Shown here: piece by piece, positions 1 through 64,000 of the stretch
Numbering within the stretch: the stretch's first letter is position 1
How the letters are laid out: every line of letters starts with the position of its first letter
Notes under the pieces: model-generated
What the model was told of the DNA's origin: nothing
Seen by the model: the letters and a program-made list of their open reading frames with translations, nothing else
The model's database searches: none
Made by a program: the position numbers and the translations under genes
Assembly: GCA_036924285.1 (NCBI GenBank)
Contig: JAYKYS010000018.1
Location: forward strand, 2,914,001 to 2,978,000
Direction of reading: 5' to 3'
Source: Asterella californica
Lineage: Eukaryota > Streptophyta > Marchantiopsida > Marchantiales > Aytoniaceae
DNA length: 64,000 nucleotides

Positions 1-2751
1 TGGTACGTTGACACCGGCGCCACCCATCACATGGCATTCGACCGCGACCAATTTTGTAAGTACACTGAACGAGAAAGTGCTCTTCAAGATCAAATTCTCT
101 TAGGAGATGACACTACAGTTCAAATTGAAGGTCACGGCGATGTTGAAGTTAAACTTCTTAACGGCGAAAACGTCTTAATTAAGGATGTCTTGCACGTCCC
201 TGCACTACGGAAGAACTTGTTTTCAGCTCGAATGTTTGACTCCAAGGGTGGGTGGTGCATTATCGGTAATGGTACTTGCCATCTAGAGGACAAGAACAGA
301 CGTCCAATTGCCCCATGCCCGCTAAGCAATGATCTCTACTTGCTAGGCTCGTCTGTAATCCCAGTGCACACTATTTCACTCCCGCAAGCACACAATGCCC
401 AGCTGAAGGCAGAGCACTCCCAATCCCTGCTTCCAACAATGCCCCCTGAAACGCCCTCTCGGAAAAGACTGGGGGGTCCGGGAGGTGGCCGTGGTGGCAG
501 ATCGACCAACCGTGGTCGACCACGGCTGATCCTCCCCTTACACCCCTTCGCACAGTCGCACTCAACTAACACAGTCGCATTCCCTGAAAATTCACGCATT
601 CCTGCACCCTTTCTGCCACCGAATTTTGAGGGAGGCACGGATCGCCACGAGGGCGATCCGCGGCCCCAGGACCAAGGCACAAACCGCGATCCTGCACGGA
701 ACCCCAACCGGCACGCCCCCCCATGGAGGGGCGATGCCCCTAAAGTCCAGGAGGGCACGGATCGCCACCAGGGCGATCCGTGCCTCGACCCTAACGGCAC
801 GTCCCCCTATGGGGACGCGCCGCGCCAAGGGCACGGCCAGCCAGCCGGCCAACAGCCAGCCAGCCAAGGGGCGCGGCCCCACATGTGGGGCCACGCCCCC
901 TCATCTTCCCGGGGCGGCCCCCAAGGCTGGGGCGCGAACCCCGGGAGCCTTAACTCCCTGAGCCCCGCTGCCCCCGCCCCTGGCACTCACCCCCCGAGCC
1001 CCGCCCCCCAACCCGCCCTTCTCGGAAGGGCGGCGGCGGCGGCCCCTAACCCCTCCCTTTTCGGAGGAGCTCCCAGCTCCTCGGAGCTGGGAAGCTCCCC
1101 CTTCGAGGGAGTCAACCCGCGCGGGGTTGACTCCCCTCACAGGGGAGGGACTGAAAGTCCCTCCCCCACAGGAGGAACCGTCCTCCCCCGTGGAGTACTC
1201 TCCATGGAAGTATCCTCTCACAGGAATGTTCTTTCCGGCATCATTCCCTTAGATGAAAATTTTTCTACAGATCTTCCAGCAGAAATTTTCGACTCAACAG
1301 TAGGCACTCTGCTTTCAGCTCGCCACACACACGGTGATGACTCATCCACTCCTACATGTCTTGCATCTACACCTTACATAGTCGATGAGTCCAACACACC
1401 TATTTCCACTCTTTACCGATCTGTCACCCGCCCGCGCTTTGCCTACCTTACATTTGCCACTCCTACCGCCGACCTCTGGCACAGGCGGCTTGGCCACATC
1501 AGTCTCACCCGGCTTGACCAACTCCGTCGCCATCAATCTGTTATTGGCCTAAATCTGCCCACTATTCACAATTTCACTTGCCCTCCGTGCTTGCATGGCA
1601 AGCAAGCCCGCACAAAATTTCCACGTGCCGCCACTACCCGCGCCACCGAAATTCTCGAAATTGTCCACTCTGACATCAGCGGCCGAATTTCCCCTTGCAC
1701 TTTTTCCGGCTATGAGTACTTCATGACCATGACCGACGACTACTCCCGTTATACCGTTGTCCGCCTACTGCACTACAAGAGCGACTGCTTTACAGCATTC
1801 AAGGAGTTTCACACTTTTGCCGAGCGTCAGACCGGCAAGAAGCTCAAGACCCTACGCTCCGACAACGGTGGTGAGTTCCGATCCACCCTCTTTGATGCTT
1901 ATTGTCAGGAACACGGTATCCAACGTCAGCTGACCGTCCCTGACACTCCTCAGCAAAACGGGGTAGCTGAGCGTAAAAATCGCACCCTCTTAAACTCTGT
2001 CCGCGCCATGATGTTTTCAGCAGGACTAGACAAACAGTTTTGGGGTGAGGCTATCAATCACGCCACTTATGTTCTAAATCGCTGCCCCACCAAGGCCATC
2101 GATCCTGCCACCACTCCCTTTGAGCTATGGCATGACCGCAAGCCCACCATCTCACATCTTCGAGTTTTTGGCTGCACAGCTTTTGCCAACATTATAGAGA
2201 CTCACCGCTCTAAGTTAGATAGTCACTCCCACGAGTGTCTTCTTCTCGGCTACAGCAGTCAAAGTAAGGCATACCGTCTCCAACGTAAATCTGACGGTCA
2301 TACTTTTGTTTCTCGCGATGTTATATTTGATGAGTCTCTCCCTGCATCATCATCACCTCCCAACCCTGCTCTCACTGCTATCACTGAGGATGACATTCAG
2401 AATGATGTGCACTTTTTCCATCACCATCCTCCTACTTCGGGTCCAGCCCCTAGCCCTTCAGTGGGAGCTACTCTTCCCCCTCTGAGTTCGTCTGTTCTGC
2501 CTCCTTTTGCACCACCTCCCGCCTTCAGTCCTTCCGTTGGCCCTGGTCCCGGTAATCCTTCAAGCAGTAGTCTTGTTCCGGGCCCCGTTCCTCCTCTACC
2601 CTCAGCGGGATATGGAGGAGGAGGAGTTAGCGGAGGCACATTTCACACACCAACTCATTCTGTGGCCAGCTCATCCACTAGTAGCCCACAATCCCACAGT
2701 CGATATCCGTTCTCAACTTATTCTACCATGAATTTATCTTCCCCAATCTGA
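1..2751 (+). CDS. Copia polyprotein, first part: protease and integrase (partial)
   Basis: The frame enters the window already open. The protease active site DTGATHH is encoded at about 10-30. The protease remainder runs to about residue 110 of the visible protein. A proline/glycine/arginine-rich stretch of roughly 280 residues follows (DNA about 430-1220) and is not part of the normal copia protein. The GAG-pre-integrase zinc site has H in LWHRRLGH and C in CPPCLHGK (about 1470-1610). The integrase catalytic acidic residues are seen in HSDISG, SDNGGEF and VAERKN (about 1660-1980). The frame ends at a UGA (2749-2751), after which the same frame continues into the RT. Either the UGA is a nonsense mutation or it is read through. 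The integrase itself looks intact. Confidence 0.9.
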   Translation, partial: WYVDTGATHHMAFDRDQFCKYTERESALQDQILLGDDTTVQIEGHGDVEVKLLNGENVLIKDVLHVPALRKNLFSARMFDSKGGWCIIGNGTCHLEDKNRRPIAPCPLSNDLYLLGSSVIPVHTISLPQAHNAQLKAEHSQSLLPTMPPETPSRKRLGGPGGGRGGRSTNRGRPRLILPLHPFAQSHSTNTVAFPENSRIPAPFLPPNFEGGTDRHEGDPRPQDQGTNRDPARNPNRHAPPWRGDAPKVQEGTDRHQGDPCLDPNGTSPYGDAPRQGHGQPAGQQPASQGARPHMWGHAPSSSRGGPQGWGANPGSLNSLSPAAPAPGTHPPSPAPQPALLGRAAAAAPNPSLFGGAPSSSELGSSPFEGVNPRGVDSPHRGGTESPSPTGGTVLPRGVLSMEVSSHRNVLSGIIPLDENFSTDLPAEIFDSTVGTLLSARHTHGDDSSTPTCLASTPYIVDESNTPISTLYRSVTRPRFAYLTFATPTADLWHRRLGHISLTRLDQLRRHQSVIGLNLPTIHNFTCPPCLHGKQARTKFPRAATTRATEILEIVHSDISGRISPCTFSGYEYFMTMTDDYSRYTVVRLLHYKSDCFTAFKEFHTFAERQTGKKLKTLRSDNGGEFRSTLFDAYCQEHGIQRQLTVPDTPQQNGVAERKNRTLLNSVRAMMFSAGLDKQFWGEAINHATYVLNRCPTKAIDPATTPFELWHDRKPTISHLRVFGCTAFANIIETHRSKLDSHSHECLLLGYSSQSKAYRLQRKSDGHTFVSRDVIFDESLPASSSPPNPALTAITEDDIQNDVHFFHHHPPTSGPAPSPSVGATLPPLSSSVLPPFAPPPAFSPSVGPGPGNPSSSSLVPGPVPPLPSAGYGGGGVSGGTFHTPTHSVASSSTSSPQSHSRYPFSTYSTMNLSSPI
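509..1190. repeat. Array of GC-rich perfect hairpins inside the copia frame
   Basis: At least ten separate inverted repeats follow one another here. They include a 16-bp palindrome at 510-525; 9-bp arms at 638-646/652-660; 13-bp arms at 754-766/772-784; 7-bp arms at 800-806/811-817; an 18-bp palindrome at 875-892 within longer arms at 868-899; 8-bp arms at 1013-1020/1026-1033; 14-bp arms with one bulge at 1067-1080/1083-1097; 12-bp arms at 1107-1118/1124-1135; 7-bp arms at 1131-1137/1141-1147; 11-bp arms at 1142-1152/1156-1166; and 6-bp arms at 1171-1176/1181-1186. Loops are mostly 2-5 nt. The frame stays open through the tract. Confidence 0.9.
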
Positions 2752-2778
2752 ACCAGACATAGCACAGATGTAGAAAAC

Positions 2779-4587
2779 ATGAGCACATTACACCCATACC
2801 TACATCGTTCACCACCGCAGTCTCCACCACCGCACTCAAGTGACTTTGAGATGGCATCGTCTCCTCCCACTGAGATCCAAGCACCACCACCACTCCGGCG
2901 ATCAACACGACAGTCCAACCCTCCTAACCGCGATCCAGCTGAAGGTTACTACACAACGACTTTGATCCCGAAGGCACGAACGAGTAAGAAGCGTGCACTA
3001 ATGGTGACCTTGAGACCAGTCCCGATGGAGCCCAACTCCTATCAGGAGGCCTTATCATCTCCAGATGCTGCTCGATGGTCCGAGGCCATCACCGAAGAGC
3101 TCAAGTCCCACGAGGAGAACGGTACATGGACACTCACAGATTTACCACATGGACGAAGGCCCATAACCAACAAGTGGACCTTCAAGCTGAAGCTGAATTC
3201 AGATGGGTCCATCGCCCGATACAAGACACGGTTGGTGGCCCGAGGATTTACTCAAGTGTATGGGCTCGACTACACTGACACCTTCTCCCCTGTGGTCCGT
3301 GTGCAATCAGTGCGATTGATACTAGCAATTGCAGCTCAACACAACCTCCACGTCCACCAGATGGATGTGAAGACAGCATTTCTGAATGGAACGCTGAGTG
3401 AAGAAATCTACATGGCAGTCCCTGACGGCATCAACGCCCGAGGAACTGGTAAAGTGTGCAGGCTACTTCGTACACTTTATGGATTGAAGCAATCTTCTAG
3501 AGAATGGTATTTGATCATAGATAAGTTCTTACTTTCTCTCGGGTTCAGTAAGTCAGGAGCTGATGGTAACGTATATTACATTCACAAGGATAATCAGTTT
3601 GCCATCCTAGCACTCTATGTTGATGATACAATCATAGCAAGCAGCAGCGAAGGATTGCTAACATACATCAAGAGTAACCTCAGCGCAAGGTTCCAGATGA
3701 GTGACATCGGTAACATCCATCATTGCTTGAGTATAGAGATTAACCGAAATCGAGCAGAAGGATGGATCAGACTCAGTCAAACCTTGTACCTGACCCAAAA
3801 GTTATTCCAGTTTGGCTTAGAGAATTGTCAACCTGTCAGCACACCATTGACCCCAGGAGAAAAGTTCTCAACTGAAGATTGTCCTGCTACCACTGAAGAG
3901 AAGGCGCAATGTGCTTCTTATCCATATCAGAGTGCGACAGGCTCCATCAACTGGGCTGCCGTCTGCACTCGTCCTGATCTAGCCTTTAGCATTAGTGTAT
4001 TATCTCAATACATGGCTAACCCAGGACTAAAACACATCACCGCCATAAAGCGCACATTTCGCTATATCAAAGGTACTCTAGACCAGTACTTAGAATACAA
4101 GTACTTGCCTCAACCAATTTCTCTATTTGGCTACACTGATGCTGACTGGGGAGGTCACATCGAATCACGACGTTCAACATCTGGAAATTGCTTCATCTAT
4201 TCACAAGGAGCAATCAGTTGGTCGTCAAAGAGACAGAAATCTGTTGCACTATCAAGTACTGAAGCTGAGTATATGGCACTCAGCACATGTTCATCAGAAG
4301 CAATGTGGCTTCGACAACTCTTAGCGGATATTGGTTTAGCTGAGAATGAGGCAACTACTTTGTATTGTGATAACCAGAGTGCAATAGCACTCATAGAATC
4401 GTCCAAGTTTCACGACAGGACGAAACACATAGATATTCGGTACCACTTCATTAAGGATCAAGTTGCATCCAAGACAATTGAAGTGAAGTATTGCCCTACT
4501 CAGGAGATGGTAGCGGATATCCTAACTAAGGGCCTACCGGCTCCCAAGTTGGATTATCTTCTACCAAGACTAGGATTGAAAGTTTAG
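2779..4587 (+). CDS. Copia polyprotein, second part: reverse transcriptase and RNase H
   Basis: This is in the same frame as the preceding block; the interval 2752-2778 has no further stop. Reverse transcriptase motifs are visible: the KWTFKLK/RLVARGFTQ block, the QMDVKTAFLNG catalytic Asp, LYGLKQ and the YVDD active site. RNase H follows with YTDADWG, STEAEYMAL, CDNQSA and the HIDIRYHFI/DILTKGL end typical of copia. Length and motif set match a full RT-RNase H half. The protein acts in virus-like particles to copy element RNA into DNA. Expression needs the upstream frame unless it is initiated internally at 2779. Confidence 0.92.
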   Translation: MSTLHPYLHRSPPQSPPPHSSDFEMASSPPTEIQAPPPLRRSTRQSNPPNRDPAEGYYTTTLIPKARTSKKRALMVTLRPVPMEPNSYQEALSSPDAARWSEAITEELKSHEENGTWTLTDLPHGRRPITNKWTFKLKLNSDGSIARYKTRLVARGFTQVYGLDYTDTFSPVVRVQSVRLILAIAAQHNLHVHQMDVKTAFLNGTLSEEIYMAVPDGINARGTGKVCRLLRTLYGLKQSSREWYLIIDKFLLSLGFSKSGADGNVYYIHKDNQFAILALYVDDTIIASSSEGLLTYIKSNLSARFQMSDIGNIHHCLSIEINRNRAEGWIRLSQTLYLTQKLFQFGLENCQPVSTPLTPGEKFSTEDCPATTEEKAQCASYPYQSATGSINWAAVCTRPDLAFSISVLSQYMANPGLKHITAIKRTFRYIKGTLDQYLEYKYLPQPISLFGYTDADWGGHIESRRSTSGNCFIYSQGAISWSSKRQKSVALSSTEAEYMALSTCSSEAMWLRQLLADIGLAENEATTLYCDNQSAIALIESSKFHDRTKHIDIRYHFIKDQVASKTIEVKYCPTQEMVADILTKGLPAPKLDYLLPRLGLKV

Positions 4588-4603
4588 ATCTTCAACAACT
4601 AGT

Positions 4604-4616
4604 CGCTGAGTGGGAG
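4604..4616 (+). other. Polypurine tract of the copia element
   Basis: A purine-rich run (GCTGAGTGGGAG) sits directly before the LTR start and would prime plus-strand synthesis. Confidence 0.75.
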
Positions 4617-4827
4617 TGTTAGAACTGGATGTACAGTATGAACATAACATACAGCAACTAGTTCAGACCTTTTGGGCTCATGCCCTTTCGCAGGCTTTGC
4701 CTGCCCTTGTACCAAAGTATAAGTACCTGGCCTTTGGGCCTCCTACCTCATTATTATTCATTTCAGTAAACAAGCTTACACATACTTGGTCTCTCACATT
4801 GATCCTCTCTCTCCTTTTCCTATAACA
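4617..4827 (+). repeat. Copia 3' LTR
   Basis: The LTR starts TGTTAGAA right after the polypurine tract and ends CCTATAACA, giving TGTTA/TAACA termini and a length of 211 bp. A TATA-like TATAAGTA lies at 4718-4725. The right end is inferred from the terminal inverted repeat because the partner LTR is outside the window. Confidence 0.72.
4718..4725 (+). promoter_or_regulatory. TATA-like box in the copia LTR
   Basis: TATAAGTA lies about 100 bp into the LTR, a typical place for the U3 promoter. Assigned by sequence only. Confidence 0.45.
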
Positions 4828-5700
4828 TGAATGCACCATCACACAACATTTTCATCGTTCTCTTGGATCCTGCAAAGTGTTTGAGTCTCCAGCAGAGTTT
4901 GAGGTCTCCAAAGCAAACACATACCGTTATTTTGTGCTTGGTGGGAATTACACTACCACAGCTAAAGTCAAGGCGATGAAGAAATTTCTTGTGGAGAATG
5001 AGACCTTCCGCAATTGCAGTTGTTTAATATACGTGGGTCTTAATGCTCTTGAGGCCAGGGATTTAGCCACAGATGACAACACTGACCAAGTCTTTCGGTT
5101 GAAGAAGAACCACATACAGAAGATTGAGTACTAGCATCAGCTACTAAAGCCAAACCTTTTCAATCAGGATCAAGCGTTCTAAACTCCAACCAAATTGCAT
5201 TTGTTGGAGCGCCGAGCTTTTCTTGAAGGGGTGCGCTCGTTCTCAAGCTCTAAAGCAACAACTTATCATCGAGATCATGGAGGTGAAGGTCAACTTGACG
5301 GTGGAGAAGACTGCTATTACCAACGATAATTTATTCCAGATTGTTTTTAGAACCATCGAGGTTTGAGACTTTCAACAGAAGATGTTCTCTTTCTGGGAGC
5401 AAGGTCAGGTTAACGTCGTGCTTCATGTGGTGGTAAGTTTGACGCCACTAAGTTAGAAGAGATGAAGTGTAGCTACTGAAAGACCTTGCAAGGAGTCTCA
5501 AATGACGTTGTTCACTCTTGTCTACAAAGTGTCATTGATGGATACCTGGCTATCGAGGAGATATCATAAGAAGCCAACCACCATAAGATTTTGAAAATCA
5601 TGACTGCTGTCATAAGTAAAGAACTTGACGTGGCTTCCTGGTCAGAGACGTCAAAATGTTTCCTCTTCATGCGACTGACACAAAGCTCCACGAGTTTTAT
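4828..5700 (+). other. Unassigned, decayed coding-like sequence left of element II
   Basis: An 86-codon open stretch at 4877-5134 has no ATG start and no family I recognise. It contains the words YFVLGGNY and NALEARDLATDD. Short open stretches with interspersed stops continue to about 5690. Gypsy element II is inserted at 5700, so this segment and the sequence right of 55147 were once adjacent. That right side also holds unrecognised coding-like remnants, so the two may be halves of one older element or gene. This is inference. Confidence 0.4.
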
Positions 5701-5704
5701 TTGT
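5701..5704. repeat. Left target-site duplication TTGT of element II
   Basis: TTGT precedes the element terminus TGTTATTG, and TTGT also follows the other terminus (TGTAACA) at 55143-55146. The 5-bp terminal inverted repeat TGTTA/TAACA supports both boundaries. Confidence 0.65.
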
Positions 5705-6796
5705 TGTTATTGTAACGGATTTTGCATAAAGTTTGTCCAGGAAAACACGAGGTTCTTGGCTGTGAAAATGTCGTGTGTTGAATAAAGACAAAAAAGAGAA
5801 AAACAACCACGAGAACAAACTTCGCAAGATATATCCACTCCCACTTTATGTACACTCCCGTTTCTTTCTCACTAAGAATGCAAAATTGAGAAACAGATCT
5901 GAGTGGTCTGTAATCTACACCTAATCTCTTAGAACAAGTCTTTGAATCTCAATCTAGACCCAAAACTACCGAAGCGCAGTTTAAAACAAAAGAAACATCC
6001 TTTTGCTAACAAAAAGCTTCACACCAATATCACACGATTCCAACCTAGTCTAAACAACATCCATGTACAAGCCCTTAGCTAAAACTAGCTACCACAAGCC
6101 GTACATAACCAACTAGAACTCTAACAAATCTAAAAGAGCTCATATCGTAGCGAAGGGATCAAAAAAGATCTATATGAGAACTTTCTTCCTCGCGAAACGA
6201 TCTTAGATGTCGATACAGTCTTCCTTCTTGACTCCGTTGGCTCCAAGAACTCTCAAATCTGACTCTCGACAGTTGAGATATCTCTAATTTTAAGTCATAA
6301 GTGATCGAACCTCCAAAAGCTCCTCCTTGCAACTTAAAACCACATATATCTGCAAAATGGATTGCTTGATCCAAGATCTGTCTTTTCTGGTGGAAGAATC
6401 TGGCTGTTCTAGAACCAACGAGACTCGAAACAAACCGTTTGGAGTTCTCTTCGCAAAACTACATAAGAAATTTAATCACAAGAAGTGAAATACGGACATA
6501 AAATGTCTCCCTACAACTCAAACTTGTTCACCACACCCAAACCAACAATCTAATCCACAAACGGTCTTCTCTTATGCATAGATAAGAACTCCTTGATCAT
6601 GTAAGCACCAAGAACAAAGAGCTAGGCTCACCGATCGTGAAGAATCATCCAACTTCAGATCACAGACGAACAAAAAATTGACAAGCACTTCCTTATGAGT
6701 CAATTTTCCTCACATCTCTCAAATTGCTCGCTGAAACTTCGTATCGTCCCTGAAGAACTCGACGTCTTGATCGCGATGGATCCAAGGACTGCAAGA

Positions 6797-7221
6797 TTTT
6801 TCTTAGGGATATATACCAACTTTACTTCTCTTTTGAACGGAAACACAGGCCATCTCAGTGATAGGGCGCTTGCCTAGGAGGAAAGTGATCTCAGGATCAA
6901 TCCCCCCTGGCCTGTGTTTCCTATTCTGGCATGTTGACCTCTTGGAAGAGAGTTTATGTTAGATATTTCGACATGTTGGTCTCCTGTAAGAGAGTCTATG
7001 TTGGATATGCAACCACGTCCTGCATATCTAGGGGCGGGAGACCAATATCTCTCTTAATCGTGGGCTTCCTGGTCTAAGCCTCCGCATGCCACCTTGAATA
7101 TACCATGAGAGATATCTGGTGCGCATATGGAAGGGCTGTAAGCCTTGTGAGGCAACCCCATAAGTGTAGGGACTTAGGCCTACATTGGATGGCTTGTGGT
7201 ATATTCAAGGTGGCATCAAGA
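6797..7221 (+). repeat. Left arm of the fold-back element
   Basis: It pairs with 7998-8380. It includes a near-duplicate of about 35 bp (the 'catgttg..ctc..gagagt' block occurs twice around 6930-7000) that the right arm lacks. Confidence 0.8.
7086..7216. repeat. 131-bp unit with 20-bp terminal inverted repeats (left arm)
   Basis: Ends at 7086-7105 and 7197-7216 are perfect reverse complements (ATGCCACCTTGAATATACCA). The same-sized unit occurs in the other arm at 8003-8133, so it was present before the arms formed or was copied with them. Confidence 0.85.
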
Positions 7222-7392
7222 TGGTTTCAAGAGCACGAGAAACTGTTATTAATCAAGGGGGCAGCTTAGCTAAGGGCTGCTTTGATAGTTATGCTTACAA
7301 GGACAGTAGGAGGACAGCTTAGCTAGGGACTTATCTTTTAGGTAAATCAACCTGCGGCAATTTTCGACGGGTATTTTTTATAGAGAATTGAT

Positions 7393-7410
7393 GAGAGAGA
7401 GAGAGAGAGG
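7393..7410 (+). repeat. (GA)n microsatellite
   Basis: An uninterrupted GA run lies in the centre of the fold-back element, followed by more GA-rich sequence to about 7438. Confidence 0.85.
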
Positions 7411-7997
7411 AGATGCGTGTAGGAGAGAGAGGAGAGATTTTTGATGGATTAAAGATTTTGATGATGGAGTCGACACTGAAATAAAGTTTAGTTGAGTCTT
7501 GAAAGGCCTATCTGTGTATCTGAGTGTTTGATTTGTATTTGATGGACGCAAGAGGCATAATTTTGAGTTTTATCGCCTGCAGCAGTCTTTTTTTTCTTGA
7601 TCGTTCCTCTGACAATCACAGTCAGGAGGTCCGTCCTCTCCAAGAAAGACTCTTGTCACAACAGTGCGTCTCTTCTCTACTCTCAATTCTGTTCTCTGTT
7701 CTTCATATTCACCTCCAAACAGTCTAGTAGATAAAATTCAAGCTCCTTAACTCTTATCCTTCTCTCTTCCGCAACCTCCCAACTGAAATCTCTCAGAAAA
7801 TTGATCCTCTCAGTCTCTAACTTCTCCTGCGCGTCCGACGGCTTCCTCCTGGGCAAATAACCTCCTTCGTGCGGCATCGATTGTTTTCTCCAAACCTTAA
7901 CACCCTTGTTAAGCTAGGGTCCTTATAAGCAGACATACTTATCAAGTAAGCAGGCCCTTTGCTAAGTTGAGCCTTTGATTAATAAAAATTTCCTGAC

Positions 7998-8380
7998 TCT
8001 TGATGCCACCTTGATTATATCACAAGCCATCCAATGTAAGCCGAAGCCCCTAGACTTATGGGGCCACCCCACATGACTTACAATCTCTCCATATGCGCAC
8101 CAGGTATCTCCCATGGTATAATCAAGGTGGCATGCGGAGACTTAGACCAGGAAGTCTACGATTAAGGGAGATACTAGTCTCCCGTCCCTAGATATGCAGG
8201 ACGTGGTTGCATATCCAACATAGACTCCCTTCCAGAAGGCCAACATGCCGGAATAGGAAACACAGGCCAAAGAGAATTGATCTTGAGATCACTTTCTTCT
8301 TAAGTGGGCGCCCTATCCCTGAGATGACCTCTATTTCCGTTCAAAAAGGAAATACAGTTAGTACATATCCTTAAGGAAAA
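7998..8380 (-). repeat. Right arm of the fold-back element
   Basis: Reverse complement of the left arm. It contains the nested 131-bp unit at 8003-8133 with ends differing from the left copy at a few positions. Confidence 0.8.
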
Positions 8381-8825
8381 TTTTCTATACAATCTTTACT
8401 AGCTTTTCCTACACTAACTTCTCTGTACAACTCCGTTTTTAGTGAATGAGGAGTCAAAACTATAGTACTCGCTAACACCTACGCACTCACACTGTCAGAT
8501 CATGAATTCGAGTCACGAGCCAGAATCGACACATTTCTCTCTTTCGTACTTTTCATAACTCAAGACTTGTACTAACTATTATCTAGGACGTTTTTTCTCG
8601 CAACTGAAAGCATGGAGTCGCTCCTCTCGACGAGCTCCGCATTCTGGAACTTTTTGCTCCCTTCAAGGTGATATTTCAACCCAAGCTAAGGGGCAGCTTG
8701 TCAAGCATAGCCCCAGCTTAGCTCCTACCTAGCTTGATAAGTTAGGGCGTAGCTTCTTGAACAAATGCTAGTTGAGTGTCTTCCGAAGTTCTTTTTCATC
8801 ATGTGGAATGCCACGCACGACGACA

Positions 8826-8842
8826 TTCATTCCTTCCAAACC
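8826..8842 (-). other. Polypurine tract of element II
   Basis: On the minus strand a purine-rich run (GGAAGGAATGAA) sits directly before the LTR start TGTCGTCG. The related element VI has an equivalent tract at 29925-29937. Confidence 0.5.
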
Positions 8843-8884
8843 TACACATCCTCCGATATGTGCCAACCTTTTCATTAATCTCCA

Positions 8885-9468
8885 AGGTTCTCTAAATTGT
8901 CATCGTCCTCTTCAACGTCTTCAACGTCTTCGTTAGGTAGCAGATCTGCATCAGCATCCATCATCTGATCTAACTCTAGAAATTCGGTTAGCTCAACAAA
9001 TTCTCCTCTTCTACTGAACAGCTTGATACGCTTGTCGACAACAAGAAGCCTTAGAGGTGTATCATCAAGCTCCTGCAGAGAATAAGTAGCAGGAGTGCTT
9101 GTTCTCTAGCGTACTGTCATACACCAATATCCAATCTCCAACATGTATGGATTTCGGTCGGTGCTATAGGTCTTGTCAAACATGTCTTTATTCTTGAGAC
9201 GAGCCTCTTTCAACTTCTGTTGTGTCTCTATAAGATCCCCCTCTCTATGTTCTAGCTGCTTGATTCAAAGTGCAAGAAGTTGTACACGATCCATTCCGTC
9301 TTCCCACGTTAGGGTAGCCCATGTAGGAAAGTCCTCCTCTGCCAGCATAATCGACTTTTGGCTCAGCATCAGTTCAATGGGCATGTACCCAGTAGTAGTA
9401 CAATGAGTCGTCATGTCAGCCCACAGAGCAAAGAGGAGCAACCTAGGCCACTGTCTATGTCTACCATC
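8885..9468 (-). pseudogene. Element II integrase, distal part and C-terminal tail
   Basis: On the minus strand this continues the integrase interrupted at 19698. WPRLLLFALW, HCTTTGYMP and FPTWATLTWEDG match the same words in element VI (29250-29420). The tail ends in an acidic stretch (EDVEDVEEDDD) as in element VI. Frameshifts and stops are present. The first bases (9465-9468, CATC) are the target duplication made when the DNMT element inserted. Confidence 0.75.
9465..9468. repeat. Target-site duplication CATC of the DNMT element (left)
   Basis: CATC precedes the inserted DNA here and follows it at 19698-19701. Joining the flanks at one copy restores the element II integrase sequence as seen in element VI. 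Confidence 0.8.
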
Positions 9469-9574
9469 TGTCGTGCGCATACACATCGCTACACAACATA
9501 CATCGCTGTCAGAGGTACACCACACATACACATAACACATGGACGATGTCATACACATACACAAGTGTACCACA
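9469..9574 (-). repeat. Detached first 106 bp of the DNMT-element LTR
   Basis: It matches 10182-10287 over its whole length with essentially one change near the end (taCcaca against taTcaca). It abuts host sequence on the left and the antisense RT fragment on the right. The 5' LTR at 19400-19697 lacks exactly this part. Confidence 0.9.
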
Positions 9575-9575
9575 C

Positions 9576-9881
9576 GGATGTGTTTGAGCGGTTGAGAGCT
9601 CATGGGTTGAAGTTACACCCTGGGAAGTGTAAGTTCTTCCAGGAGTTGGTAGAGTATCTGGGCCACACCATCTATCCAGGTGGATTGGGTGTTCAACAGA
9701 CGAAGGTTGAGGCTATTGCACGTATTCCGCGCCCCACAGATGTGAGTCGAGTTCGAGCATTTGTTGGTTTGGCGAACTTCTATCGTCGATACGTGAAAGA
9801 GTTTAGTGCAATTGCGAAGCCGTTGACCAAGCTGATGAAGGTGGACCAGGAGTGGCAGTGGGGAGATGAGCAGGAGCGAGC
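9576..9881 (+). pseudogene. Antisense fragment of the element's own reverse transcriptase
   Basis: It encodes, on the plus strand, the FERLRAHGLKLHPGKC to DEQERA part of the RT. It is the reverse complement of about 12545-12845 of the same element with about four transitions. Both ends are joined almost directly to LTR termini: LTR end ..CCACA plus one base on the left, one base then TGATAATC on the right. It is therefore a captured fragment inside the insertion, not a separate gene. Confidence 0.88.
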
Positions 9882-9882
9882 C

Positions 9883-10287
9883 TGATAATCTGAATACAGA
9901 GATTACCATCTCCAACACCACAACAAGGATTACTCACAAACGGTCAAGCCAAACCCACTCTAAACGCGAAGAGAATCCGGATTACACTCAACTAGACTAT
10001 CCACCATAGCCTGGAGCTTGAAGGCTCAACTCAAAGAACTAAGGCCTCCAAGCCCTACCTGCGAAGTTTACCCCTAGTGGGCTCTCTCTCCAACTCGCCC
10101 TAACGGCACTAACGGCCTTACCGGGATGCGCCACTTCGCACTCGGTCAACCTAGCCGAGGTGCCCAAACTGACGTGAGAGCTGTCGTGCGCATACACATC
10201 GCTACACAACATACATCGCTGTCAGAGGTACACCACACATACACATAACACATGGACGATGTCATACACATACACAAGTGTATCACA
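9883..10287 (-). repeat. Complete 3' LTR of the DNMT element (405 bp)
   Basis: On the minus strand it starts TGTGATAC directly after the polypurine tract and ends ATTATCA. Positions 9883-10177 match 19400-19694; positions 10182-10287 match 9469-9574. Confidence 0.88.
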
Positions 10288-10301
10288 ATCGCCCCCCTAA
10301 C
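10288..10301 (-). other. Polypurine tract of the DNMT element
   Basis: The minus strand reads GTTAGGGGGGCGAT immediately before the LTR. This fixes the LTR boundary. Confidence 0.85.
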
Positions 10302-10460
10302 TGGCGGTTAGGTCCCTCTAACTCCAGATAGCTCCATATCCCAACTACGTGATACACACCTTCATGGGTGCAAGGATCAGGAGGCCGGGTGCTACATTGC
10401 CCCATCGTTAGTCGCCTGTCTGCAATCCATACCACGCAAAGATCTAATCGACTATCTCCG

Positions 10461-13400
10461 CTATATACATCGAGGACAAACCCACCGTCCAGTAGGAACT
10501 ACACTGAGAGGTGGAGTCAAACATGACATGTGCCAACCTCTCGAACAACCATCACACACCAACATACGGGCTGCTCCACCAGCAGACCCACACAACATAC
10601 ACCTCAAGCCCGCACGTACAACTGCTAAGCTTGGGTCAACGGTACCATCAATGTTGCGAAGATGACATGGCGCGCAATTACGCACATGGTCCTTCCACAC
10701 AACACCATCACGGCCCTCTAACATGAGTACTCCAGAAGGTAACACCTCACGCACTCGTAAAATAGTGCGCCCTGCGGTCACGTCCAACGTCGTCGGTGCA
10801 GTCTGCTGTAGATAGATATAATCGCCAGGATGAAACCTGCGAATCGACGGCCGATAACCTCCTCCTCGGATAGTCGCATACCGCAACGTGTCTCTATGCT
10901 GGGCAATCGCTAGGTTCTCAAAAGCCATAGGCATAACTCTCCGAAATGTCTCTGCTCGTTGAGAACATGCTCTCACCCACATATCCGGGTCATCAAGGTC
11001 CAGCACCTCAGCAGAATCACGACGAATGGCCGAAGGTAGATCTGGATCTCGGCCATAAAATAAGAAATATGGTGAGAAGGAAGCCAAAGACGCTTGTCGG
11101 TTAAAACGGTAGCCCATAGCCAACCATGGTAACTGCACATCCCAGTCTCCCAAGTGGCCCTTTTGCAAGCCATACTTGCGCAATCCTCTCTTCACCGTCT
11201 GAACTACCCTCTCCGCCAAACCATCCGCCTCAGGATGATCTCGAGATGTAGTCCGATGATCAATCAGCGCCTGATCACACAAGGCCTGAAACTCACCAAG
11301 GAACTCTGTACCTTGGTCTGTCAGCACTTCAGCTGGTGCTCCGAAACGACTCAGCACTCGATCTAAGAAAGCGTACGCCGTCCCTTCACTCGCCTTGTCT
11401 GGTAATGCCACCAACTCAATCCACTTGGAGAAGTGCTCCACCATCACCAACACATACCGGTGGTGACGTACGGTCAACGATAAGGGTCCCGCAAAATCCA
11501 AACTCCAACGATAACCCAACCCCATAATCGGTAAGGGGTGTAACTGTGGAGTAGGAGCATTAAACGATGCTCGTACTCGATCACAAACCACACATCGTGC
11601 GACAAACTGTTGCACATCGATGTGCATACCACGCCACCAATACTGTCCTTGGAGTAAGCTATGCGTACGCTTCACTCCAAAATGTCCCAACTCCTCATGG
11701 GCATGTCGTACTAACTGTGCCCTCTGGGATGGATGTGGCACTATCCGTACCCTTCCATCACCCCACACTCGAAGTACATGTCGTCCTTCTCGTCGAAATC
11801 TCTTCGCTCGTTGAAGGACACGATCTCGCTCCTTGGCACTTACTGTGCCTACTACCACATCAGTACGTAGATACTCCATCACGGTCACATCATCATGGAT
11901 ATCTCGCTGGTCTGGAACACCATCTCCACCCTCAGGATCTGGAGACTCATCATCTACTCTCTGACCAGAGAAAGATACGACTTGGCCCTCCATACTAGAG
12001 TTCATGGCCAACACACAAAGAAAGGCAGATGCATGCCACCCTGGCACTATCTCCTCATCAACCTCGTCATGCCATCGAGCCCCAGTCTGATCCTGCTGAC
12101 TCGTGCACGGGTTGCGACTCAACCCATCGGCATCTAGGTTTGCAACTCCAGGTCTATGTACTACCTGGAAGTCATACTCCTGTAAGATCAGAGCCCATCG
12201 TGCAAGCTTCCCTGTAAGCTTATCGGATTCCATCAACCACTTAAGCGGCTGATGATCAGTGATGAGAGTAAAGAGGTTCCCAAACAGATAACATCGAAAG
12301 TGTGCAACATCCCACACTGCCGTCAAACACTCTCCCTCATACGAACTATACCTCGCCTCCGCTGAATTATTGGAGCGACTGGCATATGTCACCACGAACT
12401 CCTTTTTCTCATCATCATGTTGAGTCAGCACTGCTCCAAGTCCCAACATACTCCAATCTGTGTGCAGTTGGAAAGGACGCCCCCTAACGGGTCTCCTCAA
12501 GATGGGAGCAGATGTCAACCTATCCTTGAGCTCTACAAAAGCTCGCTCCTGCTCATCTCTCCACTGCCACTCCTGGTCCACCTTCATCAGCTTGGTCAAC
12601 GGCTTCGCAATTGCACTAAACCCTTTCACGTATCGACGATAGAAGTTCGCCAAACCAACAAATGCTCGAACTCGACTCACATCTGTGGGGCGCGAAATAC
12701 GTGTAATAGCCTCAACCTTCGTCTGTTGAACACCCAATCCACCTGGATAGATGGTGTGGCCCAGATACTCTACCAACTCCTGGAAGAACTTACACTTCCC
12801 AGGGTGTAACTTCAACCCATGAGCTCTCAACCGCTCAAACACATCCCGTAAGTGTCTCTTGTGCTCCTCCACTGTAGCACTATAGACTAAGATGTCGTCA
12901 ATATAACATCTGACAAAATCCAATCCTGCTAAGATTCTGTCAATCACCCTTTGGAACTCAGCAGGGGCATTCTTCAACCCAAATGGTAAGAACCGCCACT
13001 GATACAAACAATCCTTGCCGTGAGAGTCAATTCCCCAGAATGCTGTCTTGGACTTATCTTCTTCTCTCACTGGCAACTGATGATACCCTGCTCGAAGATC
13101 CAAAGTACTGAAGACCTTCACATGCCCCACTGCATCAAAGATCTCCTCAGGTGTCGGCATGGCATACTTATCGGACTTCGTCTGCCGATTGATAGGACGA
13201 TAGTCCCCACACATCCGTCTATCTGTGTAGTTGCCATACATATCCTTCTTGGCTGGCATAACTGTGGCAGATGCATACTCTCCATGCGACATCTCCACCA
13301 ACCCAGCCTCCAACAAGTCTTGAGTCCGACTCTGGATCAAGGCTCTCTCCATGTCACTATACCTGTAAGGACGTCGAAAGATTGGCGTGTCATTAGCCAA

Positions 13401-13556
13401 GTCGATCCGTATGCCAGGTCCTTTCAAGGTACCCAAATCCTTCATACTGAAGGCAAAACAATTCCTGTAGCTCTTCAGGAATCTTTGGACTCTTCGTCTC
13501 TCCTCTCCTATAAGCTTGGGTCCAATCTTTGGCTCCCAAGTATCCTCTGTCACCAT
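10461..13556 (-). CDS. Gypsy Pol: RT, RNase H, integrase and C-terminal PHD finger
   Basis: The frame is open from the UAG at 13587-13589 to 10461. From M at 13556, residues 50-250 are reverse transcriptase with FSTLDLRAGYHQ, LPFGLKNAP and YIDD at 218-221. RNase H follows with HTDWS, YEGECL, ITDHQPL and DGLSRN. Integrase has the HHCC zinc site (HEELGHFG..CVVCDR) and catalytic D, D, E in LDFAGP, TDQGTEF and GLAERV. The last 50 or so residues form a C4HC3 PHD finger: CMLCGS, VCDGC, GWHMSC, WVCPRC. PHD fingers usually bind histone H3 tails, so a role in choosing integration sites is plausible but is inference. All catalytic residues are present and no internal stop was seen. Confidence 0.93.
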   Translation of the reverse strand: MVTEDTWEPKIGPKLIGEERRRVQRFLKSYRNCFAFSMKDLGTLKGPGIRIDLANDTPIFRRPYRYSDMERALIQSRTQDLLEAGLVEMSHGEYASATVMPAKKDMYGNYTDRRMCGDYRPINRQTKSDKYAMPTPEEIFDAVGHVKVFSTLDLRAGYHQLPVREEDKSKTAFWGIDSHGKDCLYQWRFLPFGLKNAPAEFQRVIDRILAGLDFVRCYIDDILVYSATVEEHKRHLRDVFERLRAHGLKLHPGKCKFFQELVEYLGHTIYPGGLGVQQTKVEAITRISRPTDVSRVRAFVGLANFYRRYVKGFSAIAKPLTKLMKVDQEWQWRDEQERAFVELKDRLTSAPILRRPVRGRPFQLHTDWSMLGLGAVLTQHDDEKKEFVVTYASRSNNSAEARYSSYEGECLTAVWDVAHFRCYLFGNLFTLITDHQPLKWLMESDKLTGKLARWALILQEYDFQVVHRPGVANLDADGLSRNPCTSQQDQTGARWHDEVDEEIVPGWHASAFLCVLAMNSSMEGQVVSFSGQRVDDESPDPEGGDGVPDQRDIHDDVTVMEYLRTDVVVGTVSAKERDRVLQRAKRFRREGRHVLRVWGDGRVRIVPHPSQRAQLVRHAHEELGHFGVKRTHSLLQGQYWWRGMHIDVQQFVARCVVCDRVRASFNAPTPQLHPLPIMGLGYRWSLDFAGPLSLTVRHHRYVLVMVEHFSKWIELVALPDKASEGTAYAFLDRVLSRFGAPAEVLTDQGTEFLGEFQALCDQALIDHRTTSRDHPEADGLAERVVQTVKRGLRKYGLQKGHLGDWDVQLPWLAMGYRFNRQASLASFSPYFLFYGRDPDLPSAIRRDSAEVLDLDDPDMWVRACSQRAETFRRVMPMAFENLAIAQHRDTLRYATIRGGGYRPSIRRFHPGDYIYLQQTAPTTLDVTAGRTILRVREVLPSGVLMLEGRDGVVWKDHVRNCAPCHLRNIDGTVDPSLAVVRAGLRCMLCGSAGGAARMLVCDGCSRGWHMSCLTPPLSVVPTGRWVCPRCI

Positions 13557-13586
13557 GCTAGAGATAGAAGACGAAGTCGTTGACTG

Positions 13587-15605
13587 CTATCTTGCAGCCT
13601 CTGGAGCAGTTTTCTTCTGCTCACCACCAACAACCTCCACCGCTACTGTGCGTAAAACTTCTGCAGTTCTAGCTGCAAGCTCCACACTCTCTCCTATGAC
13701 ATCCCATGATGTCCAAGGATGACGAACTCCACTTGCCTCACCCCCAGCCTTTGCCTCCACCGACCCGGTAGGCAAAGAGCTCAAGAGTGCTCGAGCAGTA
13801 ACACCCGTCGATCGCATCCGACGCTGCTCAGCCAATCCAAGGCTAACAATCCATGTCAAGCAATTCAAGTCCATTGCTTGACCCAATACTTGACGACGTG
13901 AAGCCTCCGACACCGAAGCTACTGCCGTCGTACCCGTAGTGAAACCCATCGCTCGCTCTCTCTCATCGGCATTGGGCTCCATCAACTGCCGTAATTGAGC
14001 ATCCCACACAAGCCCAGGTCCTCCATCTCTGTAAGCATGTGACGCTGGAAAGCTTACCAATGTGGGTAATGCTACCATGGGCCGTCCCACTAGGTTCACC
14101 ACTGCCATGGATGACCTATCGACGACTCTCACTACTTGAGATCGTCGTCCTGCATCCAAGATGCTATCAACCGTGAGGTGCGCTGGTCGTCTCACTCCAT
14201 CGTGTGCGCGCTTAAGCACCTCTCTCGGTAACAAGTTCGTCCACCACAACCATGGACGATGTGCACGAGATCCCACTCTCGCTGCATCCAACAACACTGC
14301 TGGTCCAACCCAAGACCGCACTTGGTGCACACTCGCCATCATCTGTGTACGAGCATCACCCAACAAAGGAACGTTCTCCAAGATGTACGTTGGAGAATCC
14401 ACCTGATGCATCTGGAGATGTCGTAGGATCCGTAACATCTCCCAGAACATCCTAGATCGCGGGTCATGTAAACCCTGACCTCTCCCTGCACGCGTGTGAC
14501 CTTGACATGGCCATCCGGCTATCACCAAGTGAATGGTGCCCACAAACGTGAGATCCTGCGCCCCCAGCAGCGAAATATCCGACCGTAATGCTTGCTGGTA
14601 TCCTCTAACAGCTGATATGGGCAACAACTCAGGATATCTCTGCACCAAACGTGCCACATGTCGCAATGAGATGCGTCTCGCAATCTCATCTCTCTCCACA
14701 TACAAGTATCGCTGTACTTGTATACCTGCCTGCAATACCGCAGCCAAACCTGTGCTGATCCCTCCAAACAGCTCCAGCACACATACACCTTCCTCTGGAT
14801 ACTGCCACACAATGGGAGTCGTATCCAATGGTGATAAGGTCACAGGGCCAGTAGCAGGAACAACCCTTTGTTCCTCTACTGGTGGTACAAAAGCTTCACT
14901 CCAAGCCTGCTGCACCAACTGATCAGCATACTGCTGCAACTCTCCACTTGAACTCCAGAGTGGAATATCCAAGGCAGATGGTACTAACGTAGACATGCTA
15001 GGCATGTCCTCCACCTCCTCATAGATCGGAGTATCCTCCGCATGGGCATTGCCCTCCAACAACTCGCCCGGCCAAGTGATGACCGAACTGAACCCTGCAA
15101 CGGATGCCATCGTCCCTGGTGTAGGCTCCGTCGTCCCAACTCTAGCACTGAACCGCACTGGTAAGCGGCTCACTCGTCCCTCACCGGACTGCCAACCTGG
15201 TCTGTAAGATGCTGTCTCCGCCCAATAGTCGATCACGAACCCCATAGGGTACAACACAGCACCTCCCACCAATACATCATAAGACTCTGCGACTGTAACG
15301 ATGGCCTTGGCCCTCACCATAGAGCCATCCGTGGGGTGATCTGGCCGAACTCTCACCGTCAACATCTCACGTGTCATGTGTAGAGCCGTACCTCCTGATC
15401 CCCCTAGAGATGTCTGCAACTGGAATGGACATCTCTCTATCTCGGACTTCTTCAGACCCAAACCAATACACGCTGCCTTTCCCAACATCAACGGTTGGGC
15501 TCCAGAGTCTAACAAGACCTTCTGGGGTCGATACACTTTCCCTGAAGGTGCCACCAAACAGAAGATATCACTTCTGTTGTCCAACAACACCACACCTGGT
15601 GCCAA
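13587..15605 (-). CDS. Protease fused to a cytosine-5 DNA methyltransferase
   Basis: The aspartic protease comes first: DSGAQ at residues 33-37 and the VLVGG block near 112. From about residue 274 the protein is a C5 DNA methyltransferase: motif I LELFGGISTG (277-286), motif II VERD (303-306), motif IV WPCQGH with catalytic Cys367, motif VI ENVPLL (410-415), motif VIII SRAHRPW (446-452), motif IX RERAMGF (549-555) and motif X GQAMDLN (575-581). The end pattern (ERAMGF ... SRRQVLGQ) resembles DNMT3 more than bacterial enzymes. The target-recognition region is short (about 456-545) and there is no extra reader domain in this part. It would methylate cytosine in DNA, possibly the element's own cDNA. 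The frame is open from the UGA at 15666-15668 and ends at a UAG with a readthrough-type context, in frame with Pol. Confidence 0.92.
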   Translation of the reverse strand: MAPGVVLLDNRSDIFCLVAPSGKVYRPQKVLLDSGAQPLMLGKAACIGLGLKKSEIERCPFQLQTSLGGSGGTALHMTREMLTVRVRPDHPTDGSMVRAKAIVTVAESYDVLVGGAVLYPMGFVIDYWAETASYRPGWQSGEGRVSRLPVRFSARVGTTEPTPGTMASVAGFSSVITWPGELLEGNAHAEDTPIYEEVEDMPSMSTLVPSALDIPLWSSSGELQQYADQLVQQAWSEAFVPPVEEQRVVPATGPVTLSPLDTTPIVWQYPEEGVCVLELFGGISTGLAAVLQAGIQVQRYLYVERDEIARRISLRHVARLVQRYPELLPISAVRGYQQALRSDISLLGAQDLTFVGTIHLVIAGWPCQGHTRAGRGQGLHDPRSRMFWEMLRILRHLQMHQVDSPTYILENVPLLGDARTQMMASVHQVRSWVGPAVLLDAARVGSRAHRPWLWWTNLLPREVLKRAHDGVRRPAHLTVDSILDAGRRSQVVRVVDRSSMAVVNLVGRPMVALPTLVSFPASHAYRDGGPGLVWDAQLRQLMEPNADERERAMGFTTGTTAVASVSEASRRQVLGQAMDLNCLTWIVSLGLAEQRRMRSTGVTARALLSSLPTGSVEAKAGGEASGVRHPWTSWDVIGESVELAARTAEVLRTVAVEVVGGEQKKTAPEAAR

Positions 15606-15665
15606 ACTAGCACGGTCAATCGCCGGCCTAGCTGGTAACTCATCTAACCTAGCAGCCGCCGCTTG

Positions 15666-16004
15666 TCAAGTACCACTGGTAGCTGTCCTGATCCTCGACT
15701 CCATGGACACGTCTACCGCCTCTCGCTGAACTACTTCAGCACTAGAGGTAACTACATCCTCACTCTCACTGAGCGTGGCCGCCATCTGGAACACTGGAGC
15801 CAAGTTGACTCCCAATGCCCTCATATCCGTGGCTGAGAATAGTGGGGCTCGCAAAACTGCTGTAGCTGCCCCCAACATCGGGTTCGACGTCGCATCCACA
15901 GACGTCGAAGGTGGACTCACATCACACCCACTCCTGGATGTCGATGCCTCCAACTCTACTGCACCATCGGTAGGTCGTTTAGGAACCATAGATGTGGTCC
16001 TCAA
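15666..16004 (-). CDS. Linker block between gag and protease of the DNMT element
   Basis: An in-frame block of about 120 residues lies between the UAG at 16026-16028 and the UGA at 15666-15668. It is Ser/Thr/Ala-rich with no domain I recognise. Its frame is shared with gag and protease, so it is probably part of the same polyprotein, at the gag C-terminus or a processing spacer. Confidence 0.6.
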   Translation of the reverse strand: MRTTSMVPKRPTDGAVELEASTSRSGCDVSPPSTSVDATSNPMLGAATAVLRAPLFSATDMRALGVNLAPVFQMAATLSESEDVVTSSAEVVQREAVDVSMESRIRTATSGT

Positions 16005-16025
16005 CGCCTCCGATAACGTGAACGA

Positions 16026-17111
16026 CTAGGGAAGCCTGGCTTGTCTACCAGCCTCCCCGCGTTGTGGATCCAACTCCACTGACGCACCTCGTGGCTCAGA
16101 GGCACGTACTGCACCTCTAGTCACTGCCGCAGATGTCTCAATCTGCGCCACACCAGCCATGAAGTCGAAGTCACCTCCTTCTCCTCCATAAGACGTGGAA
16201 GCCTCTGTTCCACCTGATCTCCGCTGAGCCATAGCCATACTAGCTATCCTCTGCTCCAACTGCTCAATCCGAGCAGCCATACCTGCTTCTGACGTCGTAG
16301 CAGGCGGTGGACCGACCGGTCCTCTCCCAGGTGCTGGACCTCTACCTCCAGCTCGACCACCACGGCCTCCCTGAGCTCCTCCGCCTCGTCCACGATCAGC
16401 CTTCCCTTGCCGCAACTCGGGATGGAGATCAAAACAACGGTCACTACTGTGACCAGGTCGTCCGCAATGCTCACATTGCCTGGGTACTGCTTGAGACGTC
16501 CCTGATGTCCCTGACGTCTCATAACCTCTCCTCTGTGGACAGTCCCTCTGCTGATGAGGACCATCACACGTCCAGCAAGGACCCGCTTGCTGCTGACTAG
16601 AGAAGGACGGCATGGGCTTCTGCCCACCAGATCCTCCAACACCTCCCTGAGATCGTGACTGCTCCGCACGATCCTTACCACCACCACCACCACGCTGTTG
16701 CGTAGCCTGTGATCCTCGAGAAGAGGTGGTCGCTCCATGTGGTGTCTCCTTGCTGAACCTAGCAACCACCACCCTCTCCTCCACCATGTTGAGCTCAATC
16801 CGCTCAGCCAGACTAAAGACAACCGCCAACGTCGGAGCGGTATCTCTAAGAAGAGTAGCATCTCTAACTCTCCTACGCAGCTCCCGGTCTAGTATCCCAT
16901 ACCAGAACTGGACTGCCTGTGCTTCCGTCACCCCTTGGGTAACGCTGATCAACCGCCTCATGCGAGTAAACGCCTCGCGTAGGCTCTCTCCAGTCTTCCG
17001 CTGGAACTCCTGCAGACTCCTCAACTTGTCGGTCCGCACACCCTGATAGTTCTTCCTCAAACATTGGAAGAACTGAACCACAGGGTTAAACCCTGGTGGT
17101 ATCTCGCTCAC
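16026..17111 (-). CDS. Gag of the DNMT element: capsid and two zinc knuckles
   Basis: The frame is open from the UAG at 17244-17246; the first codon given here is a GTG, so it is unlikely to be a real start. The capsid-like part (FFQCLRKNYQGVR ... LREAFTRMRRLI ... FWYGIL) matches the retrotransposon gag fold pattern. Two nucleocapsid zinc knuckles follow: CWTCDGPHQQRDC, with a three-residue C-to-H gap, and a canonical CEHCGRPGHSSDRC. An RG-rich basic tail then likely binds RNA. The block ends at UAG 16026-16028. Confidence 0.88.
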   Translation of the reverse strand: MSEIPPGFNPVVQFFQCLRKNYQGVRTDKLRSLQEFQRKTGESLREAFTRMRRLISVTQGVTEAQAVQFWYGILDRELRRRVRDATLLRDTAPTLAVVFSLAERIELNMVEERVVVARFSKETPHGATTSSRGSQATQQRGGGGGKDRAEQSRSQGGVGGSGGQKPMPSFSSQQQAGPCWTCDGPHQQRDCPQRRGYETSGTSGTSQAVPRQCEHCGRPGHSSDRCFDLHPELRQGKADRGRGGGAQGGRGGRAGGRGPAPGRGPVGPPPATTSEAGMAARIEQLEQRIASMAMAQRRSGGTEASTSYGGEGGDFDFMAGVAQIETSAAVTRGAVRASEPRGASVELDPQRGEAGRQARLP

Positions 17112-17243
17112 ACTACCACCTGCTCCACTACTTGTGGATGCACCGGTAGTAGGTACTCCGCCACTTGTGGCTGCACCACTGCTACTGGCACCCGAACTCG
17201 CAGGTGCTACGCCTCCCGAAACTGCGCCAGTAGTGATAGAAAC

Positions 17244-17681
17244 CTAGTTGGGAGACCAATGTTGTCTCCACAACTCGATCTCAACACTGTAATCTCGCCT
17301 GAACTCATGATAATCGTCCATCGGCGGTCCCACCAAGTGCTGGAACAAACCCTTCCACGCCATGAAGGGTGTAAACAGCTGTGGGTTCCGCATCTGCTGC
17401 AGATCGCACCAACTGTCAAACTCCTGGATGAAGTCATCCAGCTCAATGGTACCAACTGTACCCGAGTAACGTCGAGGCCCCTTCGTGGCCCCATAGATCT
17501 CGTCCATGTCCCACAACAACGGTGTGGTGACACTAGACTCACCACCAGAAAACACGCTGTCTGCGTCTGACTCGTCCTCTGGAACAACCGACGGCAATGG
17601 TGTAGGTAGTCGGTACCTCACCCCACTCCGTGTATATCCACTGTTCGAGAAGTCTCCACCAGAACCTCCCGAGAACTCCAT
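17244..17681 (-). CDS. N-terminal gag block of the DNMT element
   Basis: It starts with ATG at 17681 and is in the same frame as the next gag block. It is acidic and Ser/Gly-rich at first, then helical-looking (DDFIQEFDSWCDLQQM, PFMAWKGLFQHL), consistent with a gag N-terminal domain. It ends at UAG 17244-17246, which would be Gln if a C to T change were undone. This is the most likely translation start of the whole polyprotein. Confidence 0.75.
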   Translation of the reverse strand: MEFSGGSGGDFSNSGYTRSGVRYRLPTPLPSVVPEDESDADSVFSGGESSVTTPLLWDMDEIYGATKGPRRYSGTVGTIELDDFIQEFDSWCDLQQMRNPQLFTPFMAWKGLFQHLVGPPMDDYHEFRRDYSVEIELWRQHWSPN

Positions 17682-19399
17682 GATGAGAGAATCCCGCTAA
17701 CACACTCCCCAACCGGAATGTCGCAATCTCCGTCACCACCGTAACCACCACTTGCCTAATCCCGCTCCTACTGAGCTCACCTATCCCCTACTAGGACGGT
17801 CAAGGTAAGGGCAACCTGTACCTGTCATCACCACAAGCAGCCTCTCACGGTCTGTTGGTCGTCACTCCAACCGCACCGTGAGAGAGACAAAGGTAGTCTG
17901 ACTGGTCCGCAACTCCAGCCTCACTACCGACAGCACACTGGAGTGAACTCACTCCGAAAATCAAGCGCCAACACAAGCAAACGCGGCGTACAAACAGGAA
18001 GCAGAGTATGGAGGGGTTCCAACCACAAGAAGTCCAAACGATAACCCTCCACACTCAAACATTCACATAAAGAGAAACCCAGCCCCACCCGGACTGACGA
18101 CTCCTTGTCGGTGACCACATGCACAATATATGGTCACCAACAGTCGTAACTGACACTGGAGGTCACTAACTAGATGTCCACACCTCTAGTAGCTCCAAAA
18201 ACATCCACGTGATAGCTCTACTAGCTCACCCAAGACAATTGCCACCAATTGCCTCCATACGCGCCTCTACGGTGTAGGCAAACACTACCACAACTATAGC
18301 TTCCCCCTAATACTGTGGGGTCGCCTTACCACTCCTCTAGGGACGTGCGAGAAGGTCTCCTACTACCTTATACAAGTCCATAAGTACTTGCACGTATCCC
18401 TGTAGGACACCAAGAGCTATTGGTCTAGTGGTAAAGCCAAAGCTAAGACTACAGAGTCAGGAGTCCAGGTCCAGGAATAGTGTTGGGATGGGTGACCAGC
18501 TGGTTTTACCCTTCCCACACACCTGAAAGTTGGATACCTCTCTCACGCACGTCAGCAAGCTGGCTTGCGGCGGGCACGAGCTCAAGCTCAGGCTCAGCTC
18601 CGCTCCGCCTCCGCACTCACGCACCTCTGCTCCTCGAAGCCTCTAAACGCCTCCTAACACGCACTCCACATCTCGACACTCCCGCTCAGCTCCGCTTGAA
18701 GTAGAGTAGAACAGGTACACACACCAGAAGAGGCTCGAATTGCAGAAGATTGCACCAAAACAGTCTCCAAAACAGCGAAAACAGCTTGCGGGTGCACACG
18801 GGTGACCAAAATTTGACGTAAAACAGCAAGAACCTCCAAATCCAACTCGAACACCACCAAAACAGATTCGCAAATGCACCACACACACTTCGCGGATGCA
18901 CACACACACACAAAACAACTACTAAACTCGAGTTTCCACACGAAATTGAGCCAAAATCTGACGTAACTACCCTTTTGCACTTGCGGGTGTCAGAGCAGCG
19001 AACTTCGACATGCCATAACTTCTTCAATCCTTGGCCAAACTCCACGAAACTTGGTGCGCTACAATCGTCTCTCCAATGCGCTTCCAAAGAGTCCACTCCG
19101 GCCCGACATTGACAAGTATTTCAGCTGCTACGCCCAAACGCGCAATCCGGCTCCAACAACACACTTCAAGAACATTCCGCAAAATTTCTGCAGCGCTTCC
19201 GCATGACAGAAATCTCCACTCGACCCCAACAACAGCAAATCGATCTGCGACCAGCAATGTAGCACGGCGCCCACACACCTCGATCACAGCTCCAAACAAT
19301 CAACCACGAACGGCAACGCCCGAAGATACCAGCGGACGATTTCCGATTTCAGATCTGCGAGCTCTTACTGAACTCCTCCTCGACCTGCACTTAGTTCTT
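17682..19399 (-). other. Long untranslated leader of the DNMT element
   Basis: About 1.7 kb lies between the 5' LTR and the gag ATG, with no long open frame in sense. It contains the pol III-like motif segment at 18415-18515 on the plus strand. I could not find a canonical TGG-starting primer-binding site directly after the LTR (minus strand reads AAGAACTAAGTGCAGG). Confidence 0.6.
18415..18515 (+). other. Possible pol III-type (tRNA/5S-like) SINE head, antisense in the leader
   Basis: TGGTCTAGTGG at 18421-18431 fits the tRNA A-box consensus. About 40 bases later GGTCCAGGAAT partly resembles a B-box. GGGATGGGTGACC at 18485-18497 matches the 3' internal part of 5S rRNA genes. No full tRNA or 5S can be folded, so a SINE fragment or chance similarity are both possible. 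Confidence 0.3.
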
Positions 19400-19697
19400 T
19401 GAGTAATCTGAATACAGAGATTACCATCTCCAACACCACAACAAGGATTACTCACAAACGGTCAAGCCAAACCCACTCTAAACGCGAAGAGAATCCGGGT
19501 TACACTCAACTAGACTATCCACCATAGCCTGGAGCTTGAAGGCTCAACTCAAAGAACTAAGGCCTCCAAGCCCTACCTGCGAAGTTTACCCCTAGTGGGC
19601 TCTCTCTCCAACTCGCTCTAACGGCACTAACGGCCTTACCGGGATGCGCCACTTCGCACTCGGTCAACCTAGCCGAGGTGCCCAAACTGACGTGACA
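19400..19697 (-). repeat. 5' LTR of the DNMT element, lacking its first 106 bp
   Basis: It matches 9883-10177 with about two substitutions and a one-base indel, then two bases (CA), then the host duplication CATC. The absent part is found at the opposite end of the insertion (9469-9574). Confidence 0.88.
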
Positions 19698-20246
19698 CAT
19701 CGCATGTCTTTACTAGGGCTTGAACAATCGGTAGATGCCCTCTCTCGCTCTTACCAATCCTTTCTAGATTCATGACAGTAGTGAGTTTGAGTTTCGCTCC
19801 GTGTTGGACAAAGAACTCCTTCATTTCCATACCACGCAACTCTTCTTTGTCTGCATGCAATCTCCCTATAGATCCATATCTGCAGATAATATCCTCAAGA
19901 ACAAACCTACATATCCTCTCTGTGGTCTTCGTTCTCAGAGCTCGTCCTTCCACAAAGTTGGAGAGGTCTTCTCGAGCCAACACAAGTACCTCATATCCCA
20001 TAACCCGAGAGACATCACCACCAAATCGAGAACCCATCGGAAGTGTATGCAAGGCGGATAAGTAGACACAAGACCATCCCTGTATCGCGTCTTTGAGTAA
20101 AACTGATAATGTAAGCAAGAACTGACGTAGATCATCACATCTTGATATAGACATTTTCACCAATATCTTTTCTTCAACTTGACGTAAGTAGCCCAAATCC
20201 CTCGATGTCCAGTCCATAAGATATAATGAAACTCCTTCATTAGTTG
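19698..20246 (-). pseudogene. Element II integrase, proximal part
   Basis: The minus-strand frame contains YEVLVLAREDLSNFVEGRAL, ERICRFVLEDIICRYG and SERGHLPIVQALVKTCD, all matched in element VI at 28940-29240. It stops at the insertion point of the DNMT element and resumes at 9468. The first part (20085-20246) is frameshifted. Confidence 0.75.
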
Positions 20247-21023
20247 CTATTTAGTCTGCAGGTCGTCCACTACTCGTATGAACATCCCATCTCTCATCTG
20301 AGGTCGTCTCCAAAGATATCCATCGCGTAGAAGGTAGTTGTATGCTTGTTTTCTTATCTCTCTGAACTCTACTTTACTCCACCTCTCTCGCCTCTCCAAT
20401 GAACTCAGATAATATCTTATGTCACGAAGACTACCTGTGTAAAACTCTTCTCTAAACATCAACGGCTCCAAGTTTGTAACTTGTCGACCAATTTGACACC
20501 GAACATCCTTTCTTTCTTCTTCCTTAGCTTCTGAAAACATATCCTCCTCGTCTATATACCGAGCCCTTGACAACATATATGCTATCACATTCTCCTTATC
20601 TTTTATATGCTTCAGCTCTGGATTCAAGCTCCTAATGTATGCAATCCAACGCAACATCGCTATGTCCGACGTGCTACATTTCGATATCCTCCCAAACAGA
20701 GATAGACAATCTGTCTCTAAGACTACATGAGCACCAATCAAGAACTCACGATCTGTCTTCATCGTGGTGATCACACCTCACAACTTACGCTTCACTTGAG
20801 GATAATCTTGTTGCCTGTCCGTCAAGATTCTAGCCTCAAATCTTGAGATAAATCGTACACTACTCATATCATCTTGACCTATCGCCCAGCCAATCGCCTT
20901 TGGGCTAATATCCGCCTTGACAATGATAGGTCTTCCACACCCGTAGTCTATTCTTTTCAACACAGGTGGAGACTTCATAGTCCCCTTCAACCTATTCAAG
21001 CTTCTTGATGGACTGAAATCCAT
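20247..21023 (-). pseudogene. Element II RNase H and integrase zinc-region remnants
   Basis: VKADISPKAIGWAIGQDD begins RNase H. LETDCLSLFGRI, AMLRWIAYIR and the region after ARYIDEEDMF continue into the spacer before integrase. A frame change at 20774-20778 breaks it. EEFYTGSLRDI and VEFREIRKQAYNYLLRDGYL match element VI at 28487-28620. Confidence 0.7.
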
Positions 21024-21731
21024 ACAAACCTCTTACTCTTCCTCAGTAATGCATAAAAAGGCTCTGCAACGTGAGCATAATGAGAAATGGATAGACGGTA
21101 AAATACACAAGCTCCTAGAAAACATCGAACCTCTGTGATATTTTTGCAGTCTGTCATCCTAGCTATAGCGTCAACCGTCTCCGGATTTGGTCGTCTTCCA
21201 AAAGCACCACACAGATGATCAACCACTAAAATCTCATACACACAAACTTAGACTTTGCTCTTGACAAGATGAGATGTATCTCCTCCAGACGAGTCAAAAT
21301 ACGCTCTACATCTCTGATATGATTTGCAACAAACCTCTTACATCCATCCGCAAGTACTGCTTCATCCTTGTCCTCAACCGCGCAACCTTTTATAAGAATA
21401 TCATCTAGAAATGGAATAGTAGCTTCAGGTACAAACTCTCGTAATACTCTATGCATCGCGTTTTGCATATGATTCACCGAGTTTGTCGCTCCTTGAGGAA
21501 GAGTAGACATTCGCATAAACCCCAAAGGTGTATGCATAGTGATCATATCTCTACTTTTGACAGCCAACTGAAACTGATCATAACCATAATATAGATCTCC
21601 AATCGAATAGATAGCTCTCCTTGTAAATACCTCCGTTATCTCATCAATCACAGGACCCATCCCAACGTTACGAATGATCACGTTATTCACATGTTGTAGG
21701 TCCTGAATAAAACGCAAGGCTCCTAACTTCT
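21024..21731 (-). pseudogene. Element II reverse transcriptase
   Basis: LGALRFIQDLQHVNNV, SIGDLYYGYDQFQL, MSTLPQGATNSV and FLDDILIKG are the RT palm motifs with the catalytic LDD. The N-terminal RT part is missing: at 21732 the sequence switches to the LTR of element IV, and resumption on the other side (52812) falls upstream of the RT, so about 80 residues were lost or lie unrecognised. Confidence 0.75.
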
Positions 21732-24700
21732 TGTAGTGTCGCAAGATTACTCCTTTTGCCCATTTAGTATAAAAGATATCGTTCCCACAGAGGATTTGCA
21801 CAAGTAACACTGTTCTAAGTTCTAAGATTCGTTCAAACACACAAACACACGGGTTTTACCTAAAATTCCCGTCTTCTCACAAAACCACACGGCTTTCAGA
21901 CCCTTCAGAAGGTGCCCCGAACCTAAACAAACAACTACTAACTAAAATATCACACAACTATCTACAGAGAAGCTCGGGAAGACACTTCCTGCTTCCAAGT
22001 CACTTCTTTCGGTCTTCTCAGTACCGTCTTCCCGAAGCAATTCTCGGCTTTTGGGGTTCAACTCGGCTTCTCACAAGACTGCTTCTGCTTCATAGAAGTC
22101 GACTAGCAACACTTGTCGCACATTGCTCTTCCAATTCCCAACGGGTTAGATCAATCACATGGTGTATGCCCCCTGTAGCCTTCCCAAGCTTCTGCCTACG
22201 GAAACGGTCTTCCTGCAGCACTACAACGACATTCACCTTCACGGAAGCTCAATACAAGTCTCGGAAGCTCACTAGAAGAAGGTAAGAAGATGGGGAAGAT
22301 GGGAAAGAAGGGAAAATCCAAACGAGAGAAAAACAAGATGAAAATGAGAAATTAAGACTCCGACAGGCTTCTAGTCCGGATCCTGACTAACAAGCCATCC
22401 CTGCTTGTAATAGTTTGGGGAGGAAGATCACAAACATGCGTGTAGTTACACAGTCTTCTACTTGAGGATGTCGTCTTTTGCTCTGAGAAGAAGGCTTCTT
22501 TCTTCTTCTCTCGCTGCTCTGACTACTCTGTCTTCTGGGATTTCTTACCCATAGGACCGTCCGTACGTGGATCCGAAGTGCTCCACTGGATGAGCCAAGC
22601 TGCGAATCTGCACAACTGCTGACAATCACCGTCACTCAAGAAGAATGCTTTCCATGCACAATCGGGAGTGAATTCAAGGAACCCACTACCCCCAAGACAC
22701 AGACAAAGCTTCTGCACTTCAATCAGCAATCTATTCCTCAAGAAGAAGGCACATTGGTGTTGGGAAGTTCACTCCCTCTACTTTCTGCTCCTACTCCTCG
22801 ACACATCAGTTTAGCCAGCAAGACTACATGAGGATGTCGTTCCCTGCTCCTAAACTGCTCACTACCTCTATCTACATCTTCGAACCATTGCTGACAATGA
22901 GAGAATGCAGACCCCTTCGGTGTAATCCCAATCTATTCGTATGTCTCTAACATCGGGTGTAGTGTGCACTATGCGTATACATCTCTAGTGTAATGTTTCC
23001 TTATTCATAGTGATGCGTATGTGTGTTTGAAAATCTACTCTTCGGTCCTACTTATACATCTACCTTGAGGTGCAGAGGGAATCCCCTCCAATCCTCAACT
23101 ACAACCAGGGGGAGATGGGCGCTGTCAGAAGGCTGCCAACCCACATGCAAGCGGTTCCTCTTCTTGTTTAGCCATCCACCTTACTACTCCTGCGCTGCCT
23201 ACTCTGCCATATGGTCACCTATCTAATATTACACTGAAACTGCCACCTCCTAAGATAGCATGTTTGGTTCCTACTAAGTTTGGACAAGTCAACTTGTCTT
23301 CTACGCTTTGCTGCCAACTCTAATTGCTCGGATGCAATCTCCATTTGATCTGCTGCTACTTGAACTCCTAACTCAGCTTCTGATAAGCTGGGAAACCCTA
23401 CGAATACCTCGGATGTCATTGAGGTGACTTCCTCCTCAACATTCGTAGTTGGCTCGCCTGGTGCTGCTTCGGAAGACGGAAGCGTCTTCTGGGAAGTTGG
23501 GTCGACCTACGCTTCCTCGCTCTTCTGAGGTACTGGTTCGACGCTGGGGGCCATAGTGACCTCATAGGGGTCCGGGGAAGTCACCTCCTCCACTCGAAAC
23601 ACCTGAGAAGACAACTCTTCTTCATATCTTCTAGAAGACACCTTGTCTTCCGGGGCTTCTTCCGTGGTCTTCTCGGCTTCCAACGCTATCACTACTAAGT
23701 GGACAGCGAGGTCGAACTCCTCCTTCTCCAAGTCTGATCCGATCGATGGTCCTGGGGCTTGGGAAGATGCAGTCGCAAGTGACGGAATCGAGAGAAGACC
23801 GTAAAGTGTCTTCACTCTCTCTATCTACCGATCCAAGTAACGGAACATGCTCTCCTTGCACTCCACTAACCTTGCTCTGGACTCGTCGTCCCACTCCCTA
23901 GCTAAGGTAAGAAGCTTCTTACCCGCGGTGAAGTTGAACTTCTTCCGAAGCGCTTCCACCGTCTGAGCTAGCAACCCCTACGCACGAGCTTCTGCTGCTT
24001 CTCGCTGCGTCTTCTCGGCTGCAATCTGCACTTCTGCGGCTTCCCGTAGTGTCTTATATAAAGTCTTCTCCTCTGCGAGGGTGGAGAGTGGTGATCTTAC
24101 CTCTGACCCGCAGAACCTCCTGGTCACGCTGCTGTAAACGCGCCTGCAACTCCTGGTTGCTCTTCCTCAGCTGTGCTAACTCCTTGACAGAAGCGGCTGC
24201 TTCTGTCTTGTACTTCGCTGCAAGCTTCTCCGTGGTGCGGAGGTTGACTTCCAGCGCTTCTACCTTCTTCTGGCCTTCTTCCTGCCGCCTCAAGGTGCAC
24301 AGATCGAATCCATGCTGTAGTGGCTTCTCCTGAACCATCGGTCTCTTCTCCACCAACTCCATAGTTGGCTGGATCTCCAAGTGGAAGAAGGCACTGAACT
24401 CCTCCAATCTTCTTCCCGTGGAAGACAGACTCATCCCCACGATCCGGACGGAGGTGTCTTCCTTGTCTTCCAGAGGCAAGGATGCCTCTTCTGCTGCTGT
24501 GACCTTCTGCTTCTGTGCGCGAGAAGAAGCTACTCTTCTCATCTTCCGGGGTGGAAGATCTCTCTCCATGGCGGAAGCGGTCCTCTTTACTGCGCTTTCT
24601 CGCATCGTAGTAGGAGTATCCATCCAACCTTCGTCTTCTGGAGTCTTTGAAAGACTCCCTAGTGTTGCAGAAGCGGTCTTCTTCGCAGCTCGGGTACTCA

Positions 24701-27659
24701 AGGGCTCTTCCTGAGAGTCGAACTCCGATCCAGAGTGAATGATCGGAAAGGAGGTGGTCTTCCTAGCCACATTCCTAGACCCATCTTCCTTGGTGGTGTC
24801 GCATCTTTCGATCCACTGGAGTCGTCTTTCCTCACCAAAAGCATCTTTTGATGAGTACCTGACCTCATCTGCGACATCAGAGTGGGAGGAGGAGTCATTG
24901 CTGCTGTTCGGTCATCTTCTCCCGAGGTCTCCTCCTTCGCCTCGTGCTGCCCTGTTGGCGCATATCTCGCCAACTGATCTTCCGTTAGGTCCCTCTTGGT
25001 CAGTACAGGTAACAGAAGAACGGAGTAAGATGTCCTCTTGCCGGGGTGCCGAAGTACACCAGTTTTGTCTGCACATATGCGTGGAAGAACGTGCTCCAAT
25101 TGATGGGCAGCCCTTCTCAAATGGCTTCCAGGAATTCCACGTCCTGGTCTCCAAGGTACCTTGTCTTCTGCGCCTTCCCCTTGGGAAAGAGATGGAGGAA
25201 TAGCTTCGTCAGAAGACGCTTCTGCGGCTCCTGCTAAGGTTCAACCTTCCATTCGTTTCTTCCCTATCTGTCCTCCGGGAAGAGACAAGATGTGCTCCCA
25301 GGCACATGCCACTTCCTCGAGATCATGGATAGGATCTTCTTCTCTAATTCGTACCCCTTGTTCTCTACTTCTGACTTGTGGAAAGCCCTACGTCACCATT
25401 CTGCTGTCCATGAAGATGATCTTCCCCGAGCTACTCCTGCCTTCGCAGATACACGGTTGCGGAGAGATAATGCTGCCCAAACCTCCTCCAGAAGACCCTG
25501 GTCGGCGAGGTTCCAATCCCACAAGAAGAAGTCGAGACCCAACTCCTTGATGAAGGGTTTGGCCTCGGTCAACTCTGCTGTCGGTAACACCAACCCTCGA
25601 GGATGCATCGACATACTTGAAGCTCTGTTACACTAAGCCACACGCACTTACTGTGAGCCGAAGGCTCAGTCCTTCCCAAGTTCTCATAGTCCAGCTTCCA
25701 TTCTCAAAAGACGAACCTAGTCTTCTAGAAGACAGCTACTCCGTCTTTCGGGATTCTAACAGTGCTTCCTAAGTTCCTCTCGTCTTCCGAACTATAGCTA
25801 AACAATCCTAACTAAGCAAGGCATCGCATGGATTCCTAAGAAGACAACCCACCTTGCATTTCATCCTACTTCCTAACAGAAGATACAAGATATGCGAGAA
25901 GCAGAGTGTATGAAAAGTTCAGAAGATGGTCGTGGGCTCCTGCTGTGACAGTGGCCTCTGGGAAGACCCCGGGATAGCTTCTGATTCAGTAACGTTCTCG
26001 AAAGACTTCCCGTAGCCAGACTTCCTTTCACTAGTCTCACCTGTCTTTTGCTTTCTACACTCAATCTAACCTCACAACAGATACAAGACATTCATACTCT
26101 GTTCTTCCGACTCCTCACCTCTCATACACACTCAGAAAAAGCTTGCTGCACGGTGGGAAGACATGATCCTCGACCATTATCTCCAGATTCTGCCAGCAAG
26201 ACTTCTCACAACTCTCTTCTAAGTTCGGGAAGAAGGAGGAATAGGCTGCTATGGATCAGACAGAAGAGACCCGTAAAGGACCCTCACGTCTTCTCGCGCA
26301 TTCTGCCTGTCTTTCCAGTCTTCTAGTCTCTCTAGGAAGATGTGGATTTGAGAAGCTCAGAAGATCAAGAGGCGCATGCTTGGTTCCCAACTTCCAGCTT
26401 CTTGAAACAACAAAGAACTCACCAAGTCACTCAGGATTCGTACCAAGTCTCTCTTAACACAAAAGCAAATCCAATCCATCCTTGATACCATAGTCGTCTT
26501 CTGAAGACTTCAGACATTCAGAAGCGTCTTCCGAAGATGTTCAGGTCTCAGCAGCGTCTTCCGCAGATGTTCAAATCTTCCGAAGCGTCTTCTGTTCAAG
26601 GATTCGGGAGTAGAGGTGCGGTAGGGTAGGGAAATTGATAGCTGCGGGATCAAATTTAAGAACGACAGACAGGGAAGCTCGATTATAGTTCGGGAAGAAG
26701 CTAGAAGATGACTGTCAAAAATTGGGCAGCGCTTCCAAGCCCAATTTCACAGAAGGAAAATGCGAGATGGGAAAAACGATCGATGGATTTCCTGCAAACA
26801 ACCGAGGAAACGCAAGGGATACTAAACAAGAGACGAGAAGCGATGGGAAGAGAAGAGAACATGGGAAGAACCTCAAACAGTCTTCTGTCTGCTTCCCGTA
26901 GTGCTTTCAGTCTTCAGCGCGTTTCTGGCTCCACCTCAACTCCAATGCGACTCCACAGAGCTGCTTGTACCGTCAATGTCCTACTGCTTCTCAATCAATC
27001 AGGGCTCTACCTTAGATTCTTCTTCAATCGCCCTTCAATGTCAGCTTCCGAGAATCTACAGGAGACTCCTTCACCTCGATGGTGCTTCCTACTCTCAGAA
27101 ATTCGCCCTCGCTTTCTCTCTAGCTGCAATTCGATCCTTGTTATCCTCGATTTCACTCTGCTGGTCCTCCTCATCCAATTTTGACACCTCTTGATTCAAT
27201 GCGGCACCTCCTAACTCGTTCTTCTGTGTTAATGCCTTCGATGCGAGAAGCAGGTGATGATTCTGCGCTAATGCGCTTCTCCCGTATCTTCTTGTGCAAT
27301 TAGGGGTTCTTCGACCTACCTGACCTACCTACTACCTTGGCTACTTGGTAGGTACACCTACCCTCCTACTGGGTGGTGCGCGGTTAGGCCTATGTAGTCG
27401 CAGTCACTGTCACTGTCACTGTCTTTTGGAAGACACGCGTCTTCAACTTCTGTCTTCCGTCTTCTGAAGACCTGGTCGGGAAGACGTCCTTCTTCCGTCT
27501 TCGGAAGAAGTCGACTCCTCTTACAAAAAGTTCCTGATGCCATCTTCCTTCTAAGCAAGATGTATTCTTAAGCAACAAGGTTATTTCAATTACACAGACA
27601 TGTGATTAACTTCAAAAATTTCAAAAATTTCGTACATCCTGTAAATCGTAGGTACCACA
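21732..27659 (-). repeat. 3' LTR of element IV, about 5.9 kb
   Basis: The minus strand begins TGTGGTACCTAC at 27659, after the integrase end and a G-rich tract, and ends GACACTACA at 21732. The last 1.57 kb (21732-23297) matches 51239-52811. The other end matches the LTR start at 33219-34330 in reverse orientation. The LTR is dense in GAAGAC/GTCTTC and contains long decayed open frames, so it is far longer than the 0.3-2 kb usual for plant LTRs. Confidence 0.75.
23507..25650 (-). pseudogene. Decayed coding region inside the element IV LTR
   Basis: Successive minus-strand open blocks (25393-25614, 24698-25120, 24054-24770, 23507-23815) change frame but look coding. The first has LGLDFFLWDWNLADQG. 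The third, 238 codons, has a basic N-terminal part (RAAKKTASA, PPRKMRRVASS) and a clear coiled coil near its end (heptads through LRTTEKLAAKYKTEA and LAQLRKSNQELQARLQQR). I recognise no family. A related stretch with LSEAELGV (minus 23219-23419, plus 35266-35330) is seen in the other LTR copy. An accessory gene carried in the LTR, or degenerate gag-like sequence, are both possible. Confidence 0.5.
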
Positions 27660-27706
27660 TACGCCCACCCTCACATGTTTGCGTCCCCACAAACATCAGA
27701 GCTGGT

Positions 27707-28395
27707 TCACGCCCAATATTTCTTGACCCTCCATCCATTAACGCGGGTGGTCATCAACGTACCATCTAACTCTTCCAACTCCAAGGAACCATTGATGAAG
27801 ACCTCCAAGACTCGGTATGGACCCATCCAGCGAAGATGAAGCTTCCCAGGGAACTTAAGATGTCGGTTGTTGTACAGAAGAACCAAGTCTCCATCTATGA
27901 CGGTCACCTTCTTCAGCTTGCCATCATAGTTCATCTTACGTTATGCTTGCACTTCGTACGTCTTCTCCAAAGCTGCATTCCTGTCTTCTTCGAACTCCAC
28001 AAAGTTTAGAAGACGCTTCTCCTAGCTTTCCTCTTCTTCCATGCGTTCGGTTACGGCTAACCTGTAAGTAGGGACCTCTAACTCGATGGGAACAACAGGT
28101 GTCATGTCATAAGTTAGGTAGAAGTGTCTTTTGGGTCGTGACCTTGGGTGAAATCCTGAAAGTCCATAATACAAATGGCAATTTCGTGTCCCAATCATAC
28201 GCATGGTTAACAGTTACCTTATTCAGGATATTACAAAGAAGACCATTCGACTTCTCTGTCAGTCCGTTAGCTTTCGAGTTGTATGACGTCGTCTTCCGAT
28301 GCTTATCTTCCGATGGATCAGGAGGGAAATAGTCTCATTTAAAAAATGAGTACTCCTATCTGATACTAATTCCAACGGGCATTCGTATCGAGTGA
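27707..28395 (-). pseudogene. Element IV integrase core and C-terminal region
   Basis: NIITRYECPLELVSDRSTHFLN carries the second catalytic Asp. GLSGFHPRSRPKRHFYLTYDMTPVVPIELEVPT and the C-terminal LLYNNRHLKFPGKLHLRWMGPYRV complete the usual gypsy integrase tail. Several frameshifts separate the blocks. The zinc site and first catalytic Asp are missing at the junction with element VI (28396). Confidence 0.75.
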
Positions 28396-28408
28396 TAATG
28401 TTGAATGA

Positions 28409-29891
28409 GTGGAGAATGAAGAAAAAAGAGACCTTTGGTGCCAAGTTGGTCAGCAGACTTCAGACTTGGAACCACTGCCGTTCTACGAGGAGTTCTACAC
28501 GGAAAAGTTCCATGATATTGGATTTTATCTGAGTTCGTTATGCAGAAGAGAAGGATGGAGTGATGTAGAGTTCAAGGAGATCAGACGGAAGGCATACAGT
28601 TATTTTCTACGTGAGGGTTATCTGTAGAAACGTCCGAAGAGAAGAGATGGGATGATTGCTAGAGTGGTGGATGATCAACCAACGAAGCTGAATCTGCTTA
28701 AGGAGTTTCATGACACCTTGTGGGCTGGACATCGTGGAGTCTGGGCTACTTACACGAAGATGAAAGAGCGATACTGGTGGAAGGGTTTGTATCAAGACGT
28801 GGTGGACTTTATTGGGTCGTGTCTGCACTGCCAGTTCTACTCTAAGGTCCGTTACAGAGATGGACTTGTACCTACTTATCCACCTAATATCCATTTTCAG
28901 TGGGTTCTTGATCTTGTGATGATGCCATCGGGGTTATAGGGGATGTGTTATTTGGTGTTGGCTCGAGAGGATCTTTCCAACTATGTGGAGGGATGAGCAC
29001 TACGGACAAAGACTACAGAGAATATCTGCAGGTTCGTGCTTGAAGATATCATCTGTCATTATGAATCGATTGGGAGATTACGTGCAGATAGAGGCAAGTT
29101 GAGAGGCGCTGAAGTGAAGGAGTTTTTTGCTCGTTATGGAGTAAAGCTTCGACTTACTACTGCTATGAATCCAGAGGACATCGATAAGAGTGAACGAGGA
29201 CACCCTTCTATTGATCACGCTTTAGTGAAAGCATGCGATGGTAAGCCCAAAGAATGGCCGAGATTACTTCCATTTGCTTTGTGGGTTGATAGAACTACAC
29301 ACTGTACCACGACTGGCTATATGCCAAATGAGCTTATGCTGGGGTAGAAACCGATCATGCCTGCTGAGGAGTACTTTCCTACGTGGGCTACGCTATCGTG
29401 GGAAGATGGTATAGATCGTGCTTCACTCCTTGCTTTACGTATTAGGCAGTTGGAGGGAAGGGAGGAGGATCTTGCTGATGCGCAGGAGAGGCTGAAGGTG
29501 GTTCGAGTCAAAAACAAGGAACGTTTTGACAAGACTCATCGACTATGACCGAAGCCAATACATGTTGGTGATTGGGTTCTGGTATATGATAGCACGTTGG
29601 AGAATTAGCATTCTATACTTCGTAAGTTCTCTCGAAGATGGTTCAGGTCTTATGTTGTGCTAGATGTGCTTGAGAATGCCACTTATAGTTTTACGTGAGT
29701 TGGATGGTACTCCTTTGAAACTATCTATGGCTGACAAACGTGTGAAACTATTCAAGAGACGCGGAGGGTCAGTTGAGTTATTCAACTTTCTGGAGTCAGA
29801 GCAGAGGACAACAAGAGACGAAGATGTCTCAATGTTTGAAGAGATTGAGGCAGAAGAGAGCGATGATGAAGAAGAACAGATAGAAGAATGA
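28409..29891 (+). pseudogene. Element VI integrase with several stops
   Basis: It contains DLEPLPFYEEFYTEKFHD, the zinc site (FHDTLWAGHRG ... CLHCQFY), DLVMMPSGL in place of the first catalytic block, REDLSNYVEG, CRFVLEDIICHYESIG, CTTTGYMPNELMLG and a coiled-coil-like LEGREEDLADAQERL. It ends in an acidic tail. Stops occur near 28624, 28937, 28996, 29346 and 29546. It is closest in the window to element II. Confidence 0.78.
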
Positions 29892-29924
29892 AGGGATTGG
29901 CACATGCCGGAGGATGTGCAGGTT

Positions 29925-29937
29925 CAGAGGGGGTGGA
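29925..29937 (+). other. Polypurine tract of element VI
   Basis: CAGAGGGGGTGGA lies directly before the LTR start TGTCGTGATG. Confidence 0.7.
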
Positions 29938-31414
29938 TGTCGTGATGTGAATCATTTGACATAGTAAATGATTCACTGATCACTGCTGTCGCGTTACTTC
30001 GCGCATGTTACTTCTATTCCGACACTTGATGTTTAGTAGTCTTAGAAGCTAGCTCTGTACTGTTCTTAGTCTTTATGCTTATGGTTGACACCTTTTGCAT
30101 ATGGTGTTAACTCTGTCATATATTTTGGGTCCTAGTAGGTTGGTAGTGTGTTATTTATCTTGTTCAAGCATTTGTACGCTTGTGCAAGTGAATTCATACT
30201 TATCTATGATATTCAATGTACATGACTTTGATTTGCCAGTAGATAGGGTTTAAGCTCATGGGTTGTACCTACGTGTTGCCCATGCACATTTTTAACCGGT
30301 TTTAGTTCACTTTCAAGGCTGTGTGTCGTTTTAGGTAGTTCAAGTTATACGCTGGCGCTTTAAGGGACTTGACGTGGTAGCCTATGAGTTGAATTGAGTT
30401 ACCACATGGTTTAAGGCACAAAAGGACAACCAAATGGAGCTATGAACTCTCATTGGTTCATTTTTGTCTTTTGTGTAACTCTAAACTTAGAAACAGAGCT
30501 CTAAAGAGGATTTCGAGCAATTGGTGAGACACTGTGAAATCTGAGAGCACAGGGAGATAGAGCCCGTCGAGCCAAGCACTGTCATTGAAATTCTTGATCG
30601 ATTTGGATCAATAAACAAGGAGTTATGCCCAATTGAAGTTCGGATTGTGCCAAAACTGCATCACTTTTGTTGATTTTGGGGTTTTCGGTGTCAATTGCAG
30701 CAGAATTGAGGAAATCGCTTCAAAACTTCGTGGTTGCGTTCACTGTCAAGAGGGCTACGACTGTCCAAAAGTTTGCGAATCATTTAAGTCACTGAGTAAT
30801 TCAGGGCGGCCGCTAAAGCAGAGGGGGTCTGAAAAGCTCTTAATCTAGAGCAGCGACTTCAGAGAAGGAGATCTGGAGTTCTGTGTACAGTCAGGAGGCC
30901 CAACTTCACAGGAGTGTTCAGCAAGCTGTGTACTGCAAATCCTGTAAGAATTTTCCAAAGTGATCAAGCCAATTTTCTGTTCTAGGTCGAAATAGCTGTC
31001 TGGGTATCAGAAATTGCCGTAATTTCTTTACTCCGAAAGTTTCTACTCATATCTTAGTGCTCTGAATTGATCTGAAGCTGAAACTTCGTATGTGTATCCA
31101 GTAGGACCTCATTAACATGTAGGAGGAGTTCTGAAGTCTGAACCTTCAATTATTTCTCAATCCTGAGTGTCAAAGTTTGCCATCTGATCTTATCATTGCT
31201 AGTTAAGCCTGAACTTTGCTTCCTGAACATATCAGAAGAGCCAAGAGACTTATATGAGTGTTTTTCAGTATCACCTTGAGACCTGAAGCTTATCCTTTGA
31301 GTAAACCAGCCACAGCTTGAAGCCCAACGCTTCCCTGAGTAGATTGAACACAGCCTTCAAGCTCATATCACAGCCAGAAGGTTCGCCTTTCTCAGGAAGA
31401 CTCTCAACCCGACA
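29938..31414 (+). repeat. 3' LTR of element VI (1.48 kb)
   Basis: It begins TGTCGTGATG after the polypurine tract and ends ACCCGACA, giving TGTCG/CGACA termini. The right end coincides with resumption of element IV sequence. No long open frame is present. Confidence 0.6.
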
Positions 31415-32036
31415 GCATAGGGACCTGCCTTGTGTAAGAAGACAACCCTCTGCTCGGCATCCAATCCCTCAGGGTACTGTTGGTCTTCCAAGAACTTCCT
31501 AAGTCCTTGAAGATCGATTCTTCTGTGGAAGTCGTGAAGACCGGATCAGAAGACGTAGTCTCGTCTTCTGGGGAGCAAGCGGTACGCCCCCCCTCAGATG
31601 AAAGTGTCTCTGAAAAAACTGAAAACAGCTTCTCGTCAGAGAACTCGTCTTCCACTTCATCTTCTCGTCGCTCCGTCTCCAATCTGGATAGGTAGTCAAC
31701 ATTAACATGCTGTCTTCCAGGTCCGTACTCAACTGTGTAAGTAAATTCGTGGAGTAGAAGAATCCACCTAGCTATCCTACCAGAAAAATCTGCTTTCTTC
31801 ATGAGATGTTTCAAAGAAAAATGATCCACATAGAAGACCAACGGATTAGCTAGAAGATAGTGTCTAAACTTCCTACATGAGTAAATCATGCCAAGACATT
31901 CCCTTTCAGTTGTAGAGTACTTCTTCTCTGCATCACTGAGTTGTCTTCCCGCATAGTAGATGGGATAATCCTTCTTCTTCTCATCTTTCTGACTCAATAC
32001 CACCCCTATGGCGAAAGCAGAAACATCTACATATCC
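31415..32036 (-). pseudogene. Element IV RNase H
   Basis: The minus-strand frame includes GYVDVSAFAIGVVLSQ, YYAGRQLSDAEKKYSTTERE, FYVDHFSLKHL and the end DYLSRLE, the gypsy RNase H pattern. An acidic spacer follows. A frameshift near 31440 precedes the junction with element VI. At about 32037 the sequence flips to plus-strand coding: the left breakpoint of the inversion. Confidence 0.78.
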
Positions 32037-32235
32037 TTGGATGAAGATTGGACATCAAGGTGAAACTCCCTCTACGACTGAGGGATACACGTCAAAAGAC
32101 TCAGTTGCGTCTTCTGACAATGATGAACGATATGATGAGTTTGTGGTGAATAACTTGTGTACTACAGAAGTAGCAGAGATAGCAGACGAAGTGATCTGTA
32201 GATACATTGAGTGCTACGAAATTGTGGAAGAAGAG

Positions 32236-32355
32236 CTTCTAGAAGACGAAAGTACTGTCTTCTCTTCGGAAGATCCGACAGTTGGTCTTCCAGAAGACGA
32301 AAGTACCGTCTTCCCTTCGAAAGATCCGAAAGTTGCTCTTCTAGAAGACGAAATT
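32236..32355 (+). repeat. 51-bp in-frame tandem repeat (about 2.3 copies)
   Basis: Units at 32236-32286 and 32287-32337 plus a partial unit encode a repeated acidic 17-residue motif (LEDESTVFSSEDPTVG-type) in the spacer before RT. Confidence 0.85.
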
Positions 32356-33213
32356 GAACCAGAAGAAGCTCCCAAACCGGAATACTTTGGTGTCAGTGAG
32401 TACAGTCACACTGAAGGAATGATAAACCTTGATGATCTTCAAGAAATGGAGGTTGCTCTTGGGAAGAAGCTGAAGCTTTCCAAGGTGATCGAGGATCAAC
32501 AGTTGGAAGACTTTAGAGAACTTTTGACAGAGTTCTAGGATGTCTTCGCTTGGACCATAGAAGACATGAAGAGCATACCTCGAGAGCTCTTCATGAGAGC
32601 ATCGCATTGACTTACTGGAAGGCGTTGTTCCTGCACGGCAGAGACAGTATCGACTCAACCCCAAGTATTCGTTTATGATGAAGGACCAGATCGATCAATA
32701 CCTGAAGGCGGGAGTCATCTTCCCAATACTTAGTAGTGAGTGGGTAGCTCCTATTGTCATCGTGCCAAAGAAGCAGACATGTAAGATCTGAGTGTGTCAT
32801 GACTTCCGGAAGTTGAACTTGGTCACGAAAAAGGATCATCATCCTTTACCCTTCACCGACTTTGTGTTAGACCAGGTAGTCGGACATGAGTTCTACAGCT
32901 TCCTAGATGGGTATTATGGGTATAACCAAGTTTCAATCAGAGAAGAAGACAAGTCGAAAACCACTTTTATCACTGATTGAGGCACGTACGCGTACAATCA
33001 AATGCCGTTTGGTTTATGCAATGCACCCGTCACATTTCAGAGACTGATGATTACAATCTTCAAGGAGTATCTTCGCACATTCATGGAGATCTTCTTGGAC
33101 GATTTTTGTGTGTTTGGATCGAAAGAAGATCACCTGATATTTCTGAAGAAGTGTTTTTTGAAGTGTAGAGAGCATCATTTGGCTCTTCATCTTGAGAAGT
33201 GCTTCTTTGGTAT

Positions 33214-33218
33214 GTCAG
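33214..33218. repeat. Target-site duplication GTCAG (left copy)
   Basis: GTCAG is repeated at 47648-47652. Removing 33219-47652 rejoins the RT codons for FFGM and SEGILLGH without loss of a base. Confidence 0.9.
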
Positions 33219-36145
33219 TGTGGTGCCCACAAATTACAAGATTCATGAATTTTTGAAATTTTTAAGATTAATAACTTGTTTGTATAACTGAAGTAGCGTT
33301 GGTACTTAAGATTACGGCTTCTTTAGCAGGAAGATGATCTTATGAGCTTTTTGTAATAAGAAGCTGACTTCTTCGAAAGATGACCGTCTTCCGAGAAACG
33401 TCTTCCCGGAAGACGGCGGAAGACGGAAGACGCTTCGGAAGATTGGAACATCTTCGGAAGACTGTCTTTGAAAGACGCTTCGGAAGCTTGACTGTCTTCG
33501 GAAGTCGACTGTACACAATTCGTATCAAGAGTGGATTTGCTTTGCTTTGGTGTTTAGAGAGGCTTGGTACGAATCATGAGTGGCGTGGTGAGTTCTTTTG
33601 TTATTTCGAGAAGTTGGAAGTCGGGAATTAGGCCTGTGCCTCCCGGTCTTCCAAGCTTCTCAAAATCCACATCTTCCTAAAGAGACTAGAAGACTGGAAG
33701 GGCTGGCAAAATGCGCGAGAAGACGTGAGGGTCCATTTCGGATCTCTTCTGTCCGACCCATAGCAGCCTATCCCTTCTTCTTCTCGAACTTAGAAGAGAG
33801 TTGTGAGAAGTTTTGCTGGCAGAATCTGGAGAGAATAGTCGAGGGTCAGGTCTTCCTATCATGCAGCAAGCTTCTTCTGAGTGTGTATAAGAGATAAGAA
33901 GTCAGAAGAACAGAGTGCAATGTTTTGAGTCTGTTGTGAGGTCAGATTGCGTGTAGGGAGCAGAAGACAGGTAAGACCAGTAAAGAGAAACCTGACTTCG
34001 GGAGGTCTTCCGAGAACGTTATTGAATCGGAAACTGTCCCGGGAGTCTCTCCGGAGGCCACTGTCACCGCAGGAGCCCGCAACCATCTTCTGAACCTTTC
34101 CTATACTCTACTTCTCGCATATCTTGTATCTTCTGTTAGGAAGCAAGATGTAATGCAAGGTGGGTTGTCTTCTTAGGAATCCATGCGAGGCCTTGCTTAG
34201 TTAGGATTGGTTAGATATAGCTCGAAAGACGAGAGCTATTTAGGAAGCACTGTTAGAATCCCGGAAGACGGAGTAGCTGTCTTCTGGAAGACTAGATTCG
34301 TCTTCTGAAGAGTGGAAGCTGGACTGCGAAGACTGTGGTGCAACAGCGTGCAGAAATGACTGCTTGGAGGTCTTTATTGACAATCCTCAAAGTGGGATGG
34401 TGGAAGACCTGCCATATCGTTTCATTGCTATTCTTCCGTGGACAGAATCCAGAGATTGATGAAGCACCCAGCCTTAGGTGGAAGCGTTGGATGGACGTGG
34501 GGAGTTTACAGTGGTCACGAAGTTCTCCTCAGATTGGCAATTAGAAGAGAATGAGGCAATTGGTATCTCATGTCGGGAATGTTCAGTCACCTACTGCAGA
34601 AGAAGTTCCTACTGTAGAGGAGTTGAAAGCTCAATTTGCAGCAGCGTGTTATTGTGGAATTACAACTGGGTACCAAGGAAAGTTCACGGTAGCTTCTCAT
34701 GGAAGGGAAAAACGTCTTGAGCATAGCAGAGCACAGCAAACGATGATCCCAGATCTACGAACTGCTCTCCTCTAAGCTCTATGACTGCCTTGACTCAACA
34801 CCGGCTAAATTGACAAGGAGTGACGAGCCTGTAGTGAGACTAATTTTCCCAGAGAAGGTGATCCATTTCTCTCTGAAGAATTCCTAGAGCAAGAGTTGGA
34901 GGAAATCTTCTCTATCGGTGTTGATAGCCCAGCGTCTTCAGGTCCATCTGAGAAAGAGGATGGAACGGAAATTCAGTACTATCAGTTAAACGCGATCGGA
35001 GGTCCTGATCGAGATGGAGACACAGAAGGAGCTTCTCCTGTCCAAACCTTTACAGGTTTCTCTTGGATAATCCGAAGCATCCCAATAGGAGTCGACGGTT
35101 GAAGAGCGCGGTAGTGCATCGACAGTCTGGGCAGAGAATCTCCTGAGTGAACCATCTTCAAGAGGAAAATGATACAGCAGAAGGTATGGCATTTGTGGTA
35201 CTAGAGTTACGAGGATGGACCTTCATGATATCAAACAAGAGGCACCGACAGCCTTCCAGTTTATCAGAAGCCGAATTAGGAGTTCCAATAGCAACAGATC
35301 AGGTAGAGATTGTCACCGAGCAATCAGAGTAGGCAGCAAGCACCGCAGACAAGTCAATCTTGTCCAAATTTAGTAGGGCCCGAACATGCTATCATTAGGA
35401 GATGACAGTTCCAATCTTAAATTAGTTAGGATACCATGTGGCAGCATAGGTAGCGTAGGAACAACAAGGCAAATGACTAAAGCTGGAAGGGAAACGGCTT
35501 GCATGTGGGGTGGCAGCCTCATGTCAGCGTCCATCTCTCCTCGGTGGTCGTCTCCCCTGGTTCTCATGGCGATGGTTAAGTAGGATTGTAGAGTAGGAAA
35601 TTAGACCCGTGTGGAGAATTGAGTTCTGCACACACATACTGATCTTACGGTGCAGACAGATTAGACACACGGATGAGTCTTCGAAGAAACTGGCTGCTTG
35701 CACACACATACCAATCTTACGATGCAAGAGACAGATTAGACACTAGAGGTACACAGTGTACACTACACTCGATGTTGGAATAAAGGGATAACGCAGGAAG
35801 AAGTCTGTATTCTCTTACCACCAGCAGCGATTCGGAGATGTAGATGAGTAGTGGGCAGTCTAGGAGCAGGGAACGGCATCCTCGTGCAGTCCTGCTGCTT
35901 AGACTGATGTGTCGAGGAGTAGGAGCAGGAAGTAGAGGGAGTGAGCTTCCCAATGTCAATGTGACTTCTTCTCGGGGAATGGATTTCTGATTTGAGTGCA
36001 GAAGCTTTGTTCATGTCTTCTGGGTGATGGGTTTTCTTGAATTCACTCCCAATTGTGCATGGGAAGTGTTCTTCTTGAGTGGCGGTGACTGTCAGCAGTT
36101 GTGGAAGTGCAGCTTGGCTCGTCCAGTAGAGCACTTAGGATCTAC

Positions 36146-36149
36146 GTAC
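36146..36149. repeat. Target-site duplication GTAC of element V (left)
   Basis: It is matched by GTAC at 44909-44912. The uninterrupted target (ccacGTACggac) is visible in the related LTRs around 22560 and 52080. Confidence 0.88.
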
Positions 36150-37061
36150 TGTAAACCCTCCGCGGTCCTATCGATCAACTACCCCTCGATCTCTCAACCT
36201 CCACGATCGTCATCCACGAATCTGCAACATGTCGGGTCTGTCTCTCACTCAGGGGTCACCTTTGATGGCTTTGATGGAAGCACACCATGAACTTGAAGGG
36301 AAAATGCTGAGTTCACTCATTCATACACCCACAAACTTATCAACTAAAACTCTCTTTAAACACATCAACTAAAATCCTCCATTCTAACGACGTCTCTCAA
36401 GTTCTCACATGCTAAAAATATCCCACACTCTCTATATTACTCAAGTTGTCATTACGACAATGTGAAAACAAGGATGAGGAGCTCTTCTCTACTCCTCTAT
36501 TTATACATTCTAGGTTTTTACTTTGGTACCCCCGGTAACTCAGCCGTAACTACTTTTACCGAGTTTTACTAAGATATTACTTAAGGTAAAAGCATTAATC
36601 ACATGGACTTCTTACCTTTTCACATGGGCTTATTCCTTCAAAGTCAACAACTTCTAGAAGGATTCTGGAATATTCTCAAGGAATCTCGAATTTCCACCCC
36701 CCTCTACACTAGGACCCACTAAAAAAGAAACATGTGGAATCTCTTCTTGTTTTTAATGCCCACAAAGTCCACAACTTTAATCCAACCACTAATATCAAGT
36801 CAAAAAGGAGATAAGGGATACTTTCCACCTCCTTTCTACCTTTTAGACAAGATGACAAGATAGTAGTGCTCACTCTTTAGCAAATATCTGAATTCTGCCA
36901 AAAGTACAGCTAAGTTTAACCATAACTAACTTTTAGCTAGTCATGACTAACTTGATACATCCTTAAAGTACTTTGGCAGCCAATAAACATTCTCAACACT
37001 TAGTTATAACTAAACACCTTACTAATAGACAAACTTCCTATGTGTAACATAGGTCGTTACA
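36150..37061 (-). repeat. 3' LTR of element V
   Basis: TGTAAACCC at the left edge and GTCGTTACA at the right edge in plus orientation. It is a direct repeat of 43996-44908. The polypurine tract lies at 37062-37075 (minus strand GTCCGGGGGTAAAA). Confidence 0.93.
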
Positions 37062-37075
37062 TTTTACCCCCGGAC
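37062..37075 (-). other. Polypurine tract of element V
   Basis: The minus strand reads GTCCGGGGGTAAAA directly before the LTR. Confidence 0.88.
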
Positions 37076-37951
37076 TAAATTTTCGCTCCGTCCTCGGAGT
37101 GAAGAGAGAACTTTCGTCGATGAAACAACTTCAACTTGTCATGATTTACTCGATCAAATCTCCTTCCTCCCAGCTCCTGAAGGTCATATGTGAAGTTGTT
37201 CCACACCTTATCTACAACAAAAGGACCAAAATATCTTGGAAGAAACTTCTTCCTAGCCCTCTTGAATCTGATAGCATCATACAACATAACCCAATCTCCG
37301 ACTTGAAAAGGTTTTACCTCCCTCTTGCCCAACCGTTTGTCGTAACTCTTCTTTTGATACGCCTGAGCTCGTTCCATCCGGATCATTGCTACCGCTCGGG
37401 TCTCTTCCAACTCCATGAGTTGCTCCCTTCTTGATCTGACCACGTCTTCTCCTCTCGACCTCTTCAACTTTCGTTGAATAGTTTGAAAAGTATCCAATTC
37501 GAATTGGATCGGCAACTTGGACTCCACTCCATAAACCAGTCGAAATGGGAAGTATCCAGTAGAAGTCTTTGTTGTCGTTCGGTACTCCCATAAGATGACA
37601 TGTAGCCTCTTATCCCAAGTATGTTTCGCAATTTCAACACCAGCGTCTTTGACGAGCATCATACAAAGTGTAAGATTGGTCTTCTCCGCAAGACCATTAG
37701 CATTTGGTTTGTATGAGGTCGTTACTCGTGGCTTGATAGAAAAGTGTTGTAGCATAGCAGTAGTCACGCTCCCTACAAACTCTCCTCCTCTATCTGAGAC
37801 CAAATCTAACGGACATCCAAATCTCGTGATGATCCTCTCCCATAAGAATCTACCGACTTCTGTTTCATTGGTCTCTCTCAAAGGTCTAGCCTCTACCCAC
37901 TTGGTACAATAGTCAGTGGCGACTACAATGTATCTATTGCCTCGAGGTGTC
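37075..37951 (-). CDS. Element V integrase, catalytic core and tail
   Basis: The frame is open from about 37951. The first codon at 37881 is TTG, so this is not an independent start but the continuation of Pol after a one-base shift in an A-run near 37953-37956. Core motifs: TDYCTKWVEA, VSDRGGEF with the second Asp and NGLAEKTN with the Glu. The tail has VGDWVMLYD and the KFLPRYFGPFVV segment typical of gypsy integrase C-termini. The element integrates cDNA into the genome. The frame break suggests a defective copy. Confidence 0.88.
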
Positions 37952-40900
37952 TTATTTAAGAGGACCTACAAAGTCAATACCCCATTTCTCAAACGGCCCT
38001 AATACTGGAATTGATCTTAACGGAGGTGTTCTAGTAGACTTTAGAGCAAATGCTTGACATACGTCACAAGTTTTGCAATAGTCTAAACACTCTTTGAAAA
38101 TCCCTCTCCAGTGATAACCCGCATCCAAAATCTTGAAGGCTGTTATCTTACCAACAAAGTGACCTCCGCAAACAGTTCCGTTGTGAAACTCGTGCATTAG
38201 CTTGAATGCCTCTTTCTGACCAACTGCTCTCCTTAGTAACCCATCTGCTCCTTGATGAAACAAAATTCCCTCCACCATGGTGTAAGGTTTGCATCTCTTG
38301 ATCAACGCGTTACGTTCTCGGGTATGCATACCTTCTGGAAAAGAGCCATCTGTAAGGAAACTCCAGATTTCCTTGTACTCGTCCGGTATCTCCTCGATGC
38401 TTGTGATGGTCATCAGATGCTCGTCTGGAAATGAATCATCAAACGGTTCTTCTCCCTCATCATCATAAGCCCTTGACAAAAGATCAGCATTCGCATGCTT
38501 CTTCCCTGGTCTATCTTCGATCACATAATCATATTCTGTTAGAAGGATCTTCCAACGAGCAATACGACCTTCGGCATTAGGCTTATTAAAGATATACTTT
38601 AAAGCCTTGTGATCTGTGACTATGGAAAATTTCTCTCCTAGCAAGTAGTGTCGAAATTTCTTCAATCCAAAGATCACCGCTAATCCTTCTCGTTCAGTCA
38701 CGGAGTAATTCTTCTCCGCTAGAACCATCTGCCTACTAGCATAAGGTATAGGATGATCATGCCCATCTCCATCTAGCTGACTTAATGTACATCCGATTGC
38801 TACATTGGGGGCATCCGTATACAGAATAAATGCTTTACTCCACTCAGGTTTAGCAAGTATAGGAGCTGTCACTAATGCCTTTTTCAGCTCCTCAAATGCT
38901 TCCTTTGCCTTCTGATCATGCACTATCAAGTCAAAATCAACTCCCTTCTTCATGTACATAGTCAAAGCTATTGCTTTGTTTGAGAAGGAAAAGACAAACC
39001 TACGATAATATCCAACCATGCCAAGAAACTGCCTCAACTTTGTCAAGTTGATCGGAAATGGAAGATCCACAATCTTCTTCACCTTCTCAGGATCTACCGC
39101 AATCCCATTCTTGGAAATGATGTGCCCTAACAGCAGACCTTCTTCGCAGCCAAAGATGCACTTCTCTGGATTTAGAGAAGCGTTGGCTTGCTCCAACCGC
39201 TGCAAAACTTTGATCACATGATCAAAGTGATCCTCCTTTCGTCCATACACACAAAATTCATCAATGAAATCCCGAACAAACTTCCCTATGAATGGTTCAA
39301 ACACCTTGTTCATGAACCTTTGAAACGTGGCCGGAGCATTACACAGTCCGAATGGCATCACCCGAAATGCAAATGTTCCCCAAGGAGTAGTGAAAGTAGT
39401 CAACTGTTGGTACTCCTGTGCTATCTTGATCTGGTTATACCCACTATAACCATCACCAAAGCTGTACCACTCATGACCAGCAACTTCCTCCAAAATCTCA
39501 TCTATAAATGGTAGAGGATAATAATCCTTCTTGGTAACTGCATTCAGCTTCTTATAGTCTATGCATACTCGCAGCTTACCATTCTTCTTCTTGACAATCA
39601 CAATGGGTGAAACCCATTCTGAGTTCTCCATCTCATAGATGAAACTCGCCTCCTTCAACTTGTCTATCTCCTCCTTGACCATCATTGCCGTTGTGGGATT
39701 GACCCTTCTCTGCTTCTGTCGAACTGGTCTTGCGTGCTCCTCCAATTCGATTCGATGAGTCTCGAGAGTCACCTCCTTCAAATCCTTGTAGCTGAGAGCA
39801 AACACATGGATATATTTTCGAAATATATCTAGGAATCTACTTTTTTCTTCTTGAGTGACATTGATACCAAACTTCAGGGTAGAGAGTCTTCTCACAATCT
39901 CTGCCTCACTCAACTCTTCTTTGTCAGGATCTTTCTCCACTGCTGGTCGAGGCAACAAGTCAATAGCACTAAGCTGATGTAATGATTCATCTCGATCAAA
40001 TCTTTCGTCCTCAGACGAGGATTCTTGATCGTAAGAATCTCCGGTATCTACTTCTGAGACACTCTGATCATCCTCCGTATCAGATTCCCAGTAGTCACTA
40101 GTGGGTCTATCAGAGTCAGAAGTCACAACTCCAACACCCGAGAGAGGAACTGACACTCTATGATCTCTAGGCCCAATCCGTAAGTATCCCTTGTGCCACC
40201 TATCAGTGGTGCGCACAGCTCTCAACCAAGGCCTACTTAGGAGCAAATCATAACTAGAGTCCTTTAACACTTGAAAGGACATCAATGTTTGAACTCCCAT
40301 CACAGACACGACCACCTTCTCTAACACACCAAGAGGTCTTACCCGTTGCTTGTTAGCCATCCCCACGACAATGCTAGCCGGGCGAGTTGGTTCCATCCCC
40401 AACTTCTTCATCAACCTCTCCGATATGGCGTTGACAGCCGATCCTCCATCCACCAATACGTCAGAGACGTAGTGACCATTCAACCGGACTTCAATCTTTG
40501 AAGCCCTAGTGCATACCTCTGAAGCATGCACATCCACCACACCAACTCCCACAGACTTTGATGTCTTGCTCTTGGGTTTCTTCTTCTTGCTTCTCTTAGA
40601 ACTCAGTCCTCCTCTGAGTTCTCTTCGTAAGCTGGGATTAAGTGCGATCAGTTGTCCAACAGTGATGTTGGCTTTCTGAGCACCCACATCTTCAACCACA
40701 TCATATCCCGCTTGGGAAGATGAAATGGTGAAATCCGTCATCCCTAGCTTCCTTCTTGGCTCCCTTGGTGTACTCGAAATATTACTCGAACGAGTACTTC
40801 TACTTGCTGACTCCTCCATGAAAATCGGTTCATCAGAAAATCGAGTTCTTTTCCTTTCTTGAGCTAAAAGCTCCACCGGTGCATGAGAAGAGTTTGAACT

Positions 40901-41443
40901 CTCTCCTTTCTCGTAGATGGGATCTCGTACGACATCGATAGTAGCCACCCCCTTGTCTCGTCCTTGTGATGGATTTCCTCCACCCACATTCATTCTGACG
41001 GCTTCGGCACCTCTTGCTCCGTTGTTAGGACAATTTCGCTGGAAATGAGAACCTCCACACGTCCAACAAGTGATTCCTCCAAAGTTACCTTGGTTGCCTC
41101 CAAAGTTACCTTGATTTCCTCGGTTGGGATTGTTGTCGTAACCTCTTTGACCTCCTCCTCCACCTTTGTTCCTCCATTCTCGTAACTGCACCACGTTTAT
41201 CTTGAGATCCGCAAGAGTATCGGTGATGCTCTTCAGCTCGGCATGAAAATCAGAGGTGGCAGTAGACATCGTTGTTGGGACAAACGGTCTTGGCACCACC
41301 GTTGGAGTAGGAGTTGACGTTGAAGCAATCACCAATTGTGATGGTGCAGGTGCGATCGTTGTGACTACACTAGGAGTCGGAGTCGACACCAGAGCAGCAT
41401 GATGAGGTTGGATGATATCTCCTTCATCCAAACTCTCTTCCAT
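37952..41443 (-). CDS. Element V Gag end/Pol: zinc knuckle, protease, RT, RNase H, integrase zinc site
   Basis: Starting near ATG 41443: a proline/threonine-rich linker, a knuckle CWTCGGSHFQRNC, and protease with LVDGGSAVNAI as the active site (DGGS rather than DTGS). RT follows with IDYKKLN, FGDGYSGYNQ and MPFGLCNAP. Its active site reads FIDE (39257-39259 encode Glu) where FIDD is expected. RNase H has LYTDAPNVAIG, EREGLAV and TDHKALKYI. The integrase zinc site HEFHNG..CKTCDVCQ and the first catalytic Asp GIDFVGP close the frame. It overlaps gag by 79 bases in another frame. Confidence 0.9.
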   Translation of the reverse strand: MEESLDEGDIIQPHHAALVSTPTPSVVTTIAPAPSQLVIASTSTPTPTVVPRPFVPTTMSTATSDFHAELKSITDTLADLKINVVQLREWRNKGGGGGQRGYDNNPNRGNQGNFGGNQGNFGGITCWTCGGSHFQRNCPNNGARGAEAVRMNVGGGNPSQGRDKGVATIDVVRDPIYEKGESSNSSHAPVELLAQERKRTRFSDEPIFMEESASRSTRSSNISSTPREPRRKLGMTDFTISSSQAGYDVVEDVGAQKANITVGQLIALNPSLRRELRGGLSSKRSKKKKPKSKTSKSVGVGVVDVHASEVCTRASKIEVRLNGHYVSDVLVDGGSAVNAISERLMKKLGMEPTRPASIVVGMANKQRVRPLGVLEKVVVSVMGVQTLMSFQVLKDSSYDLLLSRPWLRAVRTTDRWHKGYLRIGPRDHRVSVPLSGVGVVTSDSDRPTSDYWESDTEDDQSVSEVDTGDSYDQESSSEDERFDRDESLHQLSAIDLLPRPAVEKDPDKEELSEAEIVRRLSTLKFGINVTQEEKSRFLDIFRKYIHVFALSYKDLKEVTLETHRIELEEHARPVRQKQRRVNPTTAMMVKEEIDKLKEASFIYEMENSEWVSPIVIVKKKNGKLRVCIDYKKLNAVTKKDYYPLPFIDEILEEVAGHEWYSFGDGYSGYNQIKIAQEYQQLTTFTTPWGTFAFRVMPFGLCNAPATFQRFMNKVFEPFIGKFVRDFIDEFCVYGRKEDHFDHVIKVLQRLEQANASLNPEKCIFGCEEGLLLGHIISKNGIAVDPEKVKKIVDLPFPINLTKLRQFLGMVGYYRRFVFSFSNKAIALTMYMKKGVDFDLIVHDQKAKEAFEELKKALVTAPILAKPEWSKAFILYTDAPNVAIGCTLSQLDGDGHDHPIPYASRQMVLAEKNYSVTEREGLAVIFGLKKFRHYLLGEKFSIVTDHKALKYIFNKPNAEGRIARWKILLTEYDYVIEDRPGKKHANADLLSRAYDDEGEEPFDDSFPDEHLMTITSIEEIPDEYKEIWSFLTDGSFPEGMHTRERNALIKRCKPYTMVEGILFHQGADGLLRRAVGQKEAFKLMHEFHNGTVCGGHFVGKITAFKILDAGYHWRGIFKECLDYCKTCDVCQAFALKSTRTPPLRSIPVLGPFEKWGIDFVGPLK

Positions 41444-41961
41444 GTTTGTCGTAATCTGATGGCCTCCGCTTTGGTTGCTGGCTTCTCGTACCTCACTTGG
41501 GTTCGAATTGAAGGCCTCAACCCTCCCACCAAGTTCTTGGTCAACACTGCTCCAATCCCCGTCATCGTTAGCTCCACATTGTCTCCACTCTTCCGTAGGA
41601 CCGTCCGAAACCGTTGCTCCAACTTATCCATCCTTTCGGCATATTGCCGAACTTTCTCGTCGTCTCGTTGCTTCAAATGAGTAAGCTCCACCATGAGCTT
41701 CTCATAACTCTCTCCTGGAAGAAATTCTTCGATGAGTGCATTACTCAACGTCTCCCATGTGTCCTCAACTGCACCAGGTGTCTTGCTCTTCACTCGGTCT
41801 TCATACCACGTAAGAGCAAAATCTTCTAAAAACTCTGGCAGTAACAACACCCATTCTTCCTTCCTTCTCACGTTGTTTCCGATGCAATCCCTTTTGAAAT
41901 CTCGTACAAATGGTTCTACATCTTCATTGTCCTTCCCATGAAACACTGGTAACTTCCCCAT
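41365..41961 (-). CDS. Element V gag (capsid)
   Basis: ATG at 41961. The LPVFHGKDNEDVEPFVRDF, WYEDRV and LIEEFLPGESYEKLM blocks are the retrotransposon gag (capsid) pattern. The sense of the protein is lost after about residue 170 (EAIRLRQTW), where the pol frame takes over. A programmed frameshift or a single-base indel could explain the change. Confidence 0.85.
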   Translation of the reverse strand: MGKLPVFHGKDNEDVEPFVRDFKRDCIGNNVRRKEEWVLLLPEFLEDFALTWYEDRVKSKTPGAVEDTWETLSNALIEEFLPGESYEKLMVELTHLKQRDDEKVRQYAERMDKLEQRFRTVLRKSGDNVELTMTGIGAVLTKNLVGGLRPSIRTQVRYEKPATKAEAIRLRQTWKRVWMKEISSNLIMLLWCRLRLLV

Positions 41962-42173
41962 CTTGTAACTACTCTTCTACACTTCCAATTTTCGTGCAAT
42001 AACTACTCGCTAAAAGAGCACGAACATCACCAATTCCATTCGCGAATAATCTACCATAGGTAAAATAAAAGGAAACGGTTGTAACAACACCTCTTGTGCC
42101 ATCTCTTCTCCCAAGGTAATCATGAGCCTGAGTCGCATCACCGCCTTCTCCACCATCCGAATGACGATCTCCA

Positions 42174-42665
42174 TCACAACTCAGCCGAGTTCTCTTTTGA
42201 AGTCGACAACTTCTCCGTCTCAGCTCTTTGAGTCTCGTCCAACTTATCGACTACTGACGTAAGTAGGGCGGCCACATCGACGCACTTGTGTCCTCTGGAT
42301 AGATCACCCACTCCACAACTTGGACAAGGATCTTCGCCTAGAAGATGAATTGGCGCTGTTGACGATGGACCCACTCGAAGAGTTAAATCAGTAAACTCCC
42401 GCTTCCCTTTAGCTCTCTCGGTTTTGATTCTAGTTGGACAATTCACTACTTTGTGTCCCAACCCTCTACAGAAATAACACCACAAGTCGGTTTCTACTCT
42501 TCTCCTCGGAGATTCTACTTGAGGTTTAGTACTAGGGTTTTCAAACTCGACGATAATCTCTCTCGAACTTTCTCCGACACTTACTATGACATCTAAACCT
42601 TGAGGAAGGTTTCTAAGTCTAACTTTCCAATCTTTTGAATTTCCACTCATGTTGCACCTTCTCAA
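42174..42665 (-). CDS. Extra 5' open frame of element V with a CCHC knuckle
   Basis: 163 codons lie upstream of gag. A better start may be the internal Met of MSGNSKDWKV. It contains a canonical zinc knuckle CYFCRGLGHKVVNC followed by basic residues. The N-terminal part (VRLRNLPQGLDVIV) resembles no domain I can name. An RNA-binding accessory product is a guess. A neighbouring open block (42797-43040) precedes it. Confidence 0.6.
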   Translation of the reverse strand: MRRCNMSGNSKDWKVRLRNLPQGLDVIVSVGESSREIIVEFENPSTKPQVESPRRRVETDLWCYFCRGLGHKVVNCPTRIKTERAKGKREFTDLTLRVGPSSTAPIHLLGEDPCPSCGVGDLSRGHKCVDVAALLTSVVDKLDETQRAETEKLSTSKENSAEL

Positions 42666-42796
42666 CCATTAAGTGGACAAAATATCATAGAGGAAAATAA
42701 TTCTACCTCACTTTCTTAACTCTTCCGAGCTTTATATTGGAAATCGTGTATTATACATGCTATACACGAAATAAAATCTAATCTAAAATTAACTAT

Positions 42797-43150
42797 CGAA
42801 GATATGATCCTCCTCACCATCGTTTGTACTAATCACAACAGACATCTTGAACTCACTCTTGTAAGGATCCAACTCTACTTCACCAGGAGCATTCGTGACC
42901 TCCACAGTGAATGATGCTTTAAACTCGGCTTTCTTCAAATCTGTGTCAATGGTCGTGGAAGCTTCTTCATATAGGGTAAAGAGAGCACCCCAAGTGCTAT
43001 AGATGCGGGTTCGTAACTCATCTATACTTAACTTGGGCTTCTCCGTCTCTGTTCAACTCCTAAACGTCTCTTCTTCCACCTCGTCATTCGAACTGGATTT
43101 CCCATTAAGTATCTTCCAGACCTCCTTGTATGCCGAAACGTGTATCTCTT
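42797..43150 (-). other. Possible second 5' coding block of element V
   Basis: In one minus-strand frame an open stretch of about 80 codons (from about 43040) has coding-like composition (IDELRTRIYSTWGALF, KSEFKMSVVISTNDGEED) and ends at a stop near 42797. No ATG start is clear and no family is recognised. Confidence 0.4.
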
Positions 43151-43254
43151 AGTTGGTAAGAGATCTCTCCAAGATTTTTGTGATCTCCAGTAGCTCAACC
43201 TCCAAGCTACTAAATCATGAAGTTTCAACAGAAACTTCCCTAATCAGAAGAGAT

Positions 43255-43690
43255 GGTGATGACTGTACAAATTTTCAGAGAACTGAAATTTGTATATTTT
43301 CACTTCCCTCATGGTTGTCAACCCCCTCCACTTTGAAAAATTCTTTCTCCCTCTTCAGACCTCATCTTCTCATGATTTCTTTTGTCATGGATAGCTTATC
43401 AGCCACTCTAAAACACTGGAAAGTTTCTCAGGAAAATAAAATTCACAGAAAATCTGACAATGACTGTAAATTTTTTCCAGATAACAGAATTCCTCAACTC
43501 TCACGAATAGACCCCCTCAACTTTGAAAATTCATTGCTTCCTCTCTAGACCACCTTTTCCTATGATTTCTTTTGTCTTAGATAGGTTATCAGCCAATCTA
43601 AAACACTGGAAAGTTTCACAGGAAAATAAAATTCACAGAAAAGTTGACAGCGACTGTACAAATTTTCCAGAGAGCAGAATTTCTAAACTC
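43255..43690 (-). repeat. 190-bp tandem repeat in the element V leader
   Basis: The blocks around 43335-43500 and 43525-43690 are direct repeats offset by 190 bp (for example AAACACTGGAAAGTTTC at 43411 and 43601). Part of the unit is also seen at 43255-43335. Confidence 0.85.
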
Positions 43691-43974
43691 ACAAATTTCT
43701 CTCCTCTAATAACTTTTCTCTCTTCCTTTCTCTACAAAACTCTTGTTGCACCTTTTTTCAACTCTCCTCAAACCCTTTCTAAGTGAACAAGATGTAAAGA
43801 ATGACTTCGAACGCGTCATATATCACTACGGGATACACGAAAGGTTCTAACGTTGCTAACATCGCGTTAGCTCTCTCTCCTCCCAACGTTCTCTCCATGT
43901 GCTCTCTCATAATCTCCTTTTGTCGAATATAGAACTGAACTCTAAACATCGTTCAACGATCCCTTCAAGTGAGG

Positions 43975-43991
43975 TCCCGGCAACGGAACCA
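43975..43991 (-). other. Primer-binding site of element V, tRNA-Asp-like
   Basis: The minus strand reads TGGTTCCGTTGCCGGGA four bases after the LTR. It differs by two bases from the complement of the plant tRNA-Asp 3' end (TGGCGCCGTTGCCGGGG). Confidence 0.65.
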
Positions 43992-43995
43992 AAAA

Positions 43996-44908
43996 TGTAA
44001 ACCCTCCGCGGTCCTATCGATCAACTACCCCCCGATCTCTCAACCTCCACGATCGTCATCCACGAATCTGCAACATGTCGGGCTTGTCTCTCACTCAGGG
44101 GTCACCTCTGATGGTTTTGATGGAAGCACACCATGAACTTGAAGGGAAAATGCTGAGTTCACTCATTCATACACCCACAAACTTATCAACTAAAACTCTC
44201 TTTAAACACATCAACTAAAATCCTCCATTCTAACGACGTCTCTCAAGTTCTCACATGCTAAAAATATCCCACACTCTCTATATTACTCAAGTTGTCATTA
44301 CGACAATGTGAAAACAAGGATGAGGAGCTCTTCTCTACTCCTCTATTTATACATTCTAGGTTTTTACTTTGGTACCCCCGGTAACTCAGCCGTAACTACT
44401 TTTACCGGGTTTTACTAAGATATTACTTAAGGTAAAAGCATTAATCACATGGGCTTCTTACTTTTTCACATGGGCTTATTCCTTCAAAGTCAACAACTTC
44501 TAGAAGGATTCTGGAATATTCTCAAGGAATCTCGAATTTCCATCCCCCCTCTACACTAGGACCCACTAAAAAGGAAACATGTGGAATCTCTTCTTGTTTT
44601 TAATGCCCACAAAGTCCACAACTTTAATCCAACCACTAATATCAAGTCAAAAAGGAGATACTGGATACTTTCCACCTCCTTTCTACCTTTTAGACAAGAT
44701 GACAAGATAGTAGTGCTCACTCTTTAGCAAATATCTGAATTCTGCCAAAAGTACAGCTAAGTTTAACCATAACTAACTTTTAGCTAGTCATGACTAACTT
44801 GATACATCCTTAAAGTACTTTGGCAGCCAATAAACATTCTCAACACTTAGTTATAACTAAACACCTTACTAATAGACAAACTTCCTATGTGTAACATAGG
44901 TCGTTACA
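43996..44908 (-). repeat. 5' LTR of element V
   Basis: Direct repeat of 36150-37061, with TGTAAACCC and GTTACA termini. Confidence 0.93.
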
Positions 44909-44912
44909 GTAC
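44909..44912. repeat. Target-site duplication GTAC of element V (right)
   Basis: Partner of 36146-36149. Confidence 0.88.
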
Positions 44913-45249
44913 GGACGGTCTTATGGGTAAAGGATCCCAGAAGACAGAGTAGTTGGAGCAGCGAAGAGAAGAAGAAAGAAGCCTTCTTCTCGCAACAGAA
45001 GACGACATCCTGAAGTAGAAGACGGTGTAACGGTACTCATGTTTGTTGTCTTCCTCCCCAAACTATTACAAGCAGGAATGGCTTGTTAGTCAGGATCCGC
45101 GGAGACTAGAAGCCTGTCGGAATCTTAATTTCTTCTTTTTATCTTGTTTTCTCTTGTTTGGATTTTTCCCTTCTTCCCCATCTTCTCTCATCTTTCCCAT
45201 CTTCTTACCTTCTTCTAGTGAGCTTCCGAGACTTCTATTGAGCTTCCGT

Positions 45250-47122
45250 TGTCGTGTCGTGGACCGGCTCCTACATGAAAATCAAATTTTGACTTTTGTT
45301 GCTCCAAAGACACTTATGGGTAAGACAAGCTAGGCCCTAGCTTACGAGTTTTTGGCACAATTTCAGATCTCCATTTCCATCGCATAGATGGGTAGAGCTC
45401 CTTGTCAGCTTTCCATAAGCACTTTGTCTACTTCGTTTGGACGCCTAGTGGAGAAGTTACAGGACTCGAAAGATGGAGAAAACAAGCTAGGCCCCAGCTT
45501 ACGGGTTTTTGGCACCATTTCGGATCTTTGTTTTCATCGCATAGATGGGTAGAGCTCGTTGTCAGCATTCCATGGGCATCTTGTTTACTTCGTTTGGACA
45601 TCCAGAGAAGAAGTTATGCGATTCGAAAGAAGGTAAAATCAAGCTAGGCCCCTAGTTACTTGCTGACTGGGTATTCAAGGCTTCAGGCGTTATATCAAAG
45701 ACGCAAGGGGCCTGCTTCTTATTATTGAGGATTCAGGAGAGAACTGTACGTACATAGACTGTAAACAAGGGGGCAGCTTAGGGGCTAGCTTGCGCCTGCG
45801 ACCTGTCAATGGACGGTTCGGGAGATTTAGGAGTCCAATGCAAGCGCGCAAGGCGTCGTTGGGTTCAGATCTGTGCAGGCTACGCATTGGTTCAAACGGT
45901 TTGGGAAGAGAGGGATTGGGGAGTGCGTACTGAGTGAAATTGAGACGCAGGAGGCAGATTTGGAGTTTTCAGTTATCTGTGAAGGAGAGTTGGACCGTTC
46001 GGACCGTTCCGGAGTCCAAACTTGCTGTCCTTGGATCCAACGGGATCAGAACACCAACTTCTACAGGAAATTGAAGACGATGCCAGTTTTCATCGGACGG
46101 TTTGGAAGTTATGAGTGAAATTGGCTCGCAGGGAAGCGCTTACATCAGATTTTCGTTCACCTGCGACCTGAGGTTGGGCTGTTCTTCGCGATAGGTGAGC
46201 CAAGCTCTTCGTTCTTGGTGCCTACGCGATCAGGGAGTCTTCATCTACTCATAGGAGAAGACCGTGTGTGAATTGGATTGTTGGTTTGAGTGTGGTGAGA
46301 AGGTTTGAGCCGCAGGGAGCTGATTTACGTCAGTTTTTTGCAACCTGCGGCCAAATTTCTCGAGTGGTTTTGCAAGGGGAACTCCAAACGACTTGTTTGG
46401 AGTCTCGTTGGGTTCAGGGTAGCTAGATCTATCTGCCAGCAAAGACGGATATCAGTTTGGACGATCCGTTTGTGCGGTGTGAGCGGTTTCAAGCCGCAGG
46501 GAGGAGTTTTTAGAGGTTCGGTCACCTGCGACCGAAAATCGGCGATATCTCGGCTGTTGGGAGTCGGATCTGAAGGTTTCTTGGGTTAATGGAGTCAGCG
46601 GAGGAGACCCTATCGACATCTGAAGTCCGTTCAGAGAAAAGAGGAAGTCCACAGATAGGTCTTTTTCGGTTTCTTCGCTACAGGTTTTGCTCTTTTGAGT
46701 TCGTTAGAATTCTGGTTGGTTGTATACAGCTTGTGGTAGCTAGCTTTAGCTAAGAGCTTATACATGGATGTGGTTTGGACTTGGGTTTGGATCTTGTGAT
46801 ACTGTTGTGGCTCTGTTTGTTAGCAAAGAGAAGTTTCTCTTGCTTTGAGCTACGCTTCGGTGGTTTTGGGTCGGGGTTGTGATTCAGGGGTTTGTTTTAG
46901 GGCTTCTGAAGTAGGTTACGGACCGCTCAGGTCTGATTATCAGTTCTTTACTGTTAGGAGAAAGAAACGGCAGTGTACATACATTTGGGAGTGTATATAT
47001 CGCAGCATTCGTTTTCGTGGTTGTTTTTCTCTGTCTTGTCTCTGTTTCAGCACACAACATCTCCACAGCCAGGAACCTCGCGTTTTCCTGGACATCCTTC
47101 ACGCAAAACGTCCGACGCGACA
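45250..47122 (+). repeat. Solo LTR of the element II family (1.87 kb)
   Basis: It starts TGTCGTGTCG, ends GACGCGACA and is flanked by CCGT (45246-45249 and 47123-47126). It has reverse-orientation similarity to 5705-6796, the 3' LTR of element II. There is no internal coding region. It is inserted within the interrupted LTR of the element IV family. Confidence 0.8.
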
Positions 47123-47647
47123 CCGTGAAGGTGAATGTCGTTGTAGTGCTGCAGGAAGATCATTTTCGTAGGCAGAAGCCTGGGAAGGCTACAGGGGGCA
47201 TACACCTTGTGAATAATCTAACCCGTTGGAATGTGAGAGTGAGTAAGGTGTAACAGCCGTTGCTAGTCGACTTCTGCGAAGCAGGACAGTCTTTTGGAGG
47301 TGTGAGAAGCCGAGTTGAACCCCCAGAAGTCGAGAATTGCTTTAGAAAGACGGTACTGAAAAGACCGGAAGAAGCAACCTGGAAGCAGGAAGAGCGTCTT
47401 CCCGAGCTTCTTTGTGAATAGTTGTGTGATATTTTAGTTAGTAGTTGTTTGTTTAGGTCCAGAGCACCTTTTGGCGTATCTGGAAGACGCGTGGTTTTGT
47501 GAGAAGACAGGATTTCTAGGCAAAACCCGTGTGTTTGTGTGTTTGAACAGATCTTAGAACTTAGAGCAGCGTTACTTGTGCAAATCCTCTGTGGGAACGA
47601 TATCTTGTATACTAAATGGGCAAAAGGAGTAATCCTGTGACACTACA

Positions 47648-47955
47648 GTCAGAAGGAATTTTGCTAGGACATAGGATTTCTGGAAGAGGTATAGAAGTCG
47701 ACTGTGCTAAGGTGGAACTCATCATGAAACTTCACCCACCTGCTAACCTGACTCAGTTGAGAAGCTTCCTAGGCAACGTAAGATACTACAGGAGGTTTAT
47801 TGACAAGTATGCAGAAGTAGCAGGAAGACTTACCAAGTTGCTGAAGAAGGACGAACCTTACATTTGGTCTTCTGAGCAGTAGGAATCGTTTCAAGAAATG
47901 AAAAGACTTCTATCAGAATCTCTTATCCTAAGGCCACCTGATTGGGAAAGAGTTG
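47648..47955 (+). pseudogene. Element IV RT, C-terminal part (inverted)
   Basis: It continues 33218 after the inserted LTR: EGILLGHRISGRGIEVD, LTQLRSFLGNVRYYRRFI and SLILRPPDWER are the RT thumb/connection words. There is a stop at 47880-47882. Near 47955 the sequence changes to minus-strand protease: the right inversion breakpoint. Confidence 0.8.
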
Positions 47956-48285
47956 TCTTCTCCAGTCCGTATTTACATTTGCAGCATATAACCAAGGTCT
48001 TCCTATCAACACATGATATCCAACCTTAGCTGCAGGTCACAAAATGATGTAAGTGAGGTAAAAAAATACTCCTCCAATTATCGTCAAGACATCTTTGAGT
48101 TGTCCCAAAGGTCGTCTTCTGGTCTGGTCCGCCATTATGAGGATTCTCGGAGTAGGCTGGAACTCAGTGAAGCCTAGGACATGCGCAGTTTCTTCAGTCA
48201 TGATGTTAACTCCGGAGCCGGAATCAATGGGCACTTTCTTCAAAAGACAGCCATGGATCTCCATATCAAGTTCCGGGGCTCCCAC
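47956..48285 (-). pseudogene. Element IV protease
   Basis: The minus strand has VPIDSGSGVNIMTEE as the active site (DSGS), RPLGQLKDVLTIIGG and, after a UGA, GYHVLIGRPWLY and NTDW, the usual end of this protease type. It is cut by the inversion breakpoint. Confidence 0.75.
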
Positions 48286-48424
48286 GTCCTCATGCTCTAT
48301 TCTTAGGATAGGGGTGCTTTGGAGAAGTTTAGCTGTTCTTCGCTTCCTCGATCCTCGAAGAACAGATTGTAATAGCTTCCTATATACCTTGGAAGGTTAC
48401 ATCCGTCTTCAGATTCCACAAATC

Positions 48425-49048
48425 TTACAAGAAGTCATAAGGGGATCGCTTCAGAAGAGTGACTGGTGTTTCTAACAGAGAAGATGTAGTAGCTGCTTCT
48501 TTGGATGGAAGATCAGAATGGTGTCTTCTCTCGACTGGAAGCTGTTCCCGTGAGACAAGTGCTGCCGTAGTCGGTGGAGGAAGCTGCTGTACTATCTTCC
48601 GTCGCTTCTCCAGCTCTTCTTGCATGATCGCTTCAACTTCTTGCCTAATGTCAGGAGCAAAGTACTTCGGATCTTCTCGATCGTAAGCAGGAGAAGAAGG
48701 CCGCTCATGGGAAGATGACCTCTTCTTACGTTGCTTCTTCTTCTTGCTCTCTTTCGGACGGGATTCTGACTTCTCTTTGCTTCTGGTACTTACCTTGAAT
48801 ACTGCTTCATCCAAGACTTTTTTTGGAGGCCAGCTGTCTGAATCCGAGCAAGGGCTCCACACAGTACCATCTACCAAAGTGAAAGAGGAAGTTGCCTCAA
48901 GTGACTTCATCTTCGAGGCTGTAGTCGTCTTTTGCAGCTGAATTTCCTTTCCTTCGCGCTTCCCGGGGTCTGGTTCGTCTTCCTCTATATGGAGACAATC
49001 CATACAATCCTCAGGATCTTCGTCTTCTATCGTGATGTGTTGTACCAC
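48425..49048 (-). pseudogene. Element IV region between nucleocapsid and protease
   Basis: A 207-codon minus-strand open block. It is rich in Lys/Ser/Glu (KESKKKKQRKKRSSS) with a short helical segment (IRQEVEAIMQEELEKRRK). There is no catalytic motif. It probably is the gag C-terminus or a spacer upstream of protease. Confidence 0.55.
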
Positions 49049-49089
49049 TACTAGCTCGAGTTCTTTGGCGTGTTCTTTGCAAATCTAAC

Positions 49090-49240
49090 CATTTGTCGTG
49101 GGCGTAAGGTCTGAGGACAATTTCCCGTGAAATGTCCTGCTTCCTTACAGTTTCCACACAAGGGCACTTGCCCAATCTGTCTTCTCGGATGAGGACAGAT
49201 GGACCATCAGTGTCTTGTCTCTCCACAATTGTTGCAAGCT
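49090..49240 (-). pseudogene. Element IV nucleocapsid with two zinc knuckles
   Basis: In one minus-strand frame, CNNCGETRH followed by a stop and WSIC, and then CGNCKEAGHFTGNC, form two CX2CX4HX4C knuckles. The first is broken by a nonsense codon. Confidence 0.65.
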
Positions 49241-50007
49241 CCAGGAAGAGGATTTAGAGGTCGTTGTGATGAAGAAGGTTGTCAAGGCGTCTTGGTCTGT
49301 ACATTACTAGCCTTGTCTCTAGGTGTATAACGATTATATTGCGCAGGGGGTGTAGGGATGAATGGATGTATCGTCTCGATCTTATAGCAGGATTCTCCGC
49401 TGGGATCGTGTAGATATCCCTCATCGTCTTCTTCTCAGCCTGCCCAATTGACAGCTTGGTCCTGTGTACACTGATCTCTGGTGTGTTCGGAAGAGTTGCA
49501 AAGGTTGCACCAAATGTTTGGCCGAGAAGCCATAGGTTGCTTCCGCTTGTCCTTCTGGTTCAGAAGATGAACCTTCAGGTCGACAAACTGCTTAAGCACT
49601 TCATCGATCCGGAATTCAGGTGCAGACTGAATGATCTGAGTCTGAGGAATCTTCTACACAACTTCTTCCCTTGATTGTGTCTTCTCCTTCTTCTTCTTCC
49701 GTGTCTTCTTCTCTTGTTCTGATTCAGATTCTGAACTTTTGACAGTAGACTCTTCAGAAGTAAAGGATACTTCCGAATTACTGTTATCAGTTTCAGTAGA
49801 CTAGGACTTCCTCTTGGACTTCCTAGAAGACTTCTTTGACTTCTTGGACTTCTTCGAGATCTTCTCTCTGTCTTTCGCATATTTCGAGTAATGCTCGAGG
49901 TTTCATACGGCACGCTTCTGTACTTCTATTAAATCATCACCCCCTCCTCTTCTGCAGTACAACTCCATATCCTGAGACAATCCTCCCAAGTATCAGTCCA
50001 CGGCTTG

Positions 50008-50424
50008 CTAGGCACAATAACCGGGTCTTCTTTGGTTCTGAGGGATGTGATCCAGGAGGTCTTCAAACCTCTCTGTATAATCCCGCAGTGTCTCTCTCTT
50101 CTTCCGTTCGAGCCTCTGAAGTTCTATGAGGGTCATCCGATCATAGCCCACTCCTCTGAACCTCTTCAAAAAAACTGCCTTCAGAGTAGCCCAAGCGACC
50201 ATTACTAACCCATCATCCAACATTTTACTCATCCGTTTCTTTCCCTTCCTTACGATCAAACTAGGAAATACACAGAGTCTGTCGGCATCAGAGTCTTCCT
50301 TGTTGGATCGAGAGATGGTCTCGAACATCGTGATGAAGTCATCCGCGTCAGCATCAACGTCGTACGGGTGGTACTTCTGCCGAGTGGGGAAGCCATGTCG
50401 ACTGCCGGCTGATGCGACTACCAA
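50008..50424 (-). pseudogene. Element IV gag (capsid)
   Basis: DADDFITMFETISRSN, WATLKAVFLKRF, LIELQRLERKKRETLRDYTERF and the following DHIPQ are the gag capsid pattern. A premature frame change follows at 50008. The upstream acidic block 50418-50855 and the block to 51119 are probably the gag N-terminus, broken by frame changes. Confidence 0.72.
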
Positions 50425-51201
50425 CTTCTTTCTCCCTCAGGCCCAGGTGGTGGAGATGGTCTTCTCGAAGGTCCAGGTTTGTCTGAATCACAAGTGTCGT
50501 CTTCTGAGTCATAGCTACTGTCGTTGTCGCCTTCTGAGACGTCTGGAACGATCTCCTCTAGTCTTTCTTCACCTTGAGAAGCCTCTTCCGCACTTGGGAA
50601 GACGTCTTCCGAGTAACTAGTATCAAAATCTACTTTATACACGTGGTCACCCGATTGGCTTCTATCTTTTCCAAAGATTATGCTCGAGATGGAAGGCTCT
50701 TCCAACTCTATTGATCGGATCTTCCTGAGCTCTTCTTCTTTCCTTTGGTGTCTCAGGGATACCCGCTGCTCTCTAGAAGCGGTTCGCTGAGGTGAATGTA
50801 CCCACTCAGGGTCTTTACCCGTGCATCTTCTCCTTCTTTCTCTGATCGGAGGCATCCACCAGAGTGCTGAGAAGAGATGTCCCTCTTCTTCTAATACTAG
50901 ATCCGGCAGACTGAATGTCTGAACAACCAGTCACAGGTTCAGAACGTCTTCTTCTCTTGCTTCCGGTTGTACTCGTTGTTGGAGTCTTCCAAGATCGAGT
51001 CTTCCAAGAAGCTCTTGGAAGCAAGGAAGCGACTTCTTCCAGTTCCCCCTGATGTATCTCATCAGCTTCTGGTTGCGGTTCCTGTCTTGTAGCAAGATAG
51101 AGTCCCACAACACTTTCAACTACAACCTAAGTTAGTTCGGAATGAGACTAACTACTGGCACACAGATCAAGGAAGCTTAGAACAGACGTTACTAAGATGA
51201 A

Positions 51202-51220
51202 ATCTCCGGCAGCGGCGTCA
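51202..51220 (-). other. Primer-binding site of element IV, tRNA-Asp-like
   Basis: The minus strand reads TGACGCCGCTGCCGGAGAT, three differences from the complement of the tRNA-Asp 3' end. It lies 18 bases after the LTR end at 51239. Confidence 0.55.
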
Positions 51221-51238
51221 AAAATAGTGCTCACTATA

Positions 51239-52811
51239 TGTAGTGTCGCAGGATTACTCCTTTTGCCCATTTAGTATAAAAGATATCGTTCCCATAGAGG
51301 ATTTGCACAAGTAACACTGTTTTAAGTTCTAAGATTCATTCAAACACACAAACACACGGGTTTTACCTAGAATTCTCATCTTCTAACAAAACCACACAGC
51401 TTCCAGACCCTCCAGAAGGTGCCCCGGACCTAAACAAACAACTACTAACTAAAATATCACACAACTATCTACAGAGAACCTCGGGAAGACGCTTCTTGCT
51501 TCTAGGTCACTTCTTTCGATCTTCTCAGTACCGTCTTCCCGAAGCAATTCTCGGCTTCTAGGGCTTCAACTCGGCTTCTCACACCTCTAGAAGACTGCTC
51601 CTGCTTCGTAGAAGTCGACTAGCAACGCCTGTCGCACATTGCACTTCTAATTCCCAACAGGTTAGATCAATCACAAGGTGTATGCCCCCTGTAGCCTTCT
51701 CAGGCTTCTGCCTACGGAAACGGTCTTCCTGCAGCACTACAACGACATTGACCTTCACGGAAGCTCAATAGAAGTCTCGGAAGCTCACTAGAAGAAGGTA
51801 AGAAGATGGGGAAGATGGGGAAGAAGGGAAAATCCAAACGAGAGAAAAACAAGATGAAAATGAGAAATTGAGACTCCGACAGGCTTCTAGTCCGGATCTT
51901 GACTAACAAACCATCCTTGCTTGTAATAGTTTGGGGAGGAAGACCACAAACATGCTTACAGTTACACAGTCTTCTACTTGAGGATGTCGTCTTCTGTTGT
52001 GGGAAGAAGGCTTTTTTCTTCTTCTCTCGTTGCTCCGACTACTCTGTCTTTTGAGATCTCTTATCCATAGGACCGTCCGTACGTGGATCCGAAGTGCTCC
52101 ACTGGATGAGCCAAGCTGCGAATCTGCACAACTGCTGACAGTCACCGCCACTCAAGAAGAATGCTTTCTATGCACAATCGAGAGTGAATTCAAGGAAACT
52201 CACTACTCACGAGACACAAACAAAGCTTCTGCACTCAAATCAGCAATCCATTCCCCGAGAAGAAGGCACAGTGGTGTTGGGAAGCTCACTCCCTCTACTT
52301 TCTACTCCTACTCCTCGACACACCAGTTTAGCCAGTAGGACTACACGAGGATGTCGTTCCCTGCTCCTAAACTGCTCACTATCTCTATCTACATCTTCGA
52401 ACCACTGCTGGCAACGAGAGAATGCAGACCCCTTCGATGTAATCCCAATCTATTCGTATGTCTCTAACATCGGGTGTAGTGTGCATTGTGCGTATGCGTC
52501 TCTAGTGTAATGTGTCCTTACTCACAGTGATGCGTATGTGTGCTTGAAAATCTACTCTTCGGTCCTACTTATGCATCTACCTTGAGGCGCAGAGGGAATC
52601 CCCTCCAGTCCTCAACTACAATCAGGGAGAGATGGGCGTTGTCAGAAGGCTGCCACCCCACATGCAAGCGGTTCCCCTTCCTATTTAGCCATCCACCTTA
52701 CTACTCTTGTGCTGCCTACTCTATCACATGGTCACCTATCTAATATTACACTAAAACTGCCACCTCCTAAGATAACATGTTCGGTTCTTACTAAGTTTGG
52801 ACAAGTCAACT
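51239..52811 (-). repeat. 5' LTR of element IV, 5'-truncated
   Basis: A direct repeat of 21732-23297 with scattered differences. Sequence identity stops at CAAGTCAACTTG, after which element II coding sequence begins, so the first 4.4 kb of the LTR and some of element II were lost at this junction. Confidence 0.85.
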
Positions 52812-55064
52812 TGCGTCTTGTCTGGAGTTCCTTCAACGTCTCCTCAGTAAACTGATGCTCTACTCGTCTATGATCACGCAATATGTGCTCAGTGTCTACT
52901 AACTGTACTTGTTGTTGCGAGTTAGCAGGTAGTTGAGTTGCTGCCGGCTTCACTTTCTTCAGTACAAATTTGTACTTGGTATGGACTTCTGCCTCCTGAG
53001 GAAGTGCACACCAACAAATCGCTTCTCTTCTCACACAATTCTACATCGGATGAGGAAAGAACCGCACATACGTACCAATCTCCTCATATATATGTCGAGA
53101 GTGTATAAGGATCACCACTATACCATCTTTCTCTTTCATCAATCTGCTTATATTGTCCAACCAACTAGCAACTGATTGTACAGACACAAACTCTTCAAAC
53201 AAGCCAGAAACAACATCATCTTCAGGTAGAACCCTTCACGCCACAGCTCTGATATCTGCTTCACCATCCAATTTTTTGTATTTTTTTCCATATCCTCAGC
53301 TCTTGTAAACTGACTCCACCCATCGTTCTCGAACATTAACAACCCAGACTGTCAACTATGTACACTACACACGTCTTCAAACTCCTGTACATGTTTCTCA
53401 TCTGACTCTTCTACTTTGAGTATCAACTCTGACGGGATCTCAACAGTAGGTTCTACACCCTTGTCATCCCGCTCTACAAGAGTGGATTGCGAAAACTCTT
53501 AAATCTCTTTGTTTGAGAATCTCTAAGAGTTTGTCGGTTCCGCTCATATCTTGAATGAACAGTAAAAAACTGTATTGAGTACTTGTCATCGAGACTCCGA
53601 ACTATGATGGATCTCATTATGTCAGAGTTCGGAGTCCCGATGAAGACAGACGACTGTACAAAGAAATGTTGATCAACCTCTACATCTCCAATCCTTACAT
53701 GCATATTGGGACAGGCTCCGTATAACTCACTCTTTTGATTATTCGCAGCACGAAGTACCAAACCATGATTCATTTCGGTTGATCATTGTCCCTTCTCATA
53801 CACCTCCTTTGAAATGATGTTGATTTCCGTCACGTGATCCACAAGTGCAGGTATCAGTTCAGAAAGTCTTTCAAGTCGAACCTGCGTCTTTGTTGTCGCT
53901 CGTGCCCAGTGATTCTGTTTGAAATCACTGTCTGTGCTTGACTTATCCTCCTCAAATTCTTCATTTTCATTCTCAACAACAGCAGGACCAGCAACCCATA
54001 CTTCATACTTGACATCTCCAAATCCATCAACGTCGATAGCATTCACCACTCCAACCATCTGACTAGTTACTTGCTCTGCCAACACTTGTCTCTTTCTCTT
54101 CGTGATATCAATTATCAACTCATGAAATTCTCTCTTTGCGATACCAAGTACCTCACAAAGAGAAAACTCAACTCTGGCATCTAGAATGCGTTGCTCCAAG
54201 ACAGTATGCAAGTCTGTTGCTGTTTTGATGTCTGCAGCTAACTTGTAAGCTGGAGCTTTCTTCTTCTCTTGTGTTGTAAACCTCTTCTCCTGTACTGTGT
54301 CTGTAGCAGTAGCCTCTTGTGACAGATCCTCTACACCTTCCATAGGATCTATTGTATGTGGTGGAACTATAGAGGTAGAAGGTACATCCTCTGCAGTGGG
54401 AAATCTACCAGTTGATACCGATCTAGATGACGATGGCTCCGCTGCTCTTCTCCTCGTAACTCTCTGACGGTCATTATCATCAAGTTCTCCTACATCTAAA
54501 TCAGAAGCATCCCGTCGTCTTTTGTCTTCCATCATGACATCTTGGTCACTACTTGCTTCTAAAAACGCTCGAACAGAAGTTGCATCTACTGGTCTCTCCA
54601 TCCAGTAGCTCTCCTAATGTTTTTTGCACCTCTCTTCATCATTTCAACTGGAACTTCAACAGCTTGCTCAACCATAGTTGGATTAGAGCACACCTCAATT
54701 CTCCCAGTATATACATCAGTTTTTGCAGAACCCGCAATCATCACTGTAGTGTTCGTACCAATAAGTGCTGGAAGCAAGCTCCTCATTCCTCCTCTTCCAA
54801 AATACGTGTTCAGAGGTTGTCCAATGACAGTTAGTTGCAACTTGTTGTTCTGATAATTGACCACGCCCTCTCGCAAGACAACCGCTAAGTCTTGACAATC
54901 TCCTCCGAGATGATCTGGACTATCACATCAAATACATCTCTTGGTAAAAGTTTCCTCTACAGATCGAACACCTGGTGCGATTGGTCGCTGATCCCTTCTC
55001 AGATCTGTCATCTCAGCTCTTAAATCTCTCAACTGTTGAGTAAGCACTTCAATCAGGTTATGAT
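52812..55064 (-). pseudogene. Element II gag end, spacer and protease
   Basis: On the minus strand: a knuckle CI-stop-CDSPDHLGGDC near 54945, VVNYQNNKLQLTVIGQPL, a long charged spacer (53783-54601), the protease segment ALVDHVTEINIISKEVY with an unusual DHV in place of DTG/DSG, LYGACPNMHVRIGDVEV and YKFVLKKVKPAATQLP before RT. Stops and frameshifts are common. Confidence 0.68.
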
Positions 55065-55142
55065 GATTTTGGTAGTCTTTGGAGTGAAAATGTAGAACCC
55101 CGAAATATGATTTTCAAGTAGGATCCGATCCACACTGTAACA
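55065..55142 (-). repeat. Remnant of the element II 5' LTR
   Basis: The minus strand from 55142 (TGTTACAG) resembles the first 70 or so bases of the solo LTR at 45250 (GTGG..CGG.TCCTAC.TGAAAATCA) and then runs straight into gag. The rest of the LTR and leader are deleted. TTGT follows at 55143-55146. Confidence 0.6.
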
Positions 55143-55146
55143 TTGT

Positions 55147-57400
55147 TTGACTAGCTCTCGATCAGTTTACTTTTTCTCCTTCTTGCTTCTACATCACCTT
55201 CTCCATCTTCCCATTGGTCTCTTTTGTTTTGCCCCTAAGTAGTTTATGTGTTCTTGTCTTTTTGTGTTTTATGTTGTGCTAGGATACCAAGGAGATGAAC
55301 TGTCCAAGACCAAACGTCCTAAGGAGAAGAAATCCACGTATGATGTCTCGATTGAAGATCAGGACACAAGCTTCAACCCCCTCCTTCTTGATGACGTAAA
55401 CATTGACTGACCTCCTTCATTTTCACTTTGGTGCAAGAAGGCACATGAATGGAGAGATTGTCGGGATGCTGGAGCTGCTCCTGATGTTCTCTCGCGTGAG
55501 GAGGTGTTTCAATATGTTCAAGACATGAACATTATTGATTGGTTTGTCTCCAGTGAGAAAGATGTTTGAAATCTCCATGATTTTCTTACTCCTCGAAACT
55601 ACTCGTTGGCTATTGCGGACATTCTCTATGGATATAACGTGAAAGATTATCTTCGTAATGACGAGAAACCTTCCGGGTATTCTAACATCTTTGATATGGT
55701 TTCAGGCAGTTGACTTTATCCAAGTATTGAATCATCTTCTGTTCATCTCAACAGTTTGAGGAGGTTTTTCAAGTGTTAAACGAGCTTTGTTCAACTGTTG
55801 ACTACGGATATGGTGTTTTATCTTTTCATGTCCGTTTTGCGTTTCTTTTATTGCTGCAAGCTTTTTCGCTCTAAGCTTCTTGACTTCATGATCTTTTGTT
55901 TTCTTTGTCTTCTCTTCCTGAGCTGGATACCTTTTGCGCCATAAGACTTCTGAAGACTTCTTTCTTGTCTTTCTTTGTACTTGGTGCTGATATATAAACT
56001 TGTTACTTTCTCACAGGGAGAAGACTAGTGTCTGGAATACGGGTGGCATCAAGATTAAACAAATATATTATTATTATTTACTGGACAGAGTTTGACGCTC
56101 GCTCTATGATCAATTTCACCTCTAGATTGTCTATGTTCCAGTCTGTAATATTTGTCCTTGTTATGTCGTCTGAGCTACGTGATTCTGGTGACGGTCTTTA
56201 TGTCAATGTTCAGAAGCCCCAAGCTCTTATCTCAGCCTTGATATTGTTTCTCTCTCGTGAGTATGACTGGGTTCTTTGATATCTTTGTTGGCTCCAGCAC
56301 TACCACAGTTTGTGCATTACACAATTTATGACATTGTGGTGATGTTAAGTTGTATCGGCGACAATCCATGTTTATTGCTCACTTCCTTCAGAGCAGATTT
56401 ATGAAGTTGTTTCCATAGCAGGTTACCACAAAGAGCCGATTCCTCCTTCGTATAGAGCATCTCATGACGAGATCGTTTCGATTGATCCCTTTGTGACTTC
56501 ATCAGTAGTCATCACTGCGTAGTCTTCTCCTGCTGTCTGGTTTGAAGGATGCTTCTACTGATTTTGCTGCTAGTGAAGACGTCATTTTGGATGCGGACTT
56601 AATCGCTTATGCTGGCTTTGTAGCTTAGTCCTAACTTTTAAGTGATTTTTTTCCTCGGATGTCGGCTTAGGGAGCTCCAGCTTATGGACTATATCTTGTC
56701 TTCTATTCTAGATTGTTCAAATTGTATTACTTTTGCACGTTATCAGAAAGAGAGTCTTTCTTGGAGAGGACAGACCTCTTATTTGTGATTGATTGTGAAA
56801 ACGGCCAAAAAAAAACTAGACTGTACTTAGAATAAGATTGAACATCCAGTTGTGTTGTATGGTGCATGTGTGTTACACTTAAGGTCAAGTTAGAAGTTGA
56901 GTCAAGCCTGTTAGATTGGGTAGTGAGGACACTAGGATTTCATCGAGTTGGTTCAAAGTCTTGTTGTATCTCTCTACAGCCAGATACCCCGTGTATTCTC
57001 ATACTAAACTTCACGCTCTACGACAGCTGATGAACTCGACGTGAAACGTCTCAGATTGAGAGATACATTTTTGTTTTGCAACCATGGACGTTGAAAGCTT
57101 ATCTCAATTCATAGATGAGGCTTCTACGTCTGGAGAGGCTCTGAAGGTGATCAAGCTTTCTCGGTCAGATATGCGATTGCTTGTGTCATTCGCGTTGGTA
57201 ATGCAATAACAACAAGTTGTTGAACGAAAAGAGACAATGGTTACCAAAGCCTTGCAATCTGTTCTGGGTTTGCTAGATCGGTTTGATGTGAAGAACATCT
57301 CCAAGTATCTCAAGTACTATGCTCGAGAGATGGAATTGAGTAAGATGAAATATAAGTTGAGTAACTGAATCTAGATCTATCTGCCGACGAGAAGGATCCA
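55147..57400 (+). other. Unassigned, decayed coding-like region right of element II
   Basis: Three plus-strand parts look coding but carry stops. About 55290-55730 has FNPLLLDDVNID, REEVFQYVQDMNIIDWF and YNVKDYLRNDEK. 56028-56279 is an 83-codon open frame. 57084-57368 has MDVESLSQFIDEASTSGEAL and LGLLDRFDVKNISKYLKYY. Several stops are TGA where Trp would fit. I recognise no family. An old virus-like or retroelement gag, or a dead host gene, are possible. Confidence 0.4.
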
Positions 57401-57999
57401 TGGAGGAAGAGGGAAGGAGACCCTTAACCTCCTTTCTCATGTGCAGACTCAAGAAAAGTACAGTGTCTCAAATGGTGTCATGCTCTGCAATGATTTCTCC
57501 TCGATGTGTACATTGAAAGAGATGCCCTCTTGTAACAAGGATAGCTTGGTCATAGCTACACCTCGAGATATTTGCGATCTGATACTGAAAGAGATCCAAT
57601 CGAAGATGCATCGCTGTAATGTACGCACGCTGAAGATACGATACATAGTAGAGGAAAGGAAGCTTGGCAGACAGTCAAGCACCCACACCCACGCAAGAAC
57701 AAAGACGAGCTATAATATGATCTGAATCTCCAACTTACTGGAGACAAGCAAGGACTAGATCTGTATAGAAACTATGGTTGAGTGTCCTCTAGAGTGAAGG
57801 CATCCCATCTCTAGCAATGACATCAAAAGGAGGTAAAAAGGACTGTGTCGGAGAGTATCTACACTAACGTAATGATACTTGTAAGAGGAAGGACTCATCC
57901 CTTATATGCAGAACAAACTCTCGCAATAGTGGAACATGATGTACGTGAAAAAATGTAGTTTCAAAGATGGTGCAACTAGAGCCTAACTGCTCAAGAAAG
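57401..57999. other. Stretch without recognised genes
   Basis: Only short open frames with no recognisable motifs. A 94-codon plus-strand open frame (57441-57725) shows no family resemblance. Confidence 0.4.
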
Positions 58000-59660
58000 T
58001 CAAAGGGGCAGAGACCCTAGAGGCTAGGAGACCTACCCTACCATGCCTACGAGGCCAAGTAACCTGCTCCTTGACCAACTCTCCCTCTGAAAAAAAGAAA
58101 AGCTCCTAGTCCTAGAATATACAAAAATGATCAACAAGCTGATCAAACTGTTCCAAACTGTCGAGGAAAGTAGGAGTAGGTGACACATATCTTTGCAGAA
58201 ATGATGGTCTCCTCGCTAAGCAAGAAGATAAAATGGAGAATGCGATCTGAGGATCTTCAAGTCGAGATAAGAGAGGAGCCAAACGACCCTGCTCCAACAG
58301 ATGCTCCTTTAAGAAGGAGGATACAAACTCTAGGTGAACCAAAAAAGATGTCCAAGACTCTAATGTCATCATGAGGAGTGAGAAAATCCTCTAGGTGATG
58401 AAAGAAGAACCCAAATAAAAAAGAGATCAAGCTCGACACTTGGTTACCCTAACCGACAAACCAATGATCAAAAGCTCCATTCGTAGATCCTCAAATACCT
58501 ATCCTATCAAAGAAGCAGGTCTCACGATATGAGTATATCATGTAAAAAAAGGATCAGACATCTTGGAGAACCGCCATCTTCTGTAGGTCCAAAAATGAGC
58601 TATAGTGAACAATGGACCTCCTAGAGGATCACATTGTCTAGTACCTATCTTATATCATATGACCTCCACACCTTGCATTGAGGAACCAGGAAAACAGAGA
58701 GGTAGCAGCACCATAAAATATCTGAACAAAAGATATGAGTTGGAAAAGTGGAGGACCCACATCCAACAACTCCGAGAAGATGACTTATATCGAAATGCAA
58801 TTGATTGCATTCTCCACATTTATCTGTAGAACCACCCAATCAAGTTGAAGTTCCATGGACGCACAAAGTGCATGCACCATGATCTCGATGCCACCTCTGA
58901 CACTCACTCCATACTGATAAGACTACAGATGTTGTGCAAATGTATCCTTGTGTTGAAGCACCATAGCACAACTGACAAGCTTGAGAAAGACCTCTCTCAC
59001 CACGTACGCCTCCGTTGTCTTTGTCCATCACGAGCAACCTGTCCATCATTAAAACTTGAACGGTGCGTGGATGCACCATACCACGAGCCAAAGCCGAGCA
59101 CACTATGAAAAGCTAGTGAACCCACTTACAAAATCTCTTAGATCCAAGCACTGTCGCAAGTACTCATAACGTATACTCGAGGGACCACCAGTTGCTAGAC
59201 TACGGGCGGTCATAAAAGCATGAATAAAGGAGTCTCTGTCTAGCTTTACGTCCATTGATGACGGCTGAAAAGATAAAATCTCAAGAGAAGGTGGTGATAA
59301 TACGGAGGGTGTAACGTCTATCCTCGAGAATATTATATGCATAAGAGATAAGCCATCATCAATGGACGTAAAGCTCGAGCAACATGATTGAGCTCTCCAA
59401 CTTGATCAAGTAGAAGATAACATCTGAGTCGTCTCTTCTCCATACCTCATCCGAATCCACAATCTTCACATCCGGAGGAATTGCATGATCTGCATCTCTG
59501 TCTGACAAACTATCCGAGAAGTCTCTATATAGATCCTTCCAGTCACCACGTATAAACCGACAGAGTCGAGATAAAACCTCATGTTGACTTGACTTCCCTC
59601 TTCGATCATACTTCAAATACCATCTCGAAAATAGAAAAATAGATACCAAGCATACTCATC
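58000..59660 (-). pseudogene. Decayed LINE-like reverse transcriptase
   Basis: Read on the minus strand through several frame changes: FIHAFMTARSLATGGPSSIRY (about 59240), VSVRGGIEIMVHALCASMEL (about 58900), LDWVVLQ followed by INVENAIN (about 58830), FSELLDVG and QIFYGAATSLF (58650-58780), HDDIRVLDIFFGSPRV (about 58330) and PLLSRLEDPQIAFSILSSCL plus PTFLDSLEQFDQL (58130-58290). This order matches the non-LTR reverse transcriptase pattern common in algal genomes, with catalytic-site residues degraded. There are many stops and no target duplication was found. Confidence 0.55.
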
Positions 59661-60700
59661 AAAAAGATCCGCAATCAACATATCTAAGGACAATCTAAGG
59701 GTACGCCTAACATCTATCCTCAACGCAAAAAGAATAGAGTGAAACAGACAAGATGGACGTCGATCAAGTGAAAAAAAATCTAAATAGAAGATGTCGATGA
59801 ACGTAACCAAACCCAATCTCCAGCTATATCAACTGGAGAGATGACTAACGAGGAGAGAGAAACCAATGATGAGAAACTATGAAAAAAGTGATACGATAAG
59901 ACTGAGTAACAACCAAAGACGGATGTCTCGATCCAACACCCATACAAGCATGAATGGTTGGTGCTGGGCCCACCCGTCGTAAAAGGATGACCACAAGATA
60001 AACAAAGAATATGAAGTACATGTCTCTAAGCAGAAGATCATCGAGTGTTAATAGGACGAGGAGTCCTAATAGCTCCCGAAGCCAAGGTAGTGGAGATAGG
60101 CCTAAATCATATCGGTCTATAAATGAAACATAAATTAAAAAATAAACTGAGATAAAAATCTAAGTAACTAAACACAATAATATAATGAAAATCGTAAAAA
60201 GTTTCATACATTTAAGAGAGCATAACGGACATCGGGTGTACATGCATCAAGCTTATTATGCATAACAACAAAAAAGAACAATCTGAAAAATAAACAAAAG
60301 AAAATGACAGAAGTATGACTAAAAGATAGAATAGAATGAGGTAGATTACATTCCTGATTGAGCCGATATCGAAGTACGCACATCGATCATCTTTGCTCTC
60401 ATCTCGACATATGTTGACTCCACCTCCATGGTAAAGAGAAAACTCACTTTTATACATCGTGAGAAAAAGTGAAAAAAACTGAAAACTAAAAAGTAAGAAA
60501 ACTCAATGTATAATCAACAAGAAGCTAAAAAATAATCAAAATGAAGAACGTTCAGAAATAAACATTTTAGAAAAAAATTTACATTAAAGAAATACCTATG
60601 GAGGAAAATATGCAAAGCACTAAATTGAAAAAAAGGCACAATCTGGCCGGACTTGCTGACGATCATTCCCGGCTTTCGGAAAAGCTTACCCATCTGGACT
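59661..60700. other. AT-rich stretch without recognised genes
   Basis: A-rich runs and short open frames only. It may include the 5' part of the LINE-like element. Nothing else is supported. Confidence 0.4.
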
Positions 60701-60883
60701 CTTGAGCCTCCGTGCTCAGTAGAATGGAATCCACATCAAGGATGTTCGATGAGCTTTGGCGGTCGAGTGCGTCTGTCTTTCTATTTCGGATCTGAGGTGG
60801 GAAGGTGAGGGTTTCGGAGACCAGATCGGAGGAGAATACAGTAGTACTGTACGGGAAACCAGAATGGTAGCTAACTGGAATAA

Positions 60884-63720
60884 GTGTACGAGGGAAGGGA
60901 GATGTGTCTGACGCGAGACCCGCTCGCCGATGAAAGAATGCCGCAGCAGCACCACGACGAGGAGGAGCAGGACGAAGGTTTACTCGAGAGCCTGATGGGA
61001 GGAGGAGCAGCCGGAGCGGCTACCAGGCCTTTGTGGCTCTATGCTTCCGATGCTCATGTGTGGCACAAGGTCGCTGGGGTGTCAGGTAGGCCCGCCCACT
61101 TGCTCGATGAGTATATCGTCGGTGGTTTGTTGAGTTGGCGAATATCAGTTCCGTCCTTCTTTCTTTCGTGATTTGTGGTAGTGATTGCTCGATTTCGTAG
61201 TCGAAATTTGTCCGATTCAATCATGCTTGTCTCTCTTCTGGGTGTTGCGAAGTTGGACAGTTTGATGGTCACTTCAGTGCGGTTCAGTTTCTCCCAGTTT
61301 GATCTTCTTTCTTCTGGGCTTCCTCCTCCGTTACGAGTGTGAACTCTTCGAAATACCTTATACCCCTTAAATTAACCGTCCACATTTCGCATAGCGCCCG
61401 CAGGAGGATTTCTAAGTATCCGGTACTAAACAGCCCCTGGTAACATAATGAACTAACGCAATTGGAGACTATCATCATTCTGTTCGGTGTGAGACCGTGT
61501 TTTTTGTAAAAGTTTGCCAGTTATTCCAGTTTTGTAGCTCGAGTTCATTTTTTCGTCCCGAATTCAGATTATCACTTCAGGTTTTATTTCGTAAATCAGT
61601 TTGTGAGAGGAGCGGAATAGGGTTCTCCTGCTGGTTCATACCTCGGAGATTGCTTGGCTTATGAATTTTCTCCTGGCCTTCTCAGACCCACTTCCTACGC
61701 AAAATCTAGGCCATGAGCGATGTAGGTCAGTCCGCAATGGAAAGACAGATCCGTAGTTAACAGTTCGAATTTCGTTCAGTCTGTCCGTAATAAGACGTGG
61801 GACGCTTGTACATGGCAAACTTTGGTTTCCTGCGTTCGTTGTTTGTGGGAACAACCCTGGAGTGTCCCTCTTGGACCTCAGAATAGTTCCATATTTGTTT
61901 ATCCTTGAAACGTACTAGCCCTTACGACAAATCCAATGGCGTCATGTAGATCGCCTGTATAAACATAGCTTTTTATTTCGTATCTGAACAAATAATACTT
62001 TCTAATCATTCTTGCAAGGATTACAAAGTACGTCCACACAAGCAGATGAATACTGTCATTCTCAAGCTTCAGCAGCATCTTTGTGGGGACGGAAACCTTT
62101 GTAGGAGGATCCTGCCGCGTAACACATGTTGAGCTGCTTCTTAGTTGCCACGTTGTTGGTAGTTGGCACTGTCCTCATCACTTACATCAACTTATCAGGC
62201 CATCTGTCTGAGTGCTGTGCTGTTAGTGACAGCTAACATGACATTTCCAGTTTTTTTTCTCAAATAAATTGATAAAAGTGAAATGACTTTAGCTTTAGGT
62301 GGTCAAGAATCTTACTACCAAGCGCAGGAACAGAAAAGGACTTGCTGGCTACTCGCACTGGATTTGTGTAATCTGGACCAGATTGAGAAGTCCGAGAAGA
62401 TGTCAAGATGCTTTCCTGTTGAAGTTTTACCAGCTTGTTTTTCTCCTCGTATGTTGCAGGCATGCTTGCACTAGCTGCGGGCACGTATGGTGCGCACATT
62501 TTTAAGCCCCAAAACGTGGTGTATAAGGACGTAAGTGCGGAACATGACAGAACTAGTTAGGACCATTGTTTGTGAACCATTTCCGACTACGGTAGTTATT
62601 TGGCTTGAGCTTCCCGCAAAATGTTCCCTCATTCTACTTCTCTACGTGTACTTTACGTTTTTATTAGCAGGTGCTTATCAAAAGCTTATTCTACGGAGAA
62701 TAAGTGAGTTTGTAATCAGCTGGAACGTAATGTCTAGGGACTTGCTACGACGTTTGCTTCACAGGTCTCGAAGATATGTTTGAATAGATAGTGCGAGAGG
62801 AACGTGGCTTAGTAGAATGGCTTGATTACAAGTTGTGGTGGTTGGGGTGGATAATATCAACACAGAATGTAGAACTTGCCACCGGCTCGATCTGAAAGTG
62901 TGCAACCTCCATATGTGCAGGTGTGGAATACAGCAAATCAGTATCATTTGGCGCATACGGTGGCGTTGCTCGCTGCCCCTTTAACCAAGCGACCGCAGAT
63001 AGTAAGTATCTGTTTCGGTTCTGGTTTCATAACAGGAATTGTTCCATAGCATTCGCTACCTCTGAGCTGTTCCTGGGGGTGGCATTTTTCGTCACAGGCA
63101 TGGCGAGGTTCTGTTAGATTTTCTGTTGATGCATGAACTTTGGAATGGTTTTTGACAAGATTGTGGTGTGGATTATTCCCACCTGGAACTAGTTCGGATT
63201 ACGGAACTACGACGTACTGGGACTTGACCTGCTATCTGTATTTGGCACGCGATACTGCTATATCCAAAACAATCCCCTGCAAGTAGTTTTCCTTGAGCCA
63301 GTTACTGTCTTATGGATTTTCGAAGGTGGTAACATCGGTTGTTTGTGTGTTGCAGTTCGGCAGTCTCCTGTCGTTCGGCATTGTTGCATTTTCTGGATCG
63401 TAAGTTCACCTAACTTTGCCACCACCGTGCTTTTCTGTGCATAAATTTGCTGGGTACTAGAGCTTGGAAGCACAGCAGGCTTTTATATTTTACGTGCTAC
63501 GTACATCAGATGATCTTATGAACACAGCTGAACTTTATGCTATCTGTCTTGCGTATTTATATATGCCGTTTGGACGGATCACGGTTACTGAAATTGTACA
63601 CCTTGTTATCTTGATTGCAGATGCTACACAGCGGCATTGATGGAGGATAAAAGCTACTCTCTGCCAGCCCCGTTTGGCGGTTTTGCTTTTATTGGTGCAT
63701 GGGCCTCACTACTGTTTTAA
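60884..63720 (+). CDS. TMEM256 homolog: TMEM256/DUF423 family small membrane protein, five exons
   Basis: Exons 60884-61085, 62460-62530, 62921-63001, 63356-63399 and 63621-63720 join with GT-AG introns and keep the frame, giving 165 residues. The protein reads WHKVAGVSG, AAGTYGAHIFKPQN, WNTANQYHLAHTVALLAAP, IVAFSGSCYTAAL, and SLPAPFGGFAFIGAWASLLF at the C-terminus. This is the conserved TMEM256/DUF423 signature with hydrophobic helices. The usual length is about 110 residues; the extra 50 or so N-terminal residues are acidic, Gln/His- and Gly/Ala-rich. In-frame ATGs at 60902, 60938 and 60995 are alternative starts. The molecular function of the family is not established. This is the only host gene recognised here and shows no stops or frameshifts. 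Confidence 0.93.
61086..62459 (+). other. Intron 1 of the TMEM256 homolog
   Basis: Donor CAG/GTAGGC and acceptor TTGCAG/G. It splits a Gly codon after its first base. No coding or repeat content was recognised in its 1.37 kb. Introns 2-4 are 62531-62920, 63002-63355 and 63400-63620. Confidence 0.85.
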
Positions 63721-63782
63721 GTCACCCTCTGAAAGTTGCCATAAGGGAACTTTATACTTGAAGTTGCATTGATTCATACCGA

Positions 63783-63788
63783 AATAAA
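63783..63788 (+). terminator. Possible polyadenylation signal of the TMEM256 homolog
   Basis: AATAAA lies 63 bases after the stop codon. Plant signals are loose, so this is only a candidate. Confidence 0.45.
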
Positions 63789-64000
63789 ATCCCACCTGAT
63801 CAAGTTAGTGTCGACAGTTAAGGGGAAGTGGGATAATCCGATCTTCAAAGTTAAAAGCGAGATCTTGCTGTTGGCGTCTACTACAGCAAGTAGACTGATA
63901 TCGAGAGACACATCTCGATTGTACAAATTACATGATGGGTAGATAAGAGTCACTGATGCGGAGGAAGAAAGTACTTCGAGATACTGAAGCCTGTTCATCC

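What the first reader, a model, noticed from the sequence alone, without database searches (positions are those of the whole stretch)
13587..15605. Retrotransposon-borne DNA methyltransferase with all key motifs
A gypsy polyprotein carries a C5 methyltransferase between protease and RT. Motifs I (LELFGGISTG), IV (WPCQGH), VI (ENVPLL), VIII, IX (RERAMGF) and X (GQAMDLN) are all visible, so the enzyme may be active. DNMT capture by retrotransposons has been published for charophytes and dinoflagellates (de Mendoza and colleagues, 2018); the exact architecture here (protease-DNMT-RT with a PHD tail) may be new. A mobile element that methylates its own DNA could change how the host silences or tolerates it.
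Basis: partly seen in the sequence, partly recalled or inferred. Interest (0 to 1): 0.9.

Follow-up and report, generated by a model that had tools for sequence, protein, structure and literature searches.

The report
Jumping gene carrying a DNA methylase
A recently active jumping gene of an alga or plant carries its own DNA-methylating enzyme, apparently made together with its coat protein in front of a leaky stop signal; a similar element is known from one green alga, and the copy in this window is itself damaged.

Summary
The methylase is real. It lies in a 10,229-bp Ty3/Gypsy element (9469-19697, minus strand) with TG...CA ends and a GATG target duplication. It is DNMT3-like by sequence (DNMT3A, E 4.9e-9) and fold. 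The family is young and multi-copy: 16 of 123 scored rows keep a 1,367-1,381-codon frame, and seven repeat pairs differ by 0-3 of 398 nt. The DNMT evolved under purifying selection (dN/dS 0.23).

(b) The repeats are DIRS-like (A1-coding-B1-A2-B2) although the integrase is DDE-type. (c) This copy is broken: Trp replaces a motif VIII Arg kept in 31 of 32 rows, and three more stops interrupt it.

Nearest known: KnitGypsy-Dnmt3 of Klebsormidium, with the same three hallmarks. Self-methylation is inference; the DNMT's ancestor is unresolved. New variant of a known kind.

The parts
9469..19697 (-). whole element, 10,229 bp, TG...CA ends
   Evidence: ends and 4-bp duplication fixed against an uninterrupted relative of the target at 28832-29604
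19698..19701 (.). target-site duplication GATG, 5' side of the element
9465..9468 (.). target-site duplication GATG, 3' side of the element
19404..19697 (-). terminal repeat A1
10182..10287 (-). repeat B1, directly behind a purine-rich tract (TTAGGGGGGCGA)
9883..10179 (-). repeat A2, joined to B1 by a 2-nt spacer
9576..9881 (+). x: 306-nt antisense copy of the element's own RT (12541-12846), at the A2|B2 boundary; only in the window copy among the loci sampled
   Evidence: 98.7% identity; no match in 13 of 13 other A2-side loci
9469..9574 (-). terminal repeat B2
16026..17696 (-). gag part of the frame, with a stop at 17244-17246 in this copy; weak Retrotrans_gag and zf-CCHC matches (E 0.018 and 0.062, below Pfam's cut-offs)
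15171..15626 (-). protease-like stretch with a DSGA motif; not confirmed
   Evidence: motif by eye; searches give no support
13830..14804 (-). DNMT3-like C5 DNA methylase domain; Trp in place of a motif VIII Arg in this copy
13581..13589 (-). in-frame TAG CAG TCA between DNMT and RT, readthrough-type context UAG CAR YYA
   Evidence: motif: passages of PMC2754532
12750..13226 (-). reverse transcriptase (RVT_1)
   Evidence: E 3.1e-32
12174..12479 (-). RNase H (RT_RNaseH)
   Evidence: E 1.7e-32
11232..11732 (-). integrase: H2C2 zinc-binding domain and rve core
   Evidence: E 1.1e-16 and 7.1e-14
10467..10601 (-). PHD finger at the C-terminus
   Evidence: PF00628 E 6.8e-11; solved PHD fingers E 7.6e-15 and weaker

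Best explanation
This is one decayed copy of a recently active Ty3/Gypsy family in a streptophyte. Shown: one reading frame divided by a family-wide UAG into gag-(protease?)-DNMT and RT-RNase H-integrase-PHD, split DIRS-like repeats, 4-bp target duplications, and purifying selection on the DNMT. Inferred: most ribosomes stop at the UAG and make a Gag-DNMT protein, and a minority read through and add RT, integrase and PHD. The methylase is then made in Gag-like amounts and carried in the particle, where it can methylate the element's cDNA or new insertion with DNMT3-type chemistry. The PHD finger steers integration to a histone mark, as chromodomains do for other Gypsy elements. The outer ends are restored during reverse transcription by copying the internal B1-A2 joint, as proposed for DIRS elements. 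The DNMT of the window copy itself is probably inactive.
For: DNMT3 type. Family copies. UAG in 31 of 31 readable rows, CAGTCA in 31 of 32; 16 of 123 scored rows have a 1,367-1,381-codon frame, the length expected for gag-DNMT up to the UAG; the hexamer fits CAR YYA (passages of PMC2754532). Selection: DNMT dN/dS 0.229 against 0.179 at the start of the RT frame and 1.36 in the spacer before the UAG; shared variants N:S 0.71, singletons 2.02. Repeat order: 13 of 13 A2-side and 7 of 7 A1-side loci; 4-bp duplications match in 6 of 7 pairs. Youth. Damage of this copy.
Against: Readthrough was not measured. The nine bases TAGCAGTCA are not exceptionally conserved: 59 of 483 in-frame windows vary as little, and the RNA behind them is not unusually folded (z -0.91). 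One of 7 repeat pairs has no matching duplication (the two ends lie 19.4 kb apart and may not belong together). The mutation spectrum points to CG and CHG decay alike (0.33 and 0.33 per site in singletons, CHH 0.17), as host silencing would leave, not to CG-specific self-methylation. Element CpG observed/expected (0.74) is not below that of the window (0.69). The K. nitens DNMT gave no activity in yeast, which its authors call inconclusive.
Confidence: 0.6

Rival explanations
1. The DNMT is kept for a non-DNA or non-catalytic role, such as methylating or binding the genomic RNA in the particle.
For: No trace of CG-specific self-methylation. The K. nitens and SymbioLINE DNMTs showed no DNA methylation in yeast, called inconclusive by the authors.
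Against: Motif IV Cys and motif VI ENV are kept in 31 of 31 rows that cover them (one row, L215, differs beside the Cys), and the fold is that of DNA methylases.
Confidence: 0.2
2. The UAG is no readthrough site: RT-IN-PHD is made by reinitiation, splicing or another route.
For: No flanking RNA structure; moderate conservation only.
Against: Both frames are in phase on either side of a single codon, and the CAR YYA context stands behind it in 31 of 32 rows.
Confidence: 0.2
3. The DNMT restrains the element or serves the host, lowering copy damage, instead of helping retrotransposition directly.
For: Raised as a possibility by de Mendoza et al.; copies decay in a plant-like methylation context.
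Against: Selection on the DNMT matches that on the RT start, and the family is young.
Confidence: 0.12
4. Assembly chimera, contamination, or a host methylase gene beside a retrotransposon.
For: Some prokaryote and phage proteins score higher (58 bits by phmmer; 78 bits by tblastn) than DNMT3A (38 bits; other query length and database).
Against: 27 of 30 opened DNMT loci are copies in the same arrangement on many contigs; the host DNMT3 is a separate gene with its catalytic domain in at least two exons.
Confidence: 0.01

Closest known systems
KnitGypsy-Dnmt3 of Klebsormidium nitens (de Mendoza et al. 2018, PMC5890265; abstract and parts 1-5 of 7 of the main text read)
   Same: Ty3/Gypsy domains, a DNMT3-type domain in the coding frame, repeats described as having the structure of a DIRS element, purifying selection on the DNMT (Ka/Ks < 0.2 there; 0.23 here).
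   Different: There the DNMT is described as part of the Pol polyprotein; here it ends a gag-DNMT frame at a UAG before RT. A PHD finger is not mentioned in the parts I read. Domain order there stands in a figure I could not see, so some differences may vanish.
SymbioDIRS-Dnmt3 and SymbioLINE-Dnmt of Symbiodinium (same paper)
   Same: Retrotransposons carrying a C5 DNA methylase under purifying selection.
   Different: DIRS (tyrosine recombinase) and LINE elements; here a Gypsy element with DDE integrase and 4-bp duplications.
DIRS retrotransposons
   Same: Split direct repeats A1-coding-B1-A2-B2.
   Different: Gypsy-type RT and rve integrase, TG...CA ends and target duplications; no tyrosine recombinase among the Pfam matches.
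Chromodomain-bearing Gypsy elements (chromoviruses; recalled, and titles in the listing)
   Same: Gypsy core with a chromatin-reader domain after the integrase.
   Different: A PHD finger in place of a chromodomain, and a DNMT in addition.
Type I (tobamovirus) stop readthrough UAG CAR YYA (passages of PMC2754532)
   Same: UAG followed by CAG UCA.
   Different: Found in a retrotransposon; readthrough not measured here.

Membership tests
Ty3/Gypsy LTR retrotransposon | RT, RNase H, then integrase (rve), in this order | tested here: met
   Pfam
Ty3/Gypsy LTR retrotransposon | TG...CA ends and 4-5 bp target duplication | tested here: met
   window and 6 of 7 other pairs
Ty3/Gypsy LTR retrotransposon | two complete, identical long terminal repeats at the ends | tested here: not met
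   A1 alone at the 5' end, B1-A2-B2 at the 3' end: 7 of 7 and 13 of 13 loci
DIRS retrotransposon | split direct repeats A1-coding-B1-A2-B2 | tested here: met
DIRS retrotransposon | tyrosine recombinase and no target duplication | tested here: not met
   rve integrase found, no tyrosine recombinase match; duplications present
KnitGypsy-Dnmt3 | Gypsy domains, DNMT3-type domain and DIRS-like repeats together | tested here: met
   the description of the family is
KnitGypsy-Dnmt3 | common descent of RT and DNMT with the K. nitens copies | not testable with these tools
DNMT3 methylases | closest to DNMT3 among characterised enzymes, motifs unpermuted | tested here: met
DNMT3 methylases | nested among eukaryotic DNMT3 in a tree | tested here: inconclusive
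   long branch between eukaryotic and prokaryote/phage proteins; none of 10 other placements rejected by AU
Active C5 methylase (this copy) | all catalytic motifs intact | tested here: not met
   motif VIII Arg replaced by Trp in the window copy only
Type I stop readthrough | UAG CAR YYA | tested here: met
   motif
Type I stop readthrough | readthrough product made in cells | not testable with these tools
   needs an experiment

The most novel reading that the evidence does not exclude
A class of Gypsy elements with a DDE integrase and DIRS-type split ends packs a DNMT3-like methylase in structural amounts, as part of its Gag protein ahead of a leaky stop, so that every particle can methylate its cDNA before integration, while a PHD finger on the readthrough arm aims integration: an epigenetic writer and reader in one mobile element.
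Probability: 0.35. Interest if true: 0.8.

Novelty: new variant of a known kind. Interest (0 to 1): 0.6.

Why it matters
It extends DNMT capture by retrotransposons to a young, multi-copy family in another streptophyte genome and makes dosage testable: the methylase seems to be made with Gag, not with RT. It also shows that the odd repeat order, noted once for KnitGypsy-Dnmt3, is constant in the 20 other repeat loci sampled and goes together with target duplications and a DDE integrase. That asks for a replication scheme that is neither textbook LTR nor textbook DIRS.

Tried and rejected
Chimera or contamination: rejected. Canonical LTRs: rejected by the repeat map. An active enzyme in this copy: unlikely. 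Descent from the host's own DNMT3: neither shown nor excluded. Retropepsin by profile, PDB sequence or model: nothing. RNA structure behind the UAG: nothing. Relatives in viral contigs with the window's DNMT or RT alone: none confirmed. A search for DNMT-less sister elements and exact pattern counts could not be made: the genome search was busy.

Opening a 2-LTR circle of a canonical BA-coding-BA product at the B|A joint would also give A-coding-B-A-B, but should give A-B-A-coding-B as often; 0 of 7 A1 loci look so. I prefer copying from the internal joint, as inference only.

Full report
WHAT IS THERE. ORF 13587-15665 (-) holds a C5 DNA methylase (PF00145, E 9.4e-9); the next frame (10461-13586) holds RT, RNase H, integrase and PHD. 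Among solved structures the best matches are DNMT3A (E 4.9e-9), then DNMT3B and 3C, then a plant DRM (6.5e-4); HaeIII, DNMT2 and HhaI are weaker. A model built with 36 prokaryote and viral relatives (mean pLDDT 69.6, pTM 0.77; residues 105-111 and 225-274 below 50) matches DNMT3 entries in all 50 rows shown, best E 5.4e-14, TM 0.55-0.62 by query length, rmsd 5.3-7.7.

ELEMENT BOUNDS. Self-comparison gives two repeat classes, A (about 294 nt) and B (106 nt), in the order A1-coding-B1-A2-x-B2 on the minus strand. The insertion interrupts the integrase of an older Gypsy element. A relative at 28832-29604 has the uninterrupted site, which fixes the duplication as GATG and the ends as TG...CA. x is a 306-nt antisense piece of the element's own RT (98.7%).

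THE FAMILY. The window lies in a genome of 516.7 Mb in 773 contigs. The host has permuted DRM genes, a CMT-like piece and a separate DNMT3 gene (names by my reading of the motifs). DRM was found restricted to streptophytes in PMC12344493 (passage), so the host is taken as a streptophyte; its name is unknown to me. A repeat-A search gave 1,958 first-look candidates, 40 scored, all 99-100%. Of 20 end stretches, 13 of 13 A2-side loci read B1-A2-B2 with no x, and 7 of 7 A1-side loci begin with A, with no B in front. 4-bp duplications match in 6 of 7 pairs; the seventh, 19.4 kb apart, does not match. In those six pairs and the window, A1/A2 plus B1/B2 differ by 0-3 of 398 nt; 11 of 11 changes are transitions.

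CODING PLAN. Five coding interiors are 93-98% identical to the window by stretch. Gag-DNMT and RT-IN-PHD lie in one frame, divided by one UAG. Over 33 rows (window, 27 of the 30 loci, five) the codon is TAG in 31 of 31 ungapped rows, and the next hexamer is CAGTCA in 31 of 32. Of 123 scored DNMT rows (1,250 first-look candidates; some rows are host genes) 16 have open frames of 1,367-1,381 codons. Of the six copies read through gag and pol (window and five), one has both frames free of other stops. UAG with CAR YYA behind it is reported as essential for tobamovirus readthrough; a plant reporter gave 32% for TMV (passages of PMC2754532). Against over-reading: 59 of 483 in-frame windows vary as little as these nine bases, and the RNA behind is not unusually folded (z -0.91). 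The window's other stops (17244, 16026, 15666) are absent from copies L195 and L197, so they are damage of this copy.

IS THE ENZYME KEPT? DNMT domain dN/dS 0.229 over 465 pairs of 31 rows (2 of 33 rows with large gaps dropped), 0.193 in the fifth with the highest dS (which then stopped on an error). Start of the RT frame 0.179 (435 pairs); spacer between DNMT and UAG 1.36. Variants shared by several copies are mostly synonymous in the DNMT (N:S 0.71), singletons are not (2.02); the RT start gives 0.53 and 2.08. This is expected if the DNMT worked while the family spread and copies decay after insertion. The method is pairwise and uncorrected for the tree, and decayed copies are included. Motif VIII: Trp in the window, Arg in the other 31 readable rows; that Arg is at least 90% conserved in the 37-row alignment. 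So this copy is probably dead while the family enzyme probably is not.

ORIGIN. In a 30-sequence tree the element sits on a branch of 2.39 between eukaryotic DNMT3/DRM (support 92.7/95) and prokaryote/phage relatives (85.7/89). None of 10 other placements, including sister to the host DNMT3 and sister to single prokaryote or phage proteins, is rejected by AU (p 0.19-0.48); one (with host DNMT3 and DNMT3A together) falls outside by bp-RELL and c-ELW only. Prokaryote and phage proteins score higher than DNMT3A, but plant and K. nitens DNMT3 sequences were not at hand. Capture from the host is not shown.

METHYLATION TRACES. C>T or G>A singletons per site: CG 0.33, CHG 0.33, CHH 0.17; shared variants 0.22, 0.24, 0.16. 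Host CG and CHG silencing would leave this; it gives no support for CG-only self-methylation.

LITERATURE. De Mendoza 2018 (abstract and parts 1-5 of 7 of the main text) reports KnitGypsy-Dnmt3 with a DNMT3-type domain in a Gypsy Pol, Ka/Ks < 0.2 and repeats 'the same as that of a DIRS retrotransposon'. Nine searches (open-licence PMC papers only, long lists capped) showed me no report of a Gypsy DNMT ahead of a readthrough-type stop or with a PHD finger. PMC12344493 (passages) says that DNMT3 members occur in LTR and DIRS elements of streptophytes and dinoflagellates. Seen in passages only: PMC11244446, PMC11540031, PMC6338049, PMC12477816, PMC9033089.

JUDGEMENT. Shown: element, bounds, domains (protease excepted), repeat order, conserved UAG, purifying selection, damage of this copy. 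Inferred: readthrough, particle packing, cDNA methylation, PHD targeting, end restoration from the B1-A2 joint.

Noticed in passing
9576-9881: A 306-nt antisense copy of the element's own RT sits exactly at the A2|B2 boundary, in the window copy only among 14 A2-side loci seen. It lies inside the target duplication, so it probably arose by a strand switch during reverse transcription, and hints that A|B is a strand-transfer point.
   Followed up: partly
8900-9464 and 19702-21855: Degenerate Gypsy element that served as insertion target; a 72-75% relative lies at 28832-29604 (+).
   Followed up: partly
1-4587: Copia-type element on the + strand with one stop between its two long frames.
   Followed up: no
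37075-41976: Second, unrelated Gypsy element (-) with gag, aspartic protease, RT, RNase H, integrase and an SH3_Tf2-1 match.
   Followed up: no
53783-54613: ORF (-) matching DUF4100, E 1.3e-7.
   Followed up: no
L199 (G000:C1:40145511): Host DNMT3-type gene with its catalytic motifs split over at least two exons, in unpermuted order; separate from the retrotransposon copies.
   Followed up: partly
L174, L175, L194 (G000:C21): This copy has no differences between its terminal repeats (0 of 398 nt) yet several stops in its coding part: defective copies may be moved in trans, or errors arise during copying.
   Followed up: no
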